From NCBI RefSeq assembly GCF_024055795.1, contig NZ_JAMXMY010000027.1, positions 62,001 to 126,000 on the forward strand: a DNA stretch of 64,000 nt. Direction: 5' to 3'. Each line of letters starts with the position of its first letter. The first letter of the stretch is position 1. The position numbers and the translations under genes were made by a program. The stretch is from Actinoallomurus purpureus. GTDB lineage: Bacteria > Actinomycetota > Actinomycetes > Streptosporangiales > Streptosporangiaceae. A model generated the notes under the pieces. That model was not told where the DNA came from. It searched no databases and was given only the letters and a program-made list of their open reading frames with translations. Shown in pieces: positions 1 to 64,000 of this stretch.

Positions 1-1116
1 GACCGCGCGGCGGGTGACGGCTGCGGCCTGCTCGATGTCGCCGTCATCGATGTGAGCATCCGCAAGCCACGTCAGGTACAGCGCCTTATCTCGCGCGTGC
101 GTGTCCTCGTATCGATCAAGAGCGTCCGCAAGGGCGGGGATGGCGCGGCTCGGTTCGCCCAGGACGCTCCAGCAGCGGCCGGTCATGATCTGCAGCTCGG
201 TTTGATCCACCCAGAGCGCCCAGTCCGGGCCTTGCCGATCGTGACCGCCGTCGAGTGCCTCACGTGCCAGATCGAGCGCCTGCTCAGTGGCTCGTGCGTT
301 CCCGGCGACGGCATGGGCCCAAGCGGCGCGCTCGCGGAGCAACGCCTGGACTGCTCGAGGTGTCTCGTCGCTGTCCGCAACGCGACATGAGGCGTCGGCC
401 TCGGAGGCGCCTGGCTGCCCGGTGCTGACCTTCTGATAGGCGAGGAACGCCAGCGAGTTGGCGATCAAGGATGTGTCTCCGGCATCCGATGCAGCAGTGA
501 GGCTGTGCTTAAAGTGCTGACGGGCCGGCGCGTGCCGTCCGGCGTCAAAAGCGGCCCATCCGGCCTGCTGAGCCTGTTTGGCGATGACTCCCATGAGCGC
601 GCGGCCAGTCGCGTCGGAATAGCTTGCCTTGTCGGCGATGGCGATCGTGGACTTCAGTTCGGCCGCGTAGACCGGATAGGTTTCCGCACCGCCCAGCACG
701 TCATCCAGACGTCGGAGCCGGGCCGTCCGGTTATGTAGCCGTACGACCTCCTGTGTCCCGATCCGACGCCCACCATCGAGATTGGCAGCCCTGGGCATGG
801 CGAGCCTGAGCCCGGCGGCCAGTGACGACCCCACGAACTCCCGACGGTCCACATCGTCCTCGCCTTCCCCGAAGAGTTCTTCTTCGGACATCTCGAACGC
901 GCAGGCGTACAGGAGTCGGTAGCGCTCGCTGATCTCGTCCACGTCGCCGCGCTCCCAGCGCTTGACGTACGACAGCAGGCTCTCGTGGCTCGGAAGCCTG
1001 TTGCGCGCCTCTCCGGCGGCATCCGCAAGCCGGCGCGCCATCTCCGGCTTATCCCAGACGCGCGCCTTGCGCTCCTCCCGGATGCGGTCAGTCCACACCC
1101 TACGAACGTCGGCCAT
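1..1116 (-). CDS. XRE/TPR transcriptional regulator (partial)
   Basis: The reading frame opens with ATG at 1116 and runs off the left edge, so the C terminus is missing (372 codons seen). Residues about 10-80 form a helix-turn-helix of the XRE type, followed by an acidic linker and a long alpha-helical, alanine-rich region of TPR-like repeats. Such large XRE-TPR proteins are common regulators in actinomycetes and on AICEs; their ligands are mostly unknown. It is transcribed divergently from the small-protein operon at 1257. Two relatives lie in element B (15506 and 19768). The family is clear; the target is not. Confidence 0.85.
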   Translation of the reverse strand, partial: MADVRRVWTDRIREERKARVWDKPEMARRLADAAGEARNRLPSHESLLSYVKRWERGDVDEISERYRLLYACAFEMSEEELFGEGEDDVDRREFVGSSLAAGLRLAMPRAANLDGGRRIGTQEVVRLHNRTARLRRLDDVLGGAETYPVYAAELKSTIAIADKASYSDATGRALMGVIAKQAQQAGWAAFDAGRHAPARQHFKHSLTAASDAGDTSLIANSLAFLAYQKVSTGQPGASEADASCRVADSDETPRAVQALLRERAAWAHAVAGNARATEQALDLAREALDGGHDRQGPDWALWVDQTELQIMTGRCWSVLGEPSRAIPALADALDRYEDTHARDKALYLTWLADAHIDDGDIEQAAAVTRRAV

Positions 1117-1256
1117 CGTGTTGCGTGCACCTTTGCCGAGCATCCCAGAGCACCCTCGCGTGCTCCGTCGTGCTCCGCATTGTCCTCTGTCGCTGCCTGG
1201 TACGCAGCCCCTTCACTGACCGTAGTCGAAACGCGACGGAATTCGGGAGGCGTCAG

Positions 1257-1589
1257 GTGCACGCGCAAACGAACCCTTCCCCACCTGTCGACACCGTCAG
1301 GGCCCTGGTGCTCAAGCTCGCGCCGCTGCTGCTGCGCGACGGCTTGAACGTCGCGGTGCGCTCAGACGGTGTCGTCGAGGTACGGAACCCCGGCGACACG
1401 CGGATGACGCAGCCGATCGTCGCCCGCGAACACCAGGGCGCGCTCTGGTGGTGGTGGGTCTGGTCGGGGCCGACCCGCGACGCTCCGCTCGAGTACGAGC
1501 CGATGGTGCCCGCTGACGACGTCGACGAGGCGGCCCGCCGTCTGTCGAACGTGCTCCGCGTCGCGGAGCCTGCCAGGGCAGAGCAGTGA
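1257..1589 (+). CDS. Conserved small protein with WSGPTR motif
   Basis: A 110-residue protein of unknown function. GTG at 1257 is chosen because GGGAGG (1245-1250) lies six bases upstream. It carries a tryptophan-rich stretch ending in VWSGPTRDAP, and the same motif (VWSGPTREAP) occurs in the protein at 16804 in element B. Both genes stand divergent to an XRE/TPR regulator and precede another small gene by a 4-bp overlap, so the arrangement is a conserved module. First gene of an overlapping three-gene operon (1257, 1586, 1870). It may be a partner or target of the regulator; this is inference from context. Confidence 0.75.
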   Translation: MHAQTNPSPPVDTVRALVLKLAPLLLRDGLNVAVRSDGVVEVRNPGDTRMTQPIVAREHQGALWWWWVWSGPTRDAPLEYEPMVPADDVDEAARRLSNVLRVAEPARAEQ

Positions 1590-1873
1590 TCGCGGGCATC
1601 CGGCACCTCGTCGGCATCGAGCCGGCCGGGCCGGTGCGTCCTCCGATCCGCCGTCCGGTCGTCACGGATCCGAGTCCTCAAGATCTCGCCGCGGTTCAGG
1701 CGGCCTGCCGCGACTGGGCGGTGATGTGGTCGCGTTGGCGGCGCGCGTACACGGCGTTCGCCACGTTCACCGCGGGCCCGCTCATCGTCGACGAGCCGGA
1801 CCCCGCGCGGCTGCTGCAACGGTGCCGGGAAGTCCGGTATGCCGTGGCACACGGTCAGGCGTTGATCGAATGA
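1586..1873 (+). CDS. Hypothetical small protein
   Basis: A 95-residue protein that starts with GTG inside the stop of the previous gene (GTGA overlap), indicating translational coupling. It has a proline-rich N terminus and a helical tryptophan- and arginine-rich middle (DWAVMWSRWRRAY). I do not recognise the family. It occupies the same operon slot as the gene at 17184 in element B, but the two proteins are not obviously related by eye. Confidence 0.65.
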   Translation: MIAGIRHLVGIEPAGPVRPPIRRPVVTDPSPQDLAAVQAACRDWAVMWSRWRRAYTAFATFTAGPLIVDEPDPARLLQRCREVRYAVAHGQALIE

Positions 1874-2034
1874 GCATCGGCAACCAGGTCGGCGACTTCC
1901 GGCGCCTGCTCGATGAGGTGTCCGTGGTCGGGAATCCGAACCGAGAGGCGCAGCTGGCCGCGCTTGAGCGGCTCATCCACCTGTTCCCCGACGAGACACG
2001 GGCGATCCTCGCCCGCCTCGACGCCGGGGCGTAG
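1870..2034 (+). CDS. Hypothetical small protein
   Basis: A 54-residue, probably helical protein whose ATG overlaps the previous stop (ATGA). It is the last gene of the coupled small-protein operon that begins at 1257. No family recognised. The tight overlap is the main evidence that it is translated. Confidence 0.6.
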   Translation: MSIGNQVGDFRRLLDEVSVVGNPNREAQLAALERLIHLFPDETRAILARLDAGA

Positions 2035-2501
2035 ACGTGGGCGCGTCCCGCCGTTTGGCCACGAAGGATCCGACCCGACAACCGGATCGACGGGACGCGG
2101 CCCACCAGACCCCCGTGCGGTCGTTTCAGCCCCCTGAGGACGGCCGCACGGGTCCAAACGGGTCGCCTGGGGTGAGCACGAGGTTACTGGCGGGGAAGCT
2201 CGTAGTTCCCCCAGGCGGCCTAACCAGAGACGTCCCGGCAGGTATGGAGGTCTGTCCTCTGCCGGGGCAGCGGACCGCCGGGCGCGGCGAGGGAATCCCG
2301 CCCGGCGGTCCTGCGAGGAGCGACCGTCTTTCCAGAAGCGGCCGTTCCGTGGGGTTCGCCGAGCGGGTCACGCGGTCGCGGGTGTTCGAGCACCGGCGTC
2401 GCACGAAGGTCGGAGCTTTCTCGGCGGCCCTCGCCACGGCCCCGGTTTGTGTCGCGGACACCCGGGGCCGTGGCCATCACCGAACCGACGAGAGGACATC
2501 C
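2035..2501. other. Intergenic region with perfect hairpin
   Basis: No convincing gene is seen. A perfect 13-bp inverted repeat (2433-2445 with 2462-2474, 16-base loop) ends 27 bp before the ATG at 2502. It has no T-run, so it could be a terminator of the upstream operon, an attenuator, or a processing site. Confidence 0.5.
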
Positions 2502-2597
2502 ATGACCCCCATCGAACGCGGCATCAGTTGGATCAAGAGCAGCCACAGCGGCGCGGGCGGCTGCCGCATCGAGGCCGGCGTGACGGAGAACCGATGA
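2502..2597 (+). CDS. Very short DUF397-like protein
   Basis: A 31-residue product containing WIKSSHSGAGGCRIEAG, which resembles the conserved start of DUF397 proteins (W-x-K-S-S-x-S). DUF397 proteins are usually about 60-80 residues and are typically encoded beside XRE regulators. Here the reading frame stops after the first third of the domain, and its stop overlaps the start of the next gene (ATGA). It may be a degraded gene kept for translational coupling or a genuinely minimal version. Confidence 0.5.
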   Translation: MTPIERGISWIKSSHSGAGGCRIEAGVTENR

Positions 2598-2893
2598 CGA
2601 CGCTGGCCGACCGGCTCATCATCACCGGCAGGCAACTCGAGGTTCTGGAGGAAGTCACCCGGACGGACGCCAAGCCGGACGACCTCGAGGCGCTCGCCGA
2701 GCATCTGCGGGGGCTGGGCGAACACGGCCGGACGATCCAGATGGTCATCGACCGCATCATCGAGAACGTCGGACCGGAATACAACGACGTCCAGTTCCGC
2801 CTTGGGCACGCCGGGAGCCTGTTCGAAGCAGCGCAGACGTTCTCAGGCGACGCCCGTGTGCTACTCGGGAAGATGAACGCCGACCCGTCCTGA
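2594..2893 (+). CDS. Hypothetical helical protein
   Basis: A 99-residue acidic, predominantly helical protein with ATG at 2594 overlapping the preceding stop. No domain recognised. A strong hairpin follows 14 bp after the stop (2907-2940), so the DUF397-like gene and this one probably form a transcription unit. Its place among small element genes suggests an accessory AICE function, which is inference only. Confidence 0.65.
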   Translation: MTTLADRLIITGRQLEVLEEVTRTDAKPDDLEALAEHLRGLGEHGRTIQMVIDRIIENVGPEYNDVQFRLGHAGSLFEAAQTFSGDARVLLGKMNADPS

Positions 2894-2906
2894 CCGACAC
2901 CGACCA

Positions 2907-2940
2907 GCGGCCCCGGATGCGTGTGCGGCTCCGGGGCCGC
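2907..2940 (+). terminator. Hairpin after the 2594 gene
   Basis: A perfect 10-bp stem (GCGGCCCCGG with CCGGGGCCGC) around a 14-base loop, without a T-run, directly downstream of a stop codon; GC-rich hairpins of this kind are usual actinomycete terminators. Confidence 0.6.
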
Positions 2941-3003
2941 AGCCCTAATCGTCGCGGTGCTTGACGACGTACCGCGGGACCGTGACCCTCGGGAGGGAAC
3001 GCA

Positions 3004-3159
3004 ATGCGCAAGAAGATCATCGAACCCAACGAGCGGCCGAAGTGCACCGGATGCCACGGGCAAGGCGGCTGGTGGGAGCACGGCAACGGCCAGCCCGGCA
3101 AGGCCAAGCCGAAGAAGTGGATCAAGTGCAACGCCTGCAACGGCACCGGAAAGAAATGA
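3004..3159 (+). CDS. Small DnaJ-type zinc-finger protein
   Basis: A 51-residue basic protein with two C-x-x-C-x-G-x-G motifs, CTGCHGQG (about residues 14-21) and CNACNGTG (about 41-48), separated by a lysine-rich linker. Two such motifs make the zinc site of the DnaJ cysteine-rich domain, so it probably binds one zinc ion. The next gene, one base downstream, is also a zinc-motif protein. Small free-standing zinc-finger proteins of this type recur on AICEs (see 25946), where their role is not established. Confidence 0.7.
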   Translation: MRKKIIEPNERPKCTGCHGQGGWWEHGNGQPGKAKPKKWIKCNACNGTGKK

Positions 3160-3160
3160 G

Positions 3161-3523
3161 ATGACCGACCCGATCACCTGCCCCGAGTGCGACGGCCGAG
3201 GAGAGACGACTCTCGGCCCGGTCCGCCTGCGCTGCCAGTTCTGTCAGGGCAGGGGTCGGGTCGGCGGTGACTACGAGCCCGCCGAGGGCGGCCACCAGCG
3301 CACCGACGGCTACCGGCAACCCGAGGGCGATGAGGAGTACGACCCGAAGGTGCACGGCCCGTTGCCAGCCGCGTGGGAGCATCCGGCGGTCAAGGGTATG
3401 CCGGGCTGCCCGCAGTGTTTCGGTACGGGGAAGGTCATCAATCTCGGCGCAGACATGGTCGGCGGTGATGTCCACGGCAAGCTGGTCGAGTTGCCGTGCC
3501 CGGCCTGCCTCCGCAGCGCCTGA
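3161..3523 (+). CDS. Zinc-finger protein with two DnaJ-like motif pairs
   Basis: A 120-residue acidic protein starting one base after the previous stop. It has CPECDGRG and CQFCQGRG near the N terminus, then a charged middle, then CPQCFGTG and CPACLRSA at the C terminus, giving four CxxC knuckles and probably two zinc sites. Related in motif to the preceding gene. It is the last gene of element Z before the att repeat at 3811; in elements A and B the corresponding place is held by an integrase or by cargo beside it, and no integrase is present here. Confidence 0.7.
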   Translation: MTDPITCPECDGRGETTLGPVRLRCQFCQGRGRVGGDYEPAEGGHQRTDGYRQPEGDEEYDPKVHGPLPAAWEHPAVKGMPGCPQCFGTGKVINLGADMVGGDVHGKLVELPCPACLRSA

Positions 3524-3810
3524 CCCCGGAAAGGGCGAGGCTTTCGCACTCCCCGAGCCTAGGGGGATGCCGCATCACGTATGCGGTTACGTCCCTGGTG
3601 ACCTGCGGATACGTTGGCTGATCTCACACGTATGGGGCACCTACCGCCCTGATCGGAGTGGGATGATCAGGCGCTCTTCTACGCGTATCCGCGGTGTATC
3701 CGCGCCCTGCGGCGCATCCGGGCATCCGGTGGCACACATCTGCGCATGAGCGGAGCCCGATTGGAGTAGGGTTTCCCCAGGTCAGTGCGGGGTTTTGGCT
3801 GGTTGATCTA
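3524..3810. other. Right end of element Z, no gene
   Basis: Non-coding. It holds the arm-site pair at 3685-3704, a degenerate GGTGGCACACATCTGCGC segment near 3729 that matches one in element A's right end near 12121, and a short C4/G4 hairpin followed by TTTT just before the att repeat. The same order occurs at the right ends of elements A and B. Confidence 0.6.
3685..3704 (+). promoter_or_regulatory. Candidate integrase arm site, element Z right
   Basis: Two perfect GTATCCGCG 9-mers at 3685 and 3696 (11-bp period), 126 bp left of the att repeat. Elements A and B have equivalent pairs of different sequence at the same distance (about 120 bp) from their right att repeats. Confidence 0.55.
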
Positions 3811-3854
3811 GGTGCCCCCGCCAGGATTCGAACCTGCGGCACACGGTTTAGGAA
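3811..3854 (-). repeat. att repeat, Z/A junction
   Basis: A 44-bp copy of the tRNA-Arg(CCT) 3' end (acceptor, T arm and anticodon loop), with one mismatch (C for G at 3821) to the copies at 12201 and 32416. It marks the boundary between element Z and element A. Confidence 0.9.
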
Positions 3855-3930
3855 TCCACAGGCGATACGGCGGACATGCGGGGCCTGACCTGCGCTGAAA
3901 CGGCCTCGGCGACGTGAGGGGCGGGAGGCC

Positions 3931-3949
3931 ATCCCGCGTATATCCCGCG
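3931..3949 (+). promoter_or_regulatory. Candidate integrase arm site, element A left
   Basis: ATCCCGCG at 3931 and again at 3942 (11-bp period). The identical pair occurs at 12079 and 12090 near the other end of element A. Confidence 0.6.
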
Positions 3950-3963
3950 CGGGAATCGTTGGT

Positions 3964-4230
3964 TCACGCCTCGGCGACCGCCGTCTCCAAGAACCAGACC
4001 AGCCGGCGATTCGGGCGCGGGCAGCCGAGGACCTGCCTCAACCGAGGCCACATGTCCGCCTCAACTGGATACCAGTCGACGTCCCACTCAGGTCCGCGGT
4101 CCAACATGTCACGAATCTGATCCAGCTGCTCAGCCGTGATCGGGAAAATCGTCGGCGGGCCTTCTCGCACGGGATAGCCAGCGAGTTGCCAACGAACGTC
4201 GGCCGCATCGTACGAAGGCTCGTTAGGCAC
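3964..4230 (-). CDS. Hypothetical protein
   Basis: An 88-residue acidic protein with several tryptophans and proline pairs; no domain recognised. ATG at 4230. It is the first gene inside element A's left end, its stop lying 15 bp from the arm site, and is divergent to the SMI1/KNR4 gene across a 277-bp gap. Coding is supported by the consistent actinomycete codon pattern; function is unknown. Confidence 0.6.
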   Translation of the reverse strand: MPNEPSYDAADVRWQLAGYPVREGPPTIFPITAEQLDQIRDMLDRGPEWDVDWYPVEADMWPRLRQVLGCPRPNRRLVWFLETAVAEA

Positions 4231-4507
4231 AGCTAGACCCTAGAGACAGGCACCGACACACGGCAGCGGCGTGCAGCACCATCGTCCTGATCGCCAGGAG
4301 CGGACACTATCTGATCCGTATCCGACGGCAGCCCACGCTCGATGGTCGGCGATCGCGGGCAGACGGCGTCTGGTGGTCGTAATCGTGTGGCGTTGGTTGT
4401 CGTCATTGCCGTCACCGCTGTCGTCAGGTGGCCGCGCCTCAGGCAGTAGGAACAGTCGGACAGATGCTGGTCGCAAGGATGTCCGAGGCTTCTTCTAGGG
4501 TCGCGCT

Positions 4508-5233
4508 GTGGACCAGATGGACATCACGCCGTTCCACCGCGCTTGGGCACGCTTTTCGGGTTGGCTCGCCGAACACGCGCCCGACGATCACGCCGTGCTG
4601 CGGCCTGCGGCGACCGAGGAACAGATCGCTGCTATCGAGACCGCCTACGGTGTTGAGCTGCACCCTGAGTTGACGGCACTTCTGCGGCTTCACGACGGAA
4701 CACCCTGGGACGTATCGCGTCCCAGCTTCGGATGCTTCCTACCGATCGGGCACCGACTCAGCGGCACCGACCAGATCATCTCTATGAGGCAAATCCTGCT
4801 GGACTTCCACGAAGACTTCCCCGAAAACTGGGGAGACTGGCGCGACATCTGGACGGACGAACCGGTCATCGCACGGTCACACCGGTGGGTTCCGTTCGCC
4901 GAGCCGAACGACGGCGGGCTGGCGTTCGTCGATCACTGCCCCGGACCCACCTACGGGCACGTTTATGAGTTCGGGATGGGCTCCGGCGCCAGCGACGTCA
5001 CCTTGTGGGGGACCAGCCTGACCGAGTTCTTCGACGCCATGGCCACTGCAGTGGAGACCGGCGCGCCCTTCCAGAACTCCTACCCCACCTTCCGCGAGCT
5101 CCGCCGAGACCACTTCCCCGCCTACCACCCTCTGGTCGGCCGACGCTTCTTCGATTGGAACCCGACTCCGGACGCAACAACCCATGACAGCGAGTTCGTG
5201 GTCCACCGCGTCACCGCAAGCCGGAAGGCCTAA
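4508..5233 (+). CDS. SMI1/KNR4-family protein
   Basis: A 241-residue protein with the SMI1/KNR4 (SUKH) layout: an N-terminal helical part, ATEEQIAAIETAYGVELHPEL at about 38-58, the LRLHDG turn, and later WVPFAEPNDGG and a GHVYEF strand. SUKH proteins are often immunity proteins against contact-dependent or polymorphic toxins, and many stand alone. No toxin is seen here. GTG at 4508 is taken as the start; ATG at 4517 is an alternative. A second SMI1/KNR4 protein lies at 35185 outside the element. Confidence 0.8.
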   Translation: MDQMDITPFHRAWARFSGWLAEHAPDDHAVLRPAATEEQIAAIETAYGVELHPELTALLRLHDGTPWDVSRPSFGCFLPIGHRLSGTDQIISMRQILLDFHEDFPENWGDWRDIWTDEPVIARSHRWVPFAEPNDGGLAFVDHCPGPTYGHVYEFGMGSGASDVTLWGTSLTEFFDAMATAVETGAPFQNSYPTFRELRRDHFPAYHPLVGRRFFDWNPTPDATTHDSEFVVHRVTASRKA

Positions 5234-5489
5234 CACCAGTCTCGATCGCGGCGCGCCGCCAGGACACCAACCGGATAGGACAGCGCTCCCCATCTGATCC
5301 GTAGCAAGATCAGGAACGTCCACGACCGTCCAGGATTGTCCTCTGACCTGCTTCGGGACCCGCTGCGCCGTCCGCAACCGTCCAGGGCCGACCAGAGCTG
5401 TTGTTAGCAGATGCGTTAGCAACCGACGCCGTCCCGCCGTTCGTACCGACCCTCGCCATGACGAGAAGGGTTGGCAGCGCGAGAGCGTC

Positions 5490-5849
5490 TTATCTTCTTC
5501 TAGTGTTCATGAACTGTTGCATCAAACGCTTCGCCGGTTCATGACTGTAGCGTTCAGCTATTTGCATAGGGGTTTCACCGTCAGCGGCCGGCAGTTCAGG
5601 ATCGGCGCCATAGGCCAACAATATGGCGGTCGCAGCGGTGTTAAGGGGATAATTCGACTGCAAGTGTCCGTCGCCTTCGACATCGATGGCATGAGTGAGC
5701 AGTGTATGACCGAAGCACATCTCGTTTGGGTCGACTCCCGAATCTAGGAACATAGTTAGTTCTTCGTAATCACTGGCCTCTACAGACTTATGGACAGGTG
5801 TCCATTCGTCATCGCCTAGCTGCAGCTCGTTCAAAACTTCGTCTCCCAT
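5490..5849 (-). CDS. Ankyrin-repeat protein
   Basis: A 119-residue acidic protein with ankyrin-like repeats: WTPVHKSVEASDYEELTMFL then SGVDPNE, and TAILLAYGADPELPAADGETPMQIA. ATG at 5849 is preferred over 5861 because GGAGGT lies four bases upstream of it. Ankyrin repeats mediate protein binding; such short bacterial proteins are often immunity or accessory factors. The gene looks less GC-rich than its neighbours, suggesting a separate origin. The dispersed repeat at 5889 lies just upstream. Confidence 0.8.
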   Translation of the reverse strand: MGDEVLNELQLGDDEWTPVHKSVEASDYEELTMFLDSGVDPNEMCFGHTLLTHAIDVEGDGHLQSNYPLNTAATAILLAYGADPELPAADGETPMQIAERYSHEPAKRLMQQFMNTRRR

Positions 5850-5888
5850 TGCTACCTCCATGCTCAGCGTTTATATTCGAGGACAAGC

Positions 5889-6000
5889 TGACCCGGACCG
5901 CAGGAGCCGCCAGGCTCCGAGGACCGGAAGCGGCGCGTCAGCCGATCGCCCTGACCCCGAACGGCGCGCAACCACCCACAGCGATCGTCGCGGCGTTAGG
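5889..6000 (+). repeat. Dispersed repeat R1, copy in element A
   Basis: About 110 bp matching 34999-35108 outside the element, with a less similar copy at 34325-34440. The segment around 5957-5990 is near-identical to 35074-35099. It contains a short hairpin (GGAGCC gcca GGCTCC) whose stem differs from the copy at 35 kb by compensating changes. Confidence 0.7.
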
Positions 6001-6598
6001 CCGCATTGTGTAGGGCTGTCTTGAGCCACTTCAGCAGTTCGATGTCGGCGCGGCAATGACGGTTTCGCTCCTGACGGCGAATCGCTTGTAGAGCGATGGT
6101 ATCGCTGTCGGCAGTTTGAAGGATGTCAAGATCGACGAGAGCATCTGCTTGCGCAATCTCAAGCCGGTCGTTCCCGTGTTCACCTGGCGGCATGCGCCGG
6201 ATGCTGATTTCGCCGTCAGCGTGCATCGAGGTGATGGTGTCCCGTAGGCGCAAAGGTCCTCGTAGGAGGATGCTTTGCAGTGGCGGCACGAGCTCTCCCC
6301 GATTTTCCCCGGCCAGCCAGACCGCGCGAAGGCCGTTCACCTCGTCGCGTTGTAGCCAGGGGGGCAGGGGTTTGTTCATCTGCTCGGCGGTGACAGCTTT
6401 GCCGGGCAGTCCGAGCGAGAGAAGATGATCGATAAGCTCGTCGGCTTCGCGGGTGCTCATGAATCCGACGCGGAAAAGGTGCTCATCCTCGATGTAGTTG
6501 GGTTGGGTTGGCGCGAACTCGTCGAGACCGCCGGGGAGGGTACGGTCTGCGTCAGCGGTTCGAACGATCACGCTGGCGAACTCGACGCCCAATGCCAT
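5996..6598 (-). CDS. Hypothetical protein
   Basis: A 200-residue mixed alpha/beta protein; no family recognised. The N terminus (MALGVEFASVIVRTADAD) and a middle with TREADELIDHLLSLGL suggest a compact cytoplasmic domain. The overall look recalls immunity-type or DUF proteins near SMI1 genes, but I cannot assign it. It is followed on its own strand by repeat R1 and then the ankyrin gene. Confidence 0.6.
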   Translation of the reverse strand: MALGVEFASVIVRTADADRTLPGGLDEFAPTQPNYIEDEHLFRVGFMSTREADELIDHLLSLGLPGKAVTAEQMNKPLPPWLQRDEVNGLRAVWLAGENRGELVPPLQSILLRGPLRLRDTITSMHADGEISIRRMPPGEHGNDRLEIAQADALVDLDILQTADSDTIALQAIRRQERNRHCRADIELLKWLKTALHNAA

Positions 6599-7077
6599 CG
6601 GTGCCGGCCTCCTGTTTAACCGCGCTAGTCTCCGGGGTGGGTTCGGCGGGTGCCGCGTCCCAGGGAAGGTCTGAGGCTAACAGGATGGATCTTGTCGGAG
6701 CGCAACGTCTCGGCGTCGCCGCCTGGGCGGATTGTCGATATATTTCCGGCTTCCCCTCGTAATTGCCGTCTCCCTCCCGGCTCGATCTGTCGACCGGGCA
6801 ACGACTTGGCCTTGACGCGCCGTTCGCGGCTGCGAGCCTCGCGCAGCGTGGAGAGCAAGCGGTCTGGCGGTTGGCTACTCCTCCGGTCTGCGGTGGTGTT
6901 CCGTATTGGGTGGGGCGGCCGACCGGTCTCGGGACGGGTCGGCCCGCAGAGGCCGCACGCCCGGCCCGAGGGCCGGGCGGCTGCCCCGGCGGCCCGCTTG
7001 CGGGCCGCCTTTAAAGACGTGAAGAAAGTCCTCATCCGGGCGGACTGCCTGCGTTGTCTTGTCCCGGTTGATGCTTG
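6599..7077. other. Intergenic region with dispersed repeat R2
   Basis: No gene is supported. Bases 6911-6972 are a 62-bp sequence almost identical to 35883-35944 in the chromosome. It is followed by GC-rich hairpins (for example GGCGGCCCGC TTGC GGGCCGCC) near 6989-7011 that could terminate transcription. Confidence 0.6.
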
Positions 7078-7500
7078 TCAGCCGGCTTGTTCCCGCTGTT
7101 CGTAGCGTTGACGCCATGCCGCGCAGCGTTCGACGTAGGTCGGAAGGTGTTGCGCCTGGAAGTTTTCGGCGGACCAGTCGTGGGCCTCGACGTCGGCTCC
7201 TGGGTTGCAGACGTATCCCCACCCGTGGCGGCCGTCGACGAGGGCGATTCGCGTGAGGTCGTAGACGGGGTCTTCGAAAGCGTCCAGCACGCGCCATTCT
7301 TCGGCGGTGAGTCCGGTCAGGAGGAATCCGCGGGCGATGCCGTCGCCGGGGACCAGTCCGGGGTAGACCCGTTCGGGGAGCGCGGCGACGCGCCATCCCT
7401 CGGCGGCCACGGGTTCGTGGTCGGGGACGCGGTCGATGAGAGCGAACAGGACGTCAGGGAATTGGAGGCTTCCGTAGACGAACAGGGCCTCCGGGTCCAC
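7078..7500 (-). CDS. Gamma-glutamylcyclotransferase-fold protein
   Basis: A 140-residue protein of the GGCT/AIG2-like fold. The substrate-loop motif is FVYGSLQFPDVL near the N terminus, and a central FEDPVYD supplies the conserved acidic residue. The family includes enzymes that cyclise gamma-glutamyl groups as well as proteins of unknown activity. GTG at 7500 is chosen because it sits just before the YGSL motif; a start at 7569 would overlap the upstream gene by more than 100 bases. Third gene of a minus-strand operon after the metallopeptidase. Confidence 0.75.
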   Translation of the reverse strand: MDPEALFVYGSLQFPDVLFALIDRVPDHEPVAAEGWRVAALPERVYPGLVPGDGIARGFLLTGLTAEEWRVLDAFEDPVYDLTRIALVDGRHGWGYVCNPGADVEAHDWSAENFQAQHLPTYVERCAAWRQRYEQREQAG

Positions 7501-8644
7501 CGATAGGCGGTCCTTCGGTCCAGAGCTCGGCGAGGTCGGCTGGGGTGAGTGGGTCCCGGTATGCGGCATTGAGCACCTCCCGGGACACCTTAACGTCGGC
7601 CTCGGCGAGGGCGGTGAACCAGTCGAACCCCGCCGGGTAGGCCCACATGTAGGACCGGTGGGTGGGGTCGGCTCCCCGGTCGGTCAGGTCACCGGCGATG
7701 GTCTTGTCACTCTCCCAGGGCAGGCAGGCGCGTAGGTGGTCGGCGCACTCGATCGCCGGGGTTCCCGCGTTGATGGCGCGGTGGACCTGGGCGAGGACGA
7801 GATGGGTGTAGTGGCTGAGCCGCAGGCGGGCGATGAGCACCTTGTCATCGGGAAGGATGAACAGCGGCCATGCCTGGGCGAGTCCTTCGAGCATGACTTG
7901 CTGCGGGGCGTGGATGGACAGCAGGCGGACCCACGGAACGTCGTCGTTGGCTGCCCTGGCTGAAAGGCTGGCGCTTTGCAGGCCGTGTCCGAGGACTTCG
8001 TGGAGGGCGAACTGCCGGGCACCGGCCTGGGTGAACTCGACGTTGGGCAGGTTGAGCCGCAGGCGGACGTGTTCGCCGGCGCCGTCGAGCCAGTACGCCC
8101 AGTAGGCGTCGACCTCGGTCGTCTCGATCGTCAGCGTGTAGGGGGCGGTGCTGCCGGTCGCCTCCCGTACGGCCGGTTCAAGCTCTTGCGCGGCCTGGCG
8201 GATGGTGTCGGGGGCCTCGTTCACGTCCAGCAAGCCTTCGACCTGGCTGAGGTCGGCATTGGTCTTCGGCCCCCATCCGATGCCTAGATCAGCAAGCGCG
8301 CGGCGGGCCAGCTCAGCGCGTTCGGCGACGTAGTCGTCCGGCCATCCGGCGGACCCGCAGCCTTGGGTGGCACGGATGTAGTCGCTCAGTGGTGGCCGTT
8401 CGCCGAGAAGGGCACCGAGATAGGCAAGATCGGCGTCCAGTCGGCTGGCCAATGGGCCTTCGGCCGACGTGCGGAGCTGAGCGAGTTGGCGATAGACGGT
8501 GAGGCGGTCGGATGCCGGTTCAGCTTCCGGGCCGGCGGGGAAGCAGTCGAAATCGATGATCGGTGAATCGCCCCGCTCTATCTCATAAGCGTTCCAGGCG
8601 CGAAGAGTCGCCTCGATCGCATCACGCGGGCTCATGCGGGACAT
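7454..8644 (-). CDS. HExxGH zinc metallopeptidase-like protein
   Basis: A 396-residue protein with HEVLGHG at about residue 216, the zinc-binding H-E-x-x-x-H motif with a glycine before the second histidine, and MLEGLAQAW some 40 residues later, which can supply the third (glutamate) ligand. The pattern resembles DUF885-type or related peptidases rather than the short ImmA/IrrE peptidases. The start overlaps the stop of the upstream XRE-like gene by 23 bases (or 14 if ATG at 8635 is used), so the two are coupled. Substrate unknown. Confidence 0.7.
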   Translation of the reverse strand: MSRMSPRDAIEATLRAWNAYEIERGDSPIIDFDCFPAGPEAEPASDRLTVYRQLAQLRTSAEGPLASRLDADLAYLGALLGERPPLSDYIRATQGCGSAGWPDDYVAERAELARRALADLGIGWGPKTNADLSQVEGLLDVNEAPDTIRQAAQELEPAVREATGSTAPYTLTIETTEVDAYWAYWLDGAGEHVRLRLNLPNVEFTQAGARQFALHEVLGHGLQSASLSARAANDDVPWVRLLSIHAPQQVMLEGLAQAWPLFILPDDKVLIARLRLSHYTHLVLAQVHRAINAGTPAIECADHLRACLPWESDKTIAGDLTDRGADPTHRSYMWAYPAGFDWFTALAEADVKVSREVLNAAYRDPLTPADLAELWTEGPPIGGPGGPVRLRKPPIP

Positions 8645-9578
8645 CCCATCGCAGTGTGAGGGCCTGGTTCGGGCGCAGGTGGTCGCGGGTCAGGGTCATC
8701 ACGACGTCATCCCCGTCGTAGTCCCACACCAAAGCATCCTCAGCAGAGTTCTCCGAACCGTTGGGCTCCTCCTCGGTCGCCCAGCACCGCAACAACTGGC
8801 GGGCGCCCTGGTGCCGGACACGGAGGGTGTAGTGCCGCGTGTACCGAGGGATCGACTGCCGCCAGTAGTGATCGTTCAGGAACTGCCCGCCTTCGCAGAC
8901 ACAGCCAACGGTGGCCGTCTCCCCCGGCTGGATCGGCGGGGAGATCTGGCAGGCGAACGTGGACAGGTTCGCGGTGTCGTGAATGCGCTGGATCATGACG
9001 CGACGGTCCGGGTCGCTGACCGGGTCGATACTGAGCCGGTCCCGTGTGTTCTCGAACCACACCTCCCGCGACAGGCGAGCCATGGGCTTGTCGCTCAGGT
9101 TGAGCATCTGATGGCGATAGGTCACCCGGGACCACCCGTCGGGATCGATATCGATGTCGATGCTCATCGACAGCTCAACGATGTTCCCCGACAACTGGGC
9201 CAACTGGGCGGCCTCGTCATCGCTGAGGCGGAGGACGCGTTGCAGCTCAAGCAGTTGACGCCCGAGTCTGCGAGCGGTGTCGCTGGCTCCTTCCACCGTG
9301 TGGACCAGGGCCGGGGAGACTGATGCGGCCGGCTCTGCGGGCGGACCCCACTCGATGTCGCCCTGAGGCGCGTGAAGGTTCTGATCGATCGCCTTCAGCA
9401 GTTCGGTCGCCTTGTCCGTGCTGGCGGGTTCTTCAGCCGGCGGCGGGCGCTCGGCCTTGTCGTCGGTGACCCGCTCGAACAACTGCTCGGCCGTCCACCC
9501 GGGGAACATCTTCTCCAGAACCCGGCAGTGGTCGGAGTACGGAAGGCCTTTGACTTCGCCAGAGGTCCACCGCTTCAC
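8622..9578 (-). pseudogene. XRE-like regulator lacking its N terminus
   Basis: The visible protein begins within a helix-turn-helix domain (VKRWTSGEVKGLPYSDHCRV, then LEKMFPGWTAEQLF), the usual end of an XRE domain, and continues with about 280 residues of an unrecognised beta-rich domain. The sequence upstream of 9578 is not the missing N terminus but the antisense of a Rep gene, so a deletion has joined two genes head to head. An upstream in-frame start exists, so an altered product could still be made. It precedes the peptidase gene as an operon. Confidence 0.7.
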
Positions 9579-9579
9579 C

Positions 9580-10401
9580 CTCGCCCTACGGCGGCGGCTG
9601 GCCAAGGCGGCAGGCCTGACCGTAGCCGAACTGCGCGGCGTCCTCACTGTGTCGTTCGCCAAGGTCGCCGAATACCAACGGCGGGGCGTCGTCCACTTCC
9701 ATGCCGTCATCCGCCTCGACGGACCGGACGGGCCGACTATGTCCCCGCCTGTCTGGGCGACCGGTGACCTCCTCGACGGCGCGGTACGCCACGCTGCCCG
9801 TGCGGTCACGGTGACCACGCCGGAGGCTGAGGACCTTCCGGCCCGCGCGCTGGTGTGGGGCTCTCAGGTCGACGTCCGGGCGATCACCACGACCGGCGAA
9901 CTGACCGACCAAGCCGTAGCCGGCTACATCGCCAAGTACGCCACCAAAGCGGCTGAGTGCGTCGGCACCCTGGACCGGCGTATCCGTGCGACCGATGACC
10001 TCGACCGGCTGGACATCCGCGACCACGCGCGCCGGTTGATCGCCGAGTGTCGGCGTCTCGGGGCGCTGGAAGAGATGGCCGACCTTCGGCTTGCCGACTG
10101 GGCGCACATGCTCGGCTTCCGGGGCCACTTCTCCACCAAGTCCCGCCGCTACTCGACCACCCTCGGCGCGCTCCGCCAGGCACGCATGGCCTTCAACCAG
10201 CGCGAACACGACATCACGACCGGCCGACTGCCCCTCTTCGACGAGGACCAGGTGCTCGTCGTCGCGCACTGGGACTACGTCGGCCAGGGCCACACGCCAG
10301 GCGAAGCGTTCCTGACCGCCGCTCTCAGCGGCAAGCCACTGCCCCCTCTCGGCTCTACCGGAGCGGGCGGAAGCCTGCCGGAACTCATGGAGGTCATGTG
10401 A
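9580..10401 (+). pseudogene. RepSA-like replication initiator, 3' half only
   Basis: About 273 residues of an AICE rolling-circle initiator. It keeps the H-x-H metal site in VSFAKVAEYQRRGVVHFHA and the tyrosine motif GYIAKYATK, but everything upstream of about 9580 is lost and replaced by the antisense XRE-like gene. Full-length RepSA-type proteins are roughly 450 residues or more. The stop overlaps the xis start (GTGA), the normal rep-xis-int order. Without its N terminus element A probably cannot replicate by itself. Confidence 0.8.
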
Positions 10402-10589
10402 GCAGACGAGATGAGCTGATGACCGTTCCCGAAGTCCTCGCCGAACTCGGTGGGGTCTCCCGCCGGACGTTCTACCGGTGGCGTGAACTGGGCAACGCTC
10501 CCGCCGGCCTCAAGCTGCCGAACGGCGAGATCCGGATTTGGCGCAGTGAGTTCGCCTCCTGGCTGGAGACCTTGCGGGAGGCGGCGTGA
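10398..10589 (+). CDS. xis: Excisionase-type helix-turn-helix protein
   Basis: A 63-residue MerR-like winged helix protein (LMTVPEVLAELGGVSRRTFY and a wing with LPNGEIRI). It lies between rep and int with 4-bp overlaps on both sides, the standard place of AICE excisionases, which steer the integrase toward excision. GTG at 10398 is used; ATG at 10419 is possible. The protein at 28877 is its homologue in element B. Confidence 0.85.
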   Translation: MSRRDELMTVPEVLAELGGVSRRTFYRWRELGNAPAGLKLPNGEIRIWRSEFASWLETLREAA

Positions 10590-11995
10590 AGTCGACGGAT
10601 GTGAAGTTCTGGGACGTCCGCCGGAACAAGTCCAGCAAAACGGCCTCGTACGAGATCCGCTGGGTCGTCGCTGGCAAGCAGCGCTCTCGGACGCGCCGGA
10701 CCAAGGCCTTGGCTGAGAGCTTCCTGTCCGACCTGCGACAAGCGGCAAAGGCGGGTGAAGCGTTCGACGTAGAGACGGGCCTGCCCGAGTCGATGCTTCC
10801 CAAGGAGTCGGCCGTCACCTGGTACGACCTCGTGAGGTCGTACATCAAGGCCAAGTGGTCGCCTGCGGCCGGTGAGACCCGCAAGAGCACTCTCGATGCC
10901 TTGGCGACGGTGACGCCCGCACTCGTCACGGACAAGAAGGGTGCCCCGGACGCGAAGCTTCTCCGGCGGGCTCTTCTCCACCATGCGCTGAATCCGCCGC
11001 GCTGGGAACTGCCTGTACCGAACGACGAGGCTGCGGCGCTCAAGTGGCTGCAAAGCCGATCGCTCCCCGTGGTGGCTCTGGCCGAGGCTGATGTAACGCG
11101 CTCCGCGCTGAACGCCATCGCGGTCACCATGGACGGTCGCCCAGCGGCTGCCACGACCATCGCCCGGAAGCGTGCGGTCCTGTACAACGTGCTCAAGTAC
11201 GCGGTCAAAGAGCGGAAGCTGCTCGACGCCAATCCAATCGACCAGGTCGATTGGAAGGCACCCGACAAGGTCGAGCAGGTTGACCGGAGCGTTGTTGCCA
11301 ATCCCGTCCAGGCGCGGCAACTCCTTGCCGCGGTGACCTACGTGGGCCGGTTCAACGGCCGTGGTCGTCGTCTCCGGGCGCTGTACGCCTGCATGTACTA
11401 CGGCGGTCTTCGCCCCTCTGAGGCGGCTGGCCTGCGGCGTCAGGACTGCGAGCTTCCCGAGCTGTGCGCCTGCGACGGTGACTGCTCCTGCGGTCGGCTC
11501 AAGGCGGCATGGGGTCGGCTGGTGCTCGCGCGGTCGCGGCCTGGTCCTGGTCGGCTCTACACCGACAGCGGCAAGACGCACGACGATAAGGGCCTGAAGC
11601 GGCGTCCGGTCGGTGAGAAGCGAGTGGTCCCGATCCCGCCGGAACTGGTGCGGATTCTCCGCGAACACCTCGACGAGTTCGGGGCGGCCGAGGATGGCCG
11701 GCTGTTCCGTACCTCGACGGGCGGAACCGTTTCCGCGTCGGCCGTATGGCGCATCTGGCAGGACGCCCGGACCATCGGCCTCTCCCCCGAGCAACAGGTC
11801 ACACCGCTCGCCGGTCGGCCGTACGACCTCCGGCACGCCTGTGCGACGCTGCTCCTCAACGCTGGTGTCCCGCCCGAGGAGGTCGCCCGGCGGCTGGGCC
11901 ACAGTGTCGAGGTGCTGTGGAAGGTCTACGCGGGATGCCTCGACGGCGATGAGGAACGGATCAACCGCATGATCGAGAAGGCACTTGCGGCGTGA
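10586..11995 (+). CDS. int: Tyrosine site-specific integrase
   Basis: A 469-residue tyrosine recombinase. The catalytic pattern is visible: Arg in GGLRPSEAAGL (about 276), YDLRHACATLL (Arg about 416), LGHSV (about 439) and the nucleophile in VLWKVYAG (about 448). The N terminus is an arm-binding type domain. The gene is coupled to xis by GTGA and ends about 200 bp from the att repeat at 12201. It is clearly related to the integrase at 29071, and both elements use the same tRNA gene. An unusual cysteine-rich insert (CELPELCACDGDCSC) follows the first catalytic motif. Confidence 0.95.
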   Translation: MKSTDVKFWDVRRNKSSKTASYEIRWVVAGKQRSRTRRTKALAESFLSDLRQAAKAGEAFDVETGLPESMLPKESAVTWYDLVRSYIKAKWSPAAGETRKSTLDALATVTPALVTDKKGAPDAKLLRRALLHHALNPPRWELPVPNDEAAALKWLQSRSLPVVALAEADVTRSALNAIAVTMDGRPAAATTIARKRAVLYNVLKYAVKERKLLDANPIDQVDWKAPDKVEQVDRSVVANPVQARQLLAAVTYVGRFNGRGRRLRALYACMYYGGLRPSEAAGLRRQDCELPELCACDGDCSCGRLKAAWGRLVLARSRPGPGRLYTDSGKTHDDKGLKRRPVGEKRVVPIPPELVRILREHLDEFGAAEDGRLFRTSTGGTVSASAVWRIWQDARTIGLSPEQQVTPLAGRPYDLRHACATLLLNAGVPPEEVARRLGHSVEVLWKVYAGCLDGDEERINRMIEKALAA

Positions 11996-12012
11996 CGCGC
12001 GCTACGGTGACA

Positions 12013-12046
12013 GGGCTCCGGTTCATCCCGGAGCCCTTCGCTTTTT
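12013..12046 (+). terminator. Terminator of element A int
   Basis: Perfect 9-bp stem GGGCTCCGG/CCGGAGCCC with a short T-run (CTTTTT), 18 bp after the integrase stop. Confidence 0.8.
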
Positions 12047-12078
12047 GGGGGCTGACCTGGGTCGACGCCCGGATTCTC

Positions 12079-12097
12079 ATCCCGCGTATATCCCGCG
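12079..12097 (+). promoter_or_regulatory. Candidate integrase arm site, element A right
   Basis: ATCCCGCG at 12079 and 12090 (11-bp period), identical to the pair at 3931-3949 and 122 bp left of the att repeat. A second, 10-bp-period motif (GGCATAC / TGCACAC) follows at 12124-12140. Confidence 0.6.
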
Positions 12098-12144
12098 ACC
12101 AACGGCCGGGGGCTGCTTCCGGTGGCATACGGCTGCACACATGC

Positions 12145-12187
12145 GAAACCCCGGCGACCTGTGTTCGTACTGGTCAGCCGGGGTTTT
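12145..12187 (+). terminator. Hairpin beside the A/B att site
   Basis: AAACCCCGGCGACC pairs imperfectly with GGTCAGCCGGGGTTTT. The other two att copies also have a hairpin plus T-run directly on their left, so this is part of the att architecture or a read-through barrier. Confidence 0.6.
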
Positions 12188-12200
12188 CCTTGATCAGGTG

Positions 12201-12244
12201 GGTGCCCCCGGCAGGATTCGAACCTGCGGCACACGGTTTAGGAA
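12201..12244 (-). repeat. att repeat, A/B junction
   Basis: 44 bp identical to the tRNA 3' end at 32416-32459. It separates element A from element B. Confidence 0.92.
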
Positions 12245-12560
12245 CGCAACGGCTGAAACGCTTCTGACCTGCACAATCTTCGACCAGAACGCTGCGTGTA
12301 CCCACCTGCTACCCACGAGCGGCGTACTCCGTGCACGAGGAGCCGCGACGCTGAACCTCCGACACGGGCGGTCGGCTCCGCCCAGACGAGCCGGCGGATT
12401 TACAGAGGGTCGGCGATTCGGCCTACGATCCCCCGCTGACCTCGCTTACCCCACGCCGTGGGTCGTTGAGAGACACGGTCATCCCGCGCATATCCCGTGC
12501 TTGATCTGGGATGCGAGGAACCCGCTGCGCGAGGGTTACTCGGACGTACTGGGTGCTTCG
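12245..12560. other. Left end of element B, no gene
   Basis: Non-coding. It contains the arm-site pair 12299-12317, an 18-bp segment (12395-12412) and GCTGACCTCG (12435-12444) that recur with nearly the same spacing at 33179 and 33218, and a second, A-like arm pair at 12481-12499 (ATCCCGCG then ATCCCGTG, 11-bp period). Confidence 0.6.
12299..12317 (+). promoter_or_regulatory. Candidate integrase arm site, element B left
   Basis: TACCCACC at 12299 and TACCCACG at 12310 (11-bp period); the matching pair at the other end of element B is at 32293-32311. Confidence 0.55.
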
Positions 12561-13865
12561 TCACAGCTCGCCTGACTGACTAGGAACTCTCAACGGCACA
12601 TGGTCGATCAAGCTTCGGATGCGATAAGAAGCTTTTGGATCTTCGATGGCGACTACCACTTGGCTCGCCGTTTTCGCTATCTTGCCGAGCAACGCATCCC
12701 GCACTTGCCTCGCATGGTCAAGCTCACGCTTGGCGTTCATCATTCGATATTTCGCTTCACTGGATAGATCTCTCCCATCCTCACTCGACGCCTTCACCAT
12801 CTGCCCCATTTCTTCGGAGGCGTTTTCATATTGGCGCCGCTTCTCCTGCAAAAGATACTCGGCAATCGCTACGGCTCGATCATAGATTTCTATCGGCATC
12901 TCTATGTATTCGGGTCTCCCAGGAGCGACCTCTACGACAGGAGGCAAGCTAGCCACTTGCTCCAGGAAATCATCACTTACCGTAGCGCCAAGATATCTTC
13001 GCGCATGATATAGAAACGACTCAGTATCGAGAATAACTAGATCTGCACCTGCGACGCGCTTTGCCTCATCGATAAGCTCTGGACGCGCCGAGATTGTCCG
13101 CCCTTTTTCGCGTCGAATCCAATCCTCCTTTTTATCGCGCGTCACGAGGAGGATCGGCAGCTTTCTCTTTGCCGCCTCATCGAGTATTTGCCTCCAAAGG
13201 AAGTAGTCTCCGGTTGCGTCGTCCTTTGTCTTCGCATCGGCATAGCCCGGTGGAATCTTCTGGTTGACCCTACGTCCCGCCTCCTTTCGCACCTCCTCAT
13301 AAGTTGGACCATCGAATGGCTTACCAACCTTGTTTCCGATGATCTTCTCAAATCTATCTCTCACTGGATCATTGGCAACCATCTTATCTAGCGATATCCC
13401 GTGCTCCTCTCGAAGTTCCTCCACAGCGGCCGCTGCTCGATCCAAAGCCTTAGCGAGCGGCTTCACAATCCTTTCCTGCTCTTCCTTTCGCAAGGCCGTC
13501 GCCTTGCCTAGCGCACTAATGGCGGAGGTCAGCGACTCTTCAAACTTATTTCTCAACTCATCGATTGCCTCCGATGCCTCCTTATAGGCCTTCGCATGGT
13601 CGGCGATCACTTTGACGCGGTTTCTATGAAACTCAAAAGCTGCCTGATGCGGGACCCAAAGTCGCTCACCAATAAGCCCGAGCACCCGAAACAGCTCTTC
13701 TCTGGCTTTCGGGGCGAATCGATAAGCGTCGAGCATTACATTGGCGTCAAGACATACCAGACCCGATAGTATAAGGCGCTTCCGCATCTCTTCTGACGGC
13801 GCATAATATTCTTGAAATAGAGATTGAAAGCTTGTAGCTTGAAGCCCGTCCTCCACAAGAATCAC
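12561..13865 (-). CDS. PIN-like domain protein (DUF4935/PIN_8 type)
   Basis: A 434-residue protein. The N terminus carries GLVCLDANVMLDAYRF (first PIN aspartates, about residues 40 and 46), followed by a long coiled-coil-like helical insert, then ILLVTRDKKEDWIRREKG (about 236-253) and RPELIDEA, the signature of the PIN_8/DUF4935 group. PIN domains are metal-dependent RNases, and this group is often found in predicted defence loci; nuclease activity here is inferred. The GTG start overlaps the stop of the small gene at 13862 (GTGA). The gene looks less GC-rich than the transfer genes. It lies next to element B's left end, a common cargo position. Confidence 0.8.
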   Translation of the reverse strand: MILVEDGLQATSFQSLFQEYYAPSEEMRKRLILSGLVCLDANVMLDAYRFAPKAREELFRVLGLIGERLWVPHQAAFEFHRNRVKVIADHAKAYKEASEAIDELRNKFEESLTSAISALGKATALRKEEQERIVKPLAKALDRAAAAVEELREEHGISLDKMVANDPVRDRFEKIIGNKVGKPFDGPTYEEVRKEAGRRVNQKIPPGYADAKTKDDATGDYFLWRQILDEAAKRKLPILLVTRDKKEDWIRREKGRTISARPELIDEAKRVAGADLVILDTESFLYHARRYLGATVSDDFLEQVASLPPVVEVAPGRPEYIEMPIEIYDRAVAIAEYLLQEKRRQYENASEEMGQMVKASSEDGRDLSSEAKYRMMNAKRELDHARQVRDALLGKIAKTASQVVVAIEDPKASYRIRSLIDHVPLRVPSQSGEL

Positions 13866-14068
13866 CCAACCTCAAGTCGTGAAGATAATCGCCGCGTTCC
13901 CTTGCCGACCAGATTCCGGATGCAGACCGCAAGCGTAGCGAATGTGGCGACGTCTCGACTAGTCACACAAACAGGGGCGGCGTCCGGCGCCCTCCCTTCC
14001 TGCTCGGACCGACTACGCCCGACAGGCTCTTCTCGGGCGAGCCGCGAGGTCTCCTCACGCAGCAACAC
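13862..14068 (-). CDS. Small basic protein in the PIN operon
   Basis: A possible 68-residue protein, rich in arginine and serine, with no recognised domain. Its GTG follows the stop of the membrane-protein gene without a gap, and its stop overlaps the PIN start by four bases. This perfect fit is the only real evidence for translation; it could also be an untranslated spacer. Confidence 0.4.
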   Translation of the reverse strand: MLLREETSRLAREEPVGRSRSEQEGRAPDAAPVCVTSRDVATFATLAVCIRNLVGKGTRRLSSRLEVG

Positions 14069-14608
14069 TCAAAGAAATTCCATCCACAAGACCATTAGAG
14101 CTGCGACAATCACCATCAACACAAGTCCCCACGTCGGCGTCGTTGCCCACAACACCCAAATCAGCAAAGCGCATAGCAGTCCAGTCCGCATAGGGCTCTC
14201 ACCGTACTGACTGTTGTGTATCGAGACCATGCCTACTACGAAAATTAGGATGATCTGCCACCAGGACATATGGGTTCGCCAGTGAGCGACGCTATGCCAA
14301 TGACGAACAACTTCCCGCTGCAAGGACTGCGCAAGCTTGTCGCCGTTGACGTTCTTGGCACTGACGTGAATGCCAAGCTTCTTGAGCGCCGCTTTCCCTG
14401 CCTGAGAGATTGCAATGATGGCGGCGATTAGTCCCGCTAGGCCGACTATGAGGCTATTGATCTTCTTAACAGACCCGACGACTCCCCGAGGCTCAGCCTG
14501 GGGAGAATTCATATTGGTCACGGCCGCTGCGAGATTCTCGGAGATCTCTCGAAGCCGCTCATAGTCATCTGACGACCGAGGGGTGCCCGGGTCTTCGGGT
14601 TCGCTCAT
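14069..14608 (-). CDS. Membrane protein of the PIN operon
   Basis: A 179-residue protein with an acidic, helical N terminus (ERLREISENLAAAV), one hydrophobic segment at about 50-68, and three more after residue 110 (WWQIILIFVVGMVSI and two near the C terminus). It is predicted to be an inner-membrane protein. It is the first gene of the operon that ends with the PIN-domain protein. Membrane protein plus toxin-type nuclease is a recurring layout of abortive-infection modules, so a membrane sensor or effector is plausible but unproven. ATG 14608 is used. Confidence 0.7.
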   Translation of the reverse strand: MSEPEDPGTPRSSDDYERLREISENLAAAVTNMNSPQAEPRGVVGSVKKINSLIVGLAGLIAAIIAISQAGKAALKKLGIHVSAKNVNGDKLAQSLQREVVRHWHSVAHWRTHMSWWQIILIFVVGMVSIHNSQYGESPMRTGLLCALLIWVLWATTPTWGLVLMVIVAALMVLWMEFL

Positions 14609-14611
14609 CAA

Positions 14612-14939
14612 GAAGCATGTTAGGACAGGACACAGTTACCGGAAAGAGGCACCGGGATGATGGCCGAATCAAGCCATCCTTCTTGATGAAGATGTCTCAG
14701 GCCCATTGACGGATCCGCGCGTGCTCACGTATAACGCGGCAACGATCACGGTCCTTGCCACCCGTTCTTACGGATTGGTGCATGCTTCTGGAGAAGCTTG
14801 CGCGATGTCCCAAATCAGCGCGATCGGATGGCGTTGCCCAGCCAACTTCGGCCATGGCTGCCGTAGCCTCCTCCGTCCCGCAGGTAGCGGCCAAGACGAA
14901 CCGCTGGACATGTAGGACAGGACCGGTACCGTCCTGTGG
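14612..14939. other. Intergenic region
   Basis: 328 bp between the divergent PIN operon and the NUDIX gene; it must hold both promoters. I see no RNA gene, repeat or convincing small gene. Confidence 0.5.
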
Positions 14940-15509
14940 GTGAGCACTCCTGAGCGCCCAGAAGAGCTGAGGACGAAAGTCTTCGGCGAGCGCACGATCT
15001 ATGACAACCCGTGGGTTCGGCTGACCTTGGTGGACATCGAGCCGCCGGACGGCCGGCGCTTCGAGTATCACGTGGTGCGGCTTCAGCGCGTCGCCGTCGC
15101 CCTGGTCCTCAACGAGGTCGATGAGGTGCTGATGATGTGGCGCCACCGGTTCGTCGACGACTCATGGGGCTGGGAGCTGCCCGGGGGCATCATCGACAAG
15201 GGTGAGGAGGGGGCGGCAGCAGCAGCCCGTGAGGTCGAAGAGGAGACCGGTTGGCGCCCCCGGACGATGGAGCACGCGGTGAGCTTTCAGCCCATGGTCG
15301 GCATGGTGGACACCCCACATGAGGTCTACATCGGTCGTGGGGCCGAGCTGGTGGGCGAGCCGACCGACCTTGAAGAGGCCGCACGTATCGATTGGCTCCC
15401 GATGAGCACCGTCTTGGAGCTCATCAGTAAGGGCGAGGTGCTGGGCTCTGGGTCACTGGTGGGATTGCTGTATCTGCTGGCCAAGCGCGGTGCTGAGGGC
15501 GCTTCCTAG
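14940..15509 (+). CDS. NUDIX hydrolase (Pif-like position)
   Basis: A 189-residue protein with a complete Nudix box at about 83-105 (G-x5-E-x7-REVEEETGW). NUDIX enzymes hydrolyse nucleoside diphosphates linked to another group, such as ADP-ribose. In pSAM2 the immunity factor Pif contains a Nudix motif and prevents transfer between cells that already carry the element, so this gene may have the same job in element B. GTG at 14940. It converges on the XRE/TPR gene with a 4-bp overlap of the stop codons. Confidence 0.9.
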   Translation: MSTPERPEELRTKVFGERTIYDNPWVRLTLVDIEPPDGRRFEYHVVRLQRVAVALVLNEVDEVLMMWRHRFVDDSWGWELPGGIIDKGEEGAAAAAREVEEETGWRPRTMEHAVSFQPMVGMVDTPHEVYIGRGAELVGEPTDLEEAARIDWLPMSTVLELISKGEVLGSGSLVGLLYLLAKRGAEGAS

Positions 15510-16648
15510 GCCGCAAGCCCGACGCTCATGATCCGCTTGCGCTGCCGGACTGAGCCGACTTGGTTGGCCAGCAGCCGGGCACGGCGTAGGTGTGCTCGGG
15601 CTTCGTCGAGTTCGCCTTGCGCGGCGAGTGCTAGCGCCAGGTCGCAGCGGAGGCCGGCTGCCGCCCGGACGAAGGACGCATCTATCTCGTGGAGTGCGGT
15701 CGTCAGGTAGGTGACCGCCTCTTCATCGCCGACCTGGGCGAGGCAGTGGCCACGCCATCGCGCGTGGTGGGCTTCGTTGAGCGTGATGAACGGCAGCGCT
15801 GGATCGTCCGCTTCTGCGGGCAGGAACATCGCCGAGCGTTCCAGTGTCTTGCGGCACGCGTCATCGGCGAGTGCGGCCTGTACCTCTGCCTCGACGGCAT
15901 GCAGCCAGCACAGCAGCAACGGCGGGCAGCCCTTACCGGCCAACGTCCGTGCCTGGCGTACGAGGCTCAGAGCGTCCGTGAGCCGTCCAAGGTCATGCAG
16001 GGCGTACGTCTGTTCCCCCATGGCGTGCGCGAACAGTACGGGCGATGCTGCCTCGCGTGCGGCGGTCTTAGCGGTCTCGTAGTGTGCCCACGCCTGTTGC
16101 ACGGCGCCGACGTCGAGCGCCTGCCAGGCCGCGAGAGCGCCGGCATCGGCCAGGACCGCCGCGAGTGCTTCCCGCACGGACGGATTGAGGCTGTAGGCCA
16201 GCAGTTCGGCCAACGTCGCCATCACCGATCGCGTCTGTTCCAGCAGTGAGGGAGCGCCAAGACGGCGATCGAGTAGCCGGATCTGGTGAACCTGCTGGTG
16301 CATCTGCCGGACCAGCGGCATATCAACTCGCCGCGCGGTGGCGAGGCGCTGCCGAAGTTCATCCGCCGGCGCCGTCATCTCTGGCGCGATCGGGCCGGTA
16401 AAGCCGAGCTCTTCGTCCGTGCGGCCGTACGCGAGGCGGTAGAGCTTCCGCCAGTCATCTGGGGTCACTTTGCCGGTCTCGTGGCGCGAGATCGTGGTCT
16501 TGAGGCTCTTGTCACTGCCGAGAGTCACGCCGGCGTGGGGCGCACAGCGCCTCAACACCGCGATGAGCTGGGACACCTTCCATCCGAACTCGTCCCGTGT
16601 CCGCCGTAGTGGCGTCATGTCCGCGCCATCGCCGCCGTCCCGCGTCAT
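15506..16648 (-). CDS. XRE/TPR transcriptional regulator
   Basis: A regulator of about 380 residues. The N terminus has a helix-turn-helix (VTLGSDKSLKTTISRHETGK) and the rest is alanine-rich helical repeats of TPR type, typical of large actinomycete XRE proteins. It is divergent to the WSGPTR-type gene at 16804, and a perfect 10-bp inverted repeat (16685-16710) lies between them as the likely operator. Starts at 16666, 16648 and 16618 are all possible, none with a strong ribosome site. Related proteins lie at 1-1116 and 19768. Confidence 0.85.
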   Translation of the reverse strand: MTRDGGDGADMTPLRRTRDEFGWKVSQLIAVLRRCAPHAGVTLGSDKSLKTTISRHETGKVTPDDWRKLYRLAYGRTDEELGFTGPIAPEMTAPADELRQRLATARRVDMPLVRQMHQQVHQIRLLDRRLGAPSLLEQTRSVMATLAELLAYSLNPSVREALAAVLADAGALAAWQALDVGAVQQAWAHYETAKTAAREAASPVLFAHAMGEQTYALHDLGRLTDALSLVRQARTLAGKGCPPLLLCWLHAVEAEVQAALADDACRKTLERSAMFLPAEADDPALPFITLNEAHHARWRGHCLAQVGDEEAVTYLTTALHEIDASFVRAAAGLRCDLALALAAQGELDEARAHLRRARLLANQVGSVRQRKRIMSVGLAA

Positions 16649-16684
16649 GGCTTCAGCATGTCCCACTGGTACCGACTCCCGCCG

Positions 16685-16710
16685 CCGGTTAACAGCCCCG
16701 TGTTAACCGG
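16685..16710. promoter_or_regulatory. Palindromic operator between XRE and 16804 genes
   Basis: CCGGTTAACA and TGTTAACCGG form a perfect inverted repeat with a 6-bp spacer, placed in the short divergent promoter region, so one bound dimer could control both directions. Confidence 0.6.
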
Positions 16711-16803
16711 TGCGGGCTTCCGCGATGGGCGTCACAGGCGATGTCATCGCTCCTGGTCGGCACCACATGTCCACGCTTCCGGCACAGGAAGGAGACCCGC
16801 GCC

Positions 16804-17187
16804 ATGGGCGTCATGGAGTCAGGCTCGGACGCGACCCCGGATACGGTCGCTCGCTTCCTCAACCAACTCACGGCCGCACTCGTCGAACGCGGTCTCGTCG
16901 CCGAGGCGTTCGGCGCCCGGATGGTGTGGGCGAAGAACCCCGCCGCTGACCCGCCCGGCGGTGAACCGCGGGCGATGACGATGAGCCCAGGGCTTCGTCA
17001 GAGCGTCGTCTGCCAACGCGACGGCGAGTCCGGACGGCTCGCATGGTTCTGGGTGTGGTCGGGACCGACACGGGAAGCTCCGTCGGAACTGGAGTACCTG
17101 TGCCCGGCCGAGGACTTCAACCAGGCGGCTAACCGGATCACGCGCGTTCTGCGCCTCGACCACGCCGACACGGGACCCGTGGCATGA
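16804..17187 (+). CDS. WSGPTR-motif small protein
   Basis: A 127-residue protein homologous to the one at 1257: the shared core is F/W-W-V-W-S-G-P-T-R-E/D-A-P, then ELEYLCPAEDFNQAA and a hydrophobic C-terminal helix. ATG at 16804 has AAGGAG 13 bases upstream. It is divergent to an XRE/TPR regulator, as in element Z, so the regulator and this protein are probably a functional pair. Function unknown. Confidence 0.8.
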   Translation: MGVMESGSDATPDTVARFLNQLTAALVERGLVAEAFGARMVWAKNPAADPPGGEPRAMTMSPGLRQSVVCQRDGESGRLAWFWVWSGPTREAPSELEYLCPAEDFNQAANRITRVLRLDHADTGPVA

Positions 17188-17408
17188 CGGCGCCAACGCT
17201 GATCGACGGCCTGACCCCACCGGTCGGGAGCGAGGTGGTCTCAACGGCCTCGATGCTGGGACGCCGCTTCCCATCCGCCGTGGTGTGGTTCGGCGCGTTC
17301 ACACAACGGTGGTGGGCGATCGTGAGGGCCGGAGACCGCTGGTCGCTGGTCGAGGGCGCCGGACCGGACGAACTCACGGGAGCGATCATCAACGCCAACA
17401 GGAGGTGA
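17184..17408 (+). CDS. Hypothetical small protein
   Basis: A 74-residue protein coupled to the previous gene by an ATGA overlap. It contains VVWFGAFTQRWWAIVRAGDRWSLVEG, a beta-rich tryptophan-containing core. Not recognised. It probably acts with the WSGPTR protein. Confidence 0.65.
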   Translation: MTAPTLIDGLTPPVGSEVVSTASMLGRRFPSAVVWFGAFTQRWWAIVRAGDRWSLVEGAGPDELTGAIINANRR

Positions 17409-17455
17409 AGACGCCGCGCGCCCAGCCACGACCGGGGAGGCTCGGTCGCGCGGTC

Positions 17456-17492
17456 ACCCATGACGTGTGCGTCGTCTTGGCGTCATGGGTGA
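17456..17492. terminator. Hairpin after the 17184 gene
   Basis: Perfect 11-bp inverted repeat CACCCATGACG/CGTCATGGGTG with a 15-base loop, 48 bp after the stop; no T-run. It could also be an operator for the GntR gene that starts 196 bp downstream. Confidence 0.5.
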
Positions 17493-17687
17493 AGAGCGGG
17501 GGCGCGGCGGTGCCGGAGGTGAGGGGCCGGCGACGTCGTGCCCCCGCGCCCTGATCTCCCCGGCGGGGCACGACCGGTAGCTCATGGCCATGACACCAAC
17601 CCGCCCCGCCGGGGCCATCACCAACGGTGCGGCCGGTCGCGAACCGCACCCTCTACTCTGTCATCGCAAGAAGCCGGAAGGAGCCAC

Positions 17688-18146
17688 GTGGCCAGGCCCA
17701 AGAGCAGCGACGCCGTGTATCTCAAGATCGCTGCTGTCCTACGCGACCGCATCCGCGGGGGTCAACTCAAGCCCGGCGACAAACTGCCCTCCGAGGCAGC
17801 CGTTTCGGCGGAGTTCGGCGTTGCTCGCGGCACAGCCCGCGAGGCACTTAGGAAGCTGGAGAATGACGGCCTGGTGGACGCGCTTCCCGCTGTCGGCCGG
17901 ATCGTCCGCAGCGAGGAACAGGCGGACAAGACACCGCGTTACCGGCGCATCGCCGCAGAGCTCATCGCCGCTATCGAAACCGGCGACTACCCACCAGGCT
18001 CCCAACTCCCCGGCGAGGCCCAGCTAGCCGAACAGTTCCAAGCATCTCGGAATACCATCCGCTCTGCACTCGGCGAACTCGACGGCCGCGGCTTGGTTGA
18101 AGTTGTCCACGGCAAAGGACGAATCGTACGCACGGATAGAGCGTAA
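17688..18146 (+). CDS. GntR-family regulator with two winged-helix domains
   Basis: A 152-residue protein made of two consecutive GntR winged helices: residues about 6-74 (KLPSEAAVSAEFGVARGTAR) and about 82-149 (QLPGEAQLAEQFQASRNTIR). There is no effector-binding domain. The two halves are clearly duplicated. In pSAM2 the GntR repressor KorSA controls the transfer and replication switch, so this is the best candidate for the element B repressor, possibly acting at the palindromic promoter at 21084-21123. GTG at 17688 has a GGAAGGAG site. Two DNA-binding domains in one chain could let a monomer recognise a palindrome; that is inference. Confidence 0.85.
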   Translation: MARPKSSDAVYLKIAAVLRDRIRGGQLKPGDKLPSEAAVSAEFGVARGTAREALRKLENDGLVDALPAVGRIVRSEEQADKTPRYRRIAAELIAAIETGDYPPGSQLPGEAQLAEQFQASRNTIRSALGELDGRGLVEVVHGKGRIVRTDRA

Positions 18147-18180
18147 GCCGCTGTCGCCATTCTCGCACCTATGGACGCAG

Positions 18181-19617
18181 CTACTGTCGACTGACAATGC
18201 GAGTTATACCGGCAACGACTGTTGTGGCCAATATCCAGCCTGCCGCGATCAGAAGATAGGCGAGCCATTGGTAGGGGCCATGAGGAGTGAACGCCTTTTC
18301 CTGGCCGAAGTCGATGATCGGTAGCAGAAGATCGAGTGTATAGACAGCGGAATTGAAGTCGGGACCCTTTACCGGTTCAACCGGGCTGGGATGGTGGAAT
18401 CCATAGACCACCGTCCCAAAGAGCATGAGAGCCAACAGCCAGGCCATGGCACGCGTCGGCCGGAAGCCATAACCCACGGTGGCGTCCTGCATGTAGCCCC
18501 AAACCTTGGCGTACCAGGACAGCGTTTTACGATGGCGACGTTGTTTGGCAAGCTGCACGGCACGGGCAGCGGCGTCGTCACCGATTCGCCGGTATGCGGC
18601 GGTGAGCTGTTCATACGCATGCGGCACGTAGTCATGCTCGCGTTCCAATAGTTCCAGCCGTCTACTGGCGGGCAGCGGCGGAATTATCGCGCCATAAGAA
18701 AGTCCGTTTAGCTTGACGCGGTCCGGCCATATCTCGGGAGCGACAGAAATAAGACTGAACTGGGAGCGCCGTAGGTTGACCTCACCGACGATTGGCATCG
18801 CCTCCCGTAGCCAGAGTTCTCCGACCGTGCAACTGCTGGCTCGAAACGCCACTCCACCCGGATTGGACAGTCGCGCATAGTCGAGGTCCAGTTTCCCGGG
18901 AATCTTGGAACCTCGTAGATTTACTCTGCCGTCGACTTGGATCGATTTTGCGACCAGGTTGGAGCCGACAGTGAGGTTTTCGGCCTTCAGAGCGGTGTGG
19001 CCCGGGTTACTCAGGCTTGCCTTCTCAAAGTTCACGGCCCCGCTAATCGTGGCGCCGACGAGTCGGACTTGTCCGTGGGTTACCAGACCTTCCGCCGAGA
19101 GGTCATCGCCGATGGTGGCATGGTTCAGTTGTAGGACCGCGTTCTGTCCTTGATCGCTACTGTGTTCGTCGCCGAGATTCGCCCTGTCGGCAAAGAGGGC
19201 TCCGGAAATCTTCGCCCCACCGAGCTTCACCGGACCGGGAATACGGCAGCCGGTGATTCGCAGCACGCCAGCGACACGAATGGTCGGGGCGTCAAGCTCC
19301 GGGAGATATGACCTGCTTAGATTAAGCTGGCGGACTTGCGCCCCATAAAAGGTCGGGGGGTATTCGAAACGACAAGCACGCAAACTGATTGGCTGGTCGA
19401 TGATTGCGTAGGCCAGGTTCAGTCGTCCGGAGATATGCGCACCCTCCAGCCGGAGTGCAGCTATTTTTCCATCCTCTGAAACATTGCCGAGCAACAGTGA
19501 CTGGATTACCTCGGCTCGCACCGCCCGCTCATCGGTATCACGAAACTTGACCCTCTCCCCGCGCGGGAACGCTCGCCATATTCGACGTTCGGCCGCTGTT
19601 AGATCTGTGATCTTCAT
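18181..19617 (-). CDS. Beta-helix-like membrane protein
   Basis: A 478-residue protein with a long run of degenerate pentapeptide-like repeats (LRLEGAHISGRLNLAYA, VKLGGAKISGALFADRA, VRLVGATISGAVNFEKA) predicted to form a right-handed beta-helix, then a helical, basic stretch and two hydrophobic segments at the C terminus (about 392-412 and 447-470). Homologues are sometimes annotated as membrane-associated oxidoreductase, but no cofactor motif is visible. It probably anchors a beta-helix at the cytoplasmic membrane. It converges on the GntR gene. Role on the element unknown. Confidence 0.75.
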   Translation of the reverse strand: MKITDLTAAERRIWRAFPRGERVKFRDTDERAVRAEVIQSLLLGNVSEDGKIAALRLEGAHISGRLNLAYAIIDQPISLRACRFEYPPTFYGAQVRQLNLSRSYLPELDAPTIRVAGVLRITGCRIPGPVKLGGAKISGALFADRANLGDEHSSDQGQNAVLQLNHATIGDDLSAEGLVTHGQVRLVGATISGAVNFEKASLSNPGHTALKAENLTVGSNLVAKSIQVDGRVNLRGSKIPGKLDLDYARLSNPGGVAFRASSCTVGELWLREAMPIVGEVNLRRSQFSLISVAPEIWPDRVKLNGLSYGAIIPPLPASRRLELLEREHDYVPHAYEQLTAAYRRIGDDAAARAVQLAKQRRHRKTLSWYAKVWGYMQDATVGYGFRPTRAMAWLLALMLFGTVVYGFHHPSPVEPVKGPDFNSAVYTLDLLLPIIDFGQEKAFTPHGPYQWLAYLLIAAGWILATTVVAGITRIVSRQ

Positions 19618-19767
19618 CGGCGGGACCCTCTCGCGTAACCGATCTTCATGTCAACGGCTGGCGGTGCCGTCGGCAGCCTTTCGCGGGCATTGGATCGTCG
19701 AGAGGCAGGTTCGTCCAGGTACTGAGCGACCGGAGCCCGGCTGAGCGTCTGGCAGCTCATGCCCTCC

Positions 19768-20898
19768 TCAACGTTCGTATTCGGCAAGTCGCTCTATCCG
19801 GCGTTTTTGACGGAGCGATCCAGTGCGATTGACCAGGAGGCGCGCGACGCGTAGATGTTCCTCAGCCGGTCCGCGCTCACCACGGACCAGGAGAGCGGCG
19901 GCGAGATCGATTCGGACGCCGGCCTCAGCGCGCGCATAGGTGCCGTCCACGCTGACAAGCCCTGCACTCAGTTCCTCGATCGCGTCAGCATCACCCAGCC
20001 GCGCGAGACAGTTCCCCCGCCAGCGGGCAAGGTGCGTCTCGTTAAGTACGAGGTAGGGCAGCGGGTCGTCCGGTGCTGCCGGTAGGAGGCCAGTCGCTTC
20101 CTCGAGTGCCTTTCGGACGGCGTCAGGGGCGGCATTCCTCATGGCGGCGGCCATCTCCGCTTGTGCGGCGGCGAGCCAGGTTCGCATTAGGGCCGGCACC
20201 TTACTCGCGGCTTGCTGACGGGCGTATCCGACCAGTTCAGCGGCCTGCTCCGCGTTCCCCAGGTCGAGGAGCACGTAAGCCTGCTCGGCGGTCGCGAAGG
20301 CTAGAAGGGAGGAATCTTCGGCCTCTCGCGCTGCGGACTTGGCGCGTTCGAAGTGTTCCCACGACTCTCGCGGTGTGCCAACGTCGAGCGCCTGCCACCC
20401 AGCCAGGGCGGCGGTGTCTGCGAGCACCTTGGCGAGCATGCCGCGTACGCCAGGGCGTACGGCGTGGCGGTTCAGTTCCTCGATGTGGGCGATGTGGGCG
20501 CGCATCTGGTCGCGGATGAGTTGCGCGCCCTGGCGTCCGTCCAGAAGCCGGATGCCGTCCGTCTGGGCCTGAAGCAGGTTGGCCACCTCGACGTCGACGG
20601 AAGCGGCCCGTGCCAGCTCCGTTGCGAGCTCGTCTGTCGACTCGTGATCGGTGACGGTCACCTTGGGCAGTTCGACGAAGCCGAGTTCGGCTGGCGAGCA
20701 GTCGTACACCTCGCAGAACAGCGGCTGGTAGAAGTCGCCGACCGGACCGTGGCCGTTCTCCCAGCGTGAGATCTGACGGCCGAGGCTCTTCGGCGGAGGG
20801 AGCGCCTCTTTGTGTCTCTTGGCCACCTCGCGAAGCCGCCTGTCGAGCTGGGCCTGAGTCCATCCGCGTTGCTCCCGCTGGGCGCGCAACGGGGTCAC
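19768..20898 (-). CDS. XRE/TPR transcriptional regulator
   Basis: A 376-residue regulator: helix-turn-helix at about 5-70 (WTQAQLDRRLREVAKRH and SLGRQISRWENGHG), then alanine-rich TPR-like helices. GTG at 20898 is chosen for AGGAG five bases upstream. It is divergent to the transfer operon, and a perfect palindrome (20973-20987) lies in its upstream region. It is a relative of the regulators at 1 and 15506 and probably controls entry into transfer together with the GntR protein. Confidence 0.85.
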   Translation of the reverse strand: MTPLRAQREQRGWTQAQLDRRLREVAKRHKEALPPPKSLGRQISRWENGHGPVGDFYQPLFCEVYDCSPAELGFVELPKVTVTDHESTDELATELARAASVDVEVANLLQAQTDGIRLLDGRQGAQLIRDQMRAHIAHIEELNRHAVRPGVRGMLAKVLADTAALAGWQALDVGTPRESWEHFERAKSAAREAEDSSLLAFATAEQAYVLLDLGNAEQAAELVGYARQQAASKVPALMRTWLAAAQAEMAAAMRNAAPDAVRKALEEATGLLPAAPDDPLPYLVLNETHLARWRGNCLARLGDADAIEELSAGLVSVDGTYARAEAGVRIDLAAALLVRGERGPAEEHLRVARLLVNRTGSLRQKRRIERLAEYER

Positions 20899-20972
20899 CA
20901 GCACTCCTAGCCGTACAGGTCGCACATGTTTACTGACCCGTCATTCTCCCGGATCTACGCGACCTGACAAGG

Positions 20973-20987
20973 GGATGACAGTCATCC
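20973..20987. promoter_or_regulatory. Palindrome upstream of XRE regulator
   Basis: GGATGAC-A-GTCATCC is a perfect 15-bp palindrome about 75 bp upstream of the XRE start, between it and the transfer promoter; partial repeats of the half-site (GTCATC) follow near 21001-21006. Confidence 0.5.
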
Positions 20988-21083
20988 ACTGTCGGCCGGT
21001 GTCATCTGTTGCCGGGTCCCCCGCAGCGGCGAACCTGGATCACGTCGGGCCGATGAGGCCAAGGCTCCACAAGCAGAAGGGAC

Positions 21084-21123
21084 TTGACAGGTGATCGCCG
21101 AGGCGCGTTATCTGTACATGTAC
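21084..21123 (+). promoter_or_regulatory. Transfer-operon promoter with overlapping palindrome
   Basis: TTGACA (21084-21089), an 18-bp spacer, and TTATCT (21108-21113) make an unusually consensus-like sigma-70 promoter. The perfect palindrome GTACATGTAC (21114-21123) follows the -10 box, where a bound repressor would block initiation. It drives the genes from 21158 onward. Confidence 0.65.
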
Positions 21124-21157
21124 CTCTTGTCTAGTAAACGGCGGAGGAGGTTCGCTG

Positions 21158-21328
21158 ATGTTCCCCCAGCCGAAGAAGTGGCCGCGCTACGTGGTCGGCG
21201 CGATCGTCGTGGTCTTCGTGTTCAAGAACCCCACCGCCGCCGCCCACATGGCCAACAACCTCGCCGGACTCATCTCCCAGGGCGCCGCTGCGCTGGGCAA
21301 GTTCGCTTCCGCCATCCACACCGGCTGA
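21158..21328 (+). CDS. Small single-pass membrane protein
   Basis: A 56-residue protein with a basic N terminus (MFPQPKKWPR), a hydrophobic segment at about 11-22 and a small-residue amphipathic helix. GGAGGAGG (21142-21149) precedes the ATG. It is the first gene after the regulated promoter. Small membrane proteins of this kind are frequent at the head of AICE transfer operons and may be spread (Spd) proteins; the assignment is by position. Confidence 0.7.
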   Translation: MFPQPKKWPRYVVGAIVVVFVFKNPTAAAHMANNLAGLISQGAAALGKFASAIHTG

Positions 21329-21334
21329 TCCGCT

Positions 21335-21383
21335 GCACAGCCACCAAGCACGGCATCGGATCTGCCGCCCCCAACCGATCACG
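21335..21383 (+). repeat. Leader repeat copy 1 (before WhiB)
   Basis: A ~48-bp sequence beginning GCACAGCCACCAAGCACGG and ending CCAACCGATCACG. It ends 24 bp before the WhiB start. Further copies: 22275, 26260, 28814. Confidence 0.8.
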
Positions 21384-21407
21384 ACCCCGATCAACCCGGA
21401 GGTTCAC

Positions 21408-21743
21408 ATGAACACCCACCCCAGCAAGCTCGCGCTGCCCGACCTTCGTGACGAATGCCTCGACGGCGCCGAGTGCCTGTACGACCCCGAGCTTCACGAC
21501 GGCCCTGACGATGGCGGAGTCATCGAGCATCCGCACGACCAGGCGGCCCGTGAGGACATCGCCAAGGACATCTGCGGCACGTGCCCGGTGCGGAACGCCT
21601 GCCTGGACTACGCGCTTCGTACCAAGCCCAACCGAGGCATCTGGGCCGGACTCACGGTGGATGAGCTGGCGACGCTCACCGACTCGCGCGCTGAGCACGA
21701 GCCGCCGGCGACCGACCGCGACGCCTACCGCAGCGTGGCCTGA
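21408..21743 (+). CDS. WhiB-family iron-sulfur regulator
   Basis: A 111-residue WhiB-like protein. Four cysteines for the [4Fe-4S] cluster are present: C23 (in AECLYDPEL), C56, C59 and C65 (ICGTCPVRNAC); C17 is an extra one. The GIWAGLT turn follows at about 77-83. WhiB proteins bind the sigma factor region 4 and regulate transcription in actinobacteria; element-borne copies are common on AICEs. The C terminus is acidic rather than strongly basic. It lies in the transfer operon with a leader repeat in front. Confidence 0.92.
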   Translation: MNTHPSKLALPDLRDECLDGAECLYDPELHDGPDDGGVIEHPHDQAAREDIAKDICGTCPVRNACLDYALRTKPNRGIWAGLTVDELATLTDSRAEHEPPATDRDAYRSVA

Positions 21744-21780
21744 CGCCCAGCACCTCACAACGGAAGGAGATCAACGCGCC

Positions 21781-22251
21781 ATGTCCCCCATCCCCGGTGA
21801 TCTCGCTGCTCTGCTCCGAGTCGGCGCGCGCGGCTACCACCCCGAAGAGGCGGCGATCAAGCTGTTGATCGACCACGGCACCTGGCTACGTCGCCAGGAC
21901 TTCACCCGCGCGTGTGTGGTCTTCGACGACGCGCAGTCGGCCGCCTTCATCGATTGGCGACTTGCCATCAAAGCGTTGAACGCTGGTGATCTGCCGTGTT
22001 CCGCGAGCGAGGCGAACATTCTCCGCCTGGCCACTGCCCTCAACGGCGGCCCCGGCGTCTCCCTTCGAGACGCACTCATCGGCCTCGACTCCCGCAACAT
22101 CCGCCTCGTTGCCCAAGCCGTCCTTCACGCGAACGGCACCACCAACGGCACTGTCACCGTTCCCGAGCCTCGTCGGTTTCCGCCCGGCGTCCGCGTCGTG
22201 GATGCCGCCGGCAACGTCCTGCAAGACGGCCAGGACGGCGAAGAGCCGTGA
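21781..22251 (+). CDS. Hypothetical AICE protein
   Basis: A 156-residue protein of unknown function. The N-terminal two thirds are helical with a conserved-looking LLIDHGTWLRRQDF segment; the C terminus is glycine- and aspartate-rich. GGAAGGAG precedes the ATG. It lies between WhiB and the spread protein, in the transfer operon. I do not recognise a domain. Confidence 0.7.
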   Translation: MSPIPGDLAALLRVGARGYHPEEAAIKLLIDHGTWLRRQDFTRACVVFDDAQSAAFIDWRLAIKALNAGDLPCSASEANILRLATALNGGPGVSLRDALIGLDSRNIRLVAQAVLHANGTTNGTVTVPEPRRFPPGVRVVDAAGNVLQDGQDGEEP

Positions 22252-22274
22252 TCCGCTCATCAAGCATCCACGGC

Positions 22275-22322
22275 GCACAGCCACCAAGCACGGCGCCGGA
22301 CCACGACCCCCGACCGATCACG
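22275..22322 (+). repeat. Leader repeat copy 2 (before DUF2637 gene)
   Basis: Same repeat as at 21335; it ends 19 bp before the start at 22342. Confidence 0.8.
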
Positions 22323-22341
22323 CAACCGAAGGAACAGCATC

Positions 22342-23490
22342 ATGGCTGACCCCTACGCCACCCCGTCTCCTCCGCGTCTGACCTCCGTTCCGCCTCCGGT
22401 CCGACCGGCCGAACGGAAGCGGGTTCTGACCGAGCACGAGCAGACCGCCGTGGTGGTCGCCGGCGCGATGGTCGCCGCTCTGGGCCTGCTGGGGTTCGTG
22501 AACAGCTTCGCCCGCGTTGCTGCTGCGGCCCGCGCGTCGTTCGGCTGGTTCGCCTTCACGGTCCCGATCGGCATCGATCTTGGGATTGCGGTGTTCTCTG
22601 CGCTCGACATCGTGCTTGCCCGCCTGGACATGCGGGTTCGGTGGCTGCGGCTGATCCCGTGGTCGCTGACCGGCGCGACCGCCTATCTCAACGTCGCCAC
22701 TGAGACAACCGCGTTCGGCCGGATCGCTCACGCGGTGCTGCCCGGCCTGTGGGTCATCGCTGTAGAGGTCGGCGCCCACGTGGTCAAGGTCCGCGCCGGA
22801 ATCGAGGCGGGTACCCGGATGGACACCGTCCGCGCATCCCGGTGGCTGCTGTCGCCGTGGCCGACCGCCAAACTGTGGCGCCGCATGGTGCTGTGGGAGG
22901 AGCGCTCTTACCCCACCGCGCTTGGCCGCGAGCGTGACCGACTTCTCGCGCTGACCGACCTACAGGACACCTACGGCGCCGTCGCGTGGCGGTGGAAGGC
23001 TCCCCGCCGCGTGCGCGCCCTCTACCGTCTCGGTGAACTCGCCCCCGTCGCCGACCGGCCCGAACTCGACACACTGACGCCTCTGCTGCCCGTGCCCGTG
23101 GCGGACACCCGCCCGGCGCTCCAGGCGGCAAGCGGCGGCGCAGTGGCGGACACCAGCGCTGGTGAGCAGGCGGACATGCCACCGACACCGGCCCGCCACA
23201 GCGCGACCCGTACGGCGGACACCCGCCCCAGCACGAAGGCCGCCATCGGCAAGGCCCGGATGGCGGACAGGCAGGCGGACAAGGCGCGTGCCCTCTTGAG
23301 TGCCGACCCCGAGATGACCGGCGCAGAGTTGGGCCGACGGCTCAAGGTCTCTGAACGCACCGGGCTGCGGCTTCGGACCCGGATTCTCGCCGAACTCGAC
23401 GAGCCCACCGCCGACACCACGACAGCCCCTGACACGACCACGACCGCCCGCAGTGAGCCCGCCACGGTGGAAGGAGCCGACGAGCGGTGA
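22342..23490 (+). CDS. DUF2637 spread (SpdB-like) membrane protein
   Basis: A 382-residue protein with four membrane segments (about 34-56, 66-93, 102-118 and 127-152), matching DUF2637 proteins encoded next to the Tra ATPase on Streptomyces plasmids and AICEs, where Spd proteins support intramycelial spread. The C-terminal third is a linker rich in alanine and ADT repeats followed by a helix-turn-helix (GAELGRRLKVSERTGLRLRT, about 320-345), so it may also touch DNA. Its stop overlaps the Tra start (GTGA). A leader repeat lies just upstream. Confidence 0.85.
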   Translation: MADPYATPSPPRLTSVPPPVRPAERKRVLTEHEQTAVVVAGAMVAALGLLGFVNSFARVAAAARASFGWFAFTVPIGIDLGIAVFSALDIVLARLDMRVRWLRLIPWSLTGATAYLNVATETTAFGRIAHAVLPGLWVIAVEVGAHVVKVRAGIEAGTRMDTVRASRWLLSPWPTAKLWRRMVLWEERSYPTALGRERDRLLALTDLQDTYGAVAWRWKAPRRVRALYRLGELAPVADRPELDTLTPLLPVPVADTRPALQAASGGAVADTSAGEQADMPPTPARHSATRTADTRPSTKAAIGKARMADRQADKARALLSADPEMTGAELGRRLKVSERTGLRLRTRILAELDEPTADTTTAPDTTTTARSEPATVEGADER

Positions 23491-25715
23491 GCACCCCTGA
23501 CCAGTACGCAGACGTCATCGACTTCCCCGCCCCCGACACCTACGACGACACCGGCACGACACCGGCCGCGCTGCCGTCCGGTACCGGTGGCGGGACCGTC
23601 CCGCCGAATCCCCCGGCGGGTCCGGCAGGCGACGAGTTCGACGGCCAGGACGCGGCCGATGCCGAGTCGGTGGTCATCACCGGCACCGTCGTCGGCGGTC
23701 CAGTGGATCCGCCTGACGAGCCGCGCCGGTTCGGCCCCGGGGCGAGCAAGCATGAGCGCCGGCCGGTGGTCCCGCCGTGGCTGAACTCGCGTTCCACGAT
23801 CCGCGCGTCGCTGCTGTGGGTGGTGGATGAGGCGAAGTACCACGCTCTGTTTCACGCGGTACGGGTTCCGAAGTACGCCGGTAAGGCGCTCGTGTGGGCG
23901 CCGGTCGGCGCTGGTGTCACCACGGCCCGGCTGATCCGGTGGGCATCGGCCGAAGAGGGTAACTGGCACCTGCGCCAGGCCGCCGCCTCTCGCGGTGACG
24001 CTGACACGTGGCTCAAGCTCGACGCCCGTCGGCAACGGCAAGCGTCGTGGCGGTGGTTGCTGGTCGTCCCGCTGCTCGTGGTCATGCTCGCCGCTGTGCT
24101 GGTGCTGGTGTTCGGGTCGGTGCTGCTGGCGTACCGGGTGCTCGCGGTGCTGGTAGCCGTGCCGGTGCTGGCCCGACTCGGCCGGCCCGCCGATAAGCCG
24201 ATCACTGACCGCGTGTCCAACGCCCCCGGCTACCGCAAGCTCACGGCCGAACTGGTGCGTCGCGCCCTGCTCAGCGTGCAGTTGGCGGGGATCAACTCCG
24301 CGGTCGCCAAGGACCCGAACGCGATCTCCTTCCCGGTGGAGATCCACCGGGAAGGCCCCGGCCACCTGGCCATCGTGGACCTGCCGTACGGGGTCGAGGC
24401 CGCCGACGTGATCACGCGGCGCGGCAAGCTCGCGTCTGGGCTGCGGTTGCCGCTGGACCAGGTCTGGCCCGAACCGGCCCCCGGCCACACCGGCCGGTTG
24501 GCGCTGTGGGTCGGGTTCGAACCGGCGTCGCAGATGCGGCAACCTGCGTGGCCGCTGATCAAGGGCGCCAAGGTGGACGTGTTCAAGCCGTTCCCGTTCG
24601 CCACCACGCCCCGGATGAACGTGGTCAACGTCTCGCTGATGTACCGCAACTGGCTGTTCGGCGGTCAGCCCGGTTCAGGCAAGACGTTCGCGCTGCGGCT
24701 GCTCGCGCTCGCCGCCGCTTTGGACCCGCGCGTTGAGCTGCGGATCTACGAGATGAAGGGTGTCGGGGACTTCAAGCCGCTGGCCCCGGTGTGTGCCGAG
24801 TACGGCAACGGTTTCGACGACGACACCCTTGCCGCCTGCGCCAAGCTGATCGACTGGCTGTATGAGGAGTGCCAGCGCCGTTCCAAGCGCATCGACCACT
24901 ACGCAGAGCTGGGCAAGGCTCCGGAGAACAAGGTCACCCCCGAGTTGGCGTCGCTCAAGGGGTCTGGGCTTCACCCGCTCGTGGTGTGCCTTGATGAGTT
25001 GCAGGAACTCATGCTCTCCCCGCACGGCAAGCGTGCCGGCGAGATCCTGGAGAAGGTCATCAAGCTGGGCCGTGCCCTGGGCGTGATCCTCATCATCGGG
25101 ACACAGATCCCGGACAAAGACAGCCTGCCAACCGGCATCACCCGCAACGTCAACACCCGGTTCTGCCTGTCGGTGGCCGACCAGACCGCCAACGACATGA
25201 TTCTCGGGACGAGCCAGTACAAGCTTGGGCACCGGGCCACGGTGTTCAAGCCCGGCCCGCCGTCCGAGGGCGGGGAAGCCGGCTGGGGCATCCTGCGCGG
25301 CATCGGCGAGACCGGCGCCCGCTGCTCCTTCTACGTCGATTCCGACCAGGCCGCCCGCATCATCACCCACGCCGTAGCGCTGCGCACCGCCGCCGGCACC
25401 ATGCCCGAGGAAGGCACCCAGACCCGCGACACCGGTCCCGCGTACGACGTACTCACCGACGTCGCCGCCGTCTGGCCGGCCGGTGAGGACGCCGCATGGA
25501 ACGAAACCCTGCTGGAAGCCCTGACCGAACTACGGCGCGACGTCTACGAGGGTTGGACCGCCGCGCAACTGACCTCCGCCCTGTCCACCCACGGCGTGAG
25601 CGTGCGGCAGATCGGCCGACGCATCGACGGCAAGACCGTCAACCGTCGCGGCCCGAGCCGCGCCGACATCATGACCGCGATCACCGAGCGTAAGCGGAAG
25701 CGGGCCGCGGATTAG
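23487..25715 (+). CDS. FtsK/SpoIIIE-like conjugal transfer ATPase
   Basis: A 742-residue DNA translocase of the TraB/TraSA type that moves double-stranded AICE DNA between hyphae. N-terminal membrane segments lie at about 187-230, the Walker A motif GGQPGSGKT at about 391, and the Walker B motif LVVCLDELQEL at about 499. The C terminus (about 685-735) contains a winged-helix-like region (WTAAQLTSALSTHGVSVRQI) that in the family recognises clt repeats. The GTG start is coupled to the spread gene. The GCTAGC-rich region directly downstream is the obvious candidate clt. Confidence 0.93.
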   Translation: MSTPDQYADVIDFPAPDTYDDTGTTPAALPSGTGGGTVPPNPPAGPAGDEFDGQDAADAESVVITGTVVGGPVDPPDEPRRFGPGASKHERRPVVPPWLNSRSTIRASLLWVVDEAKYHALFHAVRVPKYAGKALVWAPVGAGVTTARLIRWASAEEGNWHLRQAAASRGDADTWLKLDARRQRQASWRWLLVVPLLVVMLAAVLVLVFGSVLLAYRVLAVLVAVPVLARLGRPADKPITDRVSNAPGYRKLTAELVRRALLSVQLAGINSAVAKDPNAISFPVEIHREGPGHLAIVDLPYGVEAADVITRRGKLASGLRLPLDQVWPEPAPGHTGRLALWVGFEPASQMRQPAWPLIKGAKVDVFKPFPFATTPRMNVVNVSLMYRNWLFGGQPGSGKTFALRLLALAAALDPRVELRIYEMKGVGDFKPLAPVCAEYGNGFDDDTLAACAKLIDWLYEECQRRSKRIDHYAELGKAPENKVTPELASLKGSGLHPLVVCLDELQELMLSPHGKRAGEILEKVIKLGRALGVILIIGTQIPDKDSLPTGITRNVNTRFCLSVADQTANDMILGTSQYKLGHRATVFKPGPPSEGGEAGWGILRGIGETGARCSFYVDSDQAARIITHAVALRTAAGTMPEEGTQTRDTGPAYDVLTDVAAVWPAGEDAAWNETLLEALTELRRDVYEGWTAAQLTSALSTHGVSVRQIGRRIDGKTVNRRGPSRADIMTAITERKRKRAAD

Positions 25716-25728
25716 GTCGCGAACCGGT

Positions 25729-25883
25729 GCTAGCGCTAGCGGCCCGCCCTGCTAGCGCTAGCACCCCCGCTAGCACCCAAGATCCACGATCACCAGCACG
25801 TTAGCCGCTAGCAGCCTGACCAGCACACATCCCGGAAATCGGCTCTGAGCGCCGTTTCGGACCCCCGTCACCGGGCCGCTAGC
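25729..25883. repeat. GCTAGC array, candidate clt or origin
   Basis: Seven copies of the palindrome GCTAGC in 155 bp: two fused 12-mers (25729-25740, 25751-25762) and singles at 25769, 25807 and 25878, in a non-coding gap after the Tra gene. TraB-type translocases act on clusters of short repeats near their gene. Replication iterons are an alternative. Confidence 0.65.
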
Positions 25884-25945
25884 CCTACTTCACCGTTCCC
25901 TCCAACCGTGACTGTCCGTTACATCCGAGCGTTGGGAGAACCACC

Positions 25946-26233
25946 GTGCAAACCCTGCTACTCGCCTCCGGCGACCACGCCAGCAACGACACCGGAAGCC
26001 TGATCCTGCTCGTACTGTTCGCGCTGGTCCTCTACGGCGCCGCATGTGCGATCTGGCCGTTTCGGTCCTGTCGTACCTGCGGCGGATCCGGGCGCTTCCG
26101 CTCCCCGTCCGGCCGCGCCTGGCGGTACTGCCGCCGCTGCAACGGCACCGGCGCCAAGCTCCGTCTCGGCCGCCGCATCCTCACCTACCTCGCCAACACC
26201 CGCGACCGTGGCACGCGAGGCCATCGTGACTAG
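25946..26233 (+). CDS. Membrane-anchored zinc-finger protein
   Basis: A 95-residue protein with one hydrophobic segment at about 18-37 and two C-x-x-C-x-G-x-G motifs (CRTCGGSG and CRRCNGTG) as in the DnaJ zinc domain, followed by a very basic tail. The tail and finger would face the cytoplasm. GTG at 25946. It lies between the candidate clt and the replication genes and is similar in motif to the genes at 3004 and 3161 in element Z. Confidence 0.7.
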   Translation: MQTLLLASGDHASNDTGSLILLVLFALVLYGAACAIWPFRSCRTCGGSGRFRSPSGRAWRYCRRCNGTGAKLRLGRRILTYLANTRDRGTRGHRD

Positions 26234-26259
26234 CCCACGAGACGCGAAAGCGGCCCGGC

Positions 26260-26307
26260 GCACAGCCACCAAGCACGACGCCGGACCGCCGCCCCCAACC
26301 GATCACG
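26260..26307 (+). repeat. Leader repeat copy 3
   Basis: Same repeat as at 21335; it ends 23 bp before the start at 26331. Confidence 0.8.
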
Positions 26308-26330
26308 TAACCGAAGGAGGCCCCTCCATC

Positions 26331-26603
26331 ATGACCCACGCCATCCAGCCCGACCAGCAGAACGCCCGCACGCGCGCGGTTTGGCTGCTTCCCGAAGACG
26401 GCGTCATCGACCCCATCGCGATCGACCTGGCCACCCGTGGCGTACGGCCCGTCGCGCTCACACCCGCTGAGCGGCGCATCGCCGCCGCCTCCATCCTCGC
26501 CACCGGCGGCACACCGAACACGATCGCCAAGCGGCTACACATGGCGCATTCGACCGCCCGCACCCTGGCCGAGCAGATCACCGCCGACGGCATCGCCGCC
26601 TAG
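26331..26603 (+). CDS. Small helix-turn-helix protein
   Basis: A 90-residue protein. The C-terminal half (LTPAERRIAAASILATGGTP then TIAKRLHMAHSTARTLAEQI) is a helix-turn-helix similar to those of sigma or LuxR-type factors. A leader repeat and GAAGGAGG precede the ATG. A strong hairpin follows before the replication gene. It is probably a regulator of replication or transfer; the target is unknown. Confidence 0.7.
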   Translation: MTHAIQPDQQNARTRAVWLLPEDGVIDPIAIDLATRGVRPVALTPAERRIAAASILATGGTPNTIAKRLHMAHSTARTLAEQITADGIAA

Positions 26604-26615
26604 AACGCCGCTCCC

Positions 26616-26640
26616 GTCCCGCCGCCTCGCGCGGCGGGAC
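26616..26640 (+). terminator. Hairpin before the replication gene
   Basis: Perfect 10-bp stem GTCCCGCCGC/GCGGCGGGAC with a 5-base loop, 28 bp before the GTG at 26669; it may attenuate read-through into that gene. Confidence 0.6.
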
Positions 26641-26668
26641 ACCCAACCCCTCGAAGGGAAACACCCCA

Positions 26669-28651
26669 GTGACCAAGCCCACCGCGCTCCGCATCATCGA
26701 CGGCGAACAGCCCGACGCGGAGCTCGGCCGAGCGCTCCCGCACAACATCACCGCCGAACAGGTCGTGCTCGGCGCAATGATGCTCTCACCAGCCGCGCTC
26801 GCAGAAGTCCGCGAACTCCTCGACGGTAACGAGTTCTACCGACCCGCCCACGCCCGAATCTGGGAGACGATCACCACTCTCGCGGACCGTGGCGCCCCGT
26901 CTGATCCGCTGGCCGTCGGCGCCGAACTCGGCCCCGATCTGACCAAGACCGGAGGCGCGCCCTACCTCCACACCCTCGTCGCCCAGGTCCCCACCGCCGC
27001 GAACGCCGGCTACTACGCCCACATGATCCGTGACCTCGCCTACGCCCGGACGGTCGTCGAGACCGGTACCCGGCTCATCCAACTCGGCCAAGAGGCCACC
27101 GGCGAGAGCGCGAGCAACCTCCGTGGCGCCGTCACCACCGAAGTCGCCGAACTGTCCTCCGCCGATGTACGCGGATGGCCGAACCCCGTCCCGCTGACCA
27201 CGACGGCCACCGAACTCCCCGGCTTCCCGTTGTGGACGCTACCGAGTTGGATCGGCGAGTACGCCGCGAGCCTGGCCGAGGTCACCCAGACCCCGCCCGA
27301 CCTGGCAGGCTGCCTTGCCCTGGCCGTACTCGCCGTCGCGGCCGGCGGGAAAGTGTGGGTGCAAGCCCCCGCATGGCGCGAGCCGACGAACCTTTTCACC
27401 GTCGTCGTGCTACCGCCCGGCAACCGCAAATCCGAGGTCTTCCGGGCGATATGCGCCCCCATCGTGGAGACGGAAAAGTCTCTGATCACCGAGGCTGAGC
27501 CCGTGATCGCCGGAGCGGTCATCGCCCGACGAGTCGCCGAAGCCGAAGCCGACAGGACGGCGAAAGCCGCCGAGAACGCCACCGGTCTCGACTCCACACA
27601 GAAGACACTCGCGATCACCGAGGCCGCCGAGGCGAAACTCGCCCTCGACGCCGCCACCGTTCCGCCAAAGCCGCGTCTGTTCTCCGATGACGCCACCGTT
27701 GAAGGGCTCACCTCGCTCCTGTGCGAGCAAGGCGGACGGATGGCCGTCCTGTCTCCCGAGGGCGAGATCTTCTCCATCGCCGCCGGCCGCTACTCCGGAG
27801 CCCCCAACTTCGCCGTCCTGAAGAAAGGCCACGCCGGAGAAGAGATGCGCGTGGACCGGATGGGACGCGACTCCGAACACATCGAAGCCGCCACCATCAC
27901 CCTGGGAATCTGCACACAACCCGGAGTCCTGGCCGAACTCGGCGCCACCCCGCAATTCCGCGATCAAGGGCTACTCGGCCGCCTGCTGTACGCGGTCCCG
28001 CACTCCCTACTCGGACACCGCAAACACAACCCAGACCCCATGCCCACCGACCAAGAAACCACCTACCAGACACGCGTCAAAGCGCTCGTGCTGTCCCTGG
28101 CCAAACTGCCCCAGCCCGCTACCCTCACCTTCACCCCCGACGCCCAGAACGCCATCACTCGGCTTCTCGCCGAAACCGAACCCCGGTTCCGCGCAGACGG
28201 CGACCTGGCGCACATGACCGACTGGGGCGGCAAACTCGTCGGCGCCGTCGTCCGCATCGCCGGCCTTCTCCACCTCGCCAAGCACCTACGCGACGGCTGG
28301 AACCAGCCGATCACCGCCGACACGTTCGCCGACGCCCGCGACATCGGCGAATACTTCACCGCCCACGCCAAAGCCGCCTACGACGCCATCGGCGCCGACC
28401 CCGCCACCGCCGACGCCCGCGCCATCCTCACCTGGACACGCAACACCGGCACGGCCCGATTCGCCGCCCGCGACGTCCAACCCCCGCTACGCGGACGGTT
28501 CAAGAAGGTCACCGACCTAGACCCCGCCCTACGCGTCCTCGAAACCCACGGCTGGATCCGCCGCCTACCGCCACCCCCGCGCACCGGACGTGGACGCCCT
28601 TCCGCCCCGATGTACGAGGTATACCCCTCCGCGCTGGATACGAGCCGATGA
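26669..28651 (+). CDS. DnaB-N / DUF3987 replication protein
   Basis: A 660-residue protein. Residues about 20-140 match the N-terminal domain of DnaB helicase (LPHNITAEQVVLGAMMLSPA and GGAPYLHTLVAQVPTAANA). The rest matches DUF3987, a helicase-like ATPase domain, with a degenerate P-loop PPGNRKSEV at about 250 and a C-terminal winged region. Element B has no RepSA or primase-polymerase gene, so this is the best candidate for its replication function. GTG at 26669 has AAGGGAA upstream. The DnaB-N to DUF3987 fusion suggests it loads or replaces the replicative helicase; this is inference. Confidence 0.82.
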   Translation: MTKPTALRIIDGEQPDAELGRALPHNITAEQVVLGAMMLSPAALAEVRELLDGNEFYRPAHARIWETITTLADRGAPSDPLAVGAELGPDLTKTGGAPYLHTLVAQVPTAANAGYYAHMIRDLAYARTVVETGTRLIQLGQEATGESASNLRGAVTTEVAELSSADVRGWPNPVPLTTTATELPGFPLWTLPSWIGEYAASLAEVTQTPPDLAGCLALAVLAVAAGGKVWVQAPAWREPTNLFTVVVLPPGNRKSEVFRAICAPIVETEKSLITEAEPVIAGAVIARRVAEAEADRTAKAAENATGLDSTQKTLAITEAAEAKLALDAATVPPKPRLFSDDATVEGLTSLLCEQGGRMAVLSPEGEIFSIAAGRYSGAPNFAVLKKGHAGEEMRVDRMGRDSEHIEAATITLGICTQPGVLAELGATPQFRDQGLLGRLLYAVPHSLLGHRKHNPDPMPTDQETTYQTRVKALVLSLAKLPQPATLTFTPDAQNAITRLLAETEPRFRADGDLAHMTDWGGKLVGAVVRIAGLLHLAKHLRDGWNQPITADTFADARDIGEYFTAHAKAAYDAIGADPATADARAILTWTRNTGTARFAARDVQPPLRGRFKKVTDLDPALRVLETHGWIRRLPPPPRTGRGRPSAPMYEVYPSALDTSR

Positions 28652-28806
28652 CCGCCACAGAGCGTCATCGTCACCTCGCCGCCGGACTGCTCCCCGGCCC
28701 TGAAGCACGTAAGCGAAAGACAGCAAAAACAATTCTGCTGATTTCCGCTTACGCGCTTACCCCCGCACGCCCGCCACCCTCTCGACCCACCAGGCACACA
28801 CCGTGA
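28648..28806 (+). CDS. Hypothetical small protein
   Basis: A possible 52-residue basic protein that overlaps the previous stop (ATGA). No domain recognised. The A-rich stretch (AAAACAATTCTG) inside it is atypical for the element. Coupling is the main support. Confidence 0.45.
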   Translation: MTATERHRHLAAGLLPGPEARKRKTAKTILLISAYALTPARPPPSRPTRHTP

Positions 28807-28813
28807 CCGGCGA

Positions 28814-28860
28814 ACAGCCACCAAGCACGCCGCCGGCCCACCTCACCCCGACCGATCACA
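28814..28860 (+). repeat. Leader repeat copy 4 (before xis)
   Basis: Same repeat as at 21335, slightly more diverged; it ends 16 bp before the xis start. Confidence 0.75.
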
Positions 28861-28876
28861 CCACAGGAGCAAACCC

Positions 28877-29074
28877 GTGAATACGCGGTCCCGCAGTCAG
28901 CAGTGGCTGACCGTCCAAGACATACTCGACGATCTCGAAATCCCTCGCCGGACGTGGCAGCGCTGGCGAGAGCTCGGCCGTACTCCGCGATGCAAGCGCC
29001 TACCCAATGGCGAACTGCGCATCAGCCGCGCCAACTACGACAGGTGGCTGGACTCGCTAGAGGAGGTCGCGTGA
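28877..29074 (+). CDS. xis: Excisionase-type helix-turn-helix protein
   Basis: A 65-residue MerR-like winged helix protein (WLTVQDILDDLEIPRRTWQR, wing LPNGELRIS), homologous to the xis of element A. GTG at 28877. Its stop overlaps the int start (GTGA). It should direct excision of element B together with Int. A leader repeat sits in front, so xis-int may be controlled with the transfer genes. Confidence 0.87.
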   Translation: MNTRSRSQQWLTVQDILDDLEIPRRTWQRWRELGRTPRCKRLPNGELRISRANYDRWLDSLEEVA

Positions 29075-30459
29075 ACCTCAGCTACGACATTCGTTTCCGG
29101 AAGACGCGGGTTCACCCACGAGCGGGGCGACGGCCTCACAACGTACGGTGGGTCGTCGGTGGCCGGCCGCACGATTCCTACTTCGCAACTAACGCTCTAG
29201 CCGAAAGCTTTAAATCTGAGCTGATCCAGGCTGCAAGAAGAGGAGAGGCATTCGATACTGAAAGCGGACTACCACTCTCAAAGCTCCGCGAGCAGGAGCA
29301 GGAGGCCACCAACGCAACGTGGTATCAGCATGCAACCGAGTACGTCGACTACAAGTGGACGCGGGTAGCAGCAACCGCCCGCGTCTCCATTGCAGAAACC
29401 CTCGTCACCATCACGTGCTCTCTGCTACCAAAATCGGGAACCGGGCGTCCAGATGACAAAGTTCTTCGCAGCGCGCTATTTCGCTGGGCGTTCAACAAGC
29501 GTGACCGTGAAACCGAGCGTCCGCCGGACATCGCCAAGGCGCTCAAGTGGGCAGAGGAAGAGTCACTTCCGCTCACCACGCTCGCCGATCTAAAGACAGT
29601 GCGCAACGTCCTCGACGCGTGCGCGCTACGCCTCGATGGTAAGCAGGCCGCGGCCAACTATCTCGCCCGACGCCGCCAAGTCTTCTACAACGTACTAAAG
29701 TACGCCGTCAGCCAGGAACGGTTGACCTCCAACCCCCTCGACGATCCGAAGCTCAACTGGGAGCGCCCCAGCGACATGGAGGTAGATCACGAGATAGACC
29801 CTCGAAGCGTCGGCAGCACGGAACAAACCACCGAGATGTTGGCGGCAGTTAGCTACATCGGACGTCACCAAGGGCCGCGATTCCTCGCGTTTTTCGGCTG
29901 CCTGTTCTACGCCATGATGCGACCCGAAGAGGCCATAGGGCTCCGCCGCGAGCACTGCGTACTACCCAACGAAGGATGGGGGCGCCTGACGTTGGCCAAG
30001 GCCATGCCTGCGGCTGGCCGCGCATGGACCGACAGCGGCGACGTGCACGACAATCGCGGGCTCAAGCACCGGTCCCGTAAGTCCACCCGCCTCGTGCCAA
30101 TTCCGCCCGAACTCGTGCGTCTCCTGCGTGACCACATTGAGCGATACGGCGTCGGACCAGACGGGCACCTATTCCGCAGCGTAAACAACAATCCGATTCA
30201 TCCCTCGACGTACGCGCGCGTCTGGAAGCGCGCCCGTGTACTGGGCTTGCCCCCCGACGCCCAACCCACGCCGCTGCTCGCAACCCCATACGACCTCCGC
30301 CACGCGGGCATCTCCGTACGGCTCTATGCTGGCGTACCGCCAAAGCAGGTAGCCGAGTGGGCTGGCCACAGCGTGGAGGTTCTCCAGCGGGTCTACTCGA
30401 AAGTTCTCGACGGATTCGACGACAGATGGTTCAAGCAAATCGATGAGGTGCTTCAGTGA
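29071..30459 (+). CDS. int: Tyrosine site-specific integrase
   Basis: A 462-residue tyrosine recombinase. Catalytic motifs: MMRPEEAIGL (first Arg), YDLRHAGISVRL (second Arg), AGHSV and VLQRVYSK (Tyr nucleophile). It is related throughout to the element A integrase, and both target the tRNA-Arg(CCT) gene. Unlike in element A it is not next to att: two cargo genes on the opposite strand lie between it and the tRNA. The codon pattern is slightly less GC-rich than in the transfer genes. Confidence 0.95.
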   Translation: MNLSYDIRFRKTRVHPRAGRRPHNVRWVVGGRPHDSYFATNALAESFKSELIQAARRGEAFDTESGLPLSKLREQEQEATNATWYQHATEYVDYKWTRVAATARVSIAETLVTITCSLLPKSGTGRPDDKVLRSALFRWAFNKRDRETERPPDIAKALKWAEEESLPLTTLADLKTVRNVLDACALRLDGKQAAANYLARRRQVFYNVLKYAVSQERLTSNPLDDPKLNWERPSDMEVDHEIDPRSVGSTEQTTEMLAAVSYIGRHQGPRFLAFFGCLFYAMMRPEEAIGLRREHCVLPNEGWGRLTLAKAMPAAGRAWTDSGDVHDNRGLKHRSRKSTRLVPIPPELVRLLRDHIERYGVGPDGHLFRSVNNNPIHPSTYARVWKRARVLGLPPDAQPTPLLATPYDLRHAGISVRLYAGVPPKQVAEWAGHSVEVLQRVYSKVLDGFDDRWFKQIDEVLQ

Positions 30460-30473
30460 CACTCGCACTGATA

Positions 30474-31334
30474 TCAAATAGGCAATTCTGCCTGAACGTC
30501 CGGATGTCGAGCCAAGGCAAAATCTATAGCTAGTCCTAGTTCGGTCCGAGATCGAGCAGATCGCCCGCCTTGATTTAGGAGGATACGATTCCCTGGCGGC
30601 GTGCCTTCACCAAATTCCAAGACGAATACAGGACGGCCGATCTTTAGAGCCCCCTGCCCTGCGGCAAGCGTCCCGCCACGCTCGCCGGCCTCTATGACAA
30701 CCAGAGCACGCCCAAGCCCGAAAATCACCTTATTTCGCGCCATAGCGTTGTACGCGCCCCACGGCTGAGAGGGCGGGAATTGCGAGACGACAAGTGCCCG
30801 GCGCCGATCAAAGTCGTCCGCAAAAACTTTCTTAATCCGGAAGTGATCGAAACCTTCGGCCAGGACAATAACGGTGCATCCTCCTGTTTGCAAAGCAGCA
30901 AGATGCGTCTCGGTATCCACACCCTTCGCATATCCAGAGATAACGACTAGCCCGCGTGCGCTAACCTCTTCACCACAGGCACGTGCAGCCTTCAGGCCGA
31001 GCTCCGTGGCGGCACGCGATCCGCACATTCCAATTCCCGGCTCTTCAAAAAGTTGCGGATCTCCTTGATAGAACAAAATAGGAGCAGCGGGCCGACCGCG
31101 ATCAATGAGAGATTTTGGGAAGTCTTCATCCCCGAATATGGTCACCGATATATCTTGCTGCGCAAGAGAGAAGATTTTCTCTCTGATCTTATCTTTAACA
31201 ACGTCATCGAGTAGATCCCATTGCCGCTTGAGACCTTGTCGCCCCTCGACTCTCAGCGAATTAGTGATCTTTCCTGGAGTTCGCAAGGTTTCGAACGCCG
31301 CGAGAGCGAGCGCCAATGACTGAAGATCGGCCAC
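30474..31334 (-). CDS. DprA/SMF-like Rossmann protein
   Basis: A 286-residue protein with the DprA (SMF) Rossmann core: GMCGSRAATELGLKAAR, VISGYAKGVDTETHLAAL, VIVLAEGFDHFR, then ARNKVIFGLGRALVVIEAG and GRPVFVLEFG. Chromosomal DprA loads RecA on incoming single-stranded DNA; DprA belongs to the wider SLOG superfamily, which also includes nucleotide-binding and nucleotide-processing proteins in conflict systems. This copy is separated by 15 bp from a ComFC-like phosphoribosyltransferase gene and is element cargo, so it is unlikely to be the housekeeping DprA. The N-terminal ~85 residues are divergent. Confidence 0.85.
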   Translation of the reverse strand: MADLQSLALALAAFETLRTPGKITNSLRVEGRQGLKRQWDLLDDVVKDKIREKIFSLAQQDISVTIFGDEDFPKSLIDRGRPAAPILFYQGDPQLFEEPGIGMCGSRAATELGLKAARACGEEVSARGLVVISGYAKGVDTETHLAALQTGGCTVIVLAEGFDHFRIKKVFADDFDRRRALVVSQFPPSQPWGAYNAMARNKVIFGLGRALVVIEAGERGGTLAAGQGALKIGRPVFVLEFGEGTPPGNRILLNQGGRSARSRTELGLAIDFALARHPDVQAELPI

Positions 31335-31349
31335 AACCCCTCCCTCATA

Positions 31350-32180
31350 TTAATTGCGTAGCGTCCTGACGGCCACAAGTCCGAAGACACGCTGCGCTCC
31401 TGCGCGTCGAGCCGCAAGGGCAACTGAGCTCATCGTCTCTCCGCTTCTGTAGACGTCATCAATAACTATCACATCGCCAGATAGGGTCTGCGGCATTTTA
31501 AATGCATCCCGCAGACTTCCCGAAGCGCCTTCCTTACTCGCCGGCCGAGCTCCATTTACGGAGATTGTCTCCACTACGAGTTTTTTCGTTTCCCTCCCGA
31601 CGGCTCTCGCGAAACCCTCTCCAACACTGTTACCGTCAGCCTTATGTCCAGGGACCGTAACGATAATTGGAGCATCTCGGTATAGTGGATGAGATTGGAC
31701 TACTGCAACTACTCGCCGCAGTAGCTCACCGGCCGCTTCGCGCCGCTTGGCATCATTGGATGTGTAATACTTCGCGCGATACACGAGCTCACCCACGTCC
31801 GTGTTCGGCCACTGCTGGGGATCAAGGTCCGGATGCGGCTTTTTATACCAATCGAGTGCTATCGCGCAGTCAAGCGAAGATCGGCGAGTAAGAGAAAATA
31901 CCTCCTCTAGCAATCTAACCAGATCCAGGACATCTTGCGGGAGACCTTCGTCAAAGCGGTAGCAATGCGAGTAGTCGGCAACAAATTGATCGTTGGGTTC
32001 GACCGCCACACACGCCGATCCCCCTACCATCTCGATCTGCGCCCCCGCCTCAGTCGGCCCGAAGATGTACAGCCATCTGGTGCCGTCGTCGCCTTCGGCG
32101 AGCTTCGCCACAAGGAACCTGCCCACGCGATTCGCGCGGCTGTCAGCAACGAACGGGGAGAGCCTTCTGAAGTTGACCAC
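31350..32180 (-). CDS. ComFC-like phosphoribosyltransferase
   Basis: A 276-residue protein whose C terminus holds the PRPP-binding signature VIVIDDVYRSGETMSSVAL (about 234-252) and the strand AQRVFGLVAVRT, as in ComFC and other type I PRTases. The middle has IIVTVPGHKADGNS, comparable to the substrate loop region. The zinc-finger N terminus of classical ComFC is not visible; about 130 unfamiliar residues replace it. In competent bacteria ComFC works with ComFA and DprA. Here it forms an operon with a DprA-like gene on a mobile element. Function unknown; a defence or DNA-entry role is inferred. Confidence 0.8.
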   Translation of the reverse strand: MVNFRRLSPFVADSRANRVGRFLVAKLAEGDDGTRWLYIFGPTEAGAQIEMVGGSACVAVEPNDQFVADYSHCYRFDEGLPQDVLDLVRLLEEVFSLTRRSSLDCAIALDWYKKPHPDLDPQQWPNTDVGELVYRAKYYTSNDAKRREAAGELLRRVVAVVQSHPLYRDAPIIVTVPGHKADGNSVGEGFARAVGRETKKLVVETISVNGARPASKEGASGSLRDAFKMPQTLSGDVIVIDDVYRSGETMSSVALAARRAGAQRVFGLVAVRTLRN

Positions 32181-32292
32181 AGAGCAAATCCTCGTGCGGG
32201 GGACACCGGATTGACCACACTAGCCAGCAAGTCCGACATTCCGGAAGTTTCCCGGACCGGCGACACCTGTCCGGCGGTACCTTGTGGGGCCG

Positions 32293-32311
32293 TACCCACG
32301 CTGTACCCACG
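32293..32311 (+). promoter_or_regulatory. Candidate integrase arm site, element B right
   Basis: TACCCACG at 32293 and 32304 (11-bp period), 123 bp left of the att repeat; the same motif pair lies at 12299-12317. Confidence 0.6.
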
Positions 32312-32369
32312 CCTGGCGGCGCATGGTGGCCTTCTCCTGCACCTAGCCGCACAGGCCGAGACTACGCCC

Positions 32370-32403
32370 GACCAGCGTTCGCGCTGGTCAGCGGGACGTT
32401 TTT
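32370..32403 (+). terminator. Hairpin with TTCG loop beside att
   Basis: GACCAGCG-TTCG-CGCTGGTC, a perfect 8-bp stem with a stable tetraloop, followed by a T-run; located directly left of the tRNA 3' end. Confidence 0.7.
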
Positions 32404-32415
32404 CGTGATCAAGTG

Positions 32416-32459
32416 GGTGCCCCCGGCAGGATTCGAACCTGCGGCACACGGTTTAGGAA
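32416..32459 (-). repeat. att repeat in the intact tRNA gene
   Basis: The 44-bp segment of the intact tRNA-Arg gene that is duplicated at 12201 and, with one mismatch, at 3811. Confidence 0.92.
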
Positions 32460-32490
32460 ACCGTTGCTCTATCCCCTGAGCTACGAGGGC
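32418..32490 (-). tRNA. tRNA-Arg (anticodon CCT)
   Basis: A complete 73-nt cloverleaf reads on the minus strand: acceptor GCCCTCG paired with CGGGGGC (one G-U), D arm GCTC/GAGC, anticodon stem ACGGT/ACCGT with loop TTCCTAA (anticodon CCT), T arm GCAGG-TTCGAAT-CCTGC, discriminator A. CCA is not encoded. It decodes AGG. Its 3' half is the integration target of elements A and B, which restore the gene on insertion. Confidence 0.97.
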
Positions 32491-32599
32491 TTGACGCTGG
32501 TCAGAGCCTAGCGGACCCGCCGGGTTGTCTGCTGCGCAGTGTGATCATTGCACACATGCTGCACTAGCTCCGATCGGACGCTTCGGCGGCCCCAGCCGT

Positions 32600-32618
32600 C
32601 GTCGTACAGGGTACGACG
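32600..32618. promoter_or_regulatory. Palindrome upstream of the 32760 gene
   Basis: CGTCGTAC-AGG-GTACGACG, a perfect 8-bp inverted repeat about 140 bp before the gene at 32760 and about 110 bp upstream of the tRNA; a possible operator. Confidence 0.35.
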
Positions 32619-32759
32619 CATCCGCAGCGTGCTGCGCGACGTCGCATCCGTGCGGCCTCGGACGGCGGGCATCCAGAGAAGCGTTACGGGCACGGATCGG
32701 GCTGACCGAAGCTGGCCTCGTAGGTGACTCTTCGTCGAGCATCCACTTACGCTCCGGTC

Positions 32760-33140
32760 ATGAAGTGGCTTGCGCGCTACTGGGGGCTTCTGACACTCGT
32801 CGTCCTTGTCGTCGCCTGGTGGGTCGGCGGCGTGCAACCAGCGATCTTGTTAACGCTTTCGTTGATCACCGCGGTCTACTTCTTCTTCCGCGCGCCCGCC
32901 TGGTGCGGCGCAGTCAACCGCGACGGCACCCTGTGCCGACGCAACGCCAAGGGCGCCTTGATGGGCTGCAGCTACCGCCAGCACAAGTGGCAGAAGCTCA
33001 AGATGACCTTCGTCCCACACGGCTGGCGACGGCTGAACCGTGGGCTGTGGGTCACGCCCCGAGAGGGCATGACCACCCTGGCCGGCCTCGCCTCTGTCAC
33101 ATCCGCGATCGCCGCTGCGATCACGCTCGCCCTTCGCTAG
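32760..33140 (+). CDS. Small membrane protein with cysteine motif
   Basis: A 126-residue protein with two hydrophobic N-terminal segments (about 5-22 and 27-43), then WCGAVNRDGTLCRRNAKGAL and GCSYRQHKWQK, a cysteine-histidine motif that looks like a small metal-binding domain, and a hydrophobic C-terminal segment. I do not know its function. It stands alone between the tRNA and a fossil AICE end. Confidence 0.7.
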   Translation: MKWLARYWGLLTLVVLVVAWWVGGVQPAILLTLSLITAVYFFFRAPAWCGAVNRDGTLCRRNAKGALMGCSYRQHKWQKLKMTFVPHGWRRLNRGLWVTPREGMTTLAGLASVTSAIAAAITLALR

Positions 33141-33495
33141 GCCAGCACCGGCCTGCACCGAGGACGACTCCGAGGGCACGGATTTACAGAGGGTCGCGAT
33201 CTTTGCTCGATTTCCCAGCTGACCTCGGCGAACAGCAGAGCGGCGGCCCATTCCACATCAACCATCCCGTAAATATCCCGCGACGGCCGTGGGCCGACCT
33301 CACGCCGCCGCCGCTCGCGCCGCCGGATGGATTAGGAATCCGCAGGAAGTTTAGCGGCCGATTGGCAGCTGGCTACGATTGAGACCAGTGTTGCAGGCTG
33401 GACAGACTCTCATCCCTTAGGTCCCGCGCTGTAGAGCCGGCCTTGCCCGAGGGGAGCCTCGGCAAGCGGAGTGTCTGGTCTGTCGCATCCTCCCG
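33141..33495. other. Fossil AICE end, no gene
   Basis: Non-coding. It contains the same 18-bp segment as the left end of element B (33179-33196), GCTGACCTCG (33218-33227), an A-like arm pair (ATCCCG at 33264 and 33275, 11-bp period) and TTAGGAATCCGCAGG (33332-33346), which matches 3848-3862 at the Z/A att junction with one mismatch. Confidence 0.55.
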
Positions 33496-34020
33496 CTACC
33501 GTAGGCCGATCGGGGCCAATAGGCCAGCTACGAAAAACAGCAAACCCACGCCGATGTTCACTGCAAAACCTTGCCAGAAAGAACGTCGATTGTTCTTAGC
33601 AAGTTCAGAGCGGATCTGCTCCTCTTGCCTCTCAAGCTCAAGCCGGAGGATCTTGGCAACCGCTTCCTGCTGCTCCTTGTGGATTTCCGCTACCCGCTGC
33701 GCATGTTCCGCCTCTGCTCTCAGCTGCTCCAACGCTGCTGCGCGGGCCGCCATCTCGGCGGTTAGCTCGTCGATGAGACTCCCAGATTCCTTTATGAGCT
33801 CAGCGACGCGTAGAGCTCGATCCTCAAGACTCGGCGGAGTGAGTCGTTCCTCTGGTGGGCCGTCACCTGATGGACCGTCAGCTGACCCTTCCGTAGGCAC
33901 CTTACGTCCGAATGCAGACAAGATGCGTTGTCGCGCCTCTTCTATGACCCTCTGGCTTAGCGCGGAAGTAGCGACGCCTGCCAGGGCAGCTACCACAGCA
34001 AGGATCTCTTGAACGCCCAC
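33496..34020 (-). CDS. Coiled-coil membrane protein
   Basis: A 174-residue protein with a hydrophobic N terminus (VQEILAVVAALAGVATSAL), a long charged coiled coil (about 85-145, rich in E, A, Q, R) and a C-terminal membrane segment (WQGFAVNIGVGLLFFVAGLL). GTG start at 34020. It could be a hairpin-like membrane-anchored scaffold. No family recognised. Confidence 0.7.
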   Translation of the reverse strand: MGVQEILAVVAALAGVATSALSQRVIEEARQRILSAFGRKVPTEGSADGPSGDGPPEERLTPPSLEDRALRVAELIKESGSLIDELTAEMAARAAALEQLRAEAEHAQRVAEIHKEQQEAVAKILRLELERQEEQIRSELAKNNRRSFWQGFAVNIGVGLLFFVAGLLAPIGLR

Positions 34021-34505
34021 GATGAGGAGGATATGCGCAGAGGTAGTTCCCTGTGGGCTGATTTGCCGCGGATTCTAGTTAGAAGAGAGCCACGTTGCCA
34101 GGTCTTCCCGTCTGCGCTCCGGGTCGCGGGCGGCTGGGGGTCGCGAGCCGCCCTTCGGGCTCGCTCAATCAACCTGGCCGGCTTTCTAATGCCTCTTCGT
34201 CCCGAACTCTCGGCATGATCATGGTCGGCGCTGCCTCGCGCTGCTCCGACGTACGGTGTCGTGTGGCGACGACAGGTGGTGTACGGCGGTGCTGCTGTAC
34301 TTCCGTGCTGTACAGCAATCGCGCTGACCTGCGACAGCACCGCCATAATTCGGAGGCAACCCCGACTCGCACCGCAGGGCCGGTTACCGTCCGAGGAACG
34401 AAAGCGGGGACGACGGCCAATCGACCCCAGCCCCGTGCGGCGAGGTCCGGCGCGGCGATCGTGTTAAATCTAGGACCTCTGAAAGCTGATCACGAAAGCC
34501 GTTCG
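34021..34505. other. Intergenic region with repeat R1-like copy
   Basis: No gene is supported. Bases 34325-34440 resemble 34959-35076 (both start TGACCTGxGACAGCACCGCC), so a repeat flanks the gene at 34506 on both sides. Confidence 0.5.
34325..34440 (+). repeat. Dispersed repeat R1, left copy
   Basis: About 115 bp similar to 34959-35076, more diverged than the other pair; it has the same CGAGGAACGxAAGCGGGG core. Confidence 0.6.
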
Positions 34506-34961
34506 ATGAGCGAGATCTTCCGCTACGCGTTCGAAGACGACAACTTCCGGGACATCGGGGACCGGAACACCCACATGTGGCTGTCGCTCGGCCGCGACGG
34601 CAACGGCTGGTGGTTCGAAGCTCGATACATCGGCATCGGACGAGTCACGTTGCCCGACGGCCCGGGCCACCTCGCTGACTTCGCCCGCTGGCTCCTGGCG
34701 TCCCCGCCCACCGGCCCCCATGAGACGGAGTTCCACCTCGTGCGAGCGGCCCCCTACACCTCAAAGAACACCAAACTGGATGTTTGCATCTACCTCGGCC
34801 GTGAGCAGCCCGATGGTCCGGAAGAACTCACGGTAGCTCCGGCGGGCTTCATCGTTGGCACGGGATCGGGCTTCCAGGTCTGTGCCGACCAGACATCCAG
34901 CCCACTCGACCGCCCCCAGCTCGAACGCGCGGCTACCTGCCTTCTGGCCGCCGCCATCTGA
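34506..34961 (+). CDS. Hypothetical protein
   Basis: A 151-residue protein with tryptophan-rich beta strands (DRNTHMWLSLGRDGNGWWFE) and a mixed C terminus; no domain recognised. ATG at 34506. It is bracketed by two direct copies of repeat R1, and its stop codon lies at the first bases of the second copy, suggesting a mobile or duplicated cassette. Confidence 0.65.
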   Translation: MSEIFRYAFEDDNFRDIGDRNTHMWLSLGRDGNGWWFEARYIGIGRVTLPDGPGHLADFARWLLASPPTGPHETEFHLVRAAPYTSKNTKLDVCIYLGREQPDGPEELTVAPAGFIVGTGSGFQVCADQTSSPLDRPQLERAATCLLAAAI

Positions 34962-35108
34962 CCTGGGACAGCACCGCCGTGATTCGGGGGCAACCCCGAC
35001 CCGTACCGCAGGGCCGTTCACGGCCCGAGGAACGGAAGCGGGGGCGGCAGCGATCGCCCCCCAACCCCGTGGGGCGCGCAACCACCCACAGCGATCGTCA
35101 CGGCCTTA
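34959..35108 (+). repeat. Dispersed repeat R1, right copy
   Basis: Its second half (34999-35108) matches 5889-6000 in element A. The hairpin GGGCCG-TTCA-CGGCCC here corresponds to GGAGCC-GCCA-GGCTCC there, with paired changes. Confidence 0.7.
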
Positions 35109-35184
35109 GCCGTCGCCCACCCGTCTCTTTTCTCTACACGTATCGCGGTGTCAGCGTTCGGAGGCTGGACGGCGGTGCTTCGCG

Positions 35185-35775
35185 TTACCAAGCCTTGTAG
35201 GCGTACCACTCCGCGAAGGTCGCAGGATGTCCGTCGTAATGCAGAATCGGATCGATGCGGTCGGTGTAGGCGCGTTCGTCGGACCACATGGTGCCCCGCA
35301 TGGGTCCGCTGACCACGAGCAGTGTCTCGTAATCGCATCCGCCGCTGCGGAGAAAGATCGCACCGGTGGTACGGGCCTCCTCGGTTGCCTGGTAGGCATC
35401 CCACCATGCACGCTGGGCATCTTGATAGGCCGACACGGAGGCGTACTCTTCTTCGCGAGGTTGCTGGGACCAAATCTCGTTGCTCGCCGCTAGGGCGGCG
35501 TCATGATCGGGAAACGGTGTCTTCAAGCGGTCAAGGTCTGTGTTCGAGTCCCCGGCCCAGTGCCATTGGCCCTGGTCGCAACGGAGTTCCCGGACTTGGG
35601 CACCCGCGCTGACTCGCAGCAGGTACTGACGGTAGTCATCGGGGAGAGCGACACCGAATTGGGCTTCGGCCTCATGGACCTGGGCCTCGGTGAGGGCGGG
35701 AGGGAAATCTTTACCGTCGCGTCGAAACCACCTCGAAATCCGCTCATGCATGTCGTCCCAGTCCACTGTCTCCAT
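35185..35775 (-). CDS. SMI1/KNR4-family protein
   Basis: A 196-residue SUKH protein. The N terminus carries ALTEAQVHEAEAQFGVALPD and DYRQYLLRVSAGA, the typical start of the SMI1/KNR4 domain; the middle is acidic with tryptophans, and the C terminus has the ATFAEWYAYKAW helix. SUKH proteins are often immunity proteins of toxin systems. No toxin is next to it. ATG at 35775. Confidence 0.82.
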   Translation of the reverse strand: METVDWDDMHERISRWFRRDGKDFPPALTEAQVHEAEAQFGVALPDDYRQYLLRVSAGAQVRELRCDQGQWHWAGDSNTDLDRLKTPFPDHDAALAASNEIWSQQPREEEYASVSAYQDAQRAWWDAYQATEEARTTGAIFLRSGGCDYETLLVVSGPMRGTMWSDERAYTDRIDPILHYDGHPATFAEWYAYKAW

Positions 35776-35882
35776 TCCTGGAACGTATCGCTACCTGAGT
35801 TCGGCCCTGGCTCGCAGCCTCGCTCAGACGACGGATGGCCATCCCCCCGGAGCGACCTACGTTTCAGCGATTCCGATGCTGG

Positions 35883-35944
35883 TGGGGCGGTCGACCGGTT
35901 CGGGCCGGGACCGGCCCGCAGAGGCCGCACGCCCGGCCCGAGGG
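35883..35944 (+). repeat. Dispersed repeat R2
   Basis: 62 bp almost identical to 6911-6972 in element A (about five differences). It abuts the truncated DUF4240 gene, so it marks a rearrangement boundary. Confidence 0.75.
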
Positions 35945-36241
35945 CTACAGTTGGCATGGGCGCTGTACCGGCAGGACCGCAGGGAGTACGGGCGTGAGCT
36001 GTCGGGCGACGCCTTCCTCTACACGCGCGCCGCTGTCGTCGCTGCCGGCCCCGAAGTGTACGAGAGAGTCCTGCGGGATCCGGCAGAGTTCGCCCCATAT
36101 GCCTCGGGTCGCGTATGGGCGGAACGCCTCCTGTACGTACCTGACCGGGCGTACGAGCACATCGCAGGCGAGGAGTGGGATCGTTCGACCCGCTACTCCT
36201 ACGAGTCGTACTCGAATGCCGCCGGTTGGTCCGGCTCGTAG
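35945..36241 (+). pseudogene. DUF4240 protein, C-terminal fragment
   Basis: About 98 residues resembling the C-terminal half of DUF4240 proteins (DAFLYTRAAVVAAGPEVYER, ERLLYVPDRAYE, then a tyrosine-rich tail). The N-terminal half is missing: the frame runs upstream into repeat R2, which is found elsewhere as non-coding DNA. A fusion product could be translated from an upstream start, but a broken gene is more likely. Confidence 0.6.
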
Positions 36242-36283
36242 CCACAGCGCGCAAAACGCTTGCGTCACCAACTGAAATGACGC

Positions 36284-36315
36284 CTTAGTGCCCGTGAGCA
36301 AACCGATCGTTAAGC
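36284..36315. repeat. Inverted repeat, left arm
   Basis: 32 bp pairing with 36968-36999 at 31 of 32 positions; the two arms bracket the DUF4265 gene, whose stop codon is inside this arm. Confidence 0.8.
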
Positions 36316-36813
36316 GCTTCGCCAGGCGTCGGTGATGCAGGACTCCTCGAAGTGCCACCAGCCATCCATTTGGCGTTGCGTCAGCAGCGCCTTAATCTGC
36401 CCAAGGTCCGCGTCAGCCGGCACGGTGAAGGCGACCAAGGGAAGCTCCGAGCTGAAGGATTCCCCGCCCAGGCCGAACGGTGCCAACTGCTCGTGCACGG
36501 CCTGCGCGCTTCGTCCCAGCGGTCCATCGGGCACCGGCAGGACCCGGACCGTGCAATTGCCCGATGCTTCCACTCGCTCACAGGCCCAGTGAAGACCCTC
36601 GTCGTTGGTGATGAAGCGCACCACGTCGCCCTCGGCGACCCCGTCCTGCAGAAATGGGACGTTCGCCACACGGGCGGTGTCCCGGCTCAAGCGCGTGGTC
36701 CAAAGCCCTTCGGTGTCGTAGGGAAGCCAGCCTTCCCGAGGCACGAACTGGAACCACACCTTGATCAGATCTGGCTCTCTGGGGAGGCGTTCGGAGGGGG
36801 CGGCACGGACCAT
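36310..36813 (-). CDS. DUF4265 protein
   Basis: A 167-residue protein matching DUF4265: KVWFQFVP, a middle ANVPFLQDGVAEGDVVRF, and NCTVRVLPVP. The family is of unknown function and common in Streptomyces and relatives. ATG at 36813 is chosen because the conserved part begins about 15 residues later. Its stop codon lies within the left arm of a 32-bp inverted repeat, so the gene may travel as a small unit. Confidence 0.8.
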   Translation of the reverse strand: MVRAAPSERLPREPDLIKVWFQFVPREGWLPYDTEGLWTTRLSRDTARVANVPFLQDGVAEGDVVRFITNDEGLHWACERVEASGNCTVRVLPVPDGPLGRSAQAVHEQLAPFGLGGESFSSELPLVAFTVPADADLGQIKALLTQRQMDGWWHFEESCITDAWRSA

Positions 36814-36967
36814 GCCCACATGATCGCGCAGTCTGCCGAGTGCCCGTGAAGTGCTGATCGCGGGTACCCCTGAAGCGGGTGCGGAGATGCGGCGAAACAT
36901 CCTCTACGAACAGTGACAGTCCGGTAACACGAGGCGGCGACTTGCATGCTCCAGCTCACACACCTCG

Positions 36968-36999
36968 GCTTAACGATCGGTTTGCTCACGGGCACTTAG
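36968..36999. repeat. Inverted repeat, right arm
   Basis: Reverse complement of 36284-36315 with one mismatch; the arms enclose 716 bp. No obvious target-site duplication is visible. Confidence 0.8.
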
Positions 37000-37208
37000 A
37001 CATGGTCAAGCATCTACCGGGACACGGCATGACACGGCCTACGATCGCTGCCGAATTTAGCTGTATTAGATCAAGGCGCCGCCGCAGGCCGCCCGCTCCG
37101 GCACGCCCTACGGGCGTGCGGCGTGGGCGCCGGTCCCTCCGGCCGTGCCGATCGGGCGGCCGAGCGGACGAAGTCCCGACTGCGGGTTCCCACCAGCCTA
37201 AAGAGGAA

Positions 37209-37238
37209 GGAGGGCCCAGCGCAGTGGCTGGACCCTCC
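37209..37238 (-). terminator. Hairpin after the repeat-protein gene
   Basis: GGAGGGCCCAGC pairs with GCTGGACCCTCC (one mismatch) around a 6-base loop, 25 bp downstream of the stop at 37263. Confidence 0.65.
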
Positions 37239-37262
37239 CTGGTTGAAGGCTGGGCCGTCTTG

Positions 37263-37469
37263 CTAGAAGCCGACGGTGCCCATGCCCTCGGGCCGGTCGC
37301 TGCCGCCGCCGATGGCGGGGGTGGCGGTGCCCATGCCCTCGGGCCGGTCGCTGCCGCCGCCGATGGCGGGGGTCGCGGTGCCCATGCCCTCGGGCCGGTC
37401 GCCGTTGCCGCCGATGGCGGGGGTCGCGGTGCCCATGCCCTCGGGCCGGTCGCTGTTTCCGTGTCCCAT
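37263..37469 (-). CDS. Small protein of 17-residue tandem repeats
   Basis: A 68-residue protein: a six-residue start (MGHGNS) and then the unit DRPEGMGTATPAIGGGS three times, nearly perfect, ending with a partial DRPEGMGTVGF. ATG at 37469 has GGGAGG at a good distance. There is no cysteine, signal peptide or membrane segment. Short leader plus identical repeats is the layout of multi-core RiPP precursors, but no modifying enzyme is recognisable nearby, so a structural or unmodified peptide is equally possible. A hairpin terminator follows. Confidence 0.65.
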   Translation of the reverse strand: MGHGNSDRPEGMGTATPAIGGNGDRPEGMGTATPAIGGGSDRPEGMGTATPAIGGGSDRPEGMGTVGF

Positions 37470-37911
37470 GGTGGAACCTCCCAGATTTCCCGGTTTGTGT
37501 GGTGCTCTTGCGTTACAGAACTGTCCGGGTGTTCGTGCATAGTGCAACAACACGGCACGCTGCGCTGAGAACCCGCCGTATCCATCGAGATGCGCTACCA
37601 CCCTCTGAAGCCGGTGCAGGACCGCATCACAGCAACGGTGGCAGCAACACCGGTAGACGACGCAGGCGGATTACGGTCGCGGACGTACGGCCAGACGTCG
37701 GCCCAGCCCACGGCTCCACCACGGCAAGCCGAGCGGATACGTCCTTGGGGCGCAGGCCGTCCGACATGCGTCTCAGAGCAGTCGGATCTTGAGCCGTAGT
37801 GTCGGGTTGCGATGTTGCGGAACCAGAGGCTCTCAGAACAGTCACCAGCGTCAGCTGCATCACCTGGACGACCACCTAAAAGGGTCGTCCCACGCAACTC
37901 GGGAGACCGAA
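37470..37911. other. Intergenic region
   Basis: Divergent promoter region between the repeat-protein gene and the 37912 gene. An imperfect direct repeat TCTCAGAxCAGTC occurs near 37773 and 37831. No gene or RNA recognised. Confidence 0.45.
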
Positions 37912-38172
37912 ATGAAGGCAACGACATTCATCGCCATCAAGGACATCCATGGTGTCAACCAGGATGCCATCGAGAAAGAGGCGGCCGGGTGCGCCGCTCC
38001 GGCGTTCGGCCCCGACACGGACCCGACCACGCTGTGGCTGGAGTTCCCCGAGGGCATTCGCTGGGCCCCGAGCGTAAACCCGGATCATCCGTACTTCGCC
38101 CCGATCGTTAAGGTCTGGCGCTCCAAGCCGGCCGACGCGAAGGTCTGGTGCTCCGCGCCAGCCGGCGCCTGA
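37912..38172 (+). CDS. Hypothetical small protein
   Basis: An 86-residue protein with IAIKDIHGVNQDAIEKEAAG at the N terminus and tryptophan- and proline-rich segments after it, and two cysteines. GGGAGA precedes the ATG. A good hairpin terminator follows at 38208. No family recognised. It is divergent to the 17-residue-repeat protein and could share regulation with it. Confidence 0.65.
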   Translation: MKATTFIAIKDIHGVNQDAIEKEAAGCAAPAFGPDTDPTTLWLEFPEGIRWAPSVNPDHPYFAPIVKVWRSKPADAKVWCSAPAGA

Positions 38173-38207
38173 TCGTCGGGGACCGCTCCACGGCGGTCCC
38201 TCCATAC

Positions 38208-38235
38208 ACGGCCCTCCCCGACAAAGGAGGGCCGT
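38208..38235 (+). terminator. Terminator of the 37912 gene
   Basis: Perfect 10-bp stem ACGGCCCTCC/GGAGGGCCGT with an 8-base loop, 35 bp after the stop; a second small hairpin precedes it at 38180-38200. Confidence 0.75.
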
Positions 38236-38418
38236 ACTGCTTTCCCCTACCGCTGACTGCTGCGGCTGCGGTTGTAGGTGCTTGATCACCTGGGGCGAGA
38301 TCGCGCCGATAAGGATACGGTCAGTTGATTACGCGGGCTGGTCGAGCGCGTATCTGGGGGCTCCGCCGCCCCAGACCCCCGCGGGCCGGAGCACTCGACC
38401 GCGCGGATAGGCCTACCA

Positions 38419-38592
38419 TCACATCCCGCCGACGCCCAGATCGCTAGCCTGCGGTCCCGTTACCCCACGTACTCGATTGGCCAGGGGGCCATACTCGTAG
38501 GTTTCAGCGGTCGAGATCGGATATGCGCCTACGTCAACCAGCAGCCGTTCTGCAGGAGCGTGTCCACGCCATAGCACCGCCCGCCGGGTCAT
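38419..38592 (-). pseudogene. Fragment starting MTRRAVLWRG
   Basis: About 57 residues that look like the start of a putative glycolipid-binding (DUF1089-type) protein. The same start, MTRRAVLWRG, appears again at 39663. Both copies are truncated shortly after. The family assignment is weak. Confidence 0.3.
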
Positions 38593-38655
38593 CCCGTCTG
38601 CCGTCGTCCCGGACATTGACAGATTCCACAGAGACCTTGGGATCCCGGACGAGCA

Positions 38656-38683
38656 GCACCCCAGGGATAAATCCCTGGGGTGC
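38656..38683. terminator. Strong hairpin after the 50-residue peptide gene
   Basis: GCACCCCAGGGAT and ATCCCTGGGGTGC form a perfect 13-bp inverted repeat with almost no loop; it lies 59 bp downstream of the minus-strand gene at 38742. Confidence 0.65.
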
Positions 38684-38741
38684 AAGTGAGTCCTGCCACC
38701 TTAGTTCAGGAGGACAGGACCGAATCAGTCTCCACCCACAC

Positions 38742-38894
38742 TCAGATGTGGTCGATGACGGTAATGGAGCCGTTGGACTCCTCGACGACTTCCGTGACCG
38801 GGATCTCGCCTGCCGCCTGGTGACCGGTTTCCAGCTCGCTGATGACCTGGTTAGCATCGCCGTTGTCCAGACCAGGGTACCGCTCCTGCGACAT
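38742..38894 (-). CDS. 50-residue acidic peptide
   Basis: A 50-residue protein, MSQERYPGLDNGDANQVISE at the start and EVVEESNGSITVIDHI at the end, without cysteine. GGAGGA lies seven bases before the ATG, and a strong hairpin follows the stop. Size, acidic helical front and a short Ser/Thr/Glu/Asp-containing tail recall RiPP precursors, but no partner enzyme is identified here. It may be a free-standing small protein or an orphaned precursor. Confidence 0.6.
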   Translation of the reverse strand: MSQERYPGLDNGDANQVISELETGHQAAGEIPVTEVVEESNGSITVIDHI

Positions 38895-39278
38895 CGTTTT
38901 TCCTCCGGCGTTTGGAGAATGTCACTCTGAGTGACGCTCTCGGATTTTAATTGAGGCAGTACAGCCGGTTTGACGCCGACTGATAGGAGACTGTCCATGC
39001 CTGGCGCTGAATGTCCACACTGCGAGAACCCTTGCCGATCATCCGCGCTTGCAATCGACTGAGTCTTCCCTGCCCCGACCTGCGTCCCAGACCGTCTCGG
39101 TTTCAGGGAGCGGGTGAACGTCGCCTGATTCGGCACCGCGTGAGAGCCACGGACAAACCCAGGACTGCACGCCGGCGCGTACTCATCCGGAAGGCGATCA
39201 CGGGGAGACCTCTGGAGAGTCCGAAGCACGCTGTCGATTGATCGAGCGGCCTCTGGGGAAGCTGCCGGATTCTGGGTC
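38895..39278. other. Intergenic region
   Basis: No gene, repeat or RNA that I can support; the promoter of the 38894 peptide gene must lie here, next to a less GC-rich stretch (GGATTTTAATTGAGG). Confidence 0.45.
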
Positions 39279-39503
39279 GTGATGCCGGTCTTCCTGCCCA
39301 GCCGGCGCCAGTTCCGCCGAGTCCCGATCCTCGTTGTGGATGTCGACGGGGTGACGCATACCGCGGACCGCCTGCACCTGCCCTGGTCAAATGTGGCCGA
39401 GGTCCGGATCGTTTCCATGCAGGGCCCCAAGGCGGAACCGGTCCCGGTCCTGATGTTCATCGCCGTCGACGACGAACGGGTCTTCCGGGAGGCCGGCTGG
39501 TGA
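39279..39503 (+). CDS. Hypothetical protein, possibly truncated
   Basis: A 74-residue product with a beta-rich pattern (VPILVVDVDGVTHTADRLHL, VAEVRIVSM, LMFIAVDDERVF) similar to PH-like or DUF proteins that are usually longer. It stops abruptly after the last strand and has no clear ribosome site, so it may be the surviving N-terminal part of a larger gene. Confidence 0.4.
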   Translation: MMPVFLPSRRQFRRVPILVVDVDGVTHTADRLHLPWSNVAEVRIVSMQGPKAEPVPVLMFIAVDDERVFREAGW

Positions 39504-39662
39504 GGCCGGGCGGTCGCCCGAAGCAACGTCCGCCGATTCGCTGGTCCATCGTGGATCTCGTGCGCGGCGCTGGACTCCGGCTCGGGGATGGAGTTGGGCC
39601 GCACCAGGCGCACGGTGGTCAGTGGCTGGGGTGGAAGCCGGGTCATCCCCTCTGCCGACGGG

Positions 39663-39743
39663 ATGACCCGGCGGGCGGTGCTGTGGCGTGGAAACGGCGT
39701 CGACACAGCCCGAGGCAGCCCCGCGTATAGGCACGTACCCTGA
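39663..39743 (+). pseudogene. Second MTRRAVLWRG fragment
   Basis: 26 codons beginning like the fragment at 38592 on the other strand. The start codon lies in a perfect 12-bp inverted repeat (CCGGGTCATCCC with GGGATGACCCGG, 39639-39672), so the resemblance may come from a repeated hairpin rather than from a gene. Confidence 0.25.
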
Positions 39744-39750
39744 CCGACAT

Positions 39751-39942
39751 ATGAGCGAGAAGATTGTGGTAAGCCTTGATCCAGAGGTCGCCACCGATTT
39801 GCGGGACCTCCTGTACATGTACGGGGAGCACTACGCCGCCGGAGCGCCCATCCAACGCCTGCCGCACGAGGCGGAGATGAGGCTCGGCACCTTCCTTCGT
39901 GACCTGGATATCGCTCTCGGAGGTAGCGGGCGAATGGCCTAG
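39751..39942 (+). CDS. Hypothetical small protein
   Basis: A 63-residue protein, MSEKIVVSLDPEVATDLRDL at the start, helical, acidic. The opening resembles small ribbon-helix-helix or antitoxin-like proteins, but the match is not strong. No toxin partner is evident. A fossil arm-site pair begins 4 bp after its stop. Confidence 0.55.
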   Translation: MSEKIVVSLDPEVATDLRDLLYMYGEHYAAGAPIQRLPHEAEMRLGTFLRDLDIALGGSGRMA

Positions 39943-39945
39943 ATC

Positions 39946-39990
39946 TGGCCCGCGTATGGCCCACGAACGGTGGCATACGGCTGCATACGG
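39946..39990 (+). other. Fossil AICE arm-site cluster
   Basis: TGGCCCGCG at 39946 and TGGCCCACG at 39957 (11-bp period), followed by GCATACGG twice (39973, 39983; 10-bp period). The same two motif types occur together at element A's right end (12079-12140). No att repeat follows. Confidence 0.5.
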
Positions 39991-40082
39991 CGATCATCTA
40001 CGGGACGGACGATCTAGTTCAGCTCGACCAGCCGAGCCTCGCGGATCGGAGCTGCGGCCACCGGGTCGTCGTGCTCAACGGC

Positions 40083-40255
40083 TCACTGGCCCACGCGACC
40101 GTCGATGCACTCCCGCAACAGATCCGCGTGGCCGCAGTGTCGGGCGTACTCCTCGATCCGGTGCACCAGCAACTCCCGGACGGCGATGGCGTCCTTCCCC
40201 AGACGCACGCTCAGATCCGGATGCTCGGCCAGCACGGCGTCGGTGGCCGCCTGCT
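40083..40255 (-). pseudogene. DinB/DUF664 protein, C-terminal fragment
   Basis: The frame encodes VRELLVHRIEEYARHCGHAD then LLRECIDG, the conserved C-terminal helix of DinB-like DUF664 proteins (often annotated as mycothiol-dependent enzymes). The rest of the gene is absent, so it is a remnant. Confidence 0.65.
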
Positions 40256-40351
40256 CCCGGGCTGGAGGACATGGGGCACGTCTCCGCCTCCGACGGCGAC
40301 GTCTGGCTCTTCTGACGAGCCTGATCCTCGACCTGACGGCCTGGTGAAGGT

Positions 40352-40408
40352 CTAACTATCCTGGCGGGGGCCGGCTACTGATGCCGCCGCTCCCGCCAGG
40401 ATAGTTAG
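40352..40408. repeat. 17-bp perfect inverted repeat
   Basis: CTAACTATCCTGGCGGG and its exact reverse complement, 23 bp apart. It has the form of a terminator or of a minimal palindromic insertion; no second copy is seen in the window. Confidence 0.6.
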
Positions 40409-40671
40409 ATGGCTGCGTAGCCTGATCCGCCGCGCCTGGACCACCCACCGATGGGACAACCGCCCCACTCGCCGCCGGTGAAGATCACCTATCCGCGCGG
40501 GTTCTTATGCCGACCCGTACCGCTCCGCCGCTCCAGACCCCGCGAGCCGAAGCACAGTCACCCGACTGGACTAAACGGTATGTAGCTCACTAATTACACT
40601 CCGTGTATAGAGTGAGTACTGCGCGGGTAGAGGTTGGTTGAACGTCAGGGCCCCTGACCAGGAAGGACGTC

Positions 40672-41259
40672 ATGCGTCGACTAACCGCAGCCCTCGGAAC
40701 CACCATGTTCCTCGGGCTTCTCACGGTGTCCGCCCAGGCGAGCACGGTCACCGCGTCGCCGGACCTGCGCGCCATCACATCGGCCTCGATCACGACCCCC
40801 GAGGCGTACAAGGCGCAGCTCGGGCCGTCGGGCATCGCCTACCTGCCGGTCGGCCTCAACCTCCAGCCGACTCCGTCCGGCACCTGGGCGAACTCCAGCC
40901 TGCAAGTCACACTTCCCACGGCCGGCATCTACTCACTGGACCTGGACGTCCGCGGACGGCTCAGCGGCAATCCCCCGGTCAACGCGTATATCGTCGCCCG
41001 GCTCCTCAACGTCACCTCGAACGCCGTCCTGCCGAACAGCGAGCGGCTCATCACCCAGATAATCGACGGCAACGGGGGCACGGCGCCGTACGGCGTCAAC
41101 ACGACCGCCCCGATCAGTGAGCGCATCAGGGTCGGCGGGCCGACGACGATCAGGTTGCAGGCGACCCGCATCAACGCCGTCGGCTCTACGTTCGCCGCCG
41201 ATATCCTCTCGGACCCCGCCGGACGTACGTCGTTCCGCTTCGAGCGGACCTTCCCCTGA
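40672..41259 (+). CDS. Secreted protein of unknown function
   Basis: A 195-residue protein with a signal peptide (MRRLTAALGTTMFLGLLTVS, cleavage probably after AQA at about 23). The mature part is rich in T, S, N and beta strands and looks like a jelly-roll or TNF-like extracellular domain, but I cannot name the family. It is single and followed by a strong hairpin terminator. Confidence 0.75.
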   Translation: MRRLTAALGTTMFLGLLTVSAQASTVTASPDLRAITSASITTPEAYKAQLGPSGIAYLPVGLNLQPTPSGTWANSSLQVTLPTAGIYSLDLDVRGRLSGNPPVNAYIVARLLNVTSNAVLPNSERLITQIIDGNGGTAPYGVNTTAPISERIRVGGPTTIRLQATRINAVGSTFAADILSDPAGRTSFRFERTFP

Positions 41260-41277
41260 TCCATCAGAGACTGCCGA

Positions 41278-41310
41278 GGAGGGGGTTCCGTCTTGTACGG
41301 AGCCCCCTCC
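41278..41310. terminator. Terminator of the 40672 gene
   Basis: A 14-bp stem (41278-41291 with 41297-41310, one G-U pair) and a 5-base loop, 18 bp after the stop. The following 200 bp contain imperfect repeats of GCCTCCGTGGCCCC. Confidence 0.75.
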
Positions 41311-41520
41311 GCCTCCTCGCTGGACGCTGAAGTCTCGGACTCCCCCCCCGGATTGCTCCACGAAGGCGACGCGGCCCTGGCAGCGGGAGCCGACCCGCGG
41401 CGATCGGTCAAGGGCGACGGCAAGGTGAGTCGCCCTGACGGCGGACGCCTCCGCGGCCCCGCCTCAGCGGCTCCCGCCTCCGTGGCCCCGCGGACGCCTC
41501 CGTGGCCCCCTCCAGATGCC

Positions 41521-43107
41521 TCAGCGGCAGAGGCGGATGGCACGCGGGTAAGACATGCGGGCCTTCACCACGAAGCCGGGGAGGGCGTCCGGCCGGAGCA
41601 CGGCGCGGCTGCGGGTGACCAAGGCGCAGGTGACGCCGTAGCGGTCGGCGATCGCGAGCCGGTCGCGGGGGTCGGTTCCCCCGGCGAAGAAGGCGGCGGT
41701 GTCGCGCTGCCGGACGGCCTCGTCGACGAAGGGGTACGGCCACGCGGGAGCGACCGTGTATGCGCCCCGGGCGTTGACCAGGCGGGCGAGGGTGCGGTCG
41801 TCGGTGATGACGACCTCGCCGGGGTGGATGCCCTTGAGCACGCGGCCGTACGAGGGCGTCGCCGGCGATGCTCCCCAGGCGCCGAGCGTGGACGGGGAGA
41901 CGTCGCCCCAGTAGGCGCGGATCAGGCCGCCCGACTCTCCGTACAGGCCGACGCAGCAGGCGATGAGGGCGACCGCCGCGTACACGAGCCTCGGCACGCT
42001 CCGGGCCCGCTCGGCGAGGTACGACGCCAGCGCCAGGTGGAGGGGCAGCATGGCGACCGGGATCACGCGTGCAAGCCCGTACGAGCCGGTGGCCGCGCCG
42101 AGGGCGACGACCGCGACGGCGAGGAGGAACAGGATCTGCAGCTCCCGGCCGAGGGGGCGGCGGCCTCCGGTGACGAGGGCGGGCAGGCCCACCAGCGCCA
42201 GGCCGTACGCGGCGAAGCCGCCGTCCTTGACGATGTCCGTGATCAGGACCTTGTGCACGGCGTCGAAGCTGCCCGCCGCACCGAAGAGGGTGGAGACGTC
42301 CGACCACGGCCACACCATGACGAGGAGGAACGCCACCGCGGCGCCGATGGCGAGACGGAGGGGCCGGGCGCCGAGGGACGTCCGCGGGTCGGCCAGGACG
42401 AACGCGGCCAGGCCGATCACCATGTTCACGGCGGTGAACGGGTGGATCAGGACGACCAGGGTGCCGAGCAGTGCGACGGTGGCCAGCGCGCGCAGGCCGT
42501 CGGGGCGTGCCCGGTGGCGCAGGAAGGCGTCCCAGACCAGGAGCATGAGCGCCGTGGCGATCAGGCTGGGGTAGCTCATGGTCCAGGAGAGGGAGTACAG
42601 CCCGAGGAAGCCGCTCCAGGCGACGGGGTCGATCCCCCAGAGGAGGAGGGTGAAGACCAGGGCGAGCGCGGCCACGAGCGGGCCGCCCCCGAGGTTGCGG
42701 CAGAAGCGCCGCACGGCGAAGAGCAGCAGTGCGACGTTCGCGAGCCCGGCGGCTTCGAGCACGGTACGGGCGGGCGCCCCCGTCATCGCCTTGATCAGGC
42801 CGAGCAGGACGGCGTACGGAGAGTAGTACGGGCTGCCGGAGGCCGCGCCGACCATCGGATCGATCGGATCCCACAGGTCGCGCGCCAGGGTGTTCACCGT
42901 CGCCAGGTGCAGCAGGAAGTCACTGACCCAGGCGTGCTGGAGGGCGACCAGGATCGCCCAGAGCCCGACGGGTACCGCGACGATGAGGTACGGGTCGCGC
43001 CACCACCGCTCACGGGCGGGGGTTCGATCGTCGGCGGAGAAAGGCGGCTCGAGGGCCGGTTCCTCGCTCACCTGGTCGGATCCGGGGATGGGGGGACCGT
43101 GGTGCAT
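41521..43107 (-). CDS. Polytopic membrane protein, GT-C glycosyltransferase-like
   Basis: A 528-residue protein with about ten hydrophobic segments, an early WVSDFLLHL loop and a soluble C-terminal domain of about 120 residues (GEVVITDDRTLARLVNARGA). The layout, acidic first loop plus many membrane helices plus soluble tail, is that of GT-C enzymes that use polyprenyl-phosphate sugars, and the neighbour at 43539 is a polyprenyl-phosphate mannose synthase. The assignment is by fold impression and context. ATG at 43107. Confidence 0.6.
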   Translation of the reverse strand: MHHGPPIPGSDQVSEEPALEPPFSADDRTPARERWWRDPYLIVAVPVGLWAILVALQHAWVSDFLLHLATVNTLARDLWDPIDPMVGAASGSPYYSPYAVLLGLIKAMTGAPARTVLEAAGLANVALLLFAVRRFCRNLGGGPLVAALALVFTLLLWGIDPVAWSGFLGLYSLSWTMSYPSLIATALMLLVWDAFLRHRARPDGLRALATVALLGTLVVLIHPFTAVNMVIGLAAFVLADPRTSLGARPLRLAIGAAVAFLLVMVWPWSDVSTLFGAAGSFDAVHKVLITDIVKDGGFAAYGLALVGLPALVTGGRRPLGRELQILFLLAVAVVALGAATGSYGLARVIPVAMLPLHLALASYLAERARSVPRLVYAAVALIACCVGLYGESGGLIRAYWGDVSPSTLGAWGASPATPSYGRVLKGIHPGEVVITDDRTLARLVNARGAYTVAPAWPYPFVDEAVRQRDTAAFFAGGTDPRDRLAIADRYGVTCALVTRSRAVLRPDALPGFVVKARMSYPRAIRLCR

Positions 43108-43538
43108 GGGCGCTTTCTCGTGCGGGGGGAGGAAGTCCCCTCACGCGGCCCGCGTCAGGCGGGCGGCTGGGGACCGTGGGGGTCACGGATCAGCGGCGGG
43201 ACGCGTTGCACGCGGTCAGGGCTGCACTGCGACCTCCAGTCCCGGGGCCGTTCCGGCCCGTTCGCACTCGGCCTCGCCGGTGTCCCGTTCCGGCGGCCAC
43301 CGGCGACGAGGTCCCGCTCGGCGTCAGGCCGGGCGGACCGTCCGACGGACTGAGACGGAGACTCATCAATGCTACGGCACAGATGCGCATGTATTTGACG
43401 AATCGGGAATGGCAGAAATAGACGTTCGAGGCTTCTCTTGGCCACATATCCGGCCTGCGGGGAGTCGGCCGTCCTCGGGTCTCTCGGCGACGGCCGCCGC
43501 CGAGAGACCCGAGGCGCCCGGGGATGCCGAACGACCCC
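43108..43538. other. Intergenic region
   Basis: No gene is supported. It holds the promoter of the 43107 gene and the terminator of the 43539 gene (43473-43514). Confidence 0.5.
43473..43514 (-). terminator. Terminator of the Ppm1-like gene
   Basis: Perfect 17-bp stem CCTCGGGTCTCTCGGCG/CGCCGAGAGACCCGAGG with an 8-base loop, 25 bp beyond the stop at 43539. Confidence 0.8.
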
Positions 43539-44297
43539 TCAGCGGCGGCGGCCGGTGAGGCGGCTCAGGCGGTACTCCACGCCCCATTCGGTGACTCGCC
43601 GGAAGGCCTCGACGATGATGTCGCGGCTCATCTTGGAGCTGCCGCGCGTGCGCTCGACGAAGGTGATCGGCACCTCCGCGACCCGCAGGCCGTGACGGAC
43701 GGTCCGCAGCGTCAGGTCGACCTGGAAGCAGTAGCCCTGGGAGATGACGTCCTCGATGCCGATCTCCCGCAGCGTCGTGGCACGGTAGGCGCGGAACCCT
43801 CCGGTCGAGTCGTGCACGGGGATGCCCAGCAGCAGCCGCGCGTAGGTGTTCGCGCCGCGCGACAGCACCTCGCGGTTCCTCGGCCAGTTCTCGACCTTTC
43901 CGCCGCGCACCCAGCGGGATCCGATGGCCAGGTCGCTGTCCTCGAGGGCGCTCAGCAGCCTCGGCAGCTCCTCCGGCTGGTGGGAGCCGTCGGCGTCCAT
44001 CTCCACCAGGACGTCGTAGTCGCGCTCCAAACCCCAGCCGAACCCGGCGATGTAGGCCGCGCCGAGCCCCTGCTTGCCCTGGCGGTGCAGGACATGGACC
44101 TGCTCGTCCCGGGCGGCGATCTCATCGGCGATCTCGCCGGTGCCGTCCGGGCTGGCGTCGTCGGCGATCAGGATGTCGGACGCCGGCACGGCCGCGCGGA
44201 CCCGGTCGACGATGATCTCCAGGTTCTCCCGCTCGTCGTACGTCGGTATGACCACCAGAACCCGTTGGAGGTCGCCCACGCCGTCCACCCTTCGCAT
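43539..44297 (-). CDS. ppm1: Polyprenol-phosphate mannose synthase
   Basis: A 252-residue GT2 enzyme that transfers mannose from GDP-mannose to polyprenyl phosphate. It shows [30 protein letters not shown], the [14 protein letters not shown] (D-x-D type) metal site and the GSRWVRGG and RGSSKMS motifs of the DPM/Ppm family. There is no fused acyltransferase (Lnt) domain. The product feeds periplasmic mannosyltransferases; the polytopic protein at 41521 may be one. A strong terminator follows. Confidence 0.9.
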
Positions 44298-44567
44298 CCG
44301 CTGACGTCTGTTCTCAAGCCGGCGTCCGCCATGGACCCGACGACGCGGGTATTCCAGGAGTACGGGCCGAGATGATCGGAAGCGTACGCGACATGTGCGA
44401 CATAAGTGTCGTCGCGGTCGGCCCAGGAACTCGGGTCGCGGGCCCGCCCCGGCGGGCCGCGGAATCCGTCGCGATACGGGCCCGGGCGGCTGTTCGGAAT
44501 CAATGACGTGGTCGGGCCGCGGCGCGTACGGTCCTTAGGGAAGCGAGCCAACGATCGAGGAGCGTCC

Positions 44568-45551
44568 TTGGACAAGGTTCAGCGACTGCGCGACGTTTCC
44601 GACAGCGACGTCGCCGCGTGGCACGAGGTCGTCGCCGCGTCGGTCGCCCATGATCTTCCCGGTGAGCCTGCGCCGACGCTCGACCACGTGCGCGGCCAGC
44701 TGACCACGCCCGGCCTGCGCAGCCGCCACCTCATGTGGGTCGCCACGGCGGAGGGCGCGGTCACTGGAGTGGCGCGGCTCCGGCTGTTCGAGGGGCCGGG
44801 CCGAAGTCACCTCGGGGAGTTCACGCTGCAGGTCCATCCCGAGCACCGCCGCCGGGGCGTCGGGACGGACCTGCTCCGGACGGTCGCGCGGGCGGCGCGA
44901 GACGAGAAGCGCCGCAGCCTCGTCGTGGAGGCGTCCTCCCAGACGTCCGGTACGGCCTTCCTGGAGGCGAGCGGCTTCACCTGTGCGCTGTCCCTCAGCC
45001 TGCTGCTGCTGAGCGTCCCCGAGGCGCGGGGCGTCGAGGAGATCGTGGGGACCGAGCACTCGGGGTACCACCTCACCCGCTGGCTCGGCGTGGTGCCGGA
45101 CGACGTGGCGGAGGCGTTCGCCGCGGCCAAGAGCGCGATGGGCGACATGCCGACGGGGAAGCTGGACTACGGCACCACCACCTGGGACGCCGACCGTGTA
45201 CGCGACATGGCCGAGGTCGTCGAGAAGCGCGGTGACACGCTGCTGACGGTGGCCACGCTGCACGGGGACACGATCGCGGGATTCACCGAGCTCGTGATCC
45301 CGGTCGGTGACGGCACACGGGCGATCCAGTACGACACCGCCGTGGTGCCCGCCCATCGCGGTCAGGGGCTCGGGCTCTGGGTCAAGGCCGCGATGTTGGA
45401 ATGGCTGCGCGCCGAGTGGCCCGCCGTGCTCGAGATCGAGACCGACAACGCCGAGGACAACGCGCACATGCTCGCGGTCAACGAGCGGCTGGGGTTCCGG
45501 CCGCTGCGTCAGACCAGGCAGTACCAGTGCGACCCGCGAATGATCCACTGA
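44568..45551 (+). CDS. Double GNAT acetyltransferase
   Basis: A 327-residue protein with two GNAT domains. The first has LQVHPEHRRRGVGTDLLRT and FLEASGF (about residues 80-140); the second has TAVVPAHRGQGLGLWVKAAM and AHMLAVNERLGFRPL (about 255-315). The duplicated arrangement resembles mycothiol synthase-like and other tandem GNAT proteins, but sequence alone does not give the substrate. TTG at 44568 is chosen because GAGGAG is close upstream; upstream GTG codons lack such a site. Confidence 0.85.
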   Translation: MDKVQRLRDVSDSDVAAWHEVVAASVAHDLPGEPAPTLDHVRGQLTTPGLRSRHLMWVATAEGAVTGVARLRLFEGPGRSHLGEFTLQVHPEHRRRGVGTDLLRTVARAARDEKRRSLVVEASSQTSGTAFLEASGFTCALSLSLLLLSVPEARGVEEIVGTEHSGYHLTRWLGVVPDDVAEAFAAAKSAMGDMPTGKLDYGTTTWDADRVRDMAEVVEKRGDTLLTVATLHGDTIAGFTELVIPVGDGTRAIQYDTAVVPAHRGQGLGLWVKAAMLEWLRAEWPAVLEIETDNAEDNAHMLAVNERLGFRPLRQTRQYQCDPRMIH

Positions 45552-45612
45552 GCGCGGTGGCGGCCTCCCGGCCTCGACAGGTCTAAAGTGACGGAGAGTC
45601 GAGGAGGCACAG

Positions 45613-46284
45613 TTGCTGTACTGGTTCATGTACCGGGTGGTCCGCCCGCTGCTCCGGATCGTGTTCCGGCCGGTGGTGGCGGGGCTGGAGAACGTCCCCG
45701 AGGACGGCGCGGTCATCCTCGCCAGCAACCACCTGTCGTTCGTGGACAGCGTTGTCATCCCGCTCGTGGTGCCGCGCCGGGTCACCTTCATCGCCAAGGC
45801 GGAGTACTTCGAGGGCAAGGGTGCGGCGCGGATCCTCGGCGCGTTCCTGAGCGCGATGGGCCACATCCCGGTGCCGCGTACGGAGCAGCGCGCCGCGGTC
45901 GCCGCGCTCGACATCGCGCTGGGCGTCCTGGGCAACGGCAACGCCTTCGCGATCTACCCGGAGGGCACGCGCTCGGAGGACGGCCGCCTCTACCGCGGTC
46001 ACACGGGCGTGGGCTGGCTGGCGCTGAACGCCGGCGCCAGCGTCGTACCGGTGGCGGTCAAGGGCACCGAGAAGATCATGCCGGTCGGCTCGAAGATCCC
46101 GCTGCCCCGCCTGCACCGGCCGGGCGTGAAGTTCGGCAAGCCGATCGACTACACGGCCTTCGCGGACATGCCCCCGGCGAAGGGCCGCCGCACGATGGTG
46201 GACGAGATCATGAAAGAGATCCAGAAGCTGTCGCGTCAGGAGTACGCCGGCGTCTACAACGAGCGCTCCAAGCAGCAGGCCTGA
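45613..46284 (+). CDS. plsC: 1-acylglycerol-3-phosphate acyltransferase family protein
   Basis: A 223-residue acyltransferase with the NHLSFVD block (N-H-x4-D, about 39-45) and the YPEGTRS block (about 120-126), both diagnostic for PlsC. It would acylate lysophosphatidic acid in phospholipid synthesis. TTG start at 45613 with GAGGAGG upstream. It lies 61 bp after the GNAT gene and may be co-transcribed. Several PlsC paralogues are normal in actinomycetes, so the exact substrate is open. Confidence 0.9.
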   Translation: MLYWFMYRVVRPLLRIVFRPVVAGLENVPEDGAVILASNHLSFVDSVVIPLVVPRRVTFIAKAEYFEGKGAARILGAFLSAMGHIPVPRTEQRAAVAALDIALGVLGNGNAFAIYPEGTRSEDGRLYRGHTGVGWLALNAGASVVPVAVKGTEKIMPVGSKIPLPRLHRPGVKFGKPIDYTAFADMPPAKGRRTMVDEIMKEIQKLSRQEYAGVYNERSKQQA

Positions 46285-46296
46285 CCTCCCGCCCCC

Positions 46297-48723
46297 TCAC
46301 AGGGGAAGCTCGAACCACACGACCTTGCCGGTCGGGGTCCGCTGGGTGCCCCAGCGTTCGGCGAACGCGCTGACGAGCTGCAGACCCCGGCCGTTCTCGT
46401 CGGTGGCCTCGGCGCGGCACAGGTGCGGCAGGTCGTAGCCGTCGTCGGCGACCTCGCACAGCAGGGAGTTGGCGCGGATGAGGCGCAGCCCGACGTCGCC
46501 CGCGCCGTGCACGACGGCGTTGGTGACCAGCTCGCTGACCAGGAGCTCGGTGGTGGGCGCCAGCGCGTCCAGGCCCCACGTCTCCAGGGCCTGGCGGGCG
46601 AGCCGGCGGGTCTCGCGCACCACGGCCGGCTCCGCCCTGACGGTCCAGGAGAAGACGTCCTCCTTGGCGATCCCCTCGAAGAGCACGGCCAGGAGTGCGA
46701 TGTCGTCGTCGTGGCGGCCCGCCGTGCTGAAGCCCTCGATGAGGGTCTCGCAGACGTTCTCCAGCGGCCGTGGCGGGCCGGTGAGGAACTCCCGCATCGC
46801 GGTGAGACCGACGTCGAGGGGACGGCCGCGGCGTTCGACGAGGCCGTCGGTGCACAGCACGAACTGGCTGCCGTCCTCGACGTCGAAGCCGACCGTCTCG
46901 AAGGCGACGCCGCCCACGCCGATCGGCGCGCCGGGCGGGACCTCCAGCAGCCATGACTCGCCGGACGGGGAGACCAAGACCGGGGGCAGGTGCCCGGCGT
47001 TGGCGATCTCGCAGCGGCGGGCCACCGGGTCGTACACGGCGTAGATGCAGGTTGCGAGGCACTCGTCGCCGAGCCGCCGGGCGAGGTCGTCGAGCTGGCG
47101 GAGCAGCTGGTCGGGCGGGAGGTCCTGGGGCGCGAGCGTCCGCACGGCCGTGCGGAGCTGCCCCATGATCGCGGCGGAGGTCAGGCCGTGGCCCATGACG
47201 TCGCCGACGACGAGCGCGAGCCTGCTGCCGGGCAGCGGGATGGCGTCGAACCAGTCGCCGCCGACGCGGACGGCCTCGTCCGCCGGGACATAGCGGTAGC
47301 AGATCTGCGCGCCGGCGACGACGGGCGGGGCGTCGGGCAGCATGCTGCGCTGAAGCTGCGCCGCGACGCGCGCCTCGCGGCGGTAGAGGCGCCCGTTGTC
47401 GACGCACACCGCGGCACGGCGCCCCAGCTCCTCGATCACGGGCACCTCGTGCTCGCCGAACGGCGGCCGCTCGCGCCGGCGCATCAGGACGATGGTTCCT
47501 AAGACCTTGCCGCGCGCGATGAGGGGCGTGATCAGCAGCGCCCGGCCGCGCAGCAGCGCCCGCAGGTCGCGGCCGCCGACGCGGGAGGAGATGCGGCGGC
47601 TGACGCGCTCGCTGACCCGGGGGATGTTGATGCTCTGCCCGGTCGTCAGGTCACCGGCGAGCGGCATGCCCGACGGCAGCCGGATCACCTCCCCGAGCGG
47701 CACGAGGTGGTCCCAGTGGCCGTCCTCCTCGTCGTACCGCATGGCCACGCGCACGACGCTGGGCGATGCGTCCGCCTCCGCGGGAGGAACCTCATGGTCG
47801 GAGACGATCGACTCGAGCAGCTGGACACCGGCGAAGTCGGCGAACGAGGGTACGAGCGCGTCGCACAGGACGCTCGCGGTCTGCACGGGATCGAGGGTGT
47901 CGGCGAGGCGGGCGCCCATGTGGTTCAGGAAGTCCAGGCGTTCCTGGGCCGCCGCCTGCTCCAGCGCGTCGACGACCGGCGGATCGTACGGGGGCGCGAC
48001 GGTCGTCCGGACGCGCTTGAGCCGCGGCGAGGTGTCCCGGTGGCCGGCGAACGGCAGGCGCACGGTGACGCTCACGTTGACGGCCGGATAGCCACGGGCC
48101 AGGACCTGGTCGGCGATCTGATCGTCGTCGGCGCCGTGCGGCAGCAGCTCAGTGAGCCGGCGCCGGAGCATGGCGGAGTCGGCGGCGGAGGACGGCACGA
48201 GGGTCGGCTCGACGCGCAGGATGCGGACGCCGCCGGTGGCGCTCAACTGGGTGCTCGGCGGAGGGACGACGAGGACGTCGCCGAGCGCGAGGCCGGGGCC
48301 CTGCTCCCGGATGCGCTGGGCGTCGGCGGCCACCGCCAGCCCCCGGACGTCGTCCGGGCCGGTGAGCGGATAGACCCACCAGGCGATCTCCCGCAGCCGG
48401 CCGTCGTCGACGCGCGGGACCAGGCACACGCCCGTCCAGACGTGGCGCAGGTGATGTCCACCGAACTCGAACGCCGACCGGTGCTCCTGCGGCAGTCGCA
48501 GGAGCGTGCGCAGCGGACGGCCGGCGGCCGCGTCGTACGGGGCGCCGAACAGGTCCTCGGCGGTGGAGTTCCAGTGGGCGACCCGGCCCAGCTCGTCGAG
48601 CAGGATCACGCCCAGCGGGGTGATCCCGAGCAGATGCCGGTCCAGTAGCCGGGGCGGTGCTCCGGCGGCTGCGAGCCGTGTGGCGGGGCGTTGCCGAGTG
48701 ACCACCGAGGATCCCCCTCCCAA
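46297..48723 (-). CDS. PAS-GAF-PP2C phosphatase with HATPase domain
   Basis: An 808-residue protein: PAS domain (about 28-145), GAF domain (about 265-450), SpoIIE-type PP2C phosphatase (about 465-690; GGDWFDAIPL, GDVMGHG and DDIALL metal sites) and a C-terminal anti-sigma-type HATPase (about 700-808; ELLVSELVTNAVVHG). Fused RsbU phosphatase and RsbW-like kinase domains are a Streptomyces hallmark and control SigB-type factors through phosphorylated anti-anti-sigma proteins. No membrane segment, so it senses a cytoplasmic signal. ATG at 48723; the stop is 12 bp from the convergent plsC. Confidence 0.92.
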   Translation of the reverse strand: MGGGSSVVTRQRPATRLAAAGAPPRLLDRHLLGITPLGVILLDELGRVAHWNSTAEDLFGAPYDAAAGRPLRTLLRLPQEHRSAFEFGGHHLRHVWTGVCLVPRVDDGRLREIAWWVYPLTGPDDVRGLAVAADAQRIREQGPGLALGDVLVVPPPSTQLSATGGVRILRVEPTLVPSSAADSAMLRRRLTELLPHGADDDQIADQVLARGYPAVNVSVTVRLPFAGHRDTSPRLKRVRTTVAPPYDPPVVDALEQAAAQERLDFLNHMGARLADTLDPVQTASVLCDALVPSFADFAGVQLLESIVSDHEVPPAEADASPSVVRVAMRYDEEDGHWDHLVPLGEVIRLPSGMPLAGDLTTGQSINIPRVSERVSRRISSRVGGRDLRALLRGRALLITPLIARGKVLGTIVLMRRRERPPFGEHEVPVIEELGRRAAVCVDNGRLYRREARVAAQLQRSMLPDAPPVVAGAQICYRYVPADEAVRVGGDWFDAIPLPGSRLALVVGDVMGHGLTSAAIMGQLRTAVRTLAPQDLPPDQLLRQLDDLARRLGDECLATCIYAVYDPVARRCEIANAGHLPPVLVSPSGESWLLEVPPGAPIGVGGVAFETVGFDVEDGSQFVLCTDGLVERRGRPLDVGLTAMREFLTGPPRPLENVCETLIEGFSTAGRHDDDIALLAVLFEGIAKEDVFSWTVRAEPAVVRETRRLARQALETWGLDALAPTTELLVSELVTNAVVHGAGDVGLRLIRANSLLCEVADDGYDLPHLCRAEATDENGRGLQLVSAFAERWGTQRTPTGKVVWFELPL

Positions 48724-48894
48724 GCGAGCATCACTGACGCACGGCCCCCCGACCCGCGGTGTGACCCACGTTACAACCGGGTGGCGACTCGCACTGCGTT
48801 TCGATGCGATTGCAGTACCTCGTGGGATCGCGTGTGCAGTCCGGCCGTCCGGCTACGGGAGATCGCGCACGCATCGGCGGTCCCGCACCGCTCC

Positions 48895-48981
48895 TGGAAC
48901 TCCTTCACCGGCAACTCCGGCGGCTGGCGGCCCGTGTCGTTCGACCTGTCGGCGTACGCCGGCAAGAAGGTCACGTTGTGG
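48895..48981 (+). pseudogene. Immune-inhibitor-A (M6) peptidase remnant
   Basis: 29 codons reading WNSFTGNSGGWRPVSFDLSA and YAGKKVTLW, the characteristic carbohydrate-binding-like segment of actinomycete M6 metallopeptidases. No other part of such a gene is nearby. A minus-strand reading frame crosses the same bases (MSFVTLRVLAGADEFTSVIE, ending at 48771) but has no clear start signal. Confidence 0.55.
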
Positions 48982-49354
48982 ACGGTGTCCTCCCGCCACA
49001 GGGCCAGGGTGACCGCCGGCCCGGTCAGCTCGATCACGCTCGTGAATTCGTCGGCACCGGCGAGGACACGGAGTGTGACGAAGCTCATTTCACAGCGCGT
49101 CGAGTTTGCATTAGAATAACGAGTCCGGTAGGTGCCCCATGTGAGAGGCGCCGAGCCTCCAGCCGGTCGGGCCGACGCAGTCGTCGGCGACGCATCGGCG
49201 ATCCGACTGTTACGCCCCTGGCGGGCACACCATAGCCGAAAGCTGCACGGAGATCCTCCGTGTCCGGCGCCTCGACCCGGCCCCGCGCAGCGGGGGGCTC
49301 CCCCCGACTGCGGACGGACGTCCGTCCAGGTCAACACCCCTACGGAGCAGCAAA
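48982..49354. other. Intergenic region before the sigma factor gene
   Basis: No gene is supported. It contains an AT-rich patch (TTTGCATTAGAATAACGAG, near 49105) and hairpins near 49240-49310. It must carry the sigma-factor promoter; I cannot identify a clear SigR-type -35/-10 pair. Confidence 0.4.
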
Positions 49355-49942
49355 ATGACGACTGTGGCGAGCGATGCACGCCGCCGGGACGTCGAGCGAT
49401 ATCAGCGCGACGTCACGCCGCTCATCGACCCGCTGTACGCCAGCGCGGTGCGGATGACGCGCAACCCGGCCGACGCCGAGGACCTCGTTCAGGAGACCCT
49501 CGCGAAGGCCTACGTCAACTTCCACCAGTTCAAAGAGGGCACGAACCTCAAGGCCTGGATGCACCGCATCCTGACCAACAACTTCATCAACACCTACCGC
49601 AAGAAGCAGCGTGAGCCGCAGCGCGCCGTGACCGAGGAGATCGAGGACTGGCAGCTGGCCCGCGCCGAGTCCCACAGCTCCACCGGCCTGCGCTCGGCCG
49701 AGCACGAGGCGCTCGACCGCCTGCCCGACTCCGACGTGATCCAGGCACTGCGCGAACTGCCCCTGGAGTTCCGCACCGCGGTGTACCTCGCCGATGTCGA
49801 GGGCTACCCCTACAAGGAGATCGCCGAGATGATGGGCAGCCCCATCGGCACGGTGATGTCCCGGCTGCACCGCGGCCGCCGTCAGCTGCGCGAGCAGCTC
49901 AAGGAGTACGCTCCGCGCGTCGCCGTGGTCCGCGCCGCGTAG
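49355..49942 (+). CDS. SigR-like ECF sigma factor
   Basis: A 195-residue ECF sigma factor closely resembling Streptomyces SigR: region 2 [20 protein letters not shown] and [20 protein letters not shown], then [19 protein letters not shown] and region 4 [20 protein letters not shown]. SigR drives the thiol-oxidative stress response and is normally followed by its redox anti-sigma RsrA. No RsrA gene follows here; the next gene is on the other strand. It may be a second, differently controlled SigR paralogue. Confidence 0.9.
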
Positions 49943-49966
49943 GCCCCCCGGGCCGGCGCCGGCGGA

Positions 49967-50977
49967 TCAGGGGAACTGCGCCTGAAGATGCCGGGTGAGC
50001 TGCTCGTACCGCTGCCAGCCCTCCTGCTGCCGGCCGTCACCGAGCACGTACCAGACGGCCGGCGACTGAGCGTCGCCGATCCGCTGTGTCGGGATCCCCG
50101 GCGGCCCCGGGACCGCACCGCCCGCGGCCATGCCGATCGGCCCGGGAATGCCCGCCCGGCCTGGGTCCGGGGCGCTCACGGCCATGCCGATCGGTGCGGG
50201 TGGTCCCAGCCAGCGGGGAACGCTGGTCAGGTCGCCGCGGCCGTTGGCCAGCTGGGTGAACAGCGAGATCAGATGGCGTCCCGCGGCGACGCCGCCGAGC
50301 AGCGTCGGCAGCGTGACGATCGGCACCTCGCGCGGATCGGCGTATCCGACGACGATCGTCACCGCCTCCTCGACCGCCTCGCCCGCCTTCGACACGAGCA
50401 GTGTGCCGACGGCGGGCCGTCCCCCCGCTCCCACGATCGTCAGCCAGGTCGCGCCGGCGCCCCGCGACCAGAACAGCTCGCTCAGCTGCTCCCGCCGCCA
50501 TACGTCGGTGGCGGGTTCGGCGATCCCCCAGCCACCCGGCGGCTCACCGGTCAGCGCCGCGCACACCTGCTCGGCGGCCGCGCCGATCGCGGTGTCCGAC
50601 GTGTGGCGCACCCGGAAGGTCACGGTCAGCTGCGCGCCGACCGGCTCCGTCGGGGGCGTCGTGTAGGCGGGCGCGTACGTCTGCGCCCGCGGGTCGGGGA
50701 CGAACGCCGTGCCGTCCCACACCAGCGGCACGCCGGACAGCCCGTCGTAGTAACCGCCGTCCGCGCGGACCACCCAGTGGCTGTTCGGGCCCGTGAGGAC
50801 CAGCCGCAGCGGCACCGTGATCCGTGAGTCCGGCCCCGTGATGATCTGCAGCCCGCGCCGCGTCTCGCTGCAGAACCGCAACCCCTCGGCCAGCCACTTC
50901 GTGAACGCCACGACCGGCCGGTCCTGAAGGATCACCATCGCGTTCGGGGTCAGCGCGTCCGCCGCCGGCCCGCTCAT
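49967..50977 (-). CDS. DUF6177 family protein
   Basis: A 336-residue protein recognisable as DUF6177 (VVAFTKWLAEGLRFCSETRR, RLVLTGPNSHWVVRADGGYY), a family found beside type VII secretion genes in Streptomyces and relatives. The C-terminal part has a proline-glycine-rich linker. ATG at 50977 has GGGGAG upstream; GTG at 50983 is also possible. It is the last gene of a minus-strand set with 51075 and the MinD-like gene. Confidence 0.75.
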   Translation of the reverse strand: MSGPAADALTPNAMVILQDRPVVAFTKWLAEGLRFCSETRRGLQIITGPDSRITVPLRLVLTGPNSHWVVRADGGYYDGLSGVPLVWDGTAFVPDPRAQTYAPAYTTPPTEPVGAQLTVTFRVRHTSDTAIGAAAEQVCAALTGEPPGGWGIAEPATDVWRREQLSELFWSRGAGATWLTIVGAGGRPAVGTLLVSKAGEAVEEAVTIVVGYADPREVPIVTLPTLLGGVAAGRHLISLFTQLANGRGDLTSVPRWLGPPAPIGMAVSAPDPGRAGIPGPIGMAAGGAVPGPPGIPTQRIGDAQSPAVWYVLGDGRQQEGWQRYEQLTRHLQAQFP

Positions 50978-51074
50978 CCGCACTCCCCGCTCGGCCTCCG
51001 GGACGCTCCCGGACGCCGCCCTCCCCCGTCGTCTCGCCGGCCGGTCCGGGTGACGTCACGCACCACCGGCGCAC

Positions 51075-51458
51075 TCATGGTGGTCCCTCGCCGCCCGGCG
51101 GCCCCGGCCACACCGCGCCGCCCTGCCAGTGCACGATGTCGTCCGCGAACCGGCGGGCGATCCGCGCCGCGTCCGGTACGCCCGCCGCCGCGCGCACGTC
51201 GACCCACCAGATCGGCACCCGCACGCGGTCGGCCATCTCCGCGCCCAGCAGCCGCTCCACCTCACCGTGAACCTGAACGAGCTGCGGCGTCTCGATGGAG
51301 ACGGCCAGCCGTCCGCCGGCGTCATAGAGATGGACGGCCCCCTCGCCGGCGTCGTACGGCTCAAGCGACTCACCGAAGGCGATCATGCCTTCGACGACGG
51401 TCGAGATCTCGGGCTGATGCCGCACCAACGCGACGATGTCGCTGGTCAAGAGCCTCAC
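51075..51458 (-). CDS. Hypothetical protein of the DUF6177 locus
   Basis: A 127-residue acidic protein (LLTSDIVALVRHQPEISTVV, VRVPIWWVDVRAA, then a proline-glycine tail). It lies 37 bp after the MinD-like gene and 97 bp before the DUF6177 gene on the same strand, so it belongs to that set. The domain is not recognised. GTG start at 51458. Confidence 0.7.
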   Translation of the reverse strand: MRLLTSDIVALVRHQPEISTVVEGMIAFGESLEPYDAGEGAVHLYDAGGRLAVSIETPQLVQVHGEVERLLGAEMADRVRVPIWWVDVRAAAGVPDAARIARRFADDIVHWQGGAVWPGPPGGEGPP

Positions 51459-51495
51459 CTCCTACCGGGGCCGTTGTGCCTGTCGAGGGTCGTCC

Positions 51496-53667
51496 TCACG
51501 CGGCGACCGCCCGCGCGAACGCCTCGACCGCGATGCGGATGACCGCCGCCCGGGTCTCATGGCCGATCCGCGCGGACTCTACCGCCGTTCCCGCGGCCAG
51601 GTGCCGGTCGTAGGGGATGTGCACGACCGGCAGCCCGCCCGAGCTCAGCATCTGCCCGGCGCGTGCCAGGTCGGCGTCGACGTGCGGCGTGTGGGTCACG
51701 AACGCGATCACCGTGCGGGGCAGGAGGTCCTCGTAACCGTTCCGTGCCTGCCACTCCAGGGCCCCATGGGCGCTGAGCGCTCCGTCGACCGTGCCGGGCG
51801 TCACCATGACCTGGGCATGAGCGTCCGCCAGGATGCCGCGCTGGAGCTCCGGCAGCAGCCCGGCCCCGCAGTCGATGACCGTCGCGGCGAAGTAGCGGCT
51901 CATCACGCCGGCGGCCACGCGGAAGGTGGCCAGGTCGAGCTCGCCGGTGATCCGCCCACCGGCGGTGCCGGACAGCACCCACAGCCCGTCGGTGGTCTGG
52001 GCCAGGTAGCGGGACGCCTCCTCGAAGGATCGCGGGTGCGCCGACGTCATGTCGTGCAGCGAGCGCTGCGGGCCGACGCCCATGCGCAGCGGGAGCGAGC
52101 CGAGCCCGGAGTCGGCGTCGACGGCCAGGACGCGGTCCTGCCGGTACTGCGCGATCACCGTCGCGGTCAGCCCCGCCACCGTCGTCTTGCCCGCACCGCC
52201 CCGGATGCTGGTGATCGCGATCTGACGGCACGACGGGACCGGCCTGCTCAGCACGGCCTCCACGTCGGCGGCCTTGCGCACGTCGTTGGCGGCGGCGGCC
52301 CCCACGGCCCGGCGCACCCCACGGGACATCCGGCGCACCAGAGGGTCGCCGTACGCGGACCGGCGCACGAGGTCGCGCGCGGCCATCGGGCCTCCCGCCA
52401 CCGGCGGTCCGACTTGCGAGGGGCCGGGCGCGGACGGCGGACCGGACGCGGCCGAGCCGTGCACCGGCTGCTGCGGCGGAGCGCCGGGGTCCTGCTGCCA
52501 CGCCTCGGAGCCGGACGGCCATGCCTCGCGCCCCGGCTGCCCGGAGACGTCCTGTGGCTCAGCCGCCTGAGTTCCCCAGGACGGCTGGGCGGCCTGGTCC
52601 CACTGCACCTGCGGCGGTGGCTCCCAGGAGGACGGGGGCGGCCCCGACTCCTCCTGCGAGGCCGCGTTCTGCTCCCACTGGGGTGACGCGTTCTGCTCCC
52701 ACTGGGGCGGTGGCTCCTGCTCCGCATGCGGCGGTCCGCCCTGATCCCACGACGGCTGCCCACCCTGCCCCTGCGGGGGTGCCTGGTCCCATCCCGGCGG
52801 CGCGACCGGGTCCGCCTGCGGCGGCGCGGCCTGCTCTCCCAGCGGCGGCGGAGCCTGCTCCCACTGGGATGGCGGGGCCTCGCCCCAGGACGACGGCGGG
52901 CTCTGCTCTCCCTGAGGAGGCGGGCTCTGCTCCCACCGGGGCGCCGGCTCCTGCTCCGGCTGCGACGCCACACTTCGGTCCCCGAGCTGCGGCGGGCTCT
53001 GCTCCCACTGGACCGGCGGCTTCTGCTCCGCCGGCGACGGCCCGCTCTGCTCCCACGAGGGCTGCCCGCCCCGCTCCCGCGTCTGGTCCCACGATGATGC
53101 GAGCGGTTCGGAGGGTGCCGGCCGGTCGGTGGGCTCGGCGCTGGCCTGTTCCGCCGGCGGATACGACGGCTGCTCGCCCCACGTGGGCTGCTCCTGTGGG
53201 GCGTGATCAGCCGTCGCCGACGGCACCGCCTCCGGCGCGTCCCGCGGAGGCGGTGCCTCGTGGGGGGCTCGGTCCTGCCCGGCCGGCTCGCCGGTGAGGC
53301 CGACGAACGGGATGGCCCGCTCGTCCTGGACCGGGCCGCCGATGACCGGCTGGTCGGCGATGACCGACTGGTCGCCGATGACCGACTGGTCGGCGATGGG
53401 GTCGTGGTCGCCGAACGGGTCCGCGGCGGTGCGCTCGGCCGACGCGACCGGGGATCCGCCGATCACGGAGATCTCCTCGTGCGGGCGCCCTTCCGCCTGC
53501 CCCTCGGGCAGCGGTATCGCCGGGATGCCGCCGGTCGGCGACTGGCTCCCGGCCGCCCGTGGCACGGGTGAGGGCAGGGGGCGACCACTGGGGTCGGATG
53601 CCATGAGCCCGGACAACGGGATACCGAGCTCGGCGAGCACGGTGACCTGCCAGTCCTGCTCGGACAC
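51496..53667 (-). CDS. MinD/ParA-like ATPase with long Pro/Gln-rich N terminus
   Basis: A 723-residue protein. Residues 1 to about 455 are low-complexity, with many repeats of the type QWEQxPP and SWxQ, probably disordered. The C terminus is a MinD-like ATPase: deviant Walker A ITSIRGGAGKTTVAGL (about 492) and VLAVDADSGLGSLPLRMG. Such proteins accompany ESX/type VII loci in actinomycetes and are thought to position or regulate them. GTG at 53667 has GAGGAG upstream; a start at 53721 lacks this. Confidence 0.85.
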   Translation of the reverse strand: MSEQDWQVTVLAELGIPLSGLMASDPSGRPLPSPVPRAAGSQSPTGGIPAIPLPEGQAEGRPHEEISVIGGSPVASAERTAADPFGDHDPIADQSVIGDQSVIADQPVIGGPVQDERAIPFVGLTGEPAGQDRAPHEAPPPRDAPEAVPSATADHAPQEQPTWGEQPSYPPAEQASAEPTDRPAPSEPLASSWDQTRERGGQPSWEQSGPSPAEQKPPVQWEQSPPQLGDRSVASQPEQEPAPRWEQSPPPQGEQSPPSSWGEAPPSQWEQAPPPLGEQAAPPQADPVAPPGWDQAPPQGQGGQPSWDQGGPPHAEQEPPPQWEQNASPQWEQNAASQEESGPPPSSWEPPPQVQWDQAAQPSWGTQAAEPQDVSGQPGREAWPSGSEAWQQDPGAPPQQPVHGSAASGPPSAPGPSQVGPPVAGGPMAARDLVRRSAYGDPLVRRMSRGVRRAVGAAAANDVRKAADVEAVLSRPVPSCRQIAITSIRGGAGKTTVAGLTATVIAQYRQDRVLAVDADSGLGSLPLRMGVGPQRSLHDMTSAHPRSFEEASRYLAQTTDGLWVLSGTAGGRITGELDLATFRVAAGVMSRYFAATVIDCGAGLLPELQRGILADAHAQVMVTPGTVDGALSAHGALEWQARNGYEDLLPRTVIAFVTHTPHVDADLARAGQMLSSGGLPVVHIPYDRHLAAGTAVESARIGHETRAAVIRIAVEAFARAVAA

Positions 53668-53838
53668 CGGTCTCCTCTCGGCGCACACCGGGCGTATGGG
53701 GGCGGAACTGATCCTATCCACGTGGACCTATGGCGGGTCCCAGGAGCGGCCATCCACCGCCATCACCGTACGAAATCAGTGCGCTACAGTGAGCGATTGA
53801 GCTCCGCTGATCAGGTGGACTTTCCGGGGGGAACACAA

Positions 53839-54477
53839 ATGCGACCTGTCCTGGCGTTTTCCATCGCCGCCGCCATCCCGGCGATGCTGTCGGTGTCCGC
53901 GGCCGAAGCCCAGACCAGACCGGCGCCTCCGCCGGCCGGCGCCCACGCCAGGGGGGCCGCTTCGCCGCGGACCGCGGCCCACGTCCGACCGGCGCCGCCA
54001 CCCGGCGCGGTCGTCCGCGACACGTCGGCCCCGTCCATCACACCGGGCGGCGAGTCGACAGCGGCCGACCCGAAGGTCCTGACCCTCACGCCCGCGGCCA
54101 CGGCGCCGCAGGAAGGCGCCGTGGCCCCGTCGGCACCGTCGGCGAGCCCCGCCGGCGGCCAGGCGGCGCAGGCCCCGACCCGCCTCACGCTCACCAGCGT
54201 CGTCGGCTCGGCCGCTCCACGTACCGTGACGTTGCAGTGCGACCCGGTGGGCGGCACCCACCCGAAGGCCGCCCAGGCCTGCGCGGACCTCGCCAAGGCG
54301 CGCGACAACTTCACGGTCGCCCCCGACGAGAAGAACCCGCAGGCGTGTTTCATGATCTACTCGCCGGTCACCGCCAGCGCGGAAGGGCAGTGGCGCGGTG
54401 AGGCGGTCAAGTTCACGACGCGGTTTCCGAACACCTGCGTGCTGCACTCCCGGACGGCTTCGATCTTCGACTTCTGA
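53839..54477 (+). CDS. Subtilisin-inhibitor-like secreted protein
   Basis: A 212-residue protein with a signal peptide (cut probably after AEA at about 24), a 110-residue proline-alanine-rich spacer, and a C-terminal SSI domain. The domain has the four cysteines (LQCDP, ACADL, QACFMIYSPVTA, NTCVL), and the reactive-site loop CFMIY corresponds to CPMVY of Streptomyces SSI, with Met at P1. It should inhibit subtilisin-type proteases outside the cell. The long spacer is unusual for SSI and may tether the domain in the wall. ATG at 53839. Confidence 0.87.
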   Translation: MRPVLAFSIAAAIPAMLSVSAAEAQTRPAPPPAGAHARGAASPRTAAHVRPAPPPGAVVRDTSAPSITPGGESTAADPKVLTLTPAATAPQEGAVAPSAPSASPAGGQAAQAPTRLTLTSVVGSAAPRTVTLQCDPVGGTHPKAAQACADLAKARDNFTVAPDEKNPQACFMIYSPVTASAEGQWRGEAVKFTTRFPNTCVLHSRTASIFDF

Positions 54478-54603
54478 CGATCGATCGTCGGCGGACGCCC
54501 CCGAGCCCGCGCCGGCACCGAACGTCCAGAGCGGGTCCCACAACCGGAATAAGACCCGCCTCTGGGGGTAGTCGGCGCTTGACGGGCGAAGGGAGTGTTC
54601 GCA

Positions 54604-55020
54604 ATGGCGCAGAAAGTACGCGACGTGATGACGCCCGAGCCGGTCGCGCTCCCTCTCGACGCACCGCTCACCGAGGCGGCCCGGTTGATGCGCGACCAAG
54701 GAGTCGACGGCCTGCTCGTCACGCAGGCGGGCCGTCTGTGCGGAGTGGTCACCGACCGCGACATCGTGGTCCGCGCCGTGGCGGAGGGGCGTGATCTGCA
54801 CGGCACGCGGCTCGACCAGATCTGCAGCGCCGGCGTGGTGACGATCGGACCGGACGCCGAGACGGACGCCGCCGTGCGTCTCATGCGCGAACGAGGCGTA
54901 CGGCGGTTGCCGGTCGTCGAGGACGGCCGGGCGGTGGGCATCATCTCGATCCGGGACGTCGCCGCGGATGACGGCCCGGCCGTCTCCGCCGCCCACGGCG
55001 GCGAACCTTCCGGCGACTGA
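54604..55020 (+). CDS. CBS-pair protein
   Basis: A 138-residue protein of two CBS motifs (KVRDVMTPEPVALPLDAPLT ... VVTDRDIVVRAVAEG, and CSAGVVTIGPDAETDAAVRL ... GIISIRDVA). CBS pairs bind adenine nucleotides or NAD and report energy state. GGGAG lies upstream of ATG 54604. It is followed within 12 bp by a GAF-ANTAR gene and may be co-transcribed. The partner it regulates is unknown. Confidence 0.9.
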   Translation: MAQKVRDVMTPEPVALPLDAPLTEAARLMRDQGVDGLLVTQAGRLCGVVTDRDIVVRAVAEGRDLHGTRLDQICSAGVVTIGPDAETDAAVRLMRERGVRRLPVVEDGRAVGIISIRDVAADDGPAVSAAHGGEPSGD

Positions 55021-55031
55021 GGGCGGCTACC

Positions 55032-55802
55032 GTGGACGGCGTGGGTTACGGACCGCAGATCAGCAGTGAGCTGGCCATCGAGATCGCCCGCCTGGGTCTG
55101 ATCCACGAGGCCTCGGAGACCGCGGCGCTCCGGCGCGTGACCGAGCTCACGGTCCGCACGGTCCGCGGGTGCGCGGGCGCGGCCGGGATCCGATGGACCG
55201 CCGGGGACGACCCCGAACCCCGCGACCTGGCCGCCACCCATCCGGACCTGGCGTACCTGAGCGACGTGCAGTGCACCCGGCGGGACGGCCCGATCTTCGA
55301 TGTGGCGCGGAGCGAGACCCCGGTGTTCTGCTCCGACACCCTCGTCGAGACCCGGTGGCCCGGTTTCACTCCCATCGCGCTGCAGCGTGGTGTGCGGTGC
55401 TTCGCCACGACCGTCCACCGGACCGGGCCGATCCTCATGACCCTCACGATGTACGGCGTGGTGCCCGGCGCGCTCGACCGGCGGGAGCTCGGCCTCGGAG
55501 CCCTTCTCGCCGCGCAGGGCGGCGCCGCGGTGTCGAACACCCTGCACTACGAGGACGCCCACCGCACGGCGGTGCAGTTGCGGCAGGCCGTGGAGGCGCG
55601 CGCCGTCGTGGACCAGGCGAAGGGCGTGCTCATGCACGCGATGGGCTGCGACGCCGAGACCGCGTTCAACGAGCTCAAGCGCATCTCGCAGACGCGCCAC
55701 GTCAAGCTGACGGCGCTGGCACGGCGGATCGTCGAGGGCAGCGGACCCGGCGGCGACGACTCCGGACGGTCTGGTCTCGCCGGAGCAGCGGGCGGCCGTT
55801 AG
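55032..55802 (+). CDS. GAF-ANTAR RNA-binding regulator
   Basis: A 256-residue protein: a GAF domain (about 20-170) and a C-terminal ANTAR domain (about 180-235; LRQAVEARAVVDQAKGVLMH and AFNELKRISQTRHVKLTALA). ANTAR domains bind dual-hexaloop RNA and act as antiterminators. The GAF part would sense a small ligand. GTG at 55032. The gene lies between the CBS gene and a SpoIIE phosphatase gene, suggesting a signalling cluster. I did not find an obvious dual-hexaloop target. Confidence 0.9.
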   Translation: MDGVGYGPQISSELAIEIARLGLIHEASETAALRRVTELTVRTVRGCAGAAGIRWTAGDDPEPRDLAATHPDLAYLSDVQCTRRDGPIFDVARSETPVFCSDTLVETRWPGFTPIALQRGVRCFATTVHRTGPILMTLTMYGVVPGALDRRELGLGALLAAQGGAAVSNTLHYEDAHRTAVQLRQAVEARAVVDQAKGVLMHAMGCDAETAFNELKRISQTRHVKLTALARRIVEGSGPGGDDSGRSGLAGAAGGR

Positions 55803-55861
55803 AGTACGAACAGGCGTCCGATCTGGTCGCGGACCGCGACCACCCCACGCTGGGAGGAGTC

Positions 55862-57772
55862 ATGTCCGACCAGCAGGAGACCCAGTCTCTCCTCTACGAG
55901 ACCGCCAAGCTCAAGACTCGCCTGAGCGAGCTGCGCAGCGCCGCCGCCCTGTCCGACGCCGACTCCGGCCCCCTTCTGGACGCGGCCCTCGTCGAGCTCG
56001 AGATGGCCGTGTCCGCGCTCGGCGCCACCGGCGAGGACCGCGCCTCCACGGAGGCCAGATCGGAGGCCGCGGAGAGCGAGCGCCGGATGCTGCGGACGGT
56101 CTTCCAGGACGCGCCCGTCCCGTTGTTCCTGCTCGAGCGCGACGGCACGGTCCGCCGGGTGAACCGCCAGGCCGGGGCGCTGCTGGGCTCGTCCGCGGGC
56201 TACCTCACCGGCAAGCCGTTCCCGGTGTTCTGCGACATGGCGACGCGGGCGGCGGTCGGCTCGTACATCGCCGGGGTCTTCCACTCGGGGCAGCGACGCC
56301 GTACGCATGTGCGTCTCCTGTCCAAGCACGGCCCGGTGAACGCCGACGTGACGCTCGCCCGCATCTGGGTGAGCGGGGAGCCCGACCCGCTCGTGGTCGC
56401 CGCGACCGCCCCGTCCACGCGCGAGCCCGCGGCGCAGGAGTCCGCGCCCGAGGTGGCGGCCACCGAGGACGCGGTGGCGACGGTCGTGCACCGGATGGAC
56501 GTCCTCGCCACCGCCACCGGGATGCTGCTGGACGACGAATCGCTGACCGAGTCGGTCGCCGTACGCCGGTCGGCGCGGCTGCTCGCCGCCGAGCTCGCCG
56601 ACTGGGTCATCGTCGACCTGGAGCAGAACGGCGCGCTGCGGCGGCAGGTGGTGATGGGGCCGGAGGACGAGCACCGGACGGAGATCGCCCGGATGCTGGA
56701 GAACGTCCATCCGGGTCCCGGGTCGCTGCCCGTATCGGTGTACGACACCGGTCACTCCGTTCTCCAGGCGCACATCGACGACCTGAGGACGCTCGGCACC
56801 ACCCAGGGCGATCTGCCGGTGTGCGGGCTGATCGAGGCCTCCTCGCTGATCTGCGTGCCGCTGGACGACGGCGAGCACACCCTCGGCACGCTGACGCTCA
56901 CCGTCTCGGGCGAGCAGGGACCGTTCGATCTGATGGACCTCGGGCTGGTCGAGCGCCTCGCCCGGAACCTCGGCCTGGTGATCCGCACCGGGCGGCGCTA
57001 CCGGCGCCGCATGGAGGTCACCGAGCGGCTGCGCGCCGGTCTGCTGCCCCGCGAGCTCCCGGCCGTCCCCGGCGCGGAGATCTCCGCACGGTACGTCGTG
57101 GCGACGCGCGACAGCGGGTTCGGCGGCGACTTCTACGACGTGTTCCCGACCGTCGCCGGCTGGGGCGTGGCCCTGGGCGACGTCTGCGGCAAGGGCGACG
57201 ACGCCACGGCCGTGAACGCCGGCACGCGGCACGGCATCCGGATCCTCGGCCGGTGGAACGCCAAGCCCGACGAGGTCCTGTCGATGGTCAACGAGACATT
57301 GCTCGACCAGGAGCGTTTCGTCACGGCCGTGATGGCGTGCGTCGAACCTCGCGACGAGGGCCTGGCCGTCATGGTCGGCAGCGCCGGGCACCCGCCGGCG
57401 GTGCTGATCCGGCGCGACGGCCTGATCCGCACGCTGAGCGGCGGCGGCATCCCGCTCGGCCTGTTCGCGGACGATTTCGAGGTCGGCGTCGAGTCGCTCG
57501 AACTCGATCCCGGCGACACGCTGTTCCTCTACTCCGACGGCGTCGTCGAGAGCTCCGACGCGCTGCGCAACCGCTTCGGCCACGAGCGCCTGGTCGAGAT
57601 CCTCGCCGCGCACGCCGACGGCCCGATCGCCGACATGCCGCTGGCCGTCGAGCACGCGCTCACCGAGTTCTGCGGCGGCGAGCTGCGCGACGACGTGTCC
57701 ATGCTGGCCATTCGCGTCACCGCGGACACCGGCGAGCCCCGCCGGATCTCGGTTTCCGGGTCGGCTGTTTAG
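55862..57772 (+). CDS. PAS-GAF-SpoIIE phosphatase
   Basis: A 636-residue protein: N-terminal coiled coil (about 1-75), PAS domain (about 75-180), GAF domain (about 225-375) and a SpoIIE-type PP2C phosphatase (about 395-625; GFGGDFYDVFP at about 420, GDVCGKGDDA and DDVSMLAI). Unlike the protein at 46297 it has no HATPase domain. It should dephosphorylate anti-anti-sigma factors upon a signal. GGGAGGAGTC precedes the ATG. Third gene of the CBS, GAF-ANTAR, phosphatase series. Confidence 0.92.
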   Translation: MSDQQETQSLLYETAKLKTRLSELRSAAALSDADSGPLLDAALVELEMAVSALGATGEDRASTEARSEAAESERRMLRTVFQDAPVPLFLLERDGTVRRVNRQAGALLGSSAGYLTGKPFPVFCDMATRAAVGSYIAGVFHSGQRRRTHVRLLSKHGPVNADVTLARIWVSGEPDPLVVAATAPSTREPAAQESAPEVAATEDAVATVVHRMDVLATATGMLLDDESLTESVAVRRSARLLAAELADWVIVDLEQNGALRRQVVMGPEDEHRTEIARMLENVHPGPGSLPVSVYDTGHSVLQAHIDDLRTLGTTQGDLPVCGLIEASSLICVPLDDGEHTLGTLTLTVSGEQGPFDLMDLGLVERLARNLGLVIRTGRRYRRRMEVTERLRAGLLPRELPAVPGAEISARYVVATRDSGFGGDFYDVFPTVAGWGVALGDVCGKGDDATAVNAGTRHGIRILGRWNAKPDEVLSMVNETLLDQERFVTAVMACVEPRDEGLAVMVGSAGHPPAVLIRRDGLIRTLSGGGIPLGLFADDFEVGVESLELDPGDTLFLYSDGVVESSDALRNRFGHERLVEILAAHADGPIADMPLAVEHALTEFCGGELRDDVSMLAIRVTADTGEPRRISVSGSAV

Positions 57773-57875
57773 TCGCCGCCCCATGAGGTAATAATTAGGT
57801 CCAGGAACTCGTGCCTAAGACGCAGGCACACCACCGGAGGGCGGCATACCCGCCCTCGATCTCCGGAGGGTGTGC

Positions 57876-58103
57876 ATGCGTATTTTCATTTCAGGCCCGA
57901 TCTACGGCCTGACGTCCGCGTTCTCCTCACTTTCCCCCACGCTGCCAGGCTTCTGCCCTGGCCGTGAGTGCCGCACGCGCGCTCATCTCATCCCCGGTCG
58001 TCCCCACGGCTCCCGTCCCGTCATTTCGGGAGCGGGACGGGCCGAGATCGCCGCGGACACCGACGCGCCCGGTCGCCCGATCCTCCTGGAGGTAGCTCGA
58101 TGA
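57876..58103 (+). CDS. Possible leader ORF of the glycosyltransferase gene
   Basis: A 75-codon frame with GGAGGG five bases before ATG, whose stop (58101-58103) overlaps the glycosyltransferase start (ATGA). It encodes MRIFISGPIYGLTSAFSSLS and then an arginine-proline-rich tail with no domain. Overlap and ribosome site suggest coupled translation; a hairpin (GAGGGCGG with CCGCCCTC, 57836-57856) and an AT-rich promoter-like patch (57788-57798) lie upstream. It may be a regulatory leader. Confidence 0.4.
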   Translation: MRIFISGPIYGLTSAFSSLSPTLPGFCPGRECRTRAHLIPGRPHGSRPVISGAGRAEIAADTDAPGRPILLEVAR

Positions 58104-59350
58104 TGAACATCGCCATGGTCTCGGTCCAGGACAGTCCCCTCGGAACCACCAACGGACTTGACGGGGGCCTCGGAGTGCACGTCGCCGAGCTCGCCCGTGA
58201 ACTCGGGCGACGCGGCCACCGCGTCACCGTCTACACCCGGCAGGACGGGCGTGACCCGCAGGGGCGGATCCGGTTCGCTCCCGGAGTCACCGTCGAGCAA
58301 CTGGCCGTCGGGCCCGTCCGTCCCCTCGCCGAGGACGAGCTGCTGCCGTACCTCGCCGACTTCGGCGCGGAGCTCGCGCGGCGCTGGCACGGTCGCCGTC
58401 CGGACGTCGTCCACGCCCACCACTGGGTGAGCGGCCTGGCCGCGATCGCGGGCGCGAACGGCCTCGACATCCCGGTCGCGCAGTCCTTCCACACCCTGGG
58501 GACGACCCTGGCCCGGGCCGGGCAGCCCTGCTCGCCCACCCGGGTCCGGCTGGAGAAGGCCATCGGCCGCAGCGTGCGCTCGGTCGTCGCCACGACCGAG
58601 AGCGAGCGGACCGAGCTCGTACGCCTGGGCCTGCGGCGGCGCCAGGTCACGCTGGTGCCCTCGGGGGTCGACGTGGAGAAGTTCAGCCCGAGCGGACCGG
58701 CGCTGCCGCGCGGTGAGGCACCCCGCCTGGTCACGCTCATGCAGCTCGGCCGGCACCAGGGCGTGGTCTCCATCATCCAGGCGCTGGCCCGGATCCCGGA
58801 TGCCGAGCTCGTCGTGGCCGGCGGTCCGGCGCGCGACGAACTGGAGACGGACGAGACCGTCCACCAGCTGCGGATCAAGGCCAAGGAGGCCGGGGTCGCC
58901 GACCGGGTCACGTTCATCGGCAGCGTCTCGGCCAACGACGCGCCGAAGCTGCTGCGCTCCGCCGACCTGACCGTCAGCGTTCCCGCACACGAGAACGTGG
59001 GCCGGATGCCGCTGGAGTCGATGGCCTGCGGGACCCCCGTCGTCGCCTCCCCTGTCGGCGGCCACCTCGACTCGGTCGTCGAGAACGTCACGGGCATCCA
59101 CGTCCCGGCCGACCGTCCCATGGAGATCGCCCGCCGCGTCCGTGCCCTGCTCGCCGACCAGACGCACCGCACGGCCCTCAGCATCGGCGCGGTCGACCGG
59201 GTTCGGTCACGGTTCTCGTGGGACCGGGTCGCGAACGAGACCGTCAAGGTCTACGAGTCCCTGCAGCCCGTGCCCGTGCCCGTGCCCGAGCCCGAGCCCG
59301 TCCTGGCGGGCGTCACGGCCGGTGCCGCGGAGGAGGACGAAGAGTTCTGA
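58100..59350 (+). CDS. GT4 glycosyltransferase (GT-B fold)
   Basis: A 416-residue glycosyltransferase of family GT4: N-terminal GLDGGLGVHVAELARELGRR, DVVHAHHWVSGLAAI and VAQSFHTLG; C-terminal VPSGVDVEKFSP, GPARDE and ENVGRMPLESMACGTPVVAS (E-x7-E nucleotide-sugar site). It resembles MshA and sucrose-phosphate synthase-like enzymes, but the acceptor cannot be told. The tail has PVPVPVPEPEPVL repeats. ATG at 58100 with GGAGGTAG upstream. The DUF6328 gene starts 8 bp downstream. Confidence 0.85.
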   Translation: MMNIAMVSVQDSPLGTTNGLDGGLGVHVAELARELGRRGHRVTVYTRQDGRDPQGRIRFAPGVTVEQLAVGPVRPLAEDELLPYLADFGAELARRWHGRRPDVVHAHHWVSGLAAIAGANGLDIPVAQSFHTLGTTLARAGQPCSPTRVRLEKAIGRSVRSVVATTESERTELVRLGLRRRQVTLVPSGVDVEKFSPSGPALPRGEAPRLVTLMQLGRHQGVVSIIQALARIPDAELVVAGGPARDELETDETVHQLRIKAKEAGVADRVTFIGSVSANDAPKLLRSADLTVSVPAHENVGRMPLESMACGTPVVASPVGGHLDSVVENVTGIHVPADRPMEIARRVRALLADQTHRTALSIGAVDRVRSRFSWDRVANETVKVYESLQPVPVPVPEPEPVLAGVTAGAAEEDEEF

Positions 59351-59358
59351 GGAGACAG

Positions 59359-59886
59359 GTGAGTTCAGAACGCGACGAGACACCCCGGGAGCGAGCCGAC
59401 CGCGAACTCGTGGAGATGCTCCAGGGCCTGCGCGTCATCGTGGCCGGGGTGCAGTTCCTGTTCGCGTTCCTGCTCACGTTGCCGTTCTCCAACGGGTTCA
59501 AGCGGGTCGGCCACCTCGGACAGTGGATCTTCTACCTGTCGCTGATCACGGCGGCGTGCGCGTCGATCTGCCTGATGGCCCCCGCCGCCCAGCATCGGAT
59601 GCTGTTCCACTCCGGTCGCAAGGACCTGCTGGTCAGCCGGTCGAACCGGTACGGGATCGCCGGGACGCTGGCGCTGACCGTGTCGATGTCCTGCGCCGTG
59701 GCCGTCGCGGCCAAGGGGTTCTTCTCCTCCTGGCTGGCCGCGGGCACGGCGGCAGGGGTCATCGCGGTCTGCGGGTGGGCGTGGTTCCTGCAGCCGATCC
59801 TGACCCGGCGCCGGATCGCCGGGGCACGGAAAGAGGAAGAGGCCCGGCCGGGCGGGCCGCCCGCCCGGCGGACGGTCATCGACTGA
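59359..59886 (+). CDS. DUF6328 membrane protein
   Basis: A 175-residue protein with an acidic start (ERDETPRERADRELVEMLQG) and four membrane segments (about 30-46, 55-72, 97-116 and 121-140). The sequence LRVIVAGVQFLFAFLLTLPF and the TM pattern are those of DUF6328 (formerly DUF2871-like) proteins, widespread in Streptomycetales and relatives, function unknown. GTG at 59359. It is probably in an operon with the GT4 gene and ends at a bidirectional terminator. Confidence 0.8.
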   Translation: MSSERDETPRERADRELVEMLQGLRVIVAGVQFLFAFLLTLPFSNGFKRVGHLGQWIFYLSLITAACASICLMAPAAQHRMLFHSGRKDLLVSRSNRYGIAGTLALTVSMSCAVAVAAKGFFSSWLAAGTAAGVIAVCGWAWFLQPILTRRRIAGARKEEEARPGGPPARRTVID

Positions 59887-59894
59887 AAGACGAC

Positions 59895-59929
59895 GAGACC
59901 GCCCCGTGCGCGGCGCGGGGGGCGGTCTC
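59895..59929. terminator. Bidirectional terminator
   Basis: GAGACCGCCCC/GGGGCGGTCTC, perfect 11-bp stem, between the convergent DUF6328 and proS genes. Confidence 0.85.
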
Positions 59930-59949
59930 GTATGCGATCGAAGGGGCCG

Positions 59950-61470
<1,521 letters not shown>

Positions 61471-61509
61471 TTACGCCGATCACACGCGCGTTGGGTCTAC
61501 CGTACAGGC

Positions 61510-62199
61510 GTGTCAGACGAGTCCCCGCCGGAGGCGGAGAAGAAGAAGCCCGCGAAGAAGCGATCGTTCTTGCGGGAGCTGCCGATCCTGATCGGCATCG
61601 CGCTCGTGCTCTCGCTGCTGATCAAGACGTTCCTGGTGCAGGCGTTCTTCATCCCGTCGGAGTCGATGGAACGAACCCTGCACGGCTGCGCGGGCTGCAC
61701 GGGCGACCGGATCCTCGTCTACAAGGCCGGCTACCGGTTCCACGACCCGAAGACGGGCGACATCGTGGTCTTCCGCGCCCCGGCGTCATGGGAGCCGGAG
61801 ACGCGGATCGCCAAGCCGGGAAACCCGCTGCAGCGCGCGCTGGGCTGGGTCGGCGGGCTGTTCGGCATGCCGCAGGCGAACGAGAAGGACCTCGTCAAGC
61901 GCGTCATCGCGGTGGGCGGTCAGACGGTCCAGTGCTGCGACGCGAAGGGACGGGTCCTCGTCGACGGCAAGCCGCTCGACGAGCCGTACGTCTTCGAGGA
62001 CGACCACAAGAGCTTCGGCCCGGTCAAGGTCCCCGCGGGCCGTCTCTGGGTGATGGGAGACCACCGGTCGGACTCGGCCGACTCGCGTTTCCACATGCAG
62101 GACGGCTACCAGGGGACCATCCCGGTGAACAGCGTCATCGGCCGCGCGTTCGTGATCGTCTGGCCGCCGTCCCGCTGGAACACCCTCGGCAAGGGCTGA
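61510..62199 (+). CDS. lepB: Signal peptidase I
   Basis: A 229-residue membrane protease that removes signal peptides. One membrane segment at about 23-43 follows a lysine-rich N terminus; the catalytic serine is in IPSESMERTL (about 52), and the lysine is in LVKRVIAVGGQ (about 131). The GDHRSDSADSR box is present. An insert with LHGCAGCTGDRILVYKAG and a GLFGMPQ segment lie between. GTG at 61510. It is divergent to proS and may be one of several paralogues. Confidence 0.93.
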   Translation: MSDESPPEAEKKKPAKKRSFLRELPILIGIALVLSLLIKTFLVQAFFIPSESMERTLHGCAGCTGDRILVYKAGYRFHDPKTGDIVVFRAPASWEPETRIAKPGNPLQRALGWVGGLFGMPQANEKDLVKRVIAVGGQTVQCCDAKGRVLVDGKPLDEPYVFEDDHKSFGPVKVPAGRLWVMGDHRSDSADSRFHMQDGYQGTIPVNSVIGRAFVIVWPPSRWNTLGKG

Positions 62200-62321
62200 C
62201 CACGCCCCGTTGGCCCGCCGGGAGGGATGCCGCAGACTGAGCGATCATGGGTCACGTCGAAGTCGCGCATCTCGGCCACGTCCTTCCCGACGGGCCCGCT
62301 CGCTGAGAGCCGCCGCGTGGG

Positions 62322-62876
62322 TCAGTCCGCGCCGGGGAGGGCCAGGTCGAACTCGACCGCGACCTCGTCGGCGAGTTTGAGGGCGCCGAGCAGGGCGGAG
62401 TACGGCTTGATGCCCCAGCGCGTCTGCACGACGGTCGTTCCGCCGCGGACGCGGTCGTCCTCCACGCCTCCGCGGACGGAGATCGCATTCGTCCGCCCCA
62501 TGATCGTCAAGTCACCGGTGATCGTGAACGCCTCGGGAGTGCCCTCGACCCCGGTCGACCGGAAGGTGATCACCGGGTGCTCGCGGGCCCGGAGGATCTT
62601 CTCGCGCGCGTTCTTCTCGATCTCGGCGCGATCGGAGTCGGTCAGCGGCTTGATCCCGCCGGTGCCCTCGCGCACCTTGAGCGAGTCGACCTCCGCCGAC
62701 ACGGTCACCGACAAGCTCGCGGGGTCCGCCGGGTCGACGACGGCCTCACCGGACCAGCGGGTGACCTCGATCGTCAGGTCGTGGCCCACCTTGCGGCCGA
62801 CGCCGCTGCGGGACGTCCGGACCAGGAGACGTCCCGAATCCGGCCCCAGCGCGTAGGTGCCCGCGGTCAGCGCCAT
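62322..62876 (-). CDS. YceI-family lipid-binding protein
   Basis: A 184-residue YceI-like protein without a signal peptide: GTYALGPDSGRLLVRTSRSG, VGHDLTIEV, HPVITFRSTGVEG, GDLTIMGRTNAI and VQTRWGIKPYSALLGALKLAD. The family forms a lipocalin-like barrel that binds isoprenoid or fatty-acid chains. A cytoplasmic form is common in actinomycetes. ATG at 62876. Confidence 0.88.
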   Translation of the reverse strand: MALTAGTYALGPDSGRLLVRTSRSGVGRKVGHDLTIEVTRWSGEAVVDPADPASLSVTVSAEVDSLKVREGTGGIKPLTDSDRAEIEKNAREKILRAREHPVITFRSTGVEGTPEAFTITGDLTIMGRTNAISVRGGVEDDRVRGGTTVVQTRWGIKPYSALLGALKLADEVAVEFDLALPGAD

Positions 62877-62985
62877 GTCACCAGGGTACGCCGCGCCGCC
62901 GGGGCACCGACGATCACATCGTCACGGAGGAGGCGCCCGGCCGGGCGCCTCCGGTTCGCGTTGCTCGGGTTCATCGGGCCACGTC

Positions 62986-63351
62986 TCAGTGCCGCGCCGT
63001 CAGGCCGATCTCGCGGACGACCTCCCCGATCGTCCGGAACTCCTTGCCCTCGGGCAGCCCCGAGATCGCCTCGACCACCGAGTCGGGCGCCCCCTTGCTC
63101 CGCAGGTGGGCGAGCAGATGACGCCGATCGGCCGGGAACTCACCGGGCGGCAGGTGTCGGCTGAGCTCCGCCCGGCGGGCGACGTCGGCGGGCGACATGC
63201 CGCGCGCCGGCCGCGACGGCTGTGCCGCGGCGTCCGCACCCGCGCCGCCGTGCTCCGCTCGTCCCGTCCCGCTCCCCCTGATCAGGTTCGTGGTCTCCTT
63301 CCGGAGGTGCTCGTCCTGGGCCGTACCCTGCTTGTCGCTCTCGCGCTGCAT
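62986..63351 (-). CDS. DUF2795 protein
   Basis: A 121-residue protein with a charged, disordered N terminus and a C-terminal DUF2795 domain (AELSRHLPPGEFPADRRHLL, APDSVVEAISGLPEGKEFRT). The domain is small and helical, of unknown function, often repeated in other proteins. ATG at 63351 with AGGTGAGG upstream. It stands alone between YceI and a long promoter region. Confidence 0.8.
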   Translation of the reverse strand: MQRESDKQGTAQDEHLRKETTNLIRGSGTGRAEHGGAGADAAAQPSRPARGMSPADVARRAELSRHLPPGEFPADRRHLLAHLRSKGAPDSVVEAISGLPEGKEFRTIGEVVREIGLTARH

Positions 63352-63363
63352 GGAAGACCTCAC

Positions 63364-63729
63364 CTTTCGCGTAGCCCCCTCTCAGACGCTCCCCCGGGCA
63401 CGCAGGCGTTCCGGTCCGACCCCCCGGCTGGGGAACGCCCGAGATCCTCGACTTGAAACCGGGCGGTCGCACTGCGTGACCGCCCCTCCAGCCGCCCTAC
63501 CCGACCAGCGGCTCGGTGAACCCTGGCGAAGCCTCCGACGGGCACCCCCGAGCCGGCCGTCACCGCCACCGCGTCGTAAGCGCGCTGGTCCAGCTCTCTC
63601 GCTCGATTCAACGCGGACATGAACCGGTGTATCCCCGTTGCGCACCGGATCACGCCAAAGATCACATTCTTGCCACCGCATCTCCCGGATGGTCGTTCCC
63701 GGACCCCGGACTGCAATAGGCTGCTCCGC
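63364..63729. other. Intergenic region
   Basis: No gene is supported: the overlapping frames on either strand are incompatible and lack ribosome sites. It holds the promoters for 63351 and 63730. Confidence 0.5.
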
Positions 63730-64000
63730 ATGAGTCACCCGGAACGGCTCGGAGCCTCGGGTGGCGGGCAGGTCAGCGCGATTGCGGAGCCCCCTCACAT
63801 GAATGGGAACCCCCCGCTGGCCGAGTTCGCCACGCGTCACGGGCTCAAGCAGAGCGCCGCTCGTCCCCCCATCGGTGCGTACATCCGCCAGCTCTGGCAG
63901 CGACGCCACTTCATCTGGGCGTTCGCCTCGGCCAAGAACATCTCGATGTACACCGAGTCGCGGTTGGGACAGGTATGGCAGGTCCTGACCCCGCTACTCA
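63730..64000 (+). CDS. ABC-2 type polysaccharide/teichoic acid export permease (partial)
   Basis: The first 90 codons are present. After a disordered start come IGAYIRQLWQRRHFIWAFAS and SRLGQVWQVLTPLL, the diagnostic cytoplasmic helix and first-membrane-segment entry of Wzm/TagG permeases that export cell-wall polysaccharides with an ATPase partner. The rest lies beyond the window. Confidence 0.8.
   Translation, partial: MSHPERLGASGGGQVSAIAEPPHMNGNPPLAEFATRHGLKQSAARPPIGAYIRQLWQRRHFIWAFASAKNISMYTESRLGQVWQVLTPLL

What the first reader, a model, noticed from the sequence alone, without database searches (positions are those of the whole stretch)
30474..32180. DprA-like and ComFC-like phosphoribosyltransferase pair as AICE cargo
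Seen: two co-directional genes, 15 bp apart, inserted between the element B integrase and the tRNA, and less GC-rich than the transfer genes. One has the full DprA/SMF Rossmann core, the other the PRPP loop of ComFC. Known: DprA and ComFC cooperate in natural transformation, and DprA belongs to the SLOG superfamily found in nucleotide-based conflict systems. Inferred: on a conjugative element in a presumably non-competent actinomycete, the pair may act on incoming DNA, against phage or rival elements, or in protecting the element during entry. The N termini of both proteins (about 85 and 130 residues) are unfamiliar.
Basis: partly seen in the sequence, partly recalled or inferred. Interest (0 to 1): 0.72.

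Follow-up and report, generated by a model that had tools for sequence, protein, structure and literature searches.

The report
Mobile-element toxin–antitoxin pair, DprA/PRTase type
Two adjacent genes at the end of an integrated conjugative-type element in a bacterial chromosome look like a distinct and seemingly rare form of a known toxin–antitoxin and phage-defence pair (a phosphoribosyltransferase toxin with a DprA-like antitoxin), rather than DNA-uptake genes.

Summary
31350-32180(-) encodes a 276-aa PRTase-like protein (T) and 30474-31334(-) a 286-aa DprA-like protein (A), 15 bp apart, AT-rich, between a tyrosine integrase and tRNA-Arg; exact 47-bp repeats (12198-12244, 32413-32459) put them inside the element. 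They do not qualify as competence genes: A misses the dprA cut-off that the genome's own dprA passes; T misses the comF cut-off. Best reading: a toxin–antitoxin/anti-phage module of the PsyrTA(RqlHI)/ShosTA kind. A scores best as PsyrA and T's PRTase domain is nearest RqlH/PsyrT, but T has no RecQ helicase, and its first ~125 residues match nothing tested. Full-length T was found elsewhere only in two genomes of one other genus, each with A directly behind it and beside tRNA-type att repeats; in one the nearby integrase is a C-terminal remnant while the pair stays open. The two sister pairs are under purifying selection. A new variant of a known kind. Toxicity, neutralisation and defence are inferred, not tested; an unusual Arg in T's PRPP loop speaks against certainty.

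The parts
31350..32180 (-). T: 276-aa PRTase-like protein, predicted toxin/effector, first gene of the pair; PRTase domain about residues 123-273, residues 1 to about 122 unassigned
30474..31334 (-). A: 286-aa DprA-like (SLOG/Rossmann) protein, predicted antitoxin/sensor; best PADLOC model PsyrA
31335..31349 (-). 15-bp intergenic gap with a purine-rich, ribosome-binding-like stretch for A
32413..32459 (.). att repeat at the tRNA side (47 bp identical to 12198-12244), overlapping the 3' part of tRNA-Arg
12198..12244 (.). att repeat at the other end of element B (also the border with element A)
32416..32490 (-). tRNA-Arg (CCT), integration target
28903..30459 (+). element B tyrosine integrase (ORF as listed; the true start may lie further in)
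   Evidence: Phage_integrase E 3.8e-5, 24 bits, cut-off 27.1; 45% identical to the integrase of the G539 element
28877..29074 (+). small HTH_17 (excisionase-type) ORF of element B
   Evidence: 23.6 bits, cut-off 27
26669..28651 (+). DnaB-N plus DUF3987 protein, presumed replication protein of element B
23487..25715 (+). FtsK/SpoIIIE-domain protein (25.6 bits, cut-off 24), presumed TraB-type translocase of element B

Best explanation
T and A form a two-gene toxin–antitoxin module of the PRTase/DprA kind (PsyrTA/RqlHI and ShosTA), carried as cargo at the attP-proximal end of an AICE-type element. Inferred mechanism: T uses PRPP through its PRTase domain and harms nucleotide pools or DNA; A, a DprA-like Rossmann protein expected to bind single-stranded DNA or repair intermediates, keeps T in check. 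Phage infection or loss of the element upsets A, T is released and the cell stops growing or dies, which blocks phage spread and punishes loss of the element. T is best described as a PsyrT-type PRTase without the RecQ helicase, with an unrelated ~125-residue N-terminal part that probably does the targeting or regulation that the helicase does in RqlH. Shown here: gene pair, location, family similarity, conservation as a pair, purifying selection in the sister pairs. Inferred: toxicity, neutralisation, trigger, defence, stabilisation.
For: A: PADLOC PsyrA 155.5 and ShosA 132.8 bits; G539 relative 170.1 and 133.4; the genome's own housekeeping DprA the other way round, 85.1 and 165.4. T: PsyrT E 2.4e-8 over 534-684 of 689 profile positions, the PRTase part; profile-profile match to four RqlH/PsyrT proteins over residues 146-268 at 92%, against 69% over 37 columns for four ShosT-like proteins and 90% over 45 columns for ComF. 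In a 25-row tree A groups with its two relatives and a Nostoc PsyrA-like protein (99/96; very long branch). Pairing: A next to T in 3 of 3 genomes with full-length T. Genes matching A are mostly paired: 10 of 11 family genomes. Of 22 plasmid/phage loci picked by hand, 11 have an open PRTase neighbour (weakest profile support in L136 and L143), L133 a RecQ-family helicase, L128 a fragment, nine none; six of the nine lie beside topA- or smg-type genes and a seventh beside tldD. Selection: G539 against G533 dN/dS about 0.19 (T) and 0.12 (A). In G533 the pair is open beside a 124-residue integrase remnant. Literature, passages only: a DprA+PRTase pair of a P2-like phage protects against T7 and lambda (PMC9122126); the RqlH PRTase domain is genotoxic without the DprA-like RqlI (PMC4670107); ShosT described as a PRTase that disturbs purine metabolism, ShosA as DNA-binding (review PMC12593503; the original, Pu 2025, is not held).
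Against: The PRPP loop reads DDVYRSG (relatives DDVCRSG), with Arg where the Nostoc RecQ-PRTase has Asp (DDIVDS) and most other rows Thr; in E. coli RqlH the Asp that should lie at this place (D663; correspondence inferred, that protein was not aligned) is largely needed for toxicity, and its PRTase domain alone was not toxic. So the chemistry may differ or be lost. The ShosA model also scores the housekeeping DprA at 165 bits and the ShosT model finds PRTases in 97 of 100 genomes, so single-model hits mean little. In a 16-row PRTase tree T did not group with RqlH, and in the DprA tree paired and housekeeping rows part only at a weak branch (46/29). Structures could not be modelled (mean pLDDT 50.8 for T, 34.5 for A, single sequence); the fold search gave nothing at E <= 0.001. 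No sigma-70-like promoter was found. Solved canonical DprA matches A better (3uqz, E 2.4e-26) than solved ShosA (9vzo, E 1.8e-10).
Confidence: 0.72

Rival explanations
1. The pair handles the element's own DNA during entry or replication (a DprA-like loader with a nucleotide enzyme), with no toxin function.
For: DprA proteins bring incoming ssDNA to RecA (established; also stated in the passage of PMC9122126). Location beside integrase and att site.
Against: Comparable pairs sit on phages and plasmids in both gene orders, unlike a transfer gene of AICEs; element A of the same window has no DprA gene (the whole genome has two PF02481 matches, C38 and the pair); the pair stays open in G533 where the integrase is a remnant.
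Confidence: 0.1
2. A is an RqlI-like control protein that also acts on the host's orphan RecQ-PRTase (RqlH), and T modulates that partnership; the element thereby takes hold of a host genome-integrity enzyme.
For: The genome has a full-length RqlH-like gene (711 bits to PsyrT) with no DprA-like ORF in the 12 kb read around it; 43 of 60 genomes searched, own included, have a match that spans most of the PsyrT model (my count from its rows); A is PsyrA-like.
Against: No direct evidence of cross-talk; A has its own partner T, and this form was found in 3 genomes only.
Confidence: 0.07
3. A competence-type DprA/ComFC pair picked up by the element.
For: Shared domain superfamilies.
Against: A below the dprA equivalog cut-off (131.3 of 191.15) and T far below comF (12.1 of 233.55); no cysteine finger visible in T; other copies exist in the genome.
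Confidence: 0.04
4. A passenger module that is no longer active in this lineage.
For: Unusual Arg in the PRPP loop; low GC.
Against: Both frames open; purifying selection in the sister pairs; 96 of 139 identical T residues and 120 of 178 identical A residues use different codons between window and G539.
Confidence: 0.07

Closest known systems
PsyrTA / RqlHI (RecQ-PRTase toxin with DprA-like antitoxin)
   Same: Antitoxin scores best here; PRTase domain nearest to the RqlH one; gene order T then A as in the Nostoc plasmid locus L134.
   Different: No RecQ helicase: T is 276 aa and matches only the last part of PsyrT; an unrelated N-terminal part; Arg in the PRPP loop.
ShosTA and the P2-phage DprA+PRTase pair
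   Same: Stand-alone PRTase next to a DprA-like protein on mobile DNA.
   Different: The 8 ShosT-like pairs and the two Gordonia phage pairs have A before T; the Gordonia phage toxins have a CxxC...CxxC N terminus; A here scores better as PsyrA.
Canonical DprA and ComFC
   Same: Domain superfamilies; DprA Rossmann domain present.
   Different: Below both curated cut-offs. A has 27 residues behind the last position matched by the dprA model (259 of 286), the own chromosomal DprA 94 (306 of 400).
AICE
   Same: tRNA integration, 47-bp att repeats, integrase, excisionase-type, FtsK-domain and replication-type genes.
   Different: Not examined beyond the cargo and ten ORFs; transfer not tested.

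Membership tests
PsyrTA/RqlHI | DprA-family partner encoded next to the toxin | tested here: met
PsyrTA/RqlHI | Toxin carries a RecQ-type helicase in front of the PRTase domain | tested here: not met
   T is 276 aa; PsyrT profile matched at 534-684 of 689 only; N-terminal 128 residues show no match to RqlH (0.2%)
PsyrTA/RqlHI | C-terminal PRTase domain with PRPP-loop acidic residues | tested here: inconclusive
   Domain found and DD conserved, but Arg where the RqlH-type loop has Asp
PsyrTA/RqlHI | Toxicity of T neutralised by A | not testable with these tools
   needs an experiment
ShosTA | Stand-alone PRTase next to a DprA-like gene | tested here: met
ShosTA | Specific similarity to ShosT and ShosA | tested here: inconclusive
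   ShosT E 5.4e-5, ShosA 132.8 bits, but the housekeeping DprA scores 165.4 on the same ShosA model and ShosT matches in 97 of 100 genomes; solved ShosA 9vzo E 1.8e-10, a solved DprA E 2.4e-26
ShosTA | Anti-phage protection | not testable with these tools
   needs phage challenge
Canonical DprA | NCBIfam dprA equivalog cut-off (191.15 bits) | tested here: not met
   A 131.3; own chromosomal dprA 205.9
ComFC | NCBIfam comF cut-off (233.55 bits) and cysteine zinc finger (the finger is recalled knowledge) | tested here: not met
   12.1 bits; cysteines only at 57, 73 and 105 of T, while the own ComF-like protein has a CxxC...CxxC stretch
AICE | att repeats at a tRNA with integrase, FtsK-like translocase and replication gene between them | tested here: met
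   integrase and excisionase hits lie just under the Pfam cut-offs
AICE | Conjugative transfer | not testable with these tools
   needs a mating assay

The most novel reading that the evidence does not exclude
An AICE carries a helicase-less PsyrTA in which a new ~125-residue domain replaces the RecQ helicase as sensor or targeting part of the PRTase toxin, and its PsyrA-type antitoxin also engages the host's orphan RqlH helicase, tying maintenance of the element to a host genome-integrity enzyme.
Probability: 0.1. Interest if true: 0.62.

Novelty: new variant of a known kind. Interest (0 to 1): 0.38.

Why it matters
PRTase/DprA systems exist with a helicase (RqlH, PsyrT) and without (ShosT). 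For RqlH the PRTase domain is needed but alone not enough for toxicity (PMC4670107, passages); what the rest adds is, as far as I know, open. A natural module with a PsyrT-like PRTase, a PsyrA-like partner and an unrelated small N-terminal part would let that be tested with small proteins. It also gives a concrete case of such a pair as AICE cargo: the held survey of actinobacterial defence (PMC10482375, one passage) calls ShosTA often plasmid-encoded and has no occurrence of the word AICE. The N-terminal part of T is the one piece without any counterpart in the searches made.

Tried and rejected
Scans of genome contigs with T and with A and of viral contigs with the T alignment confirmed no relative; tblastn of T against plasmids and phages found none, nor did that of the G539 T against plasmids. 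The ShosT family search was not specific and was dropped as evidence. A phylum search with T (103 of 396 genomes with a match at E <= 0.001) gave full-length coverage only for the window itself; the other matches cover parts of the protein, nearly all in the PRTase half. Partial matches reaching into the N-terminal half in G023, G605 and G477 were followed and not upheld: G605 gave none on re-search, G477 only residues 171-194, and the G023 match covers 115-180 in a doubtful ORF. Single-sequence structure models were too poor to use, and the PDB fold search on the T model gave only noise. ComFC membership: rejected on the cut-off. The idea that the N-terminal part of T is a worn-down RecQ end: no support. 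The trees rest on few, divergent rows with long branches; I use them as hints only. A neighbour of the M. branderi DprA was first left out as no PRTase and then recognised as one; it is counted among the 11.

Full report
What is there. They are AT-rich for the region: GC 0.564 and 0.546, against 0.649 for 12198-30459 and 0.674 for the window. A meets the element's integrase ORF (28903-30459, +) tail to tail.

The element. ARAGORN finds one tRNA, Arg(CCT) at 32416-32490. Its 3' part is repeated exactly over 47 bp at 12198-12244, and 33 bp of it at 3822-3854. That makes two elements stacked in one tRNA gene, A (about 3.8-12.2 kb) and B (about 12.2-32.46 kb); the pair lies inside B. Among ten B ORFs given to Pfam are an integrase (24 bits, cut-off 27.1), an HTH_17 excisionase-type ORF (23.6, cut-off 27), an FtsK/SpoIIIE domain (25.6, cut-off 24) and a DnaB-N plus DUF3987 protein. 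This fits an AICE; transfer is untested.

What A is. A has the DprA/SMF domain (Pfam 147 bits) but misses the NCBIfam dprA equivalog cut-off (131.3 of 191.15), which the genome's own 400-aa chromosomal DprA passes (205.9). PADLOC puts A at PsyrA 155.5 and ShosA 132.8 bits. As controls, the housekeeping DprA scores PsyrA 85.1 and ShosA 165.4, a Gordonia phage DprA paired with a PRTase 120.6 and 212.8, and the G842 one 124.9 and 213.3. So a ShosA hit alone proves little, but the PsyrA preference sets A and its G539 relative (170.1 and 133.4) apart in this small set. In a 25-row tree A, G539 and G533 group with a Nostoc PsyrA-like protein (99/96), which has a very long branch; paired and housekeeping rows part only at a weak branch (46/29). 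The N terminus of A aligns with that of the Nostoc protein. Against this, a solved canonical DprA matches A better than solved ShosA does.

What T is. General models see T poorly: Pribosyltran E 0.024, comF 12.1 bits. PADLOC gives PsyrT E 2.4e-8 over residues 123-273, positions 534-684 of 689, and ShosT E 5.4e-5. Profile-profile comparison of three T sequences gives 92% with four RqlH/PsyrT proteins over residues 146-268, 90% with three ComF-like proteins over 45 columns and 69% with four ShosT-like proteins over 37 columns. The first 128 residues give at most 0.2% with any of these and no Pfam hit. The PRPP loop reads DDVYRSG in the window and DDVCRSG in the two relatives; the aligned Nostoc RecQ-PRTase has DDIVDS and most other rows DD..T. 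[quoted passage not shown] E. coli RqlH itself was not aligned here). A 16-row PRTase tree did not place T with RqlH. I therefore call it PsyrTA-like without the helicase, not a PsyrTA.

Relatives. Full-length T occurs in the window genome and in two genomes of one other genus of the family: 3 of 345 genomes of the order, 2 of 54 of that genus. Samples of 396 genomes of the phylum and 394 of the class added no full-length match; the samples overlap and in these calls only the best candidates of a first look were scored, so absence is not proven. In both relatives A follows T directly, T 51% and A 62% identical to the window. In G539 the pair starts about 440 bp from an att repeat of tRNA-Tyr type that closes a neighbouring element with its own integrase, 45% identical to the B integrase; in G533 it lies between such a repeat and tRNA-Tyr itself, with a 124-residue integrase remnant beside it. 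Between G539 and G533 dN/dS is about 0.19 for T and 0.12 for A, from 16 and 15 differences.

How common is the pairing. With the A alignment, 11 of 250 family genomes have a match at E <= 1e-27. Own and G539 have the T type; 8 of the other 9 have a ShosT-like PRTase ORF directly behind A, one (G675) has none. From 70 listed plasmid and phage hits (of 233 and 36 records with a match) I fetched 22, chosen by hand with a bias to actinobacteria and phages plus some housekeeping ones: 11 of 22 have an open PRTase neighbour (L126, L127, L129, L130, L132, L134, L136, L137, L142, L143, L146; L136 and L143 with the weakest profile support), L133 a RecQ-family helicase by annotation, L128 only a fragment, and nine none. 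Nine of the 11 have A before T; T comes first in the Nostoc plasmid (L134) and SopEPhi (L137), as in the window.

Host genes. The genome has its own dprA (C38), a ComF-like gene (C22) and a full-length RqlH-like gene (C8, 733 aa, 711 bits to PsyrT) with no DprA-like ORF in the 12 kb read. rqlH without rqlI in Gram-positives is reported in PMC4670107 (abstract passage).

Mechanism. Known kin: a DprA+PRTase pair of a P2-like phage protects against T7 and lambda (PMC9122126, passage); RqlH is restrained by RqlI; a review describes ShosT as a PRTase and pyrophosphatase that disturbs purine metabolism, with DNA duplications, filamentation and death, ShosA as DNA-binding, and a T7 protein as trigger (PMC12593503, passage; the original is not held). 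By analogy T is the effector and A the DNA-sensing antitoxin; the N-terminal part of T would stand in for the helicase. This is inference; the Arg in the loop is the main reason for doubt.

Literature limits. Nine searches of the held library were made; papers were seen as listings or passages only. PMC10482375 calls ShosTA often plasmid-encoded in actinobacteria, and PMC10023795 lists it in actinobacterial prophages. In these listings and passages I saw no PRTase/DprA pair on an AICE and no helicase-less PsyrT, but the library is partial.

Verdict.

Noticed in passing
3822-12244: A second element (A) is stacked in the same tRNA-Arg, with its own integrase at 10586-11995, 43% identical to that of element B; its outer att repeat is 33 bp.
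   Followed up: partly
12561-14611: At the other end of element B, a low-GC stretch encodes a 434-aa PIN_8-domain protein (217 bits) and a 180-aa ORF without Pfam hit; no PADLOC match for the PIN protein. Possible second cargo module.
   Followed up: partly
L160 3995-6196 (G000:C8): The host chromosome has a full-length RecQ-PRTase (RqlH-like) gene with no DprA-like ORF in the 12 kb read; 43 of 60 genomes searched have a match spanning most of the PsyrT model.
   Followed up: partly
L063 9077-12454 (G533): About 3.3 kb between an att repeat and tRNA-Tyr keep the T/A pair open next to a 124-residue integrase remnant.
   Followed up: yes
L142 and L132: Gordonia phages Bosnia and Vasanti carry an HTH gene, a DprA-like gene and a PRTase in a row; in Bosnia the PRTase lies directly beside the tyrosine integrase.
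   Followed up: partly
L130 930-2639: In a Streptomyces avidinii plasmid the gene upstream of the dprA/comF-like pair also has a PRPP-loop-like motif (VIFDDFTTEG) and a weak ComF profile match (E 3e-4): perhaps a three-gene form.
   Followed up: no
L160 6740-11412: ORFs near the host rqlH look by eye like TnpB-type transposon proteins; not searched.
   Followed up: no
window 18181-19617: 478-aa ORF in element B with a pentapeptide-repeat hit just under the Pfam cut-off (25.4 of 27 bits).
   Followed up: no
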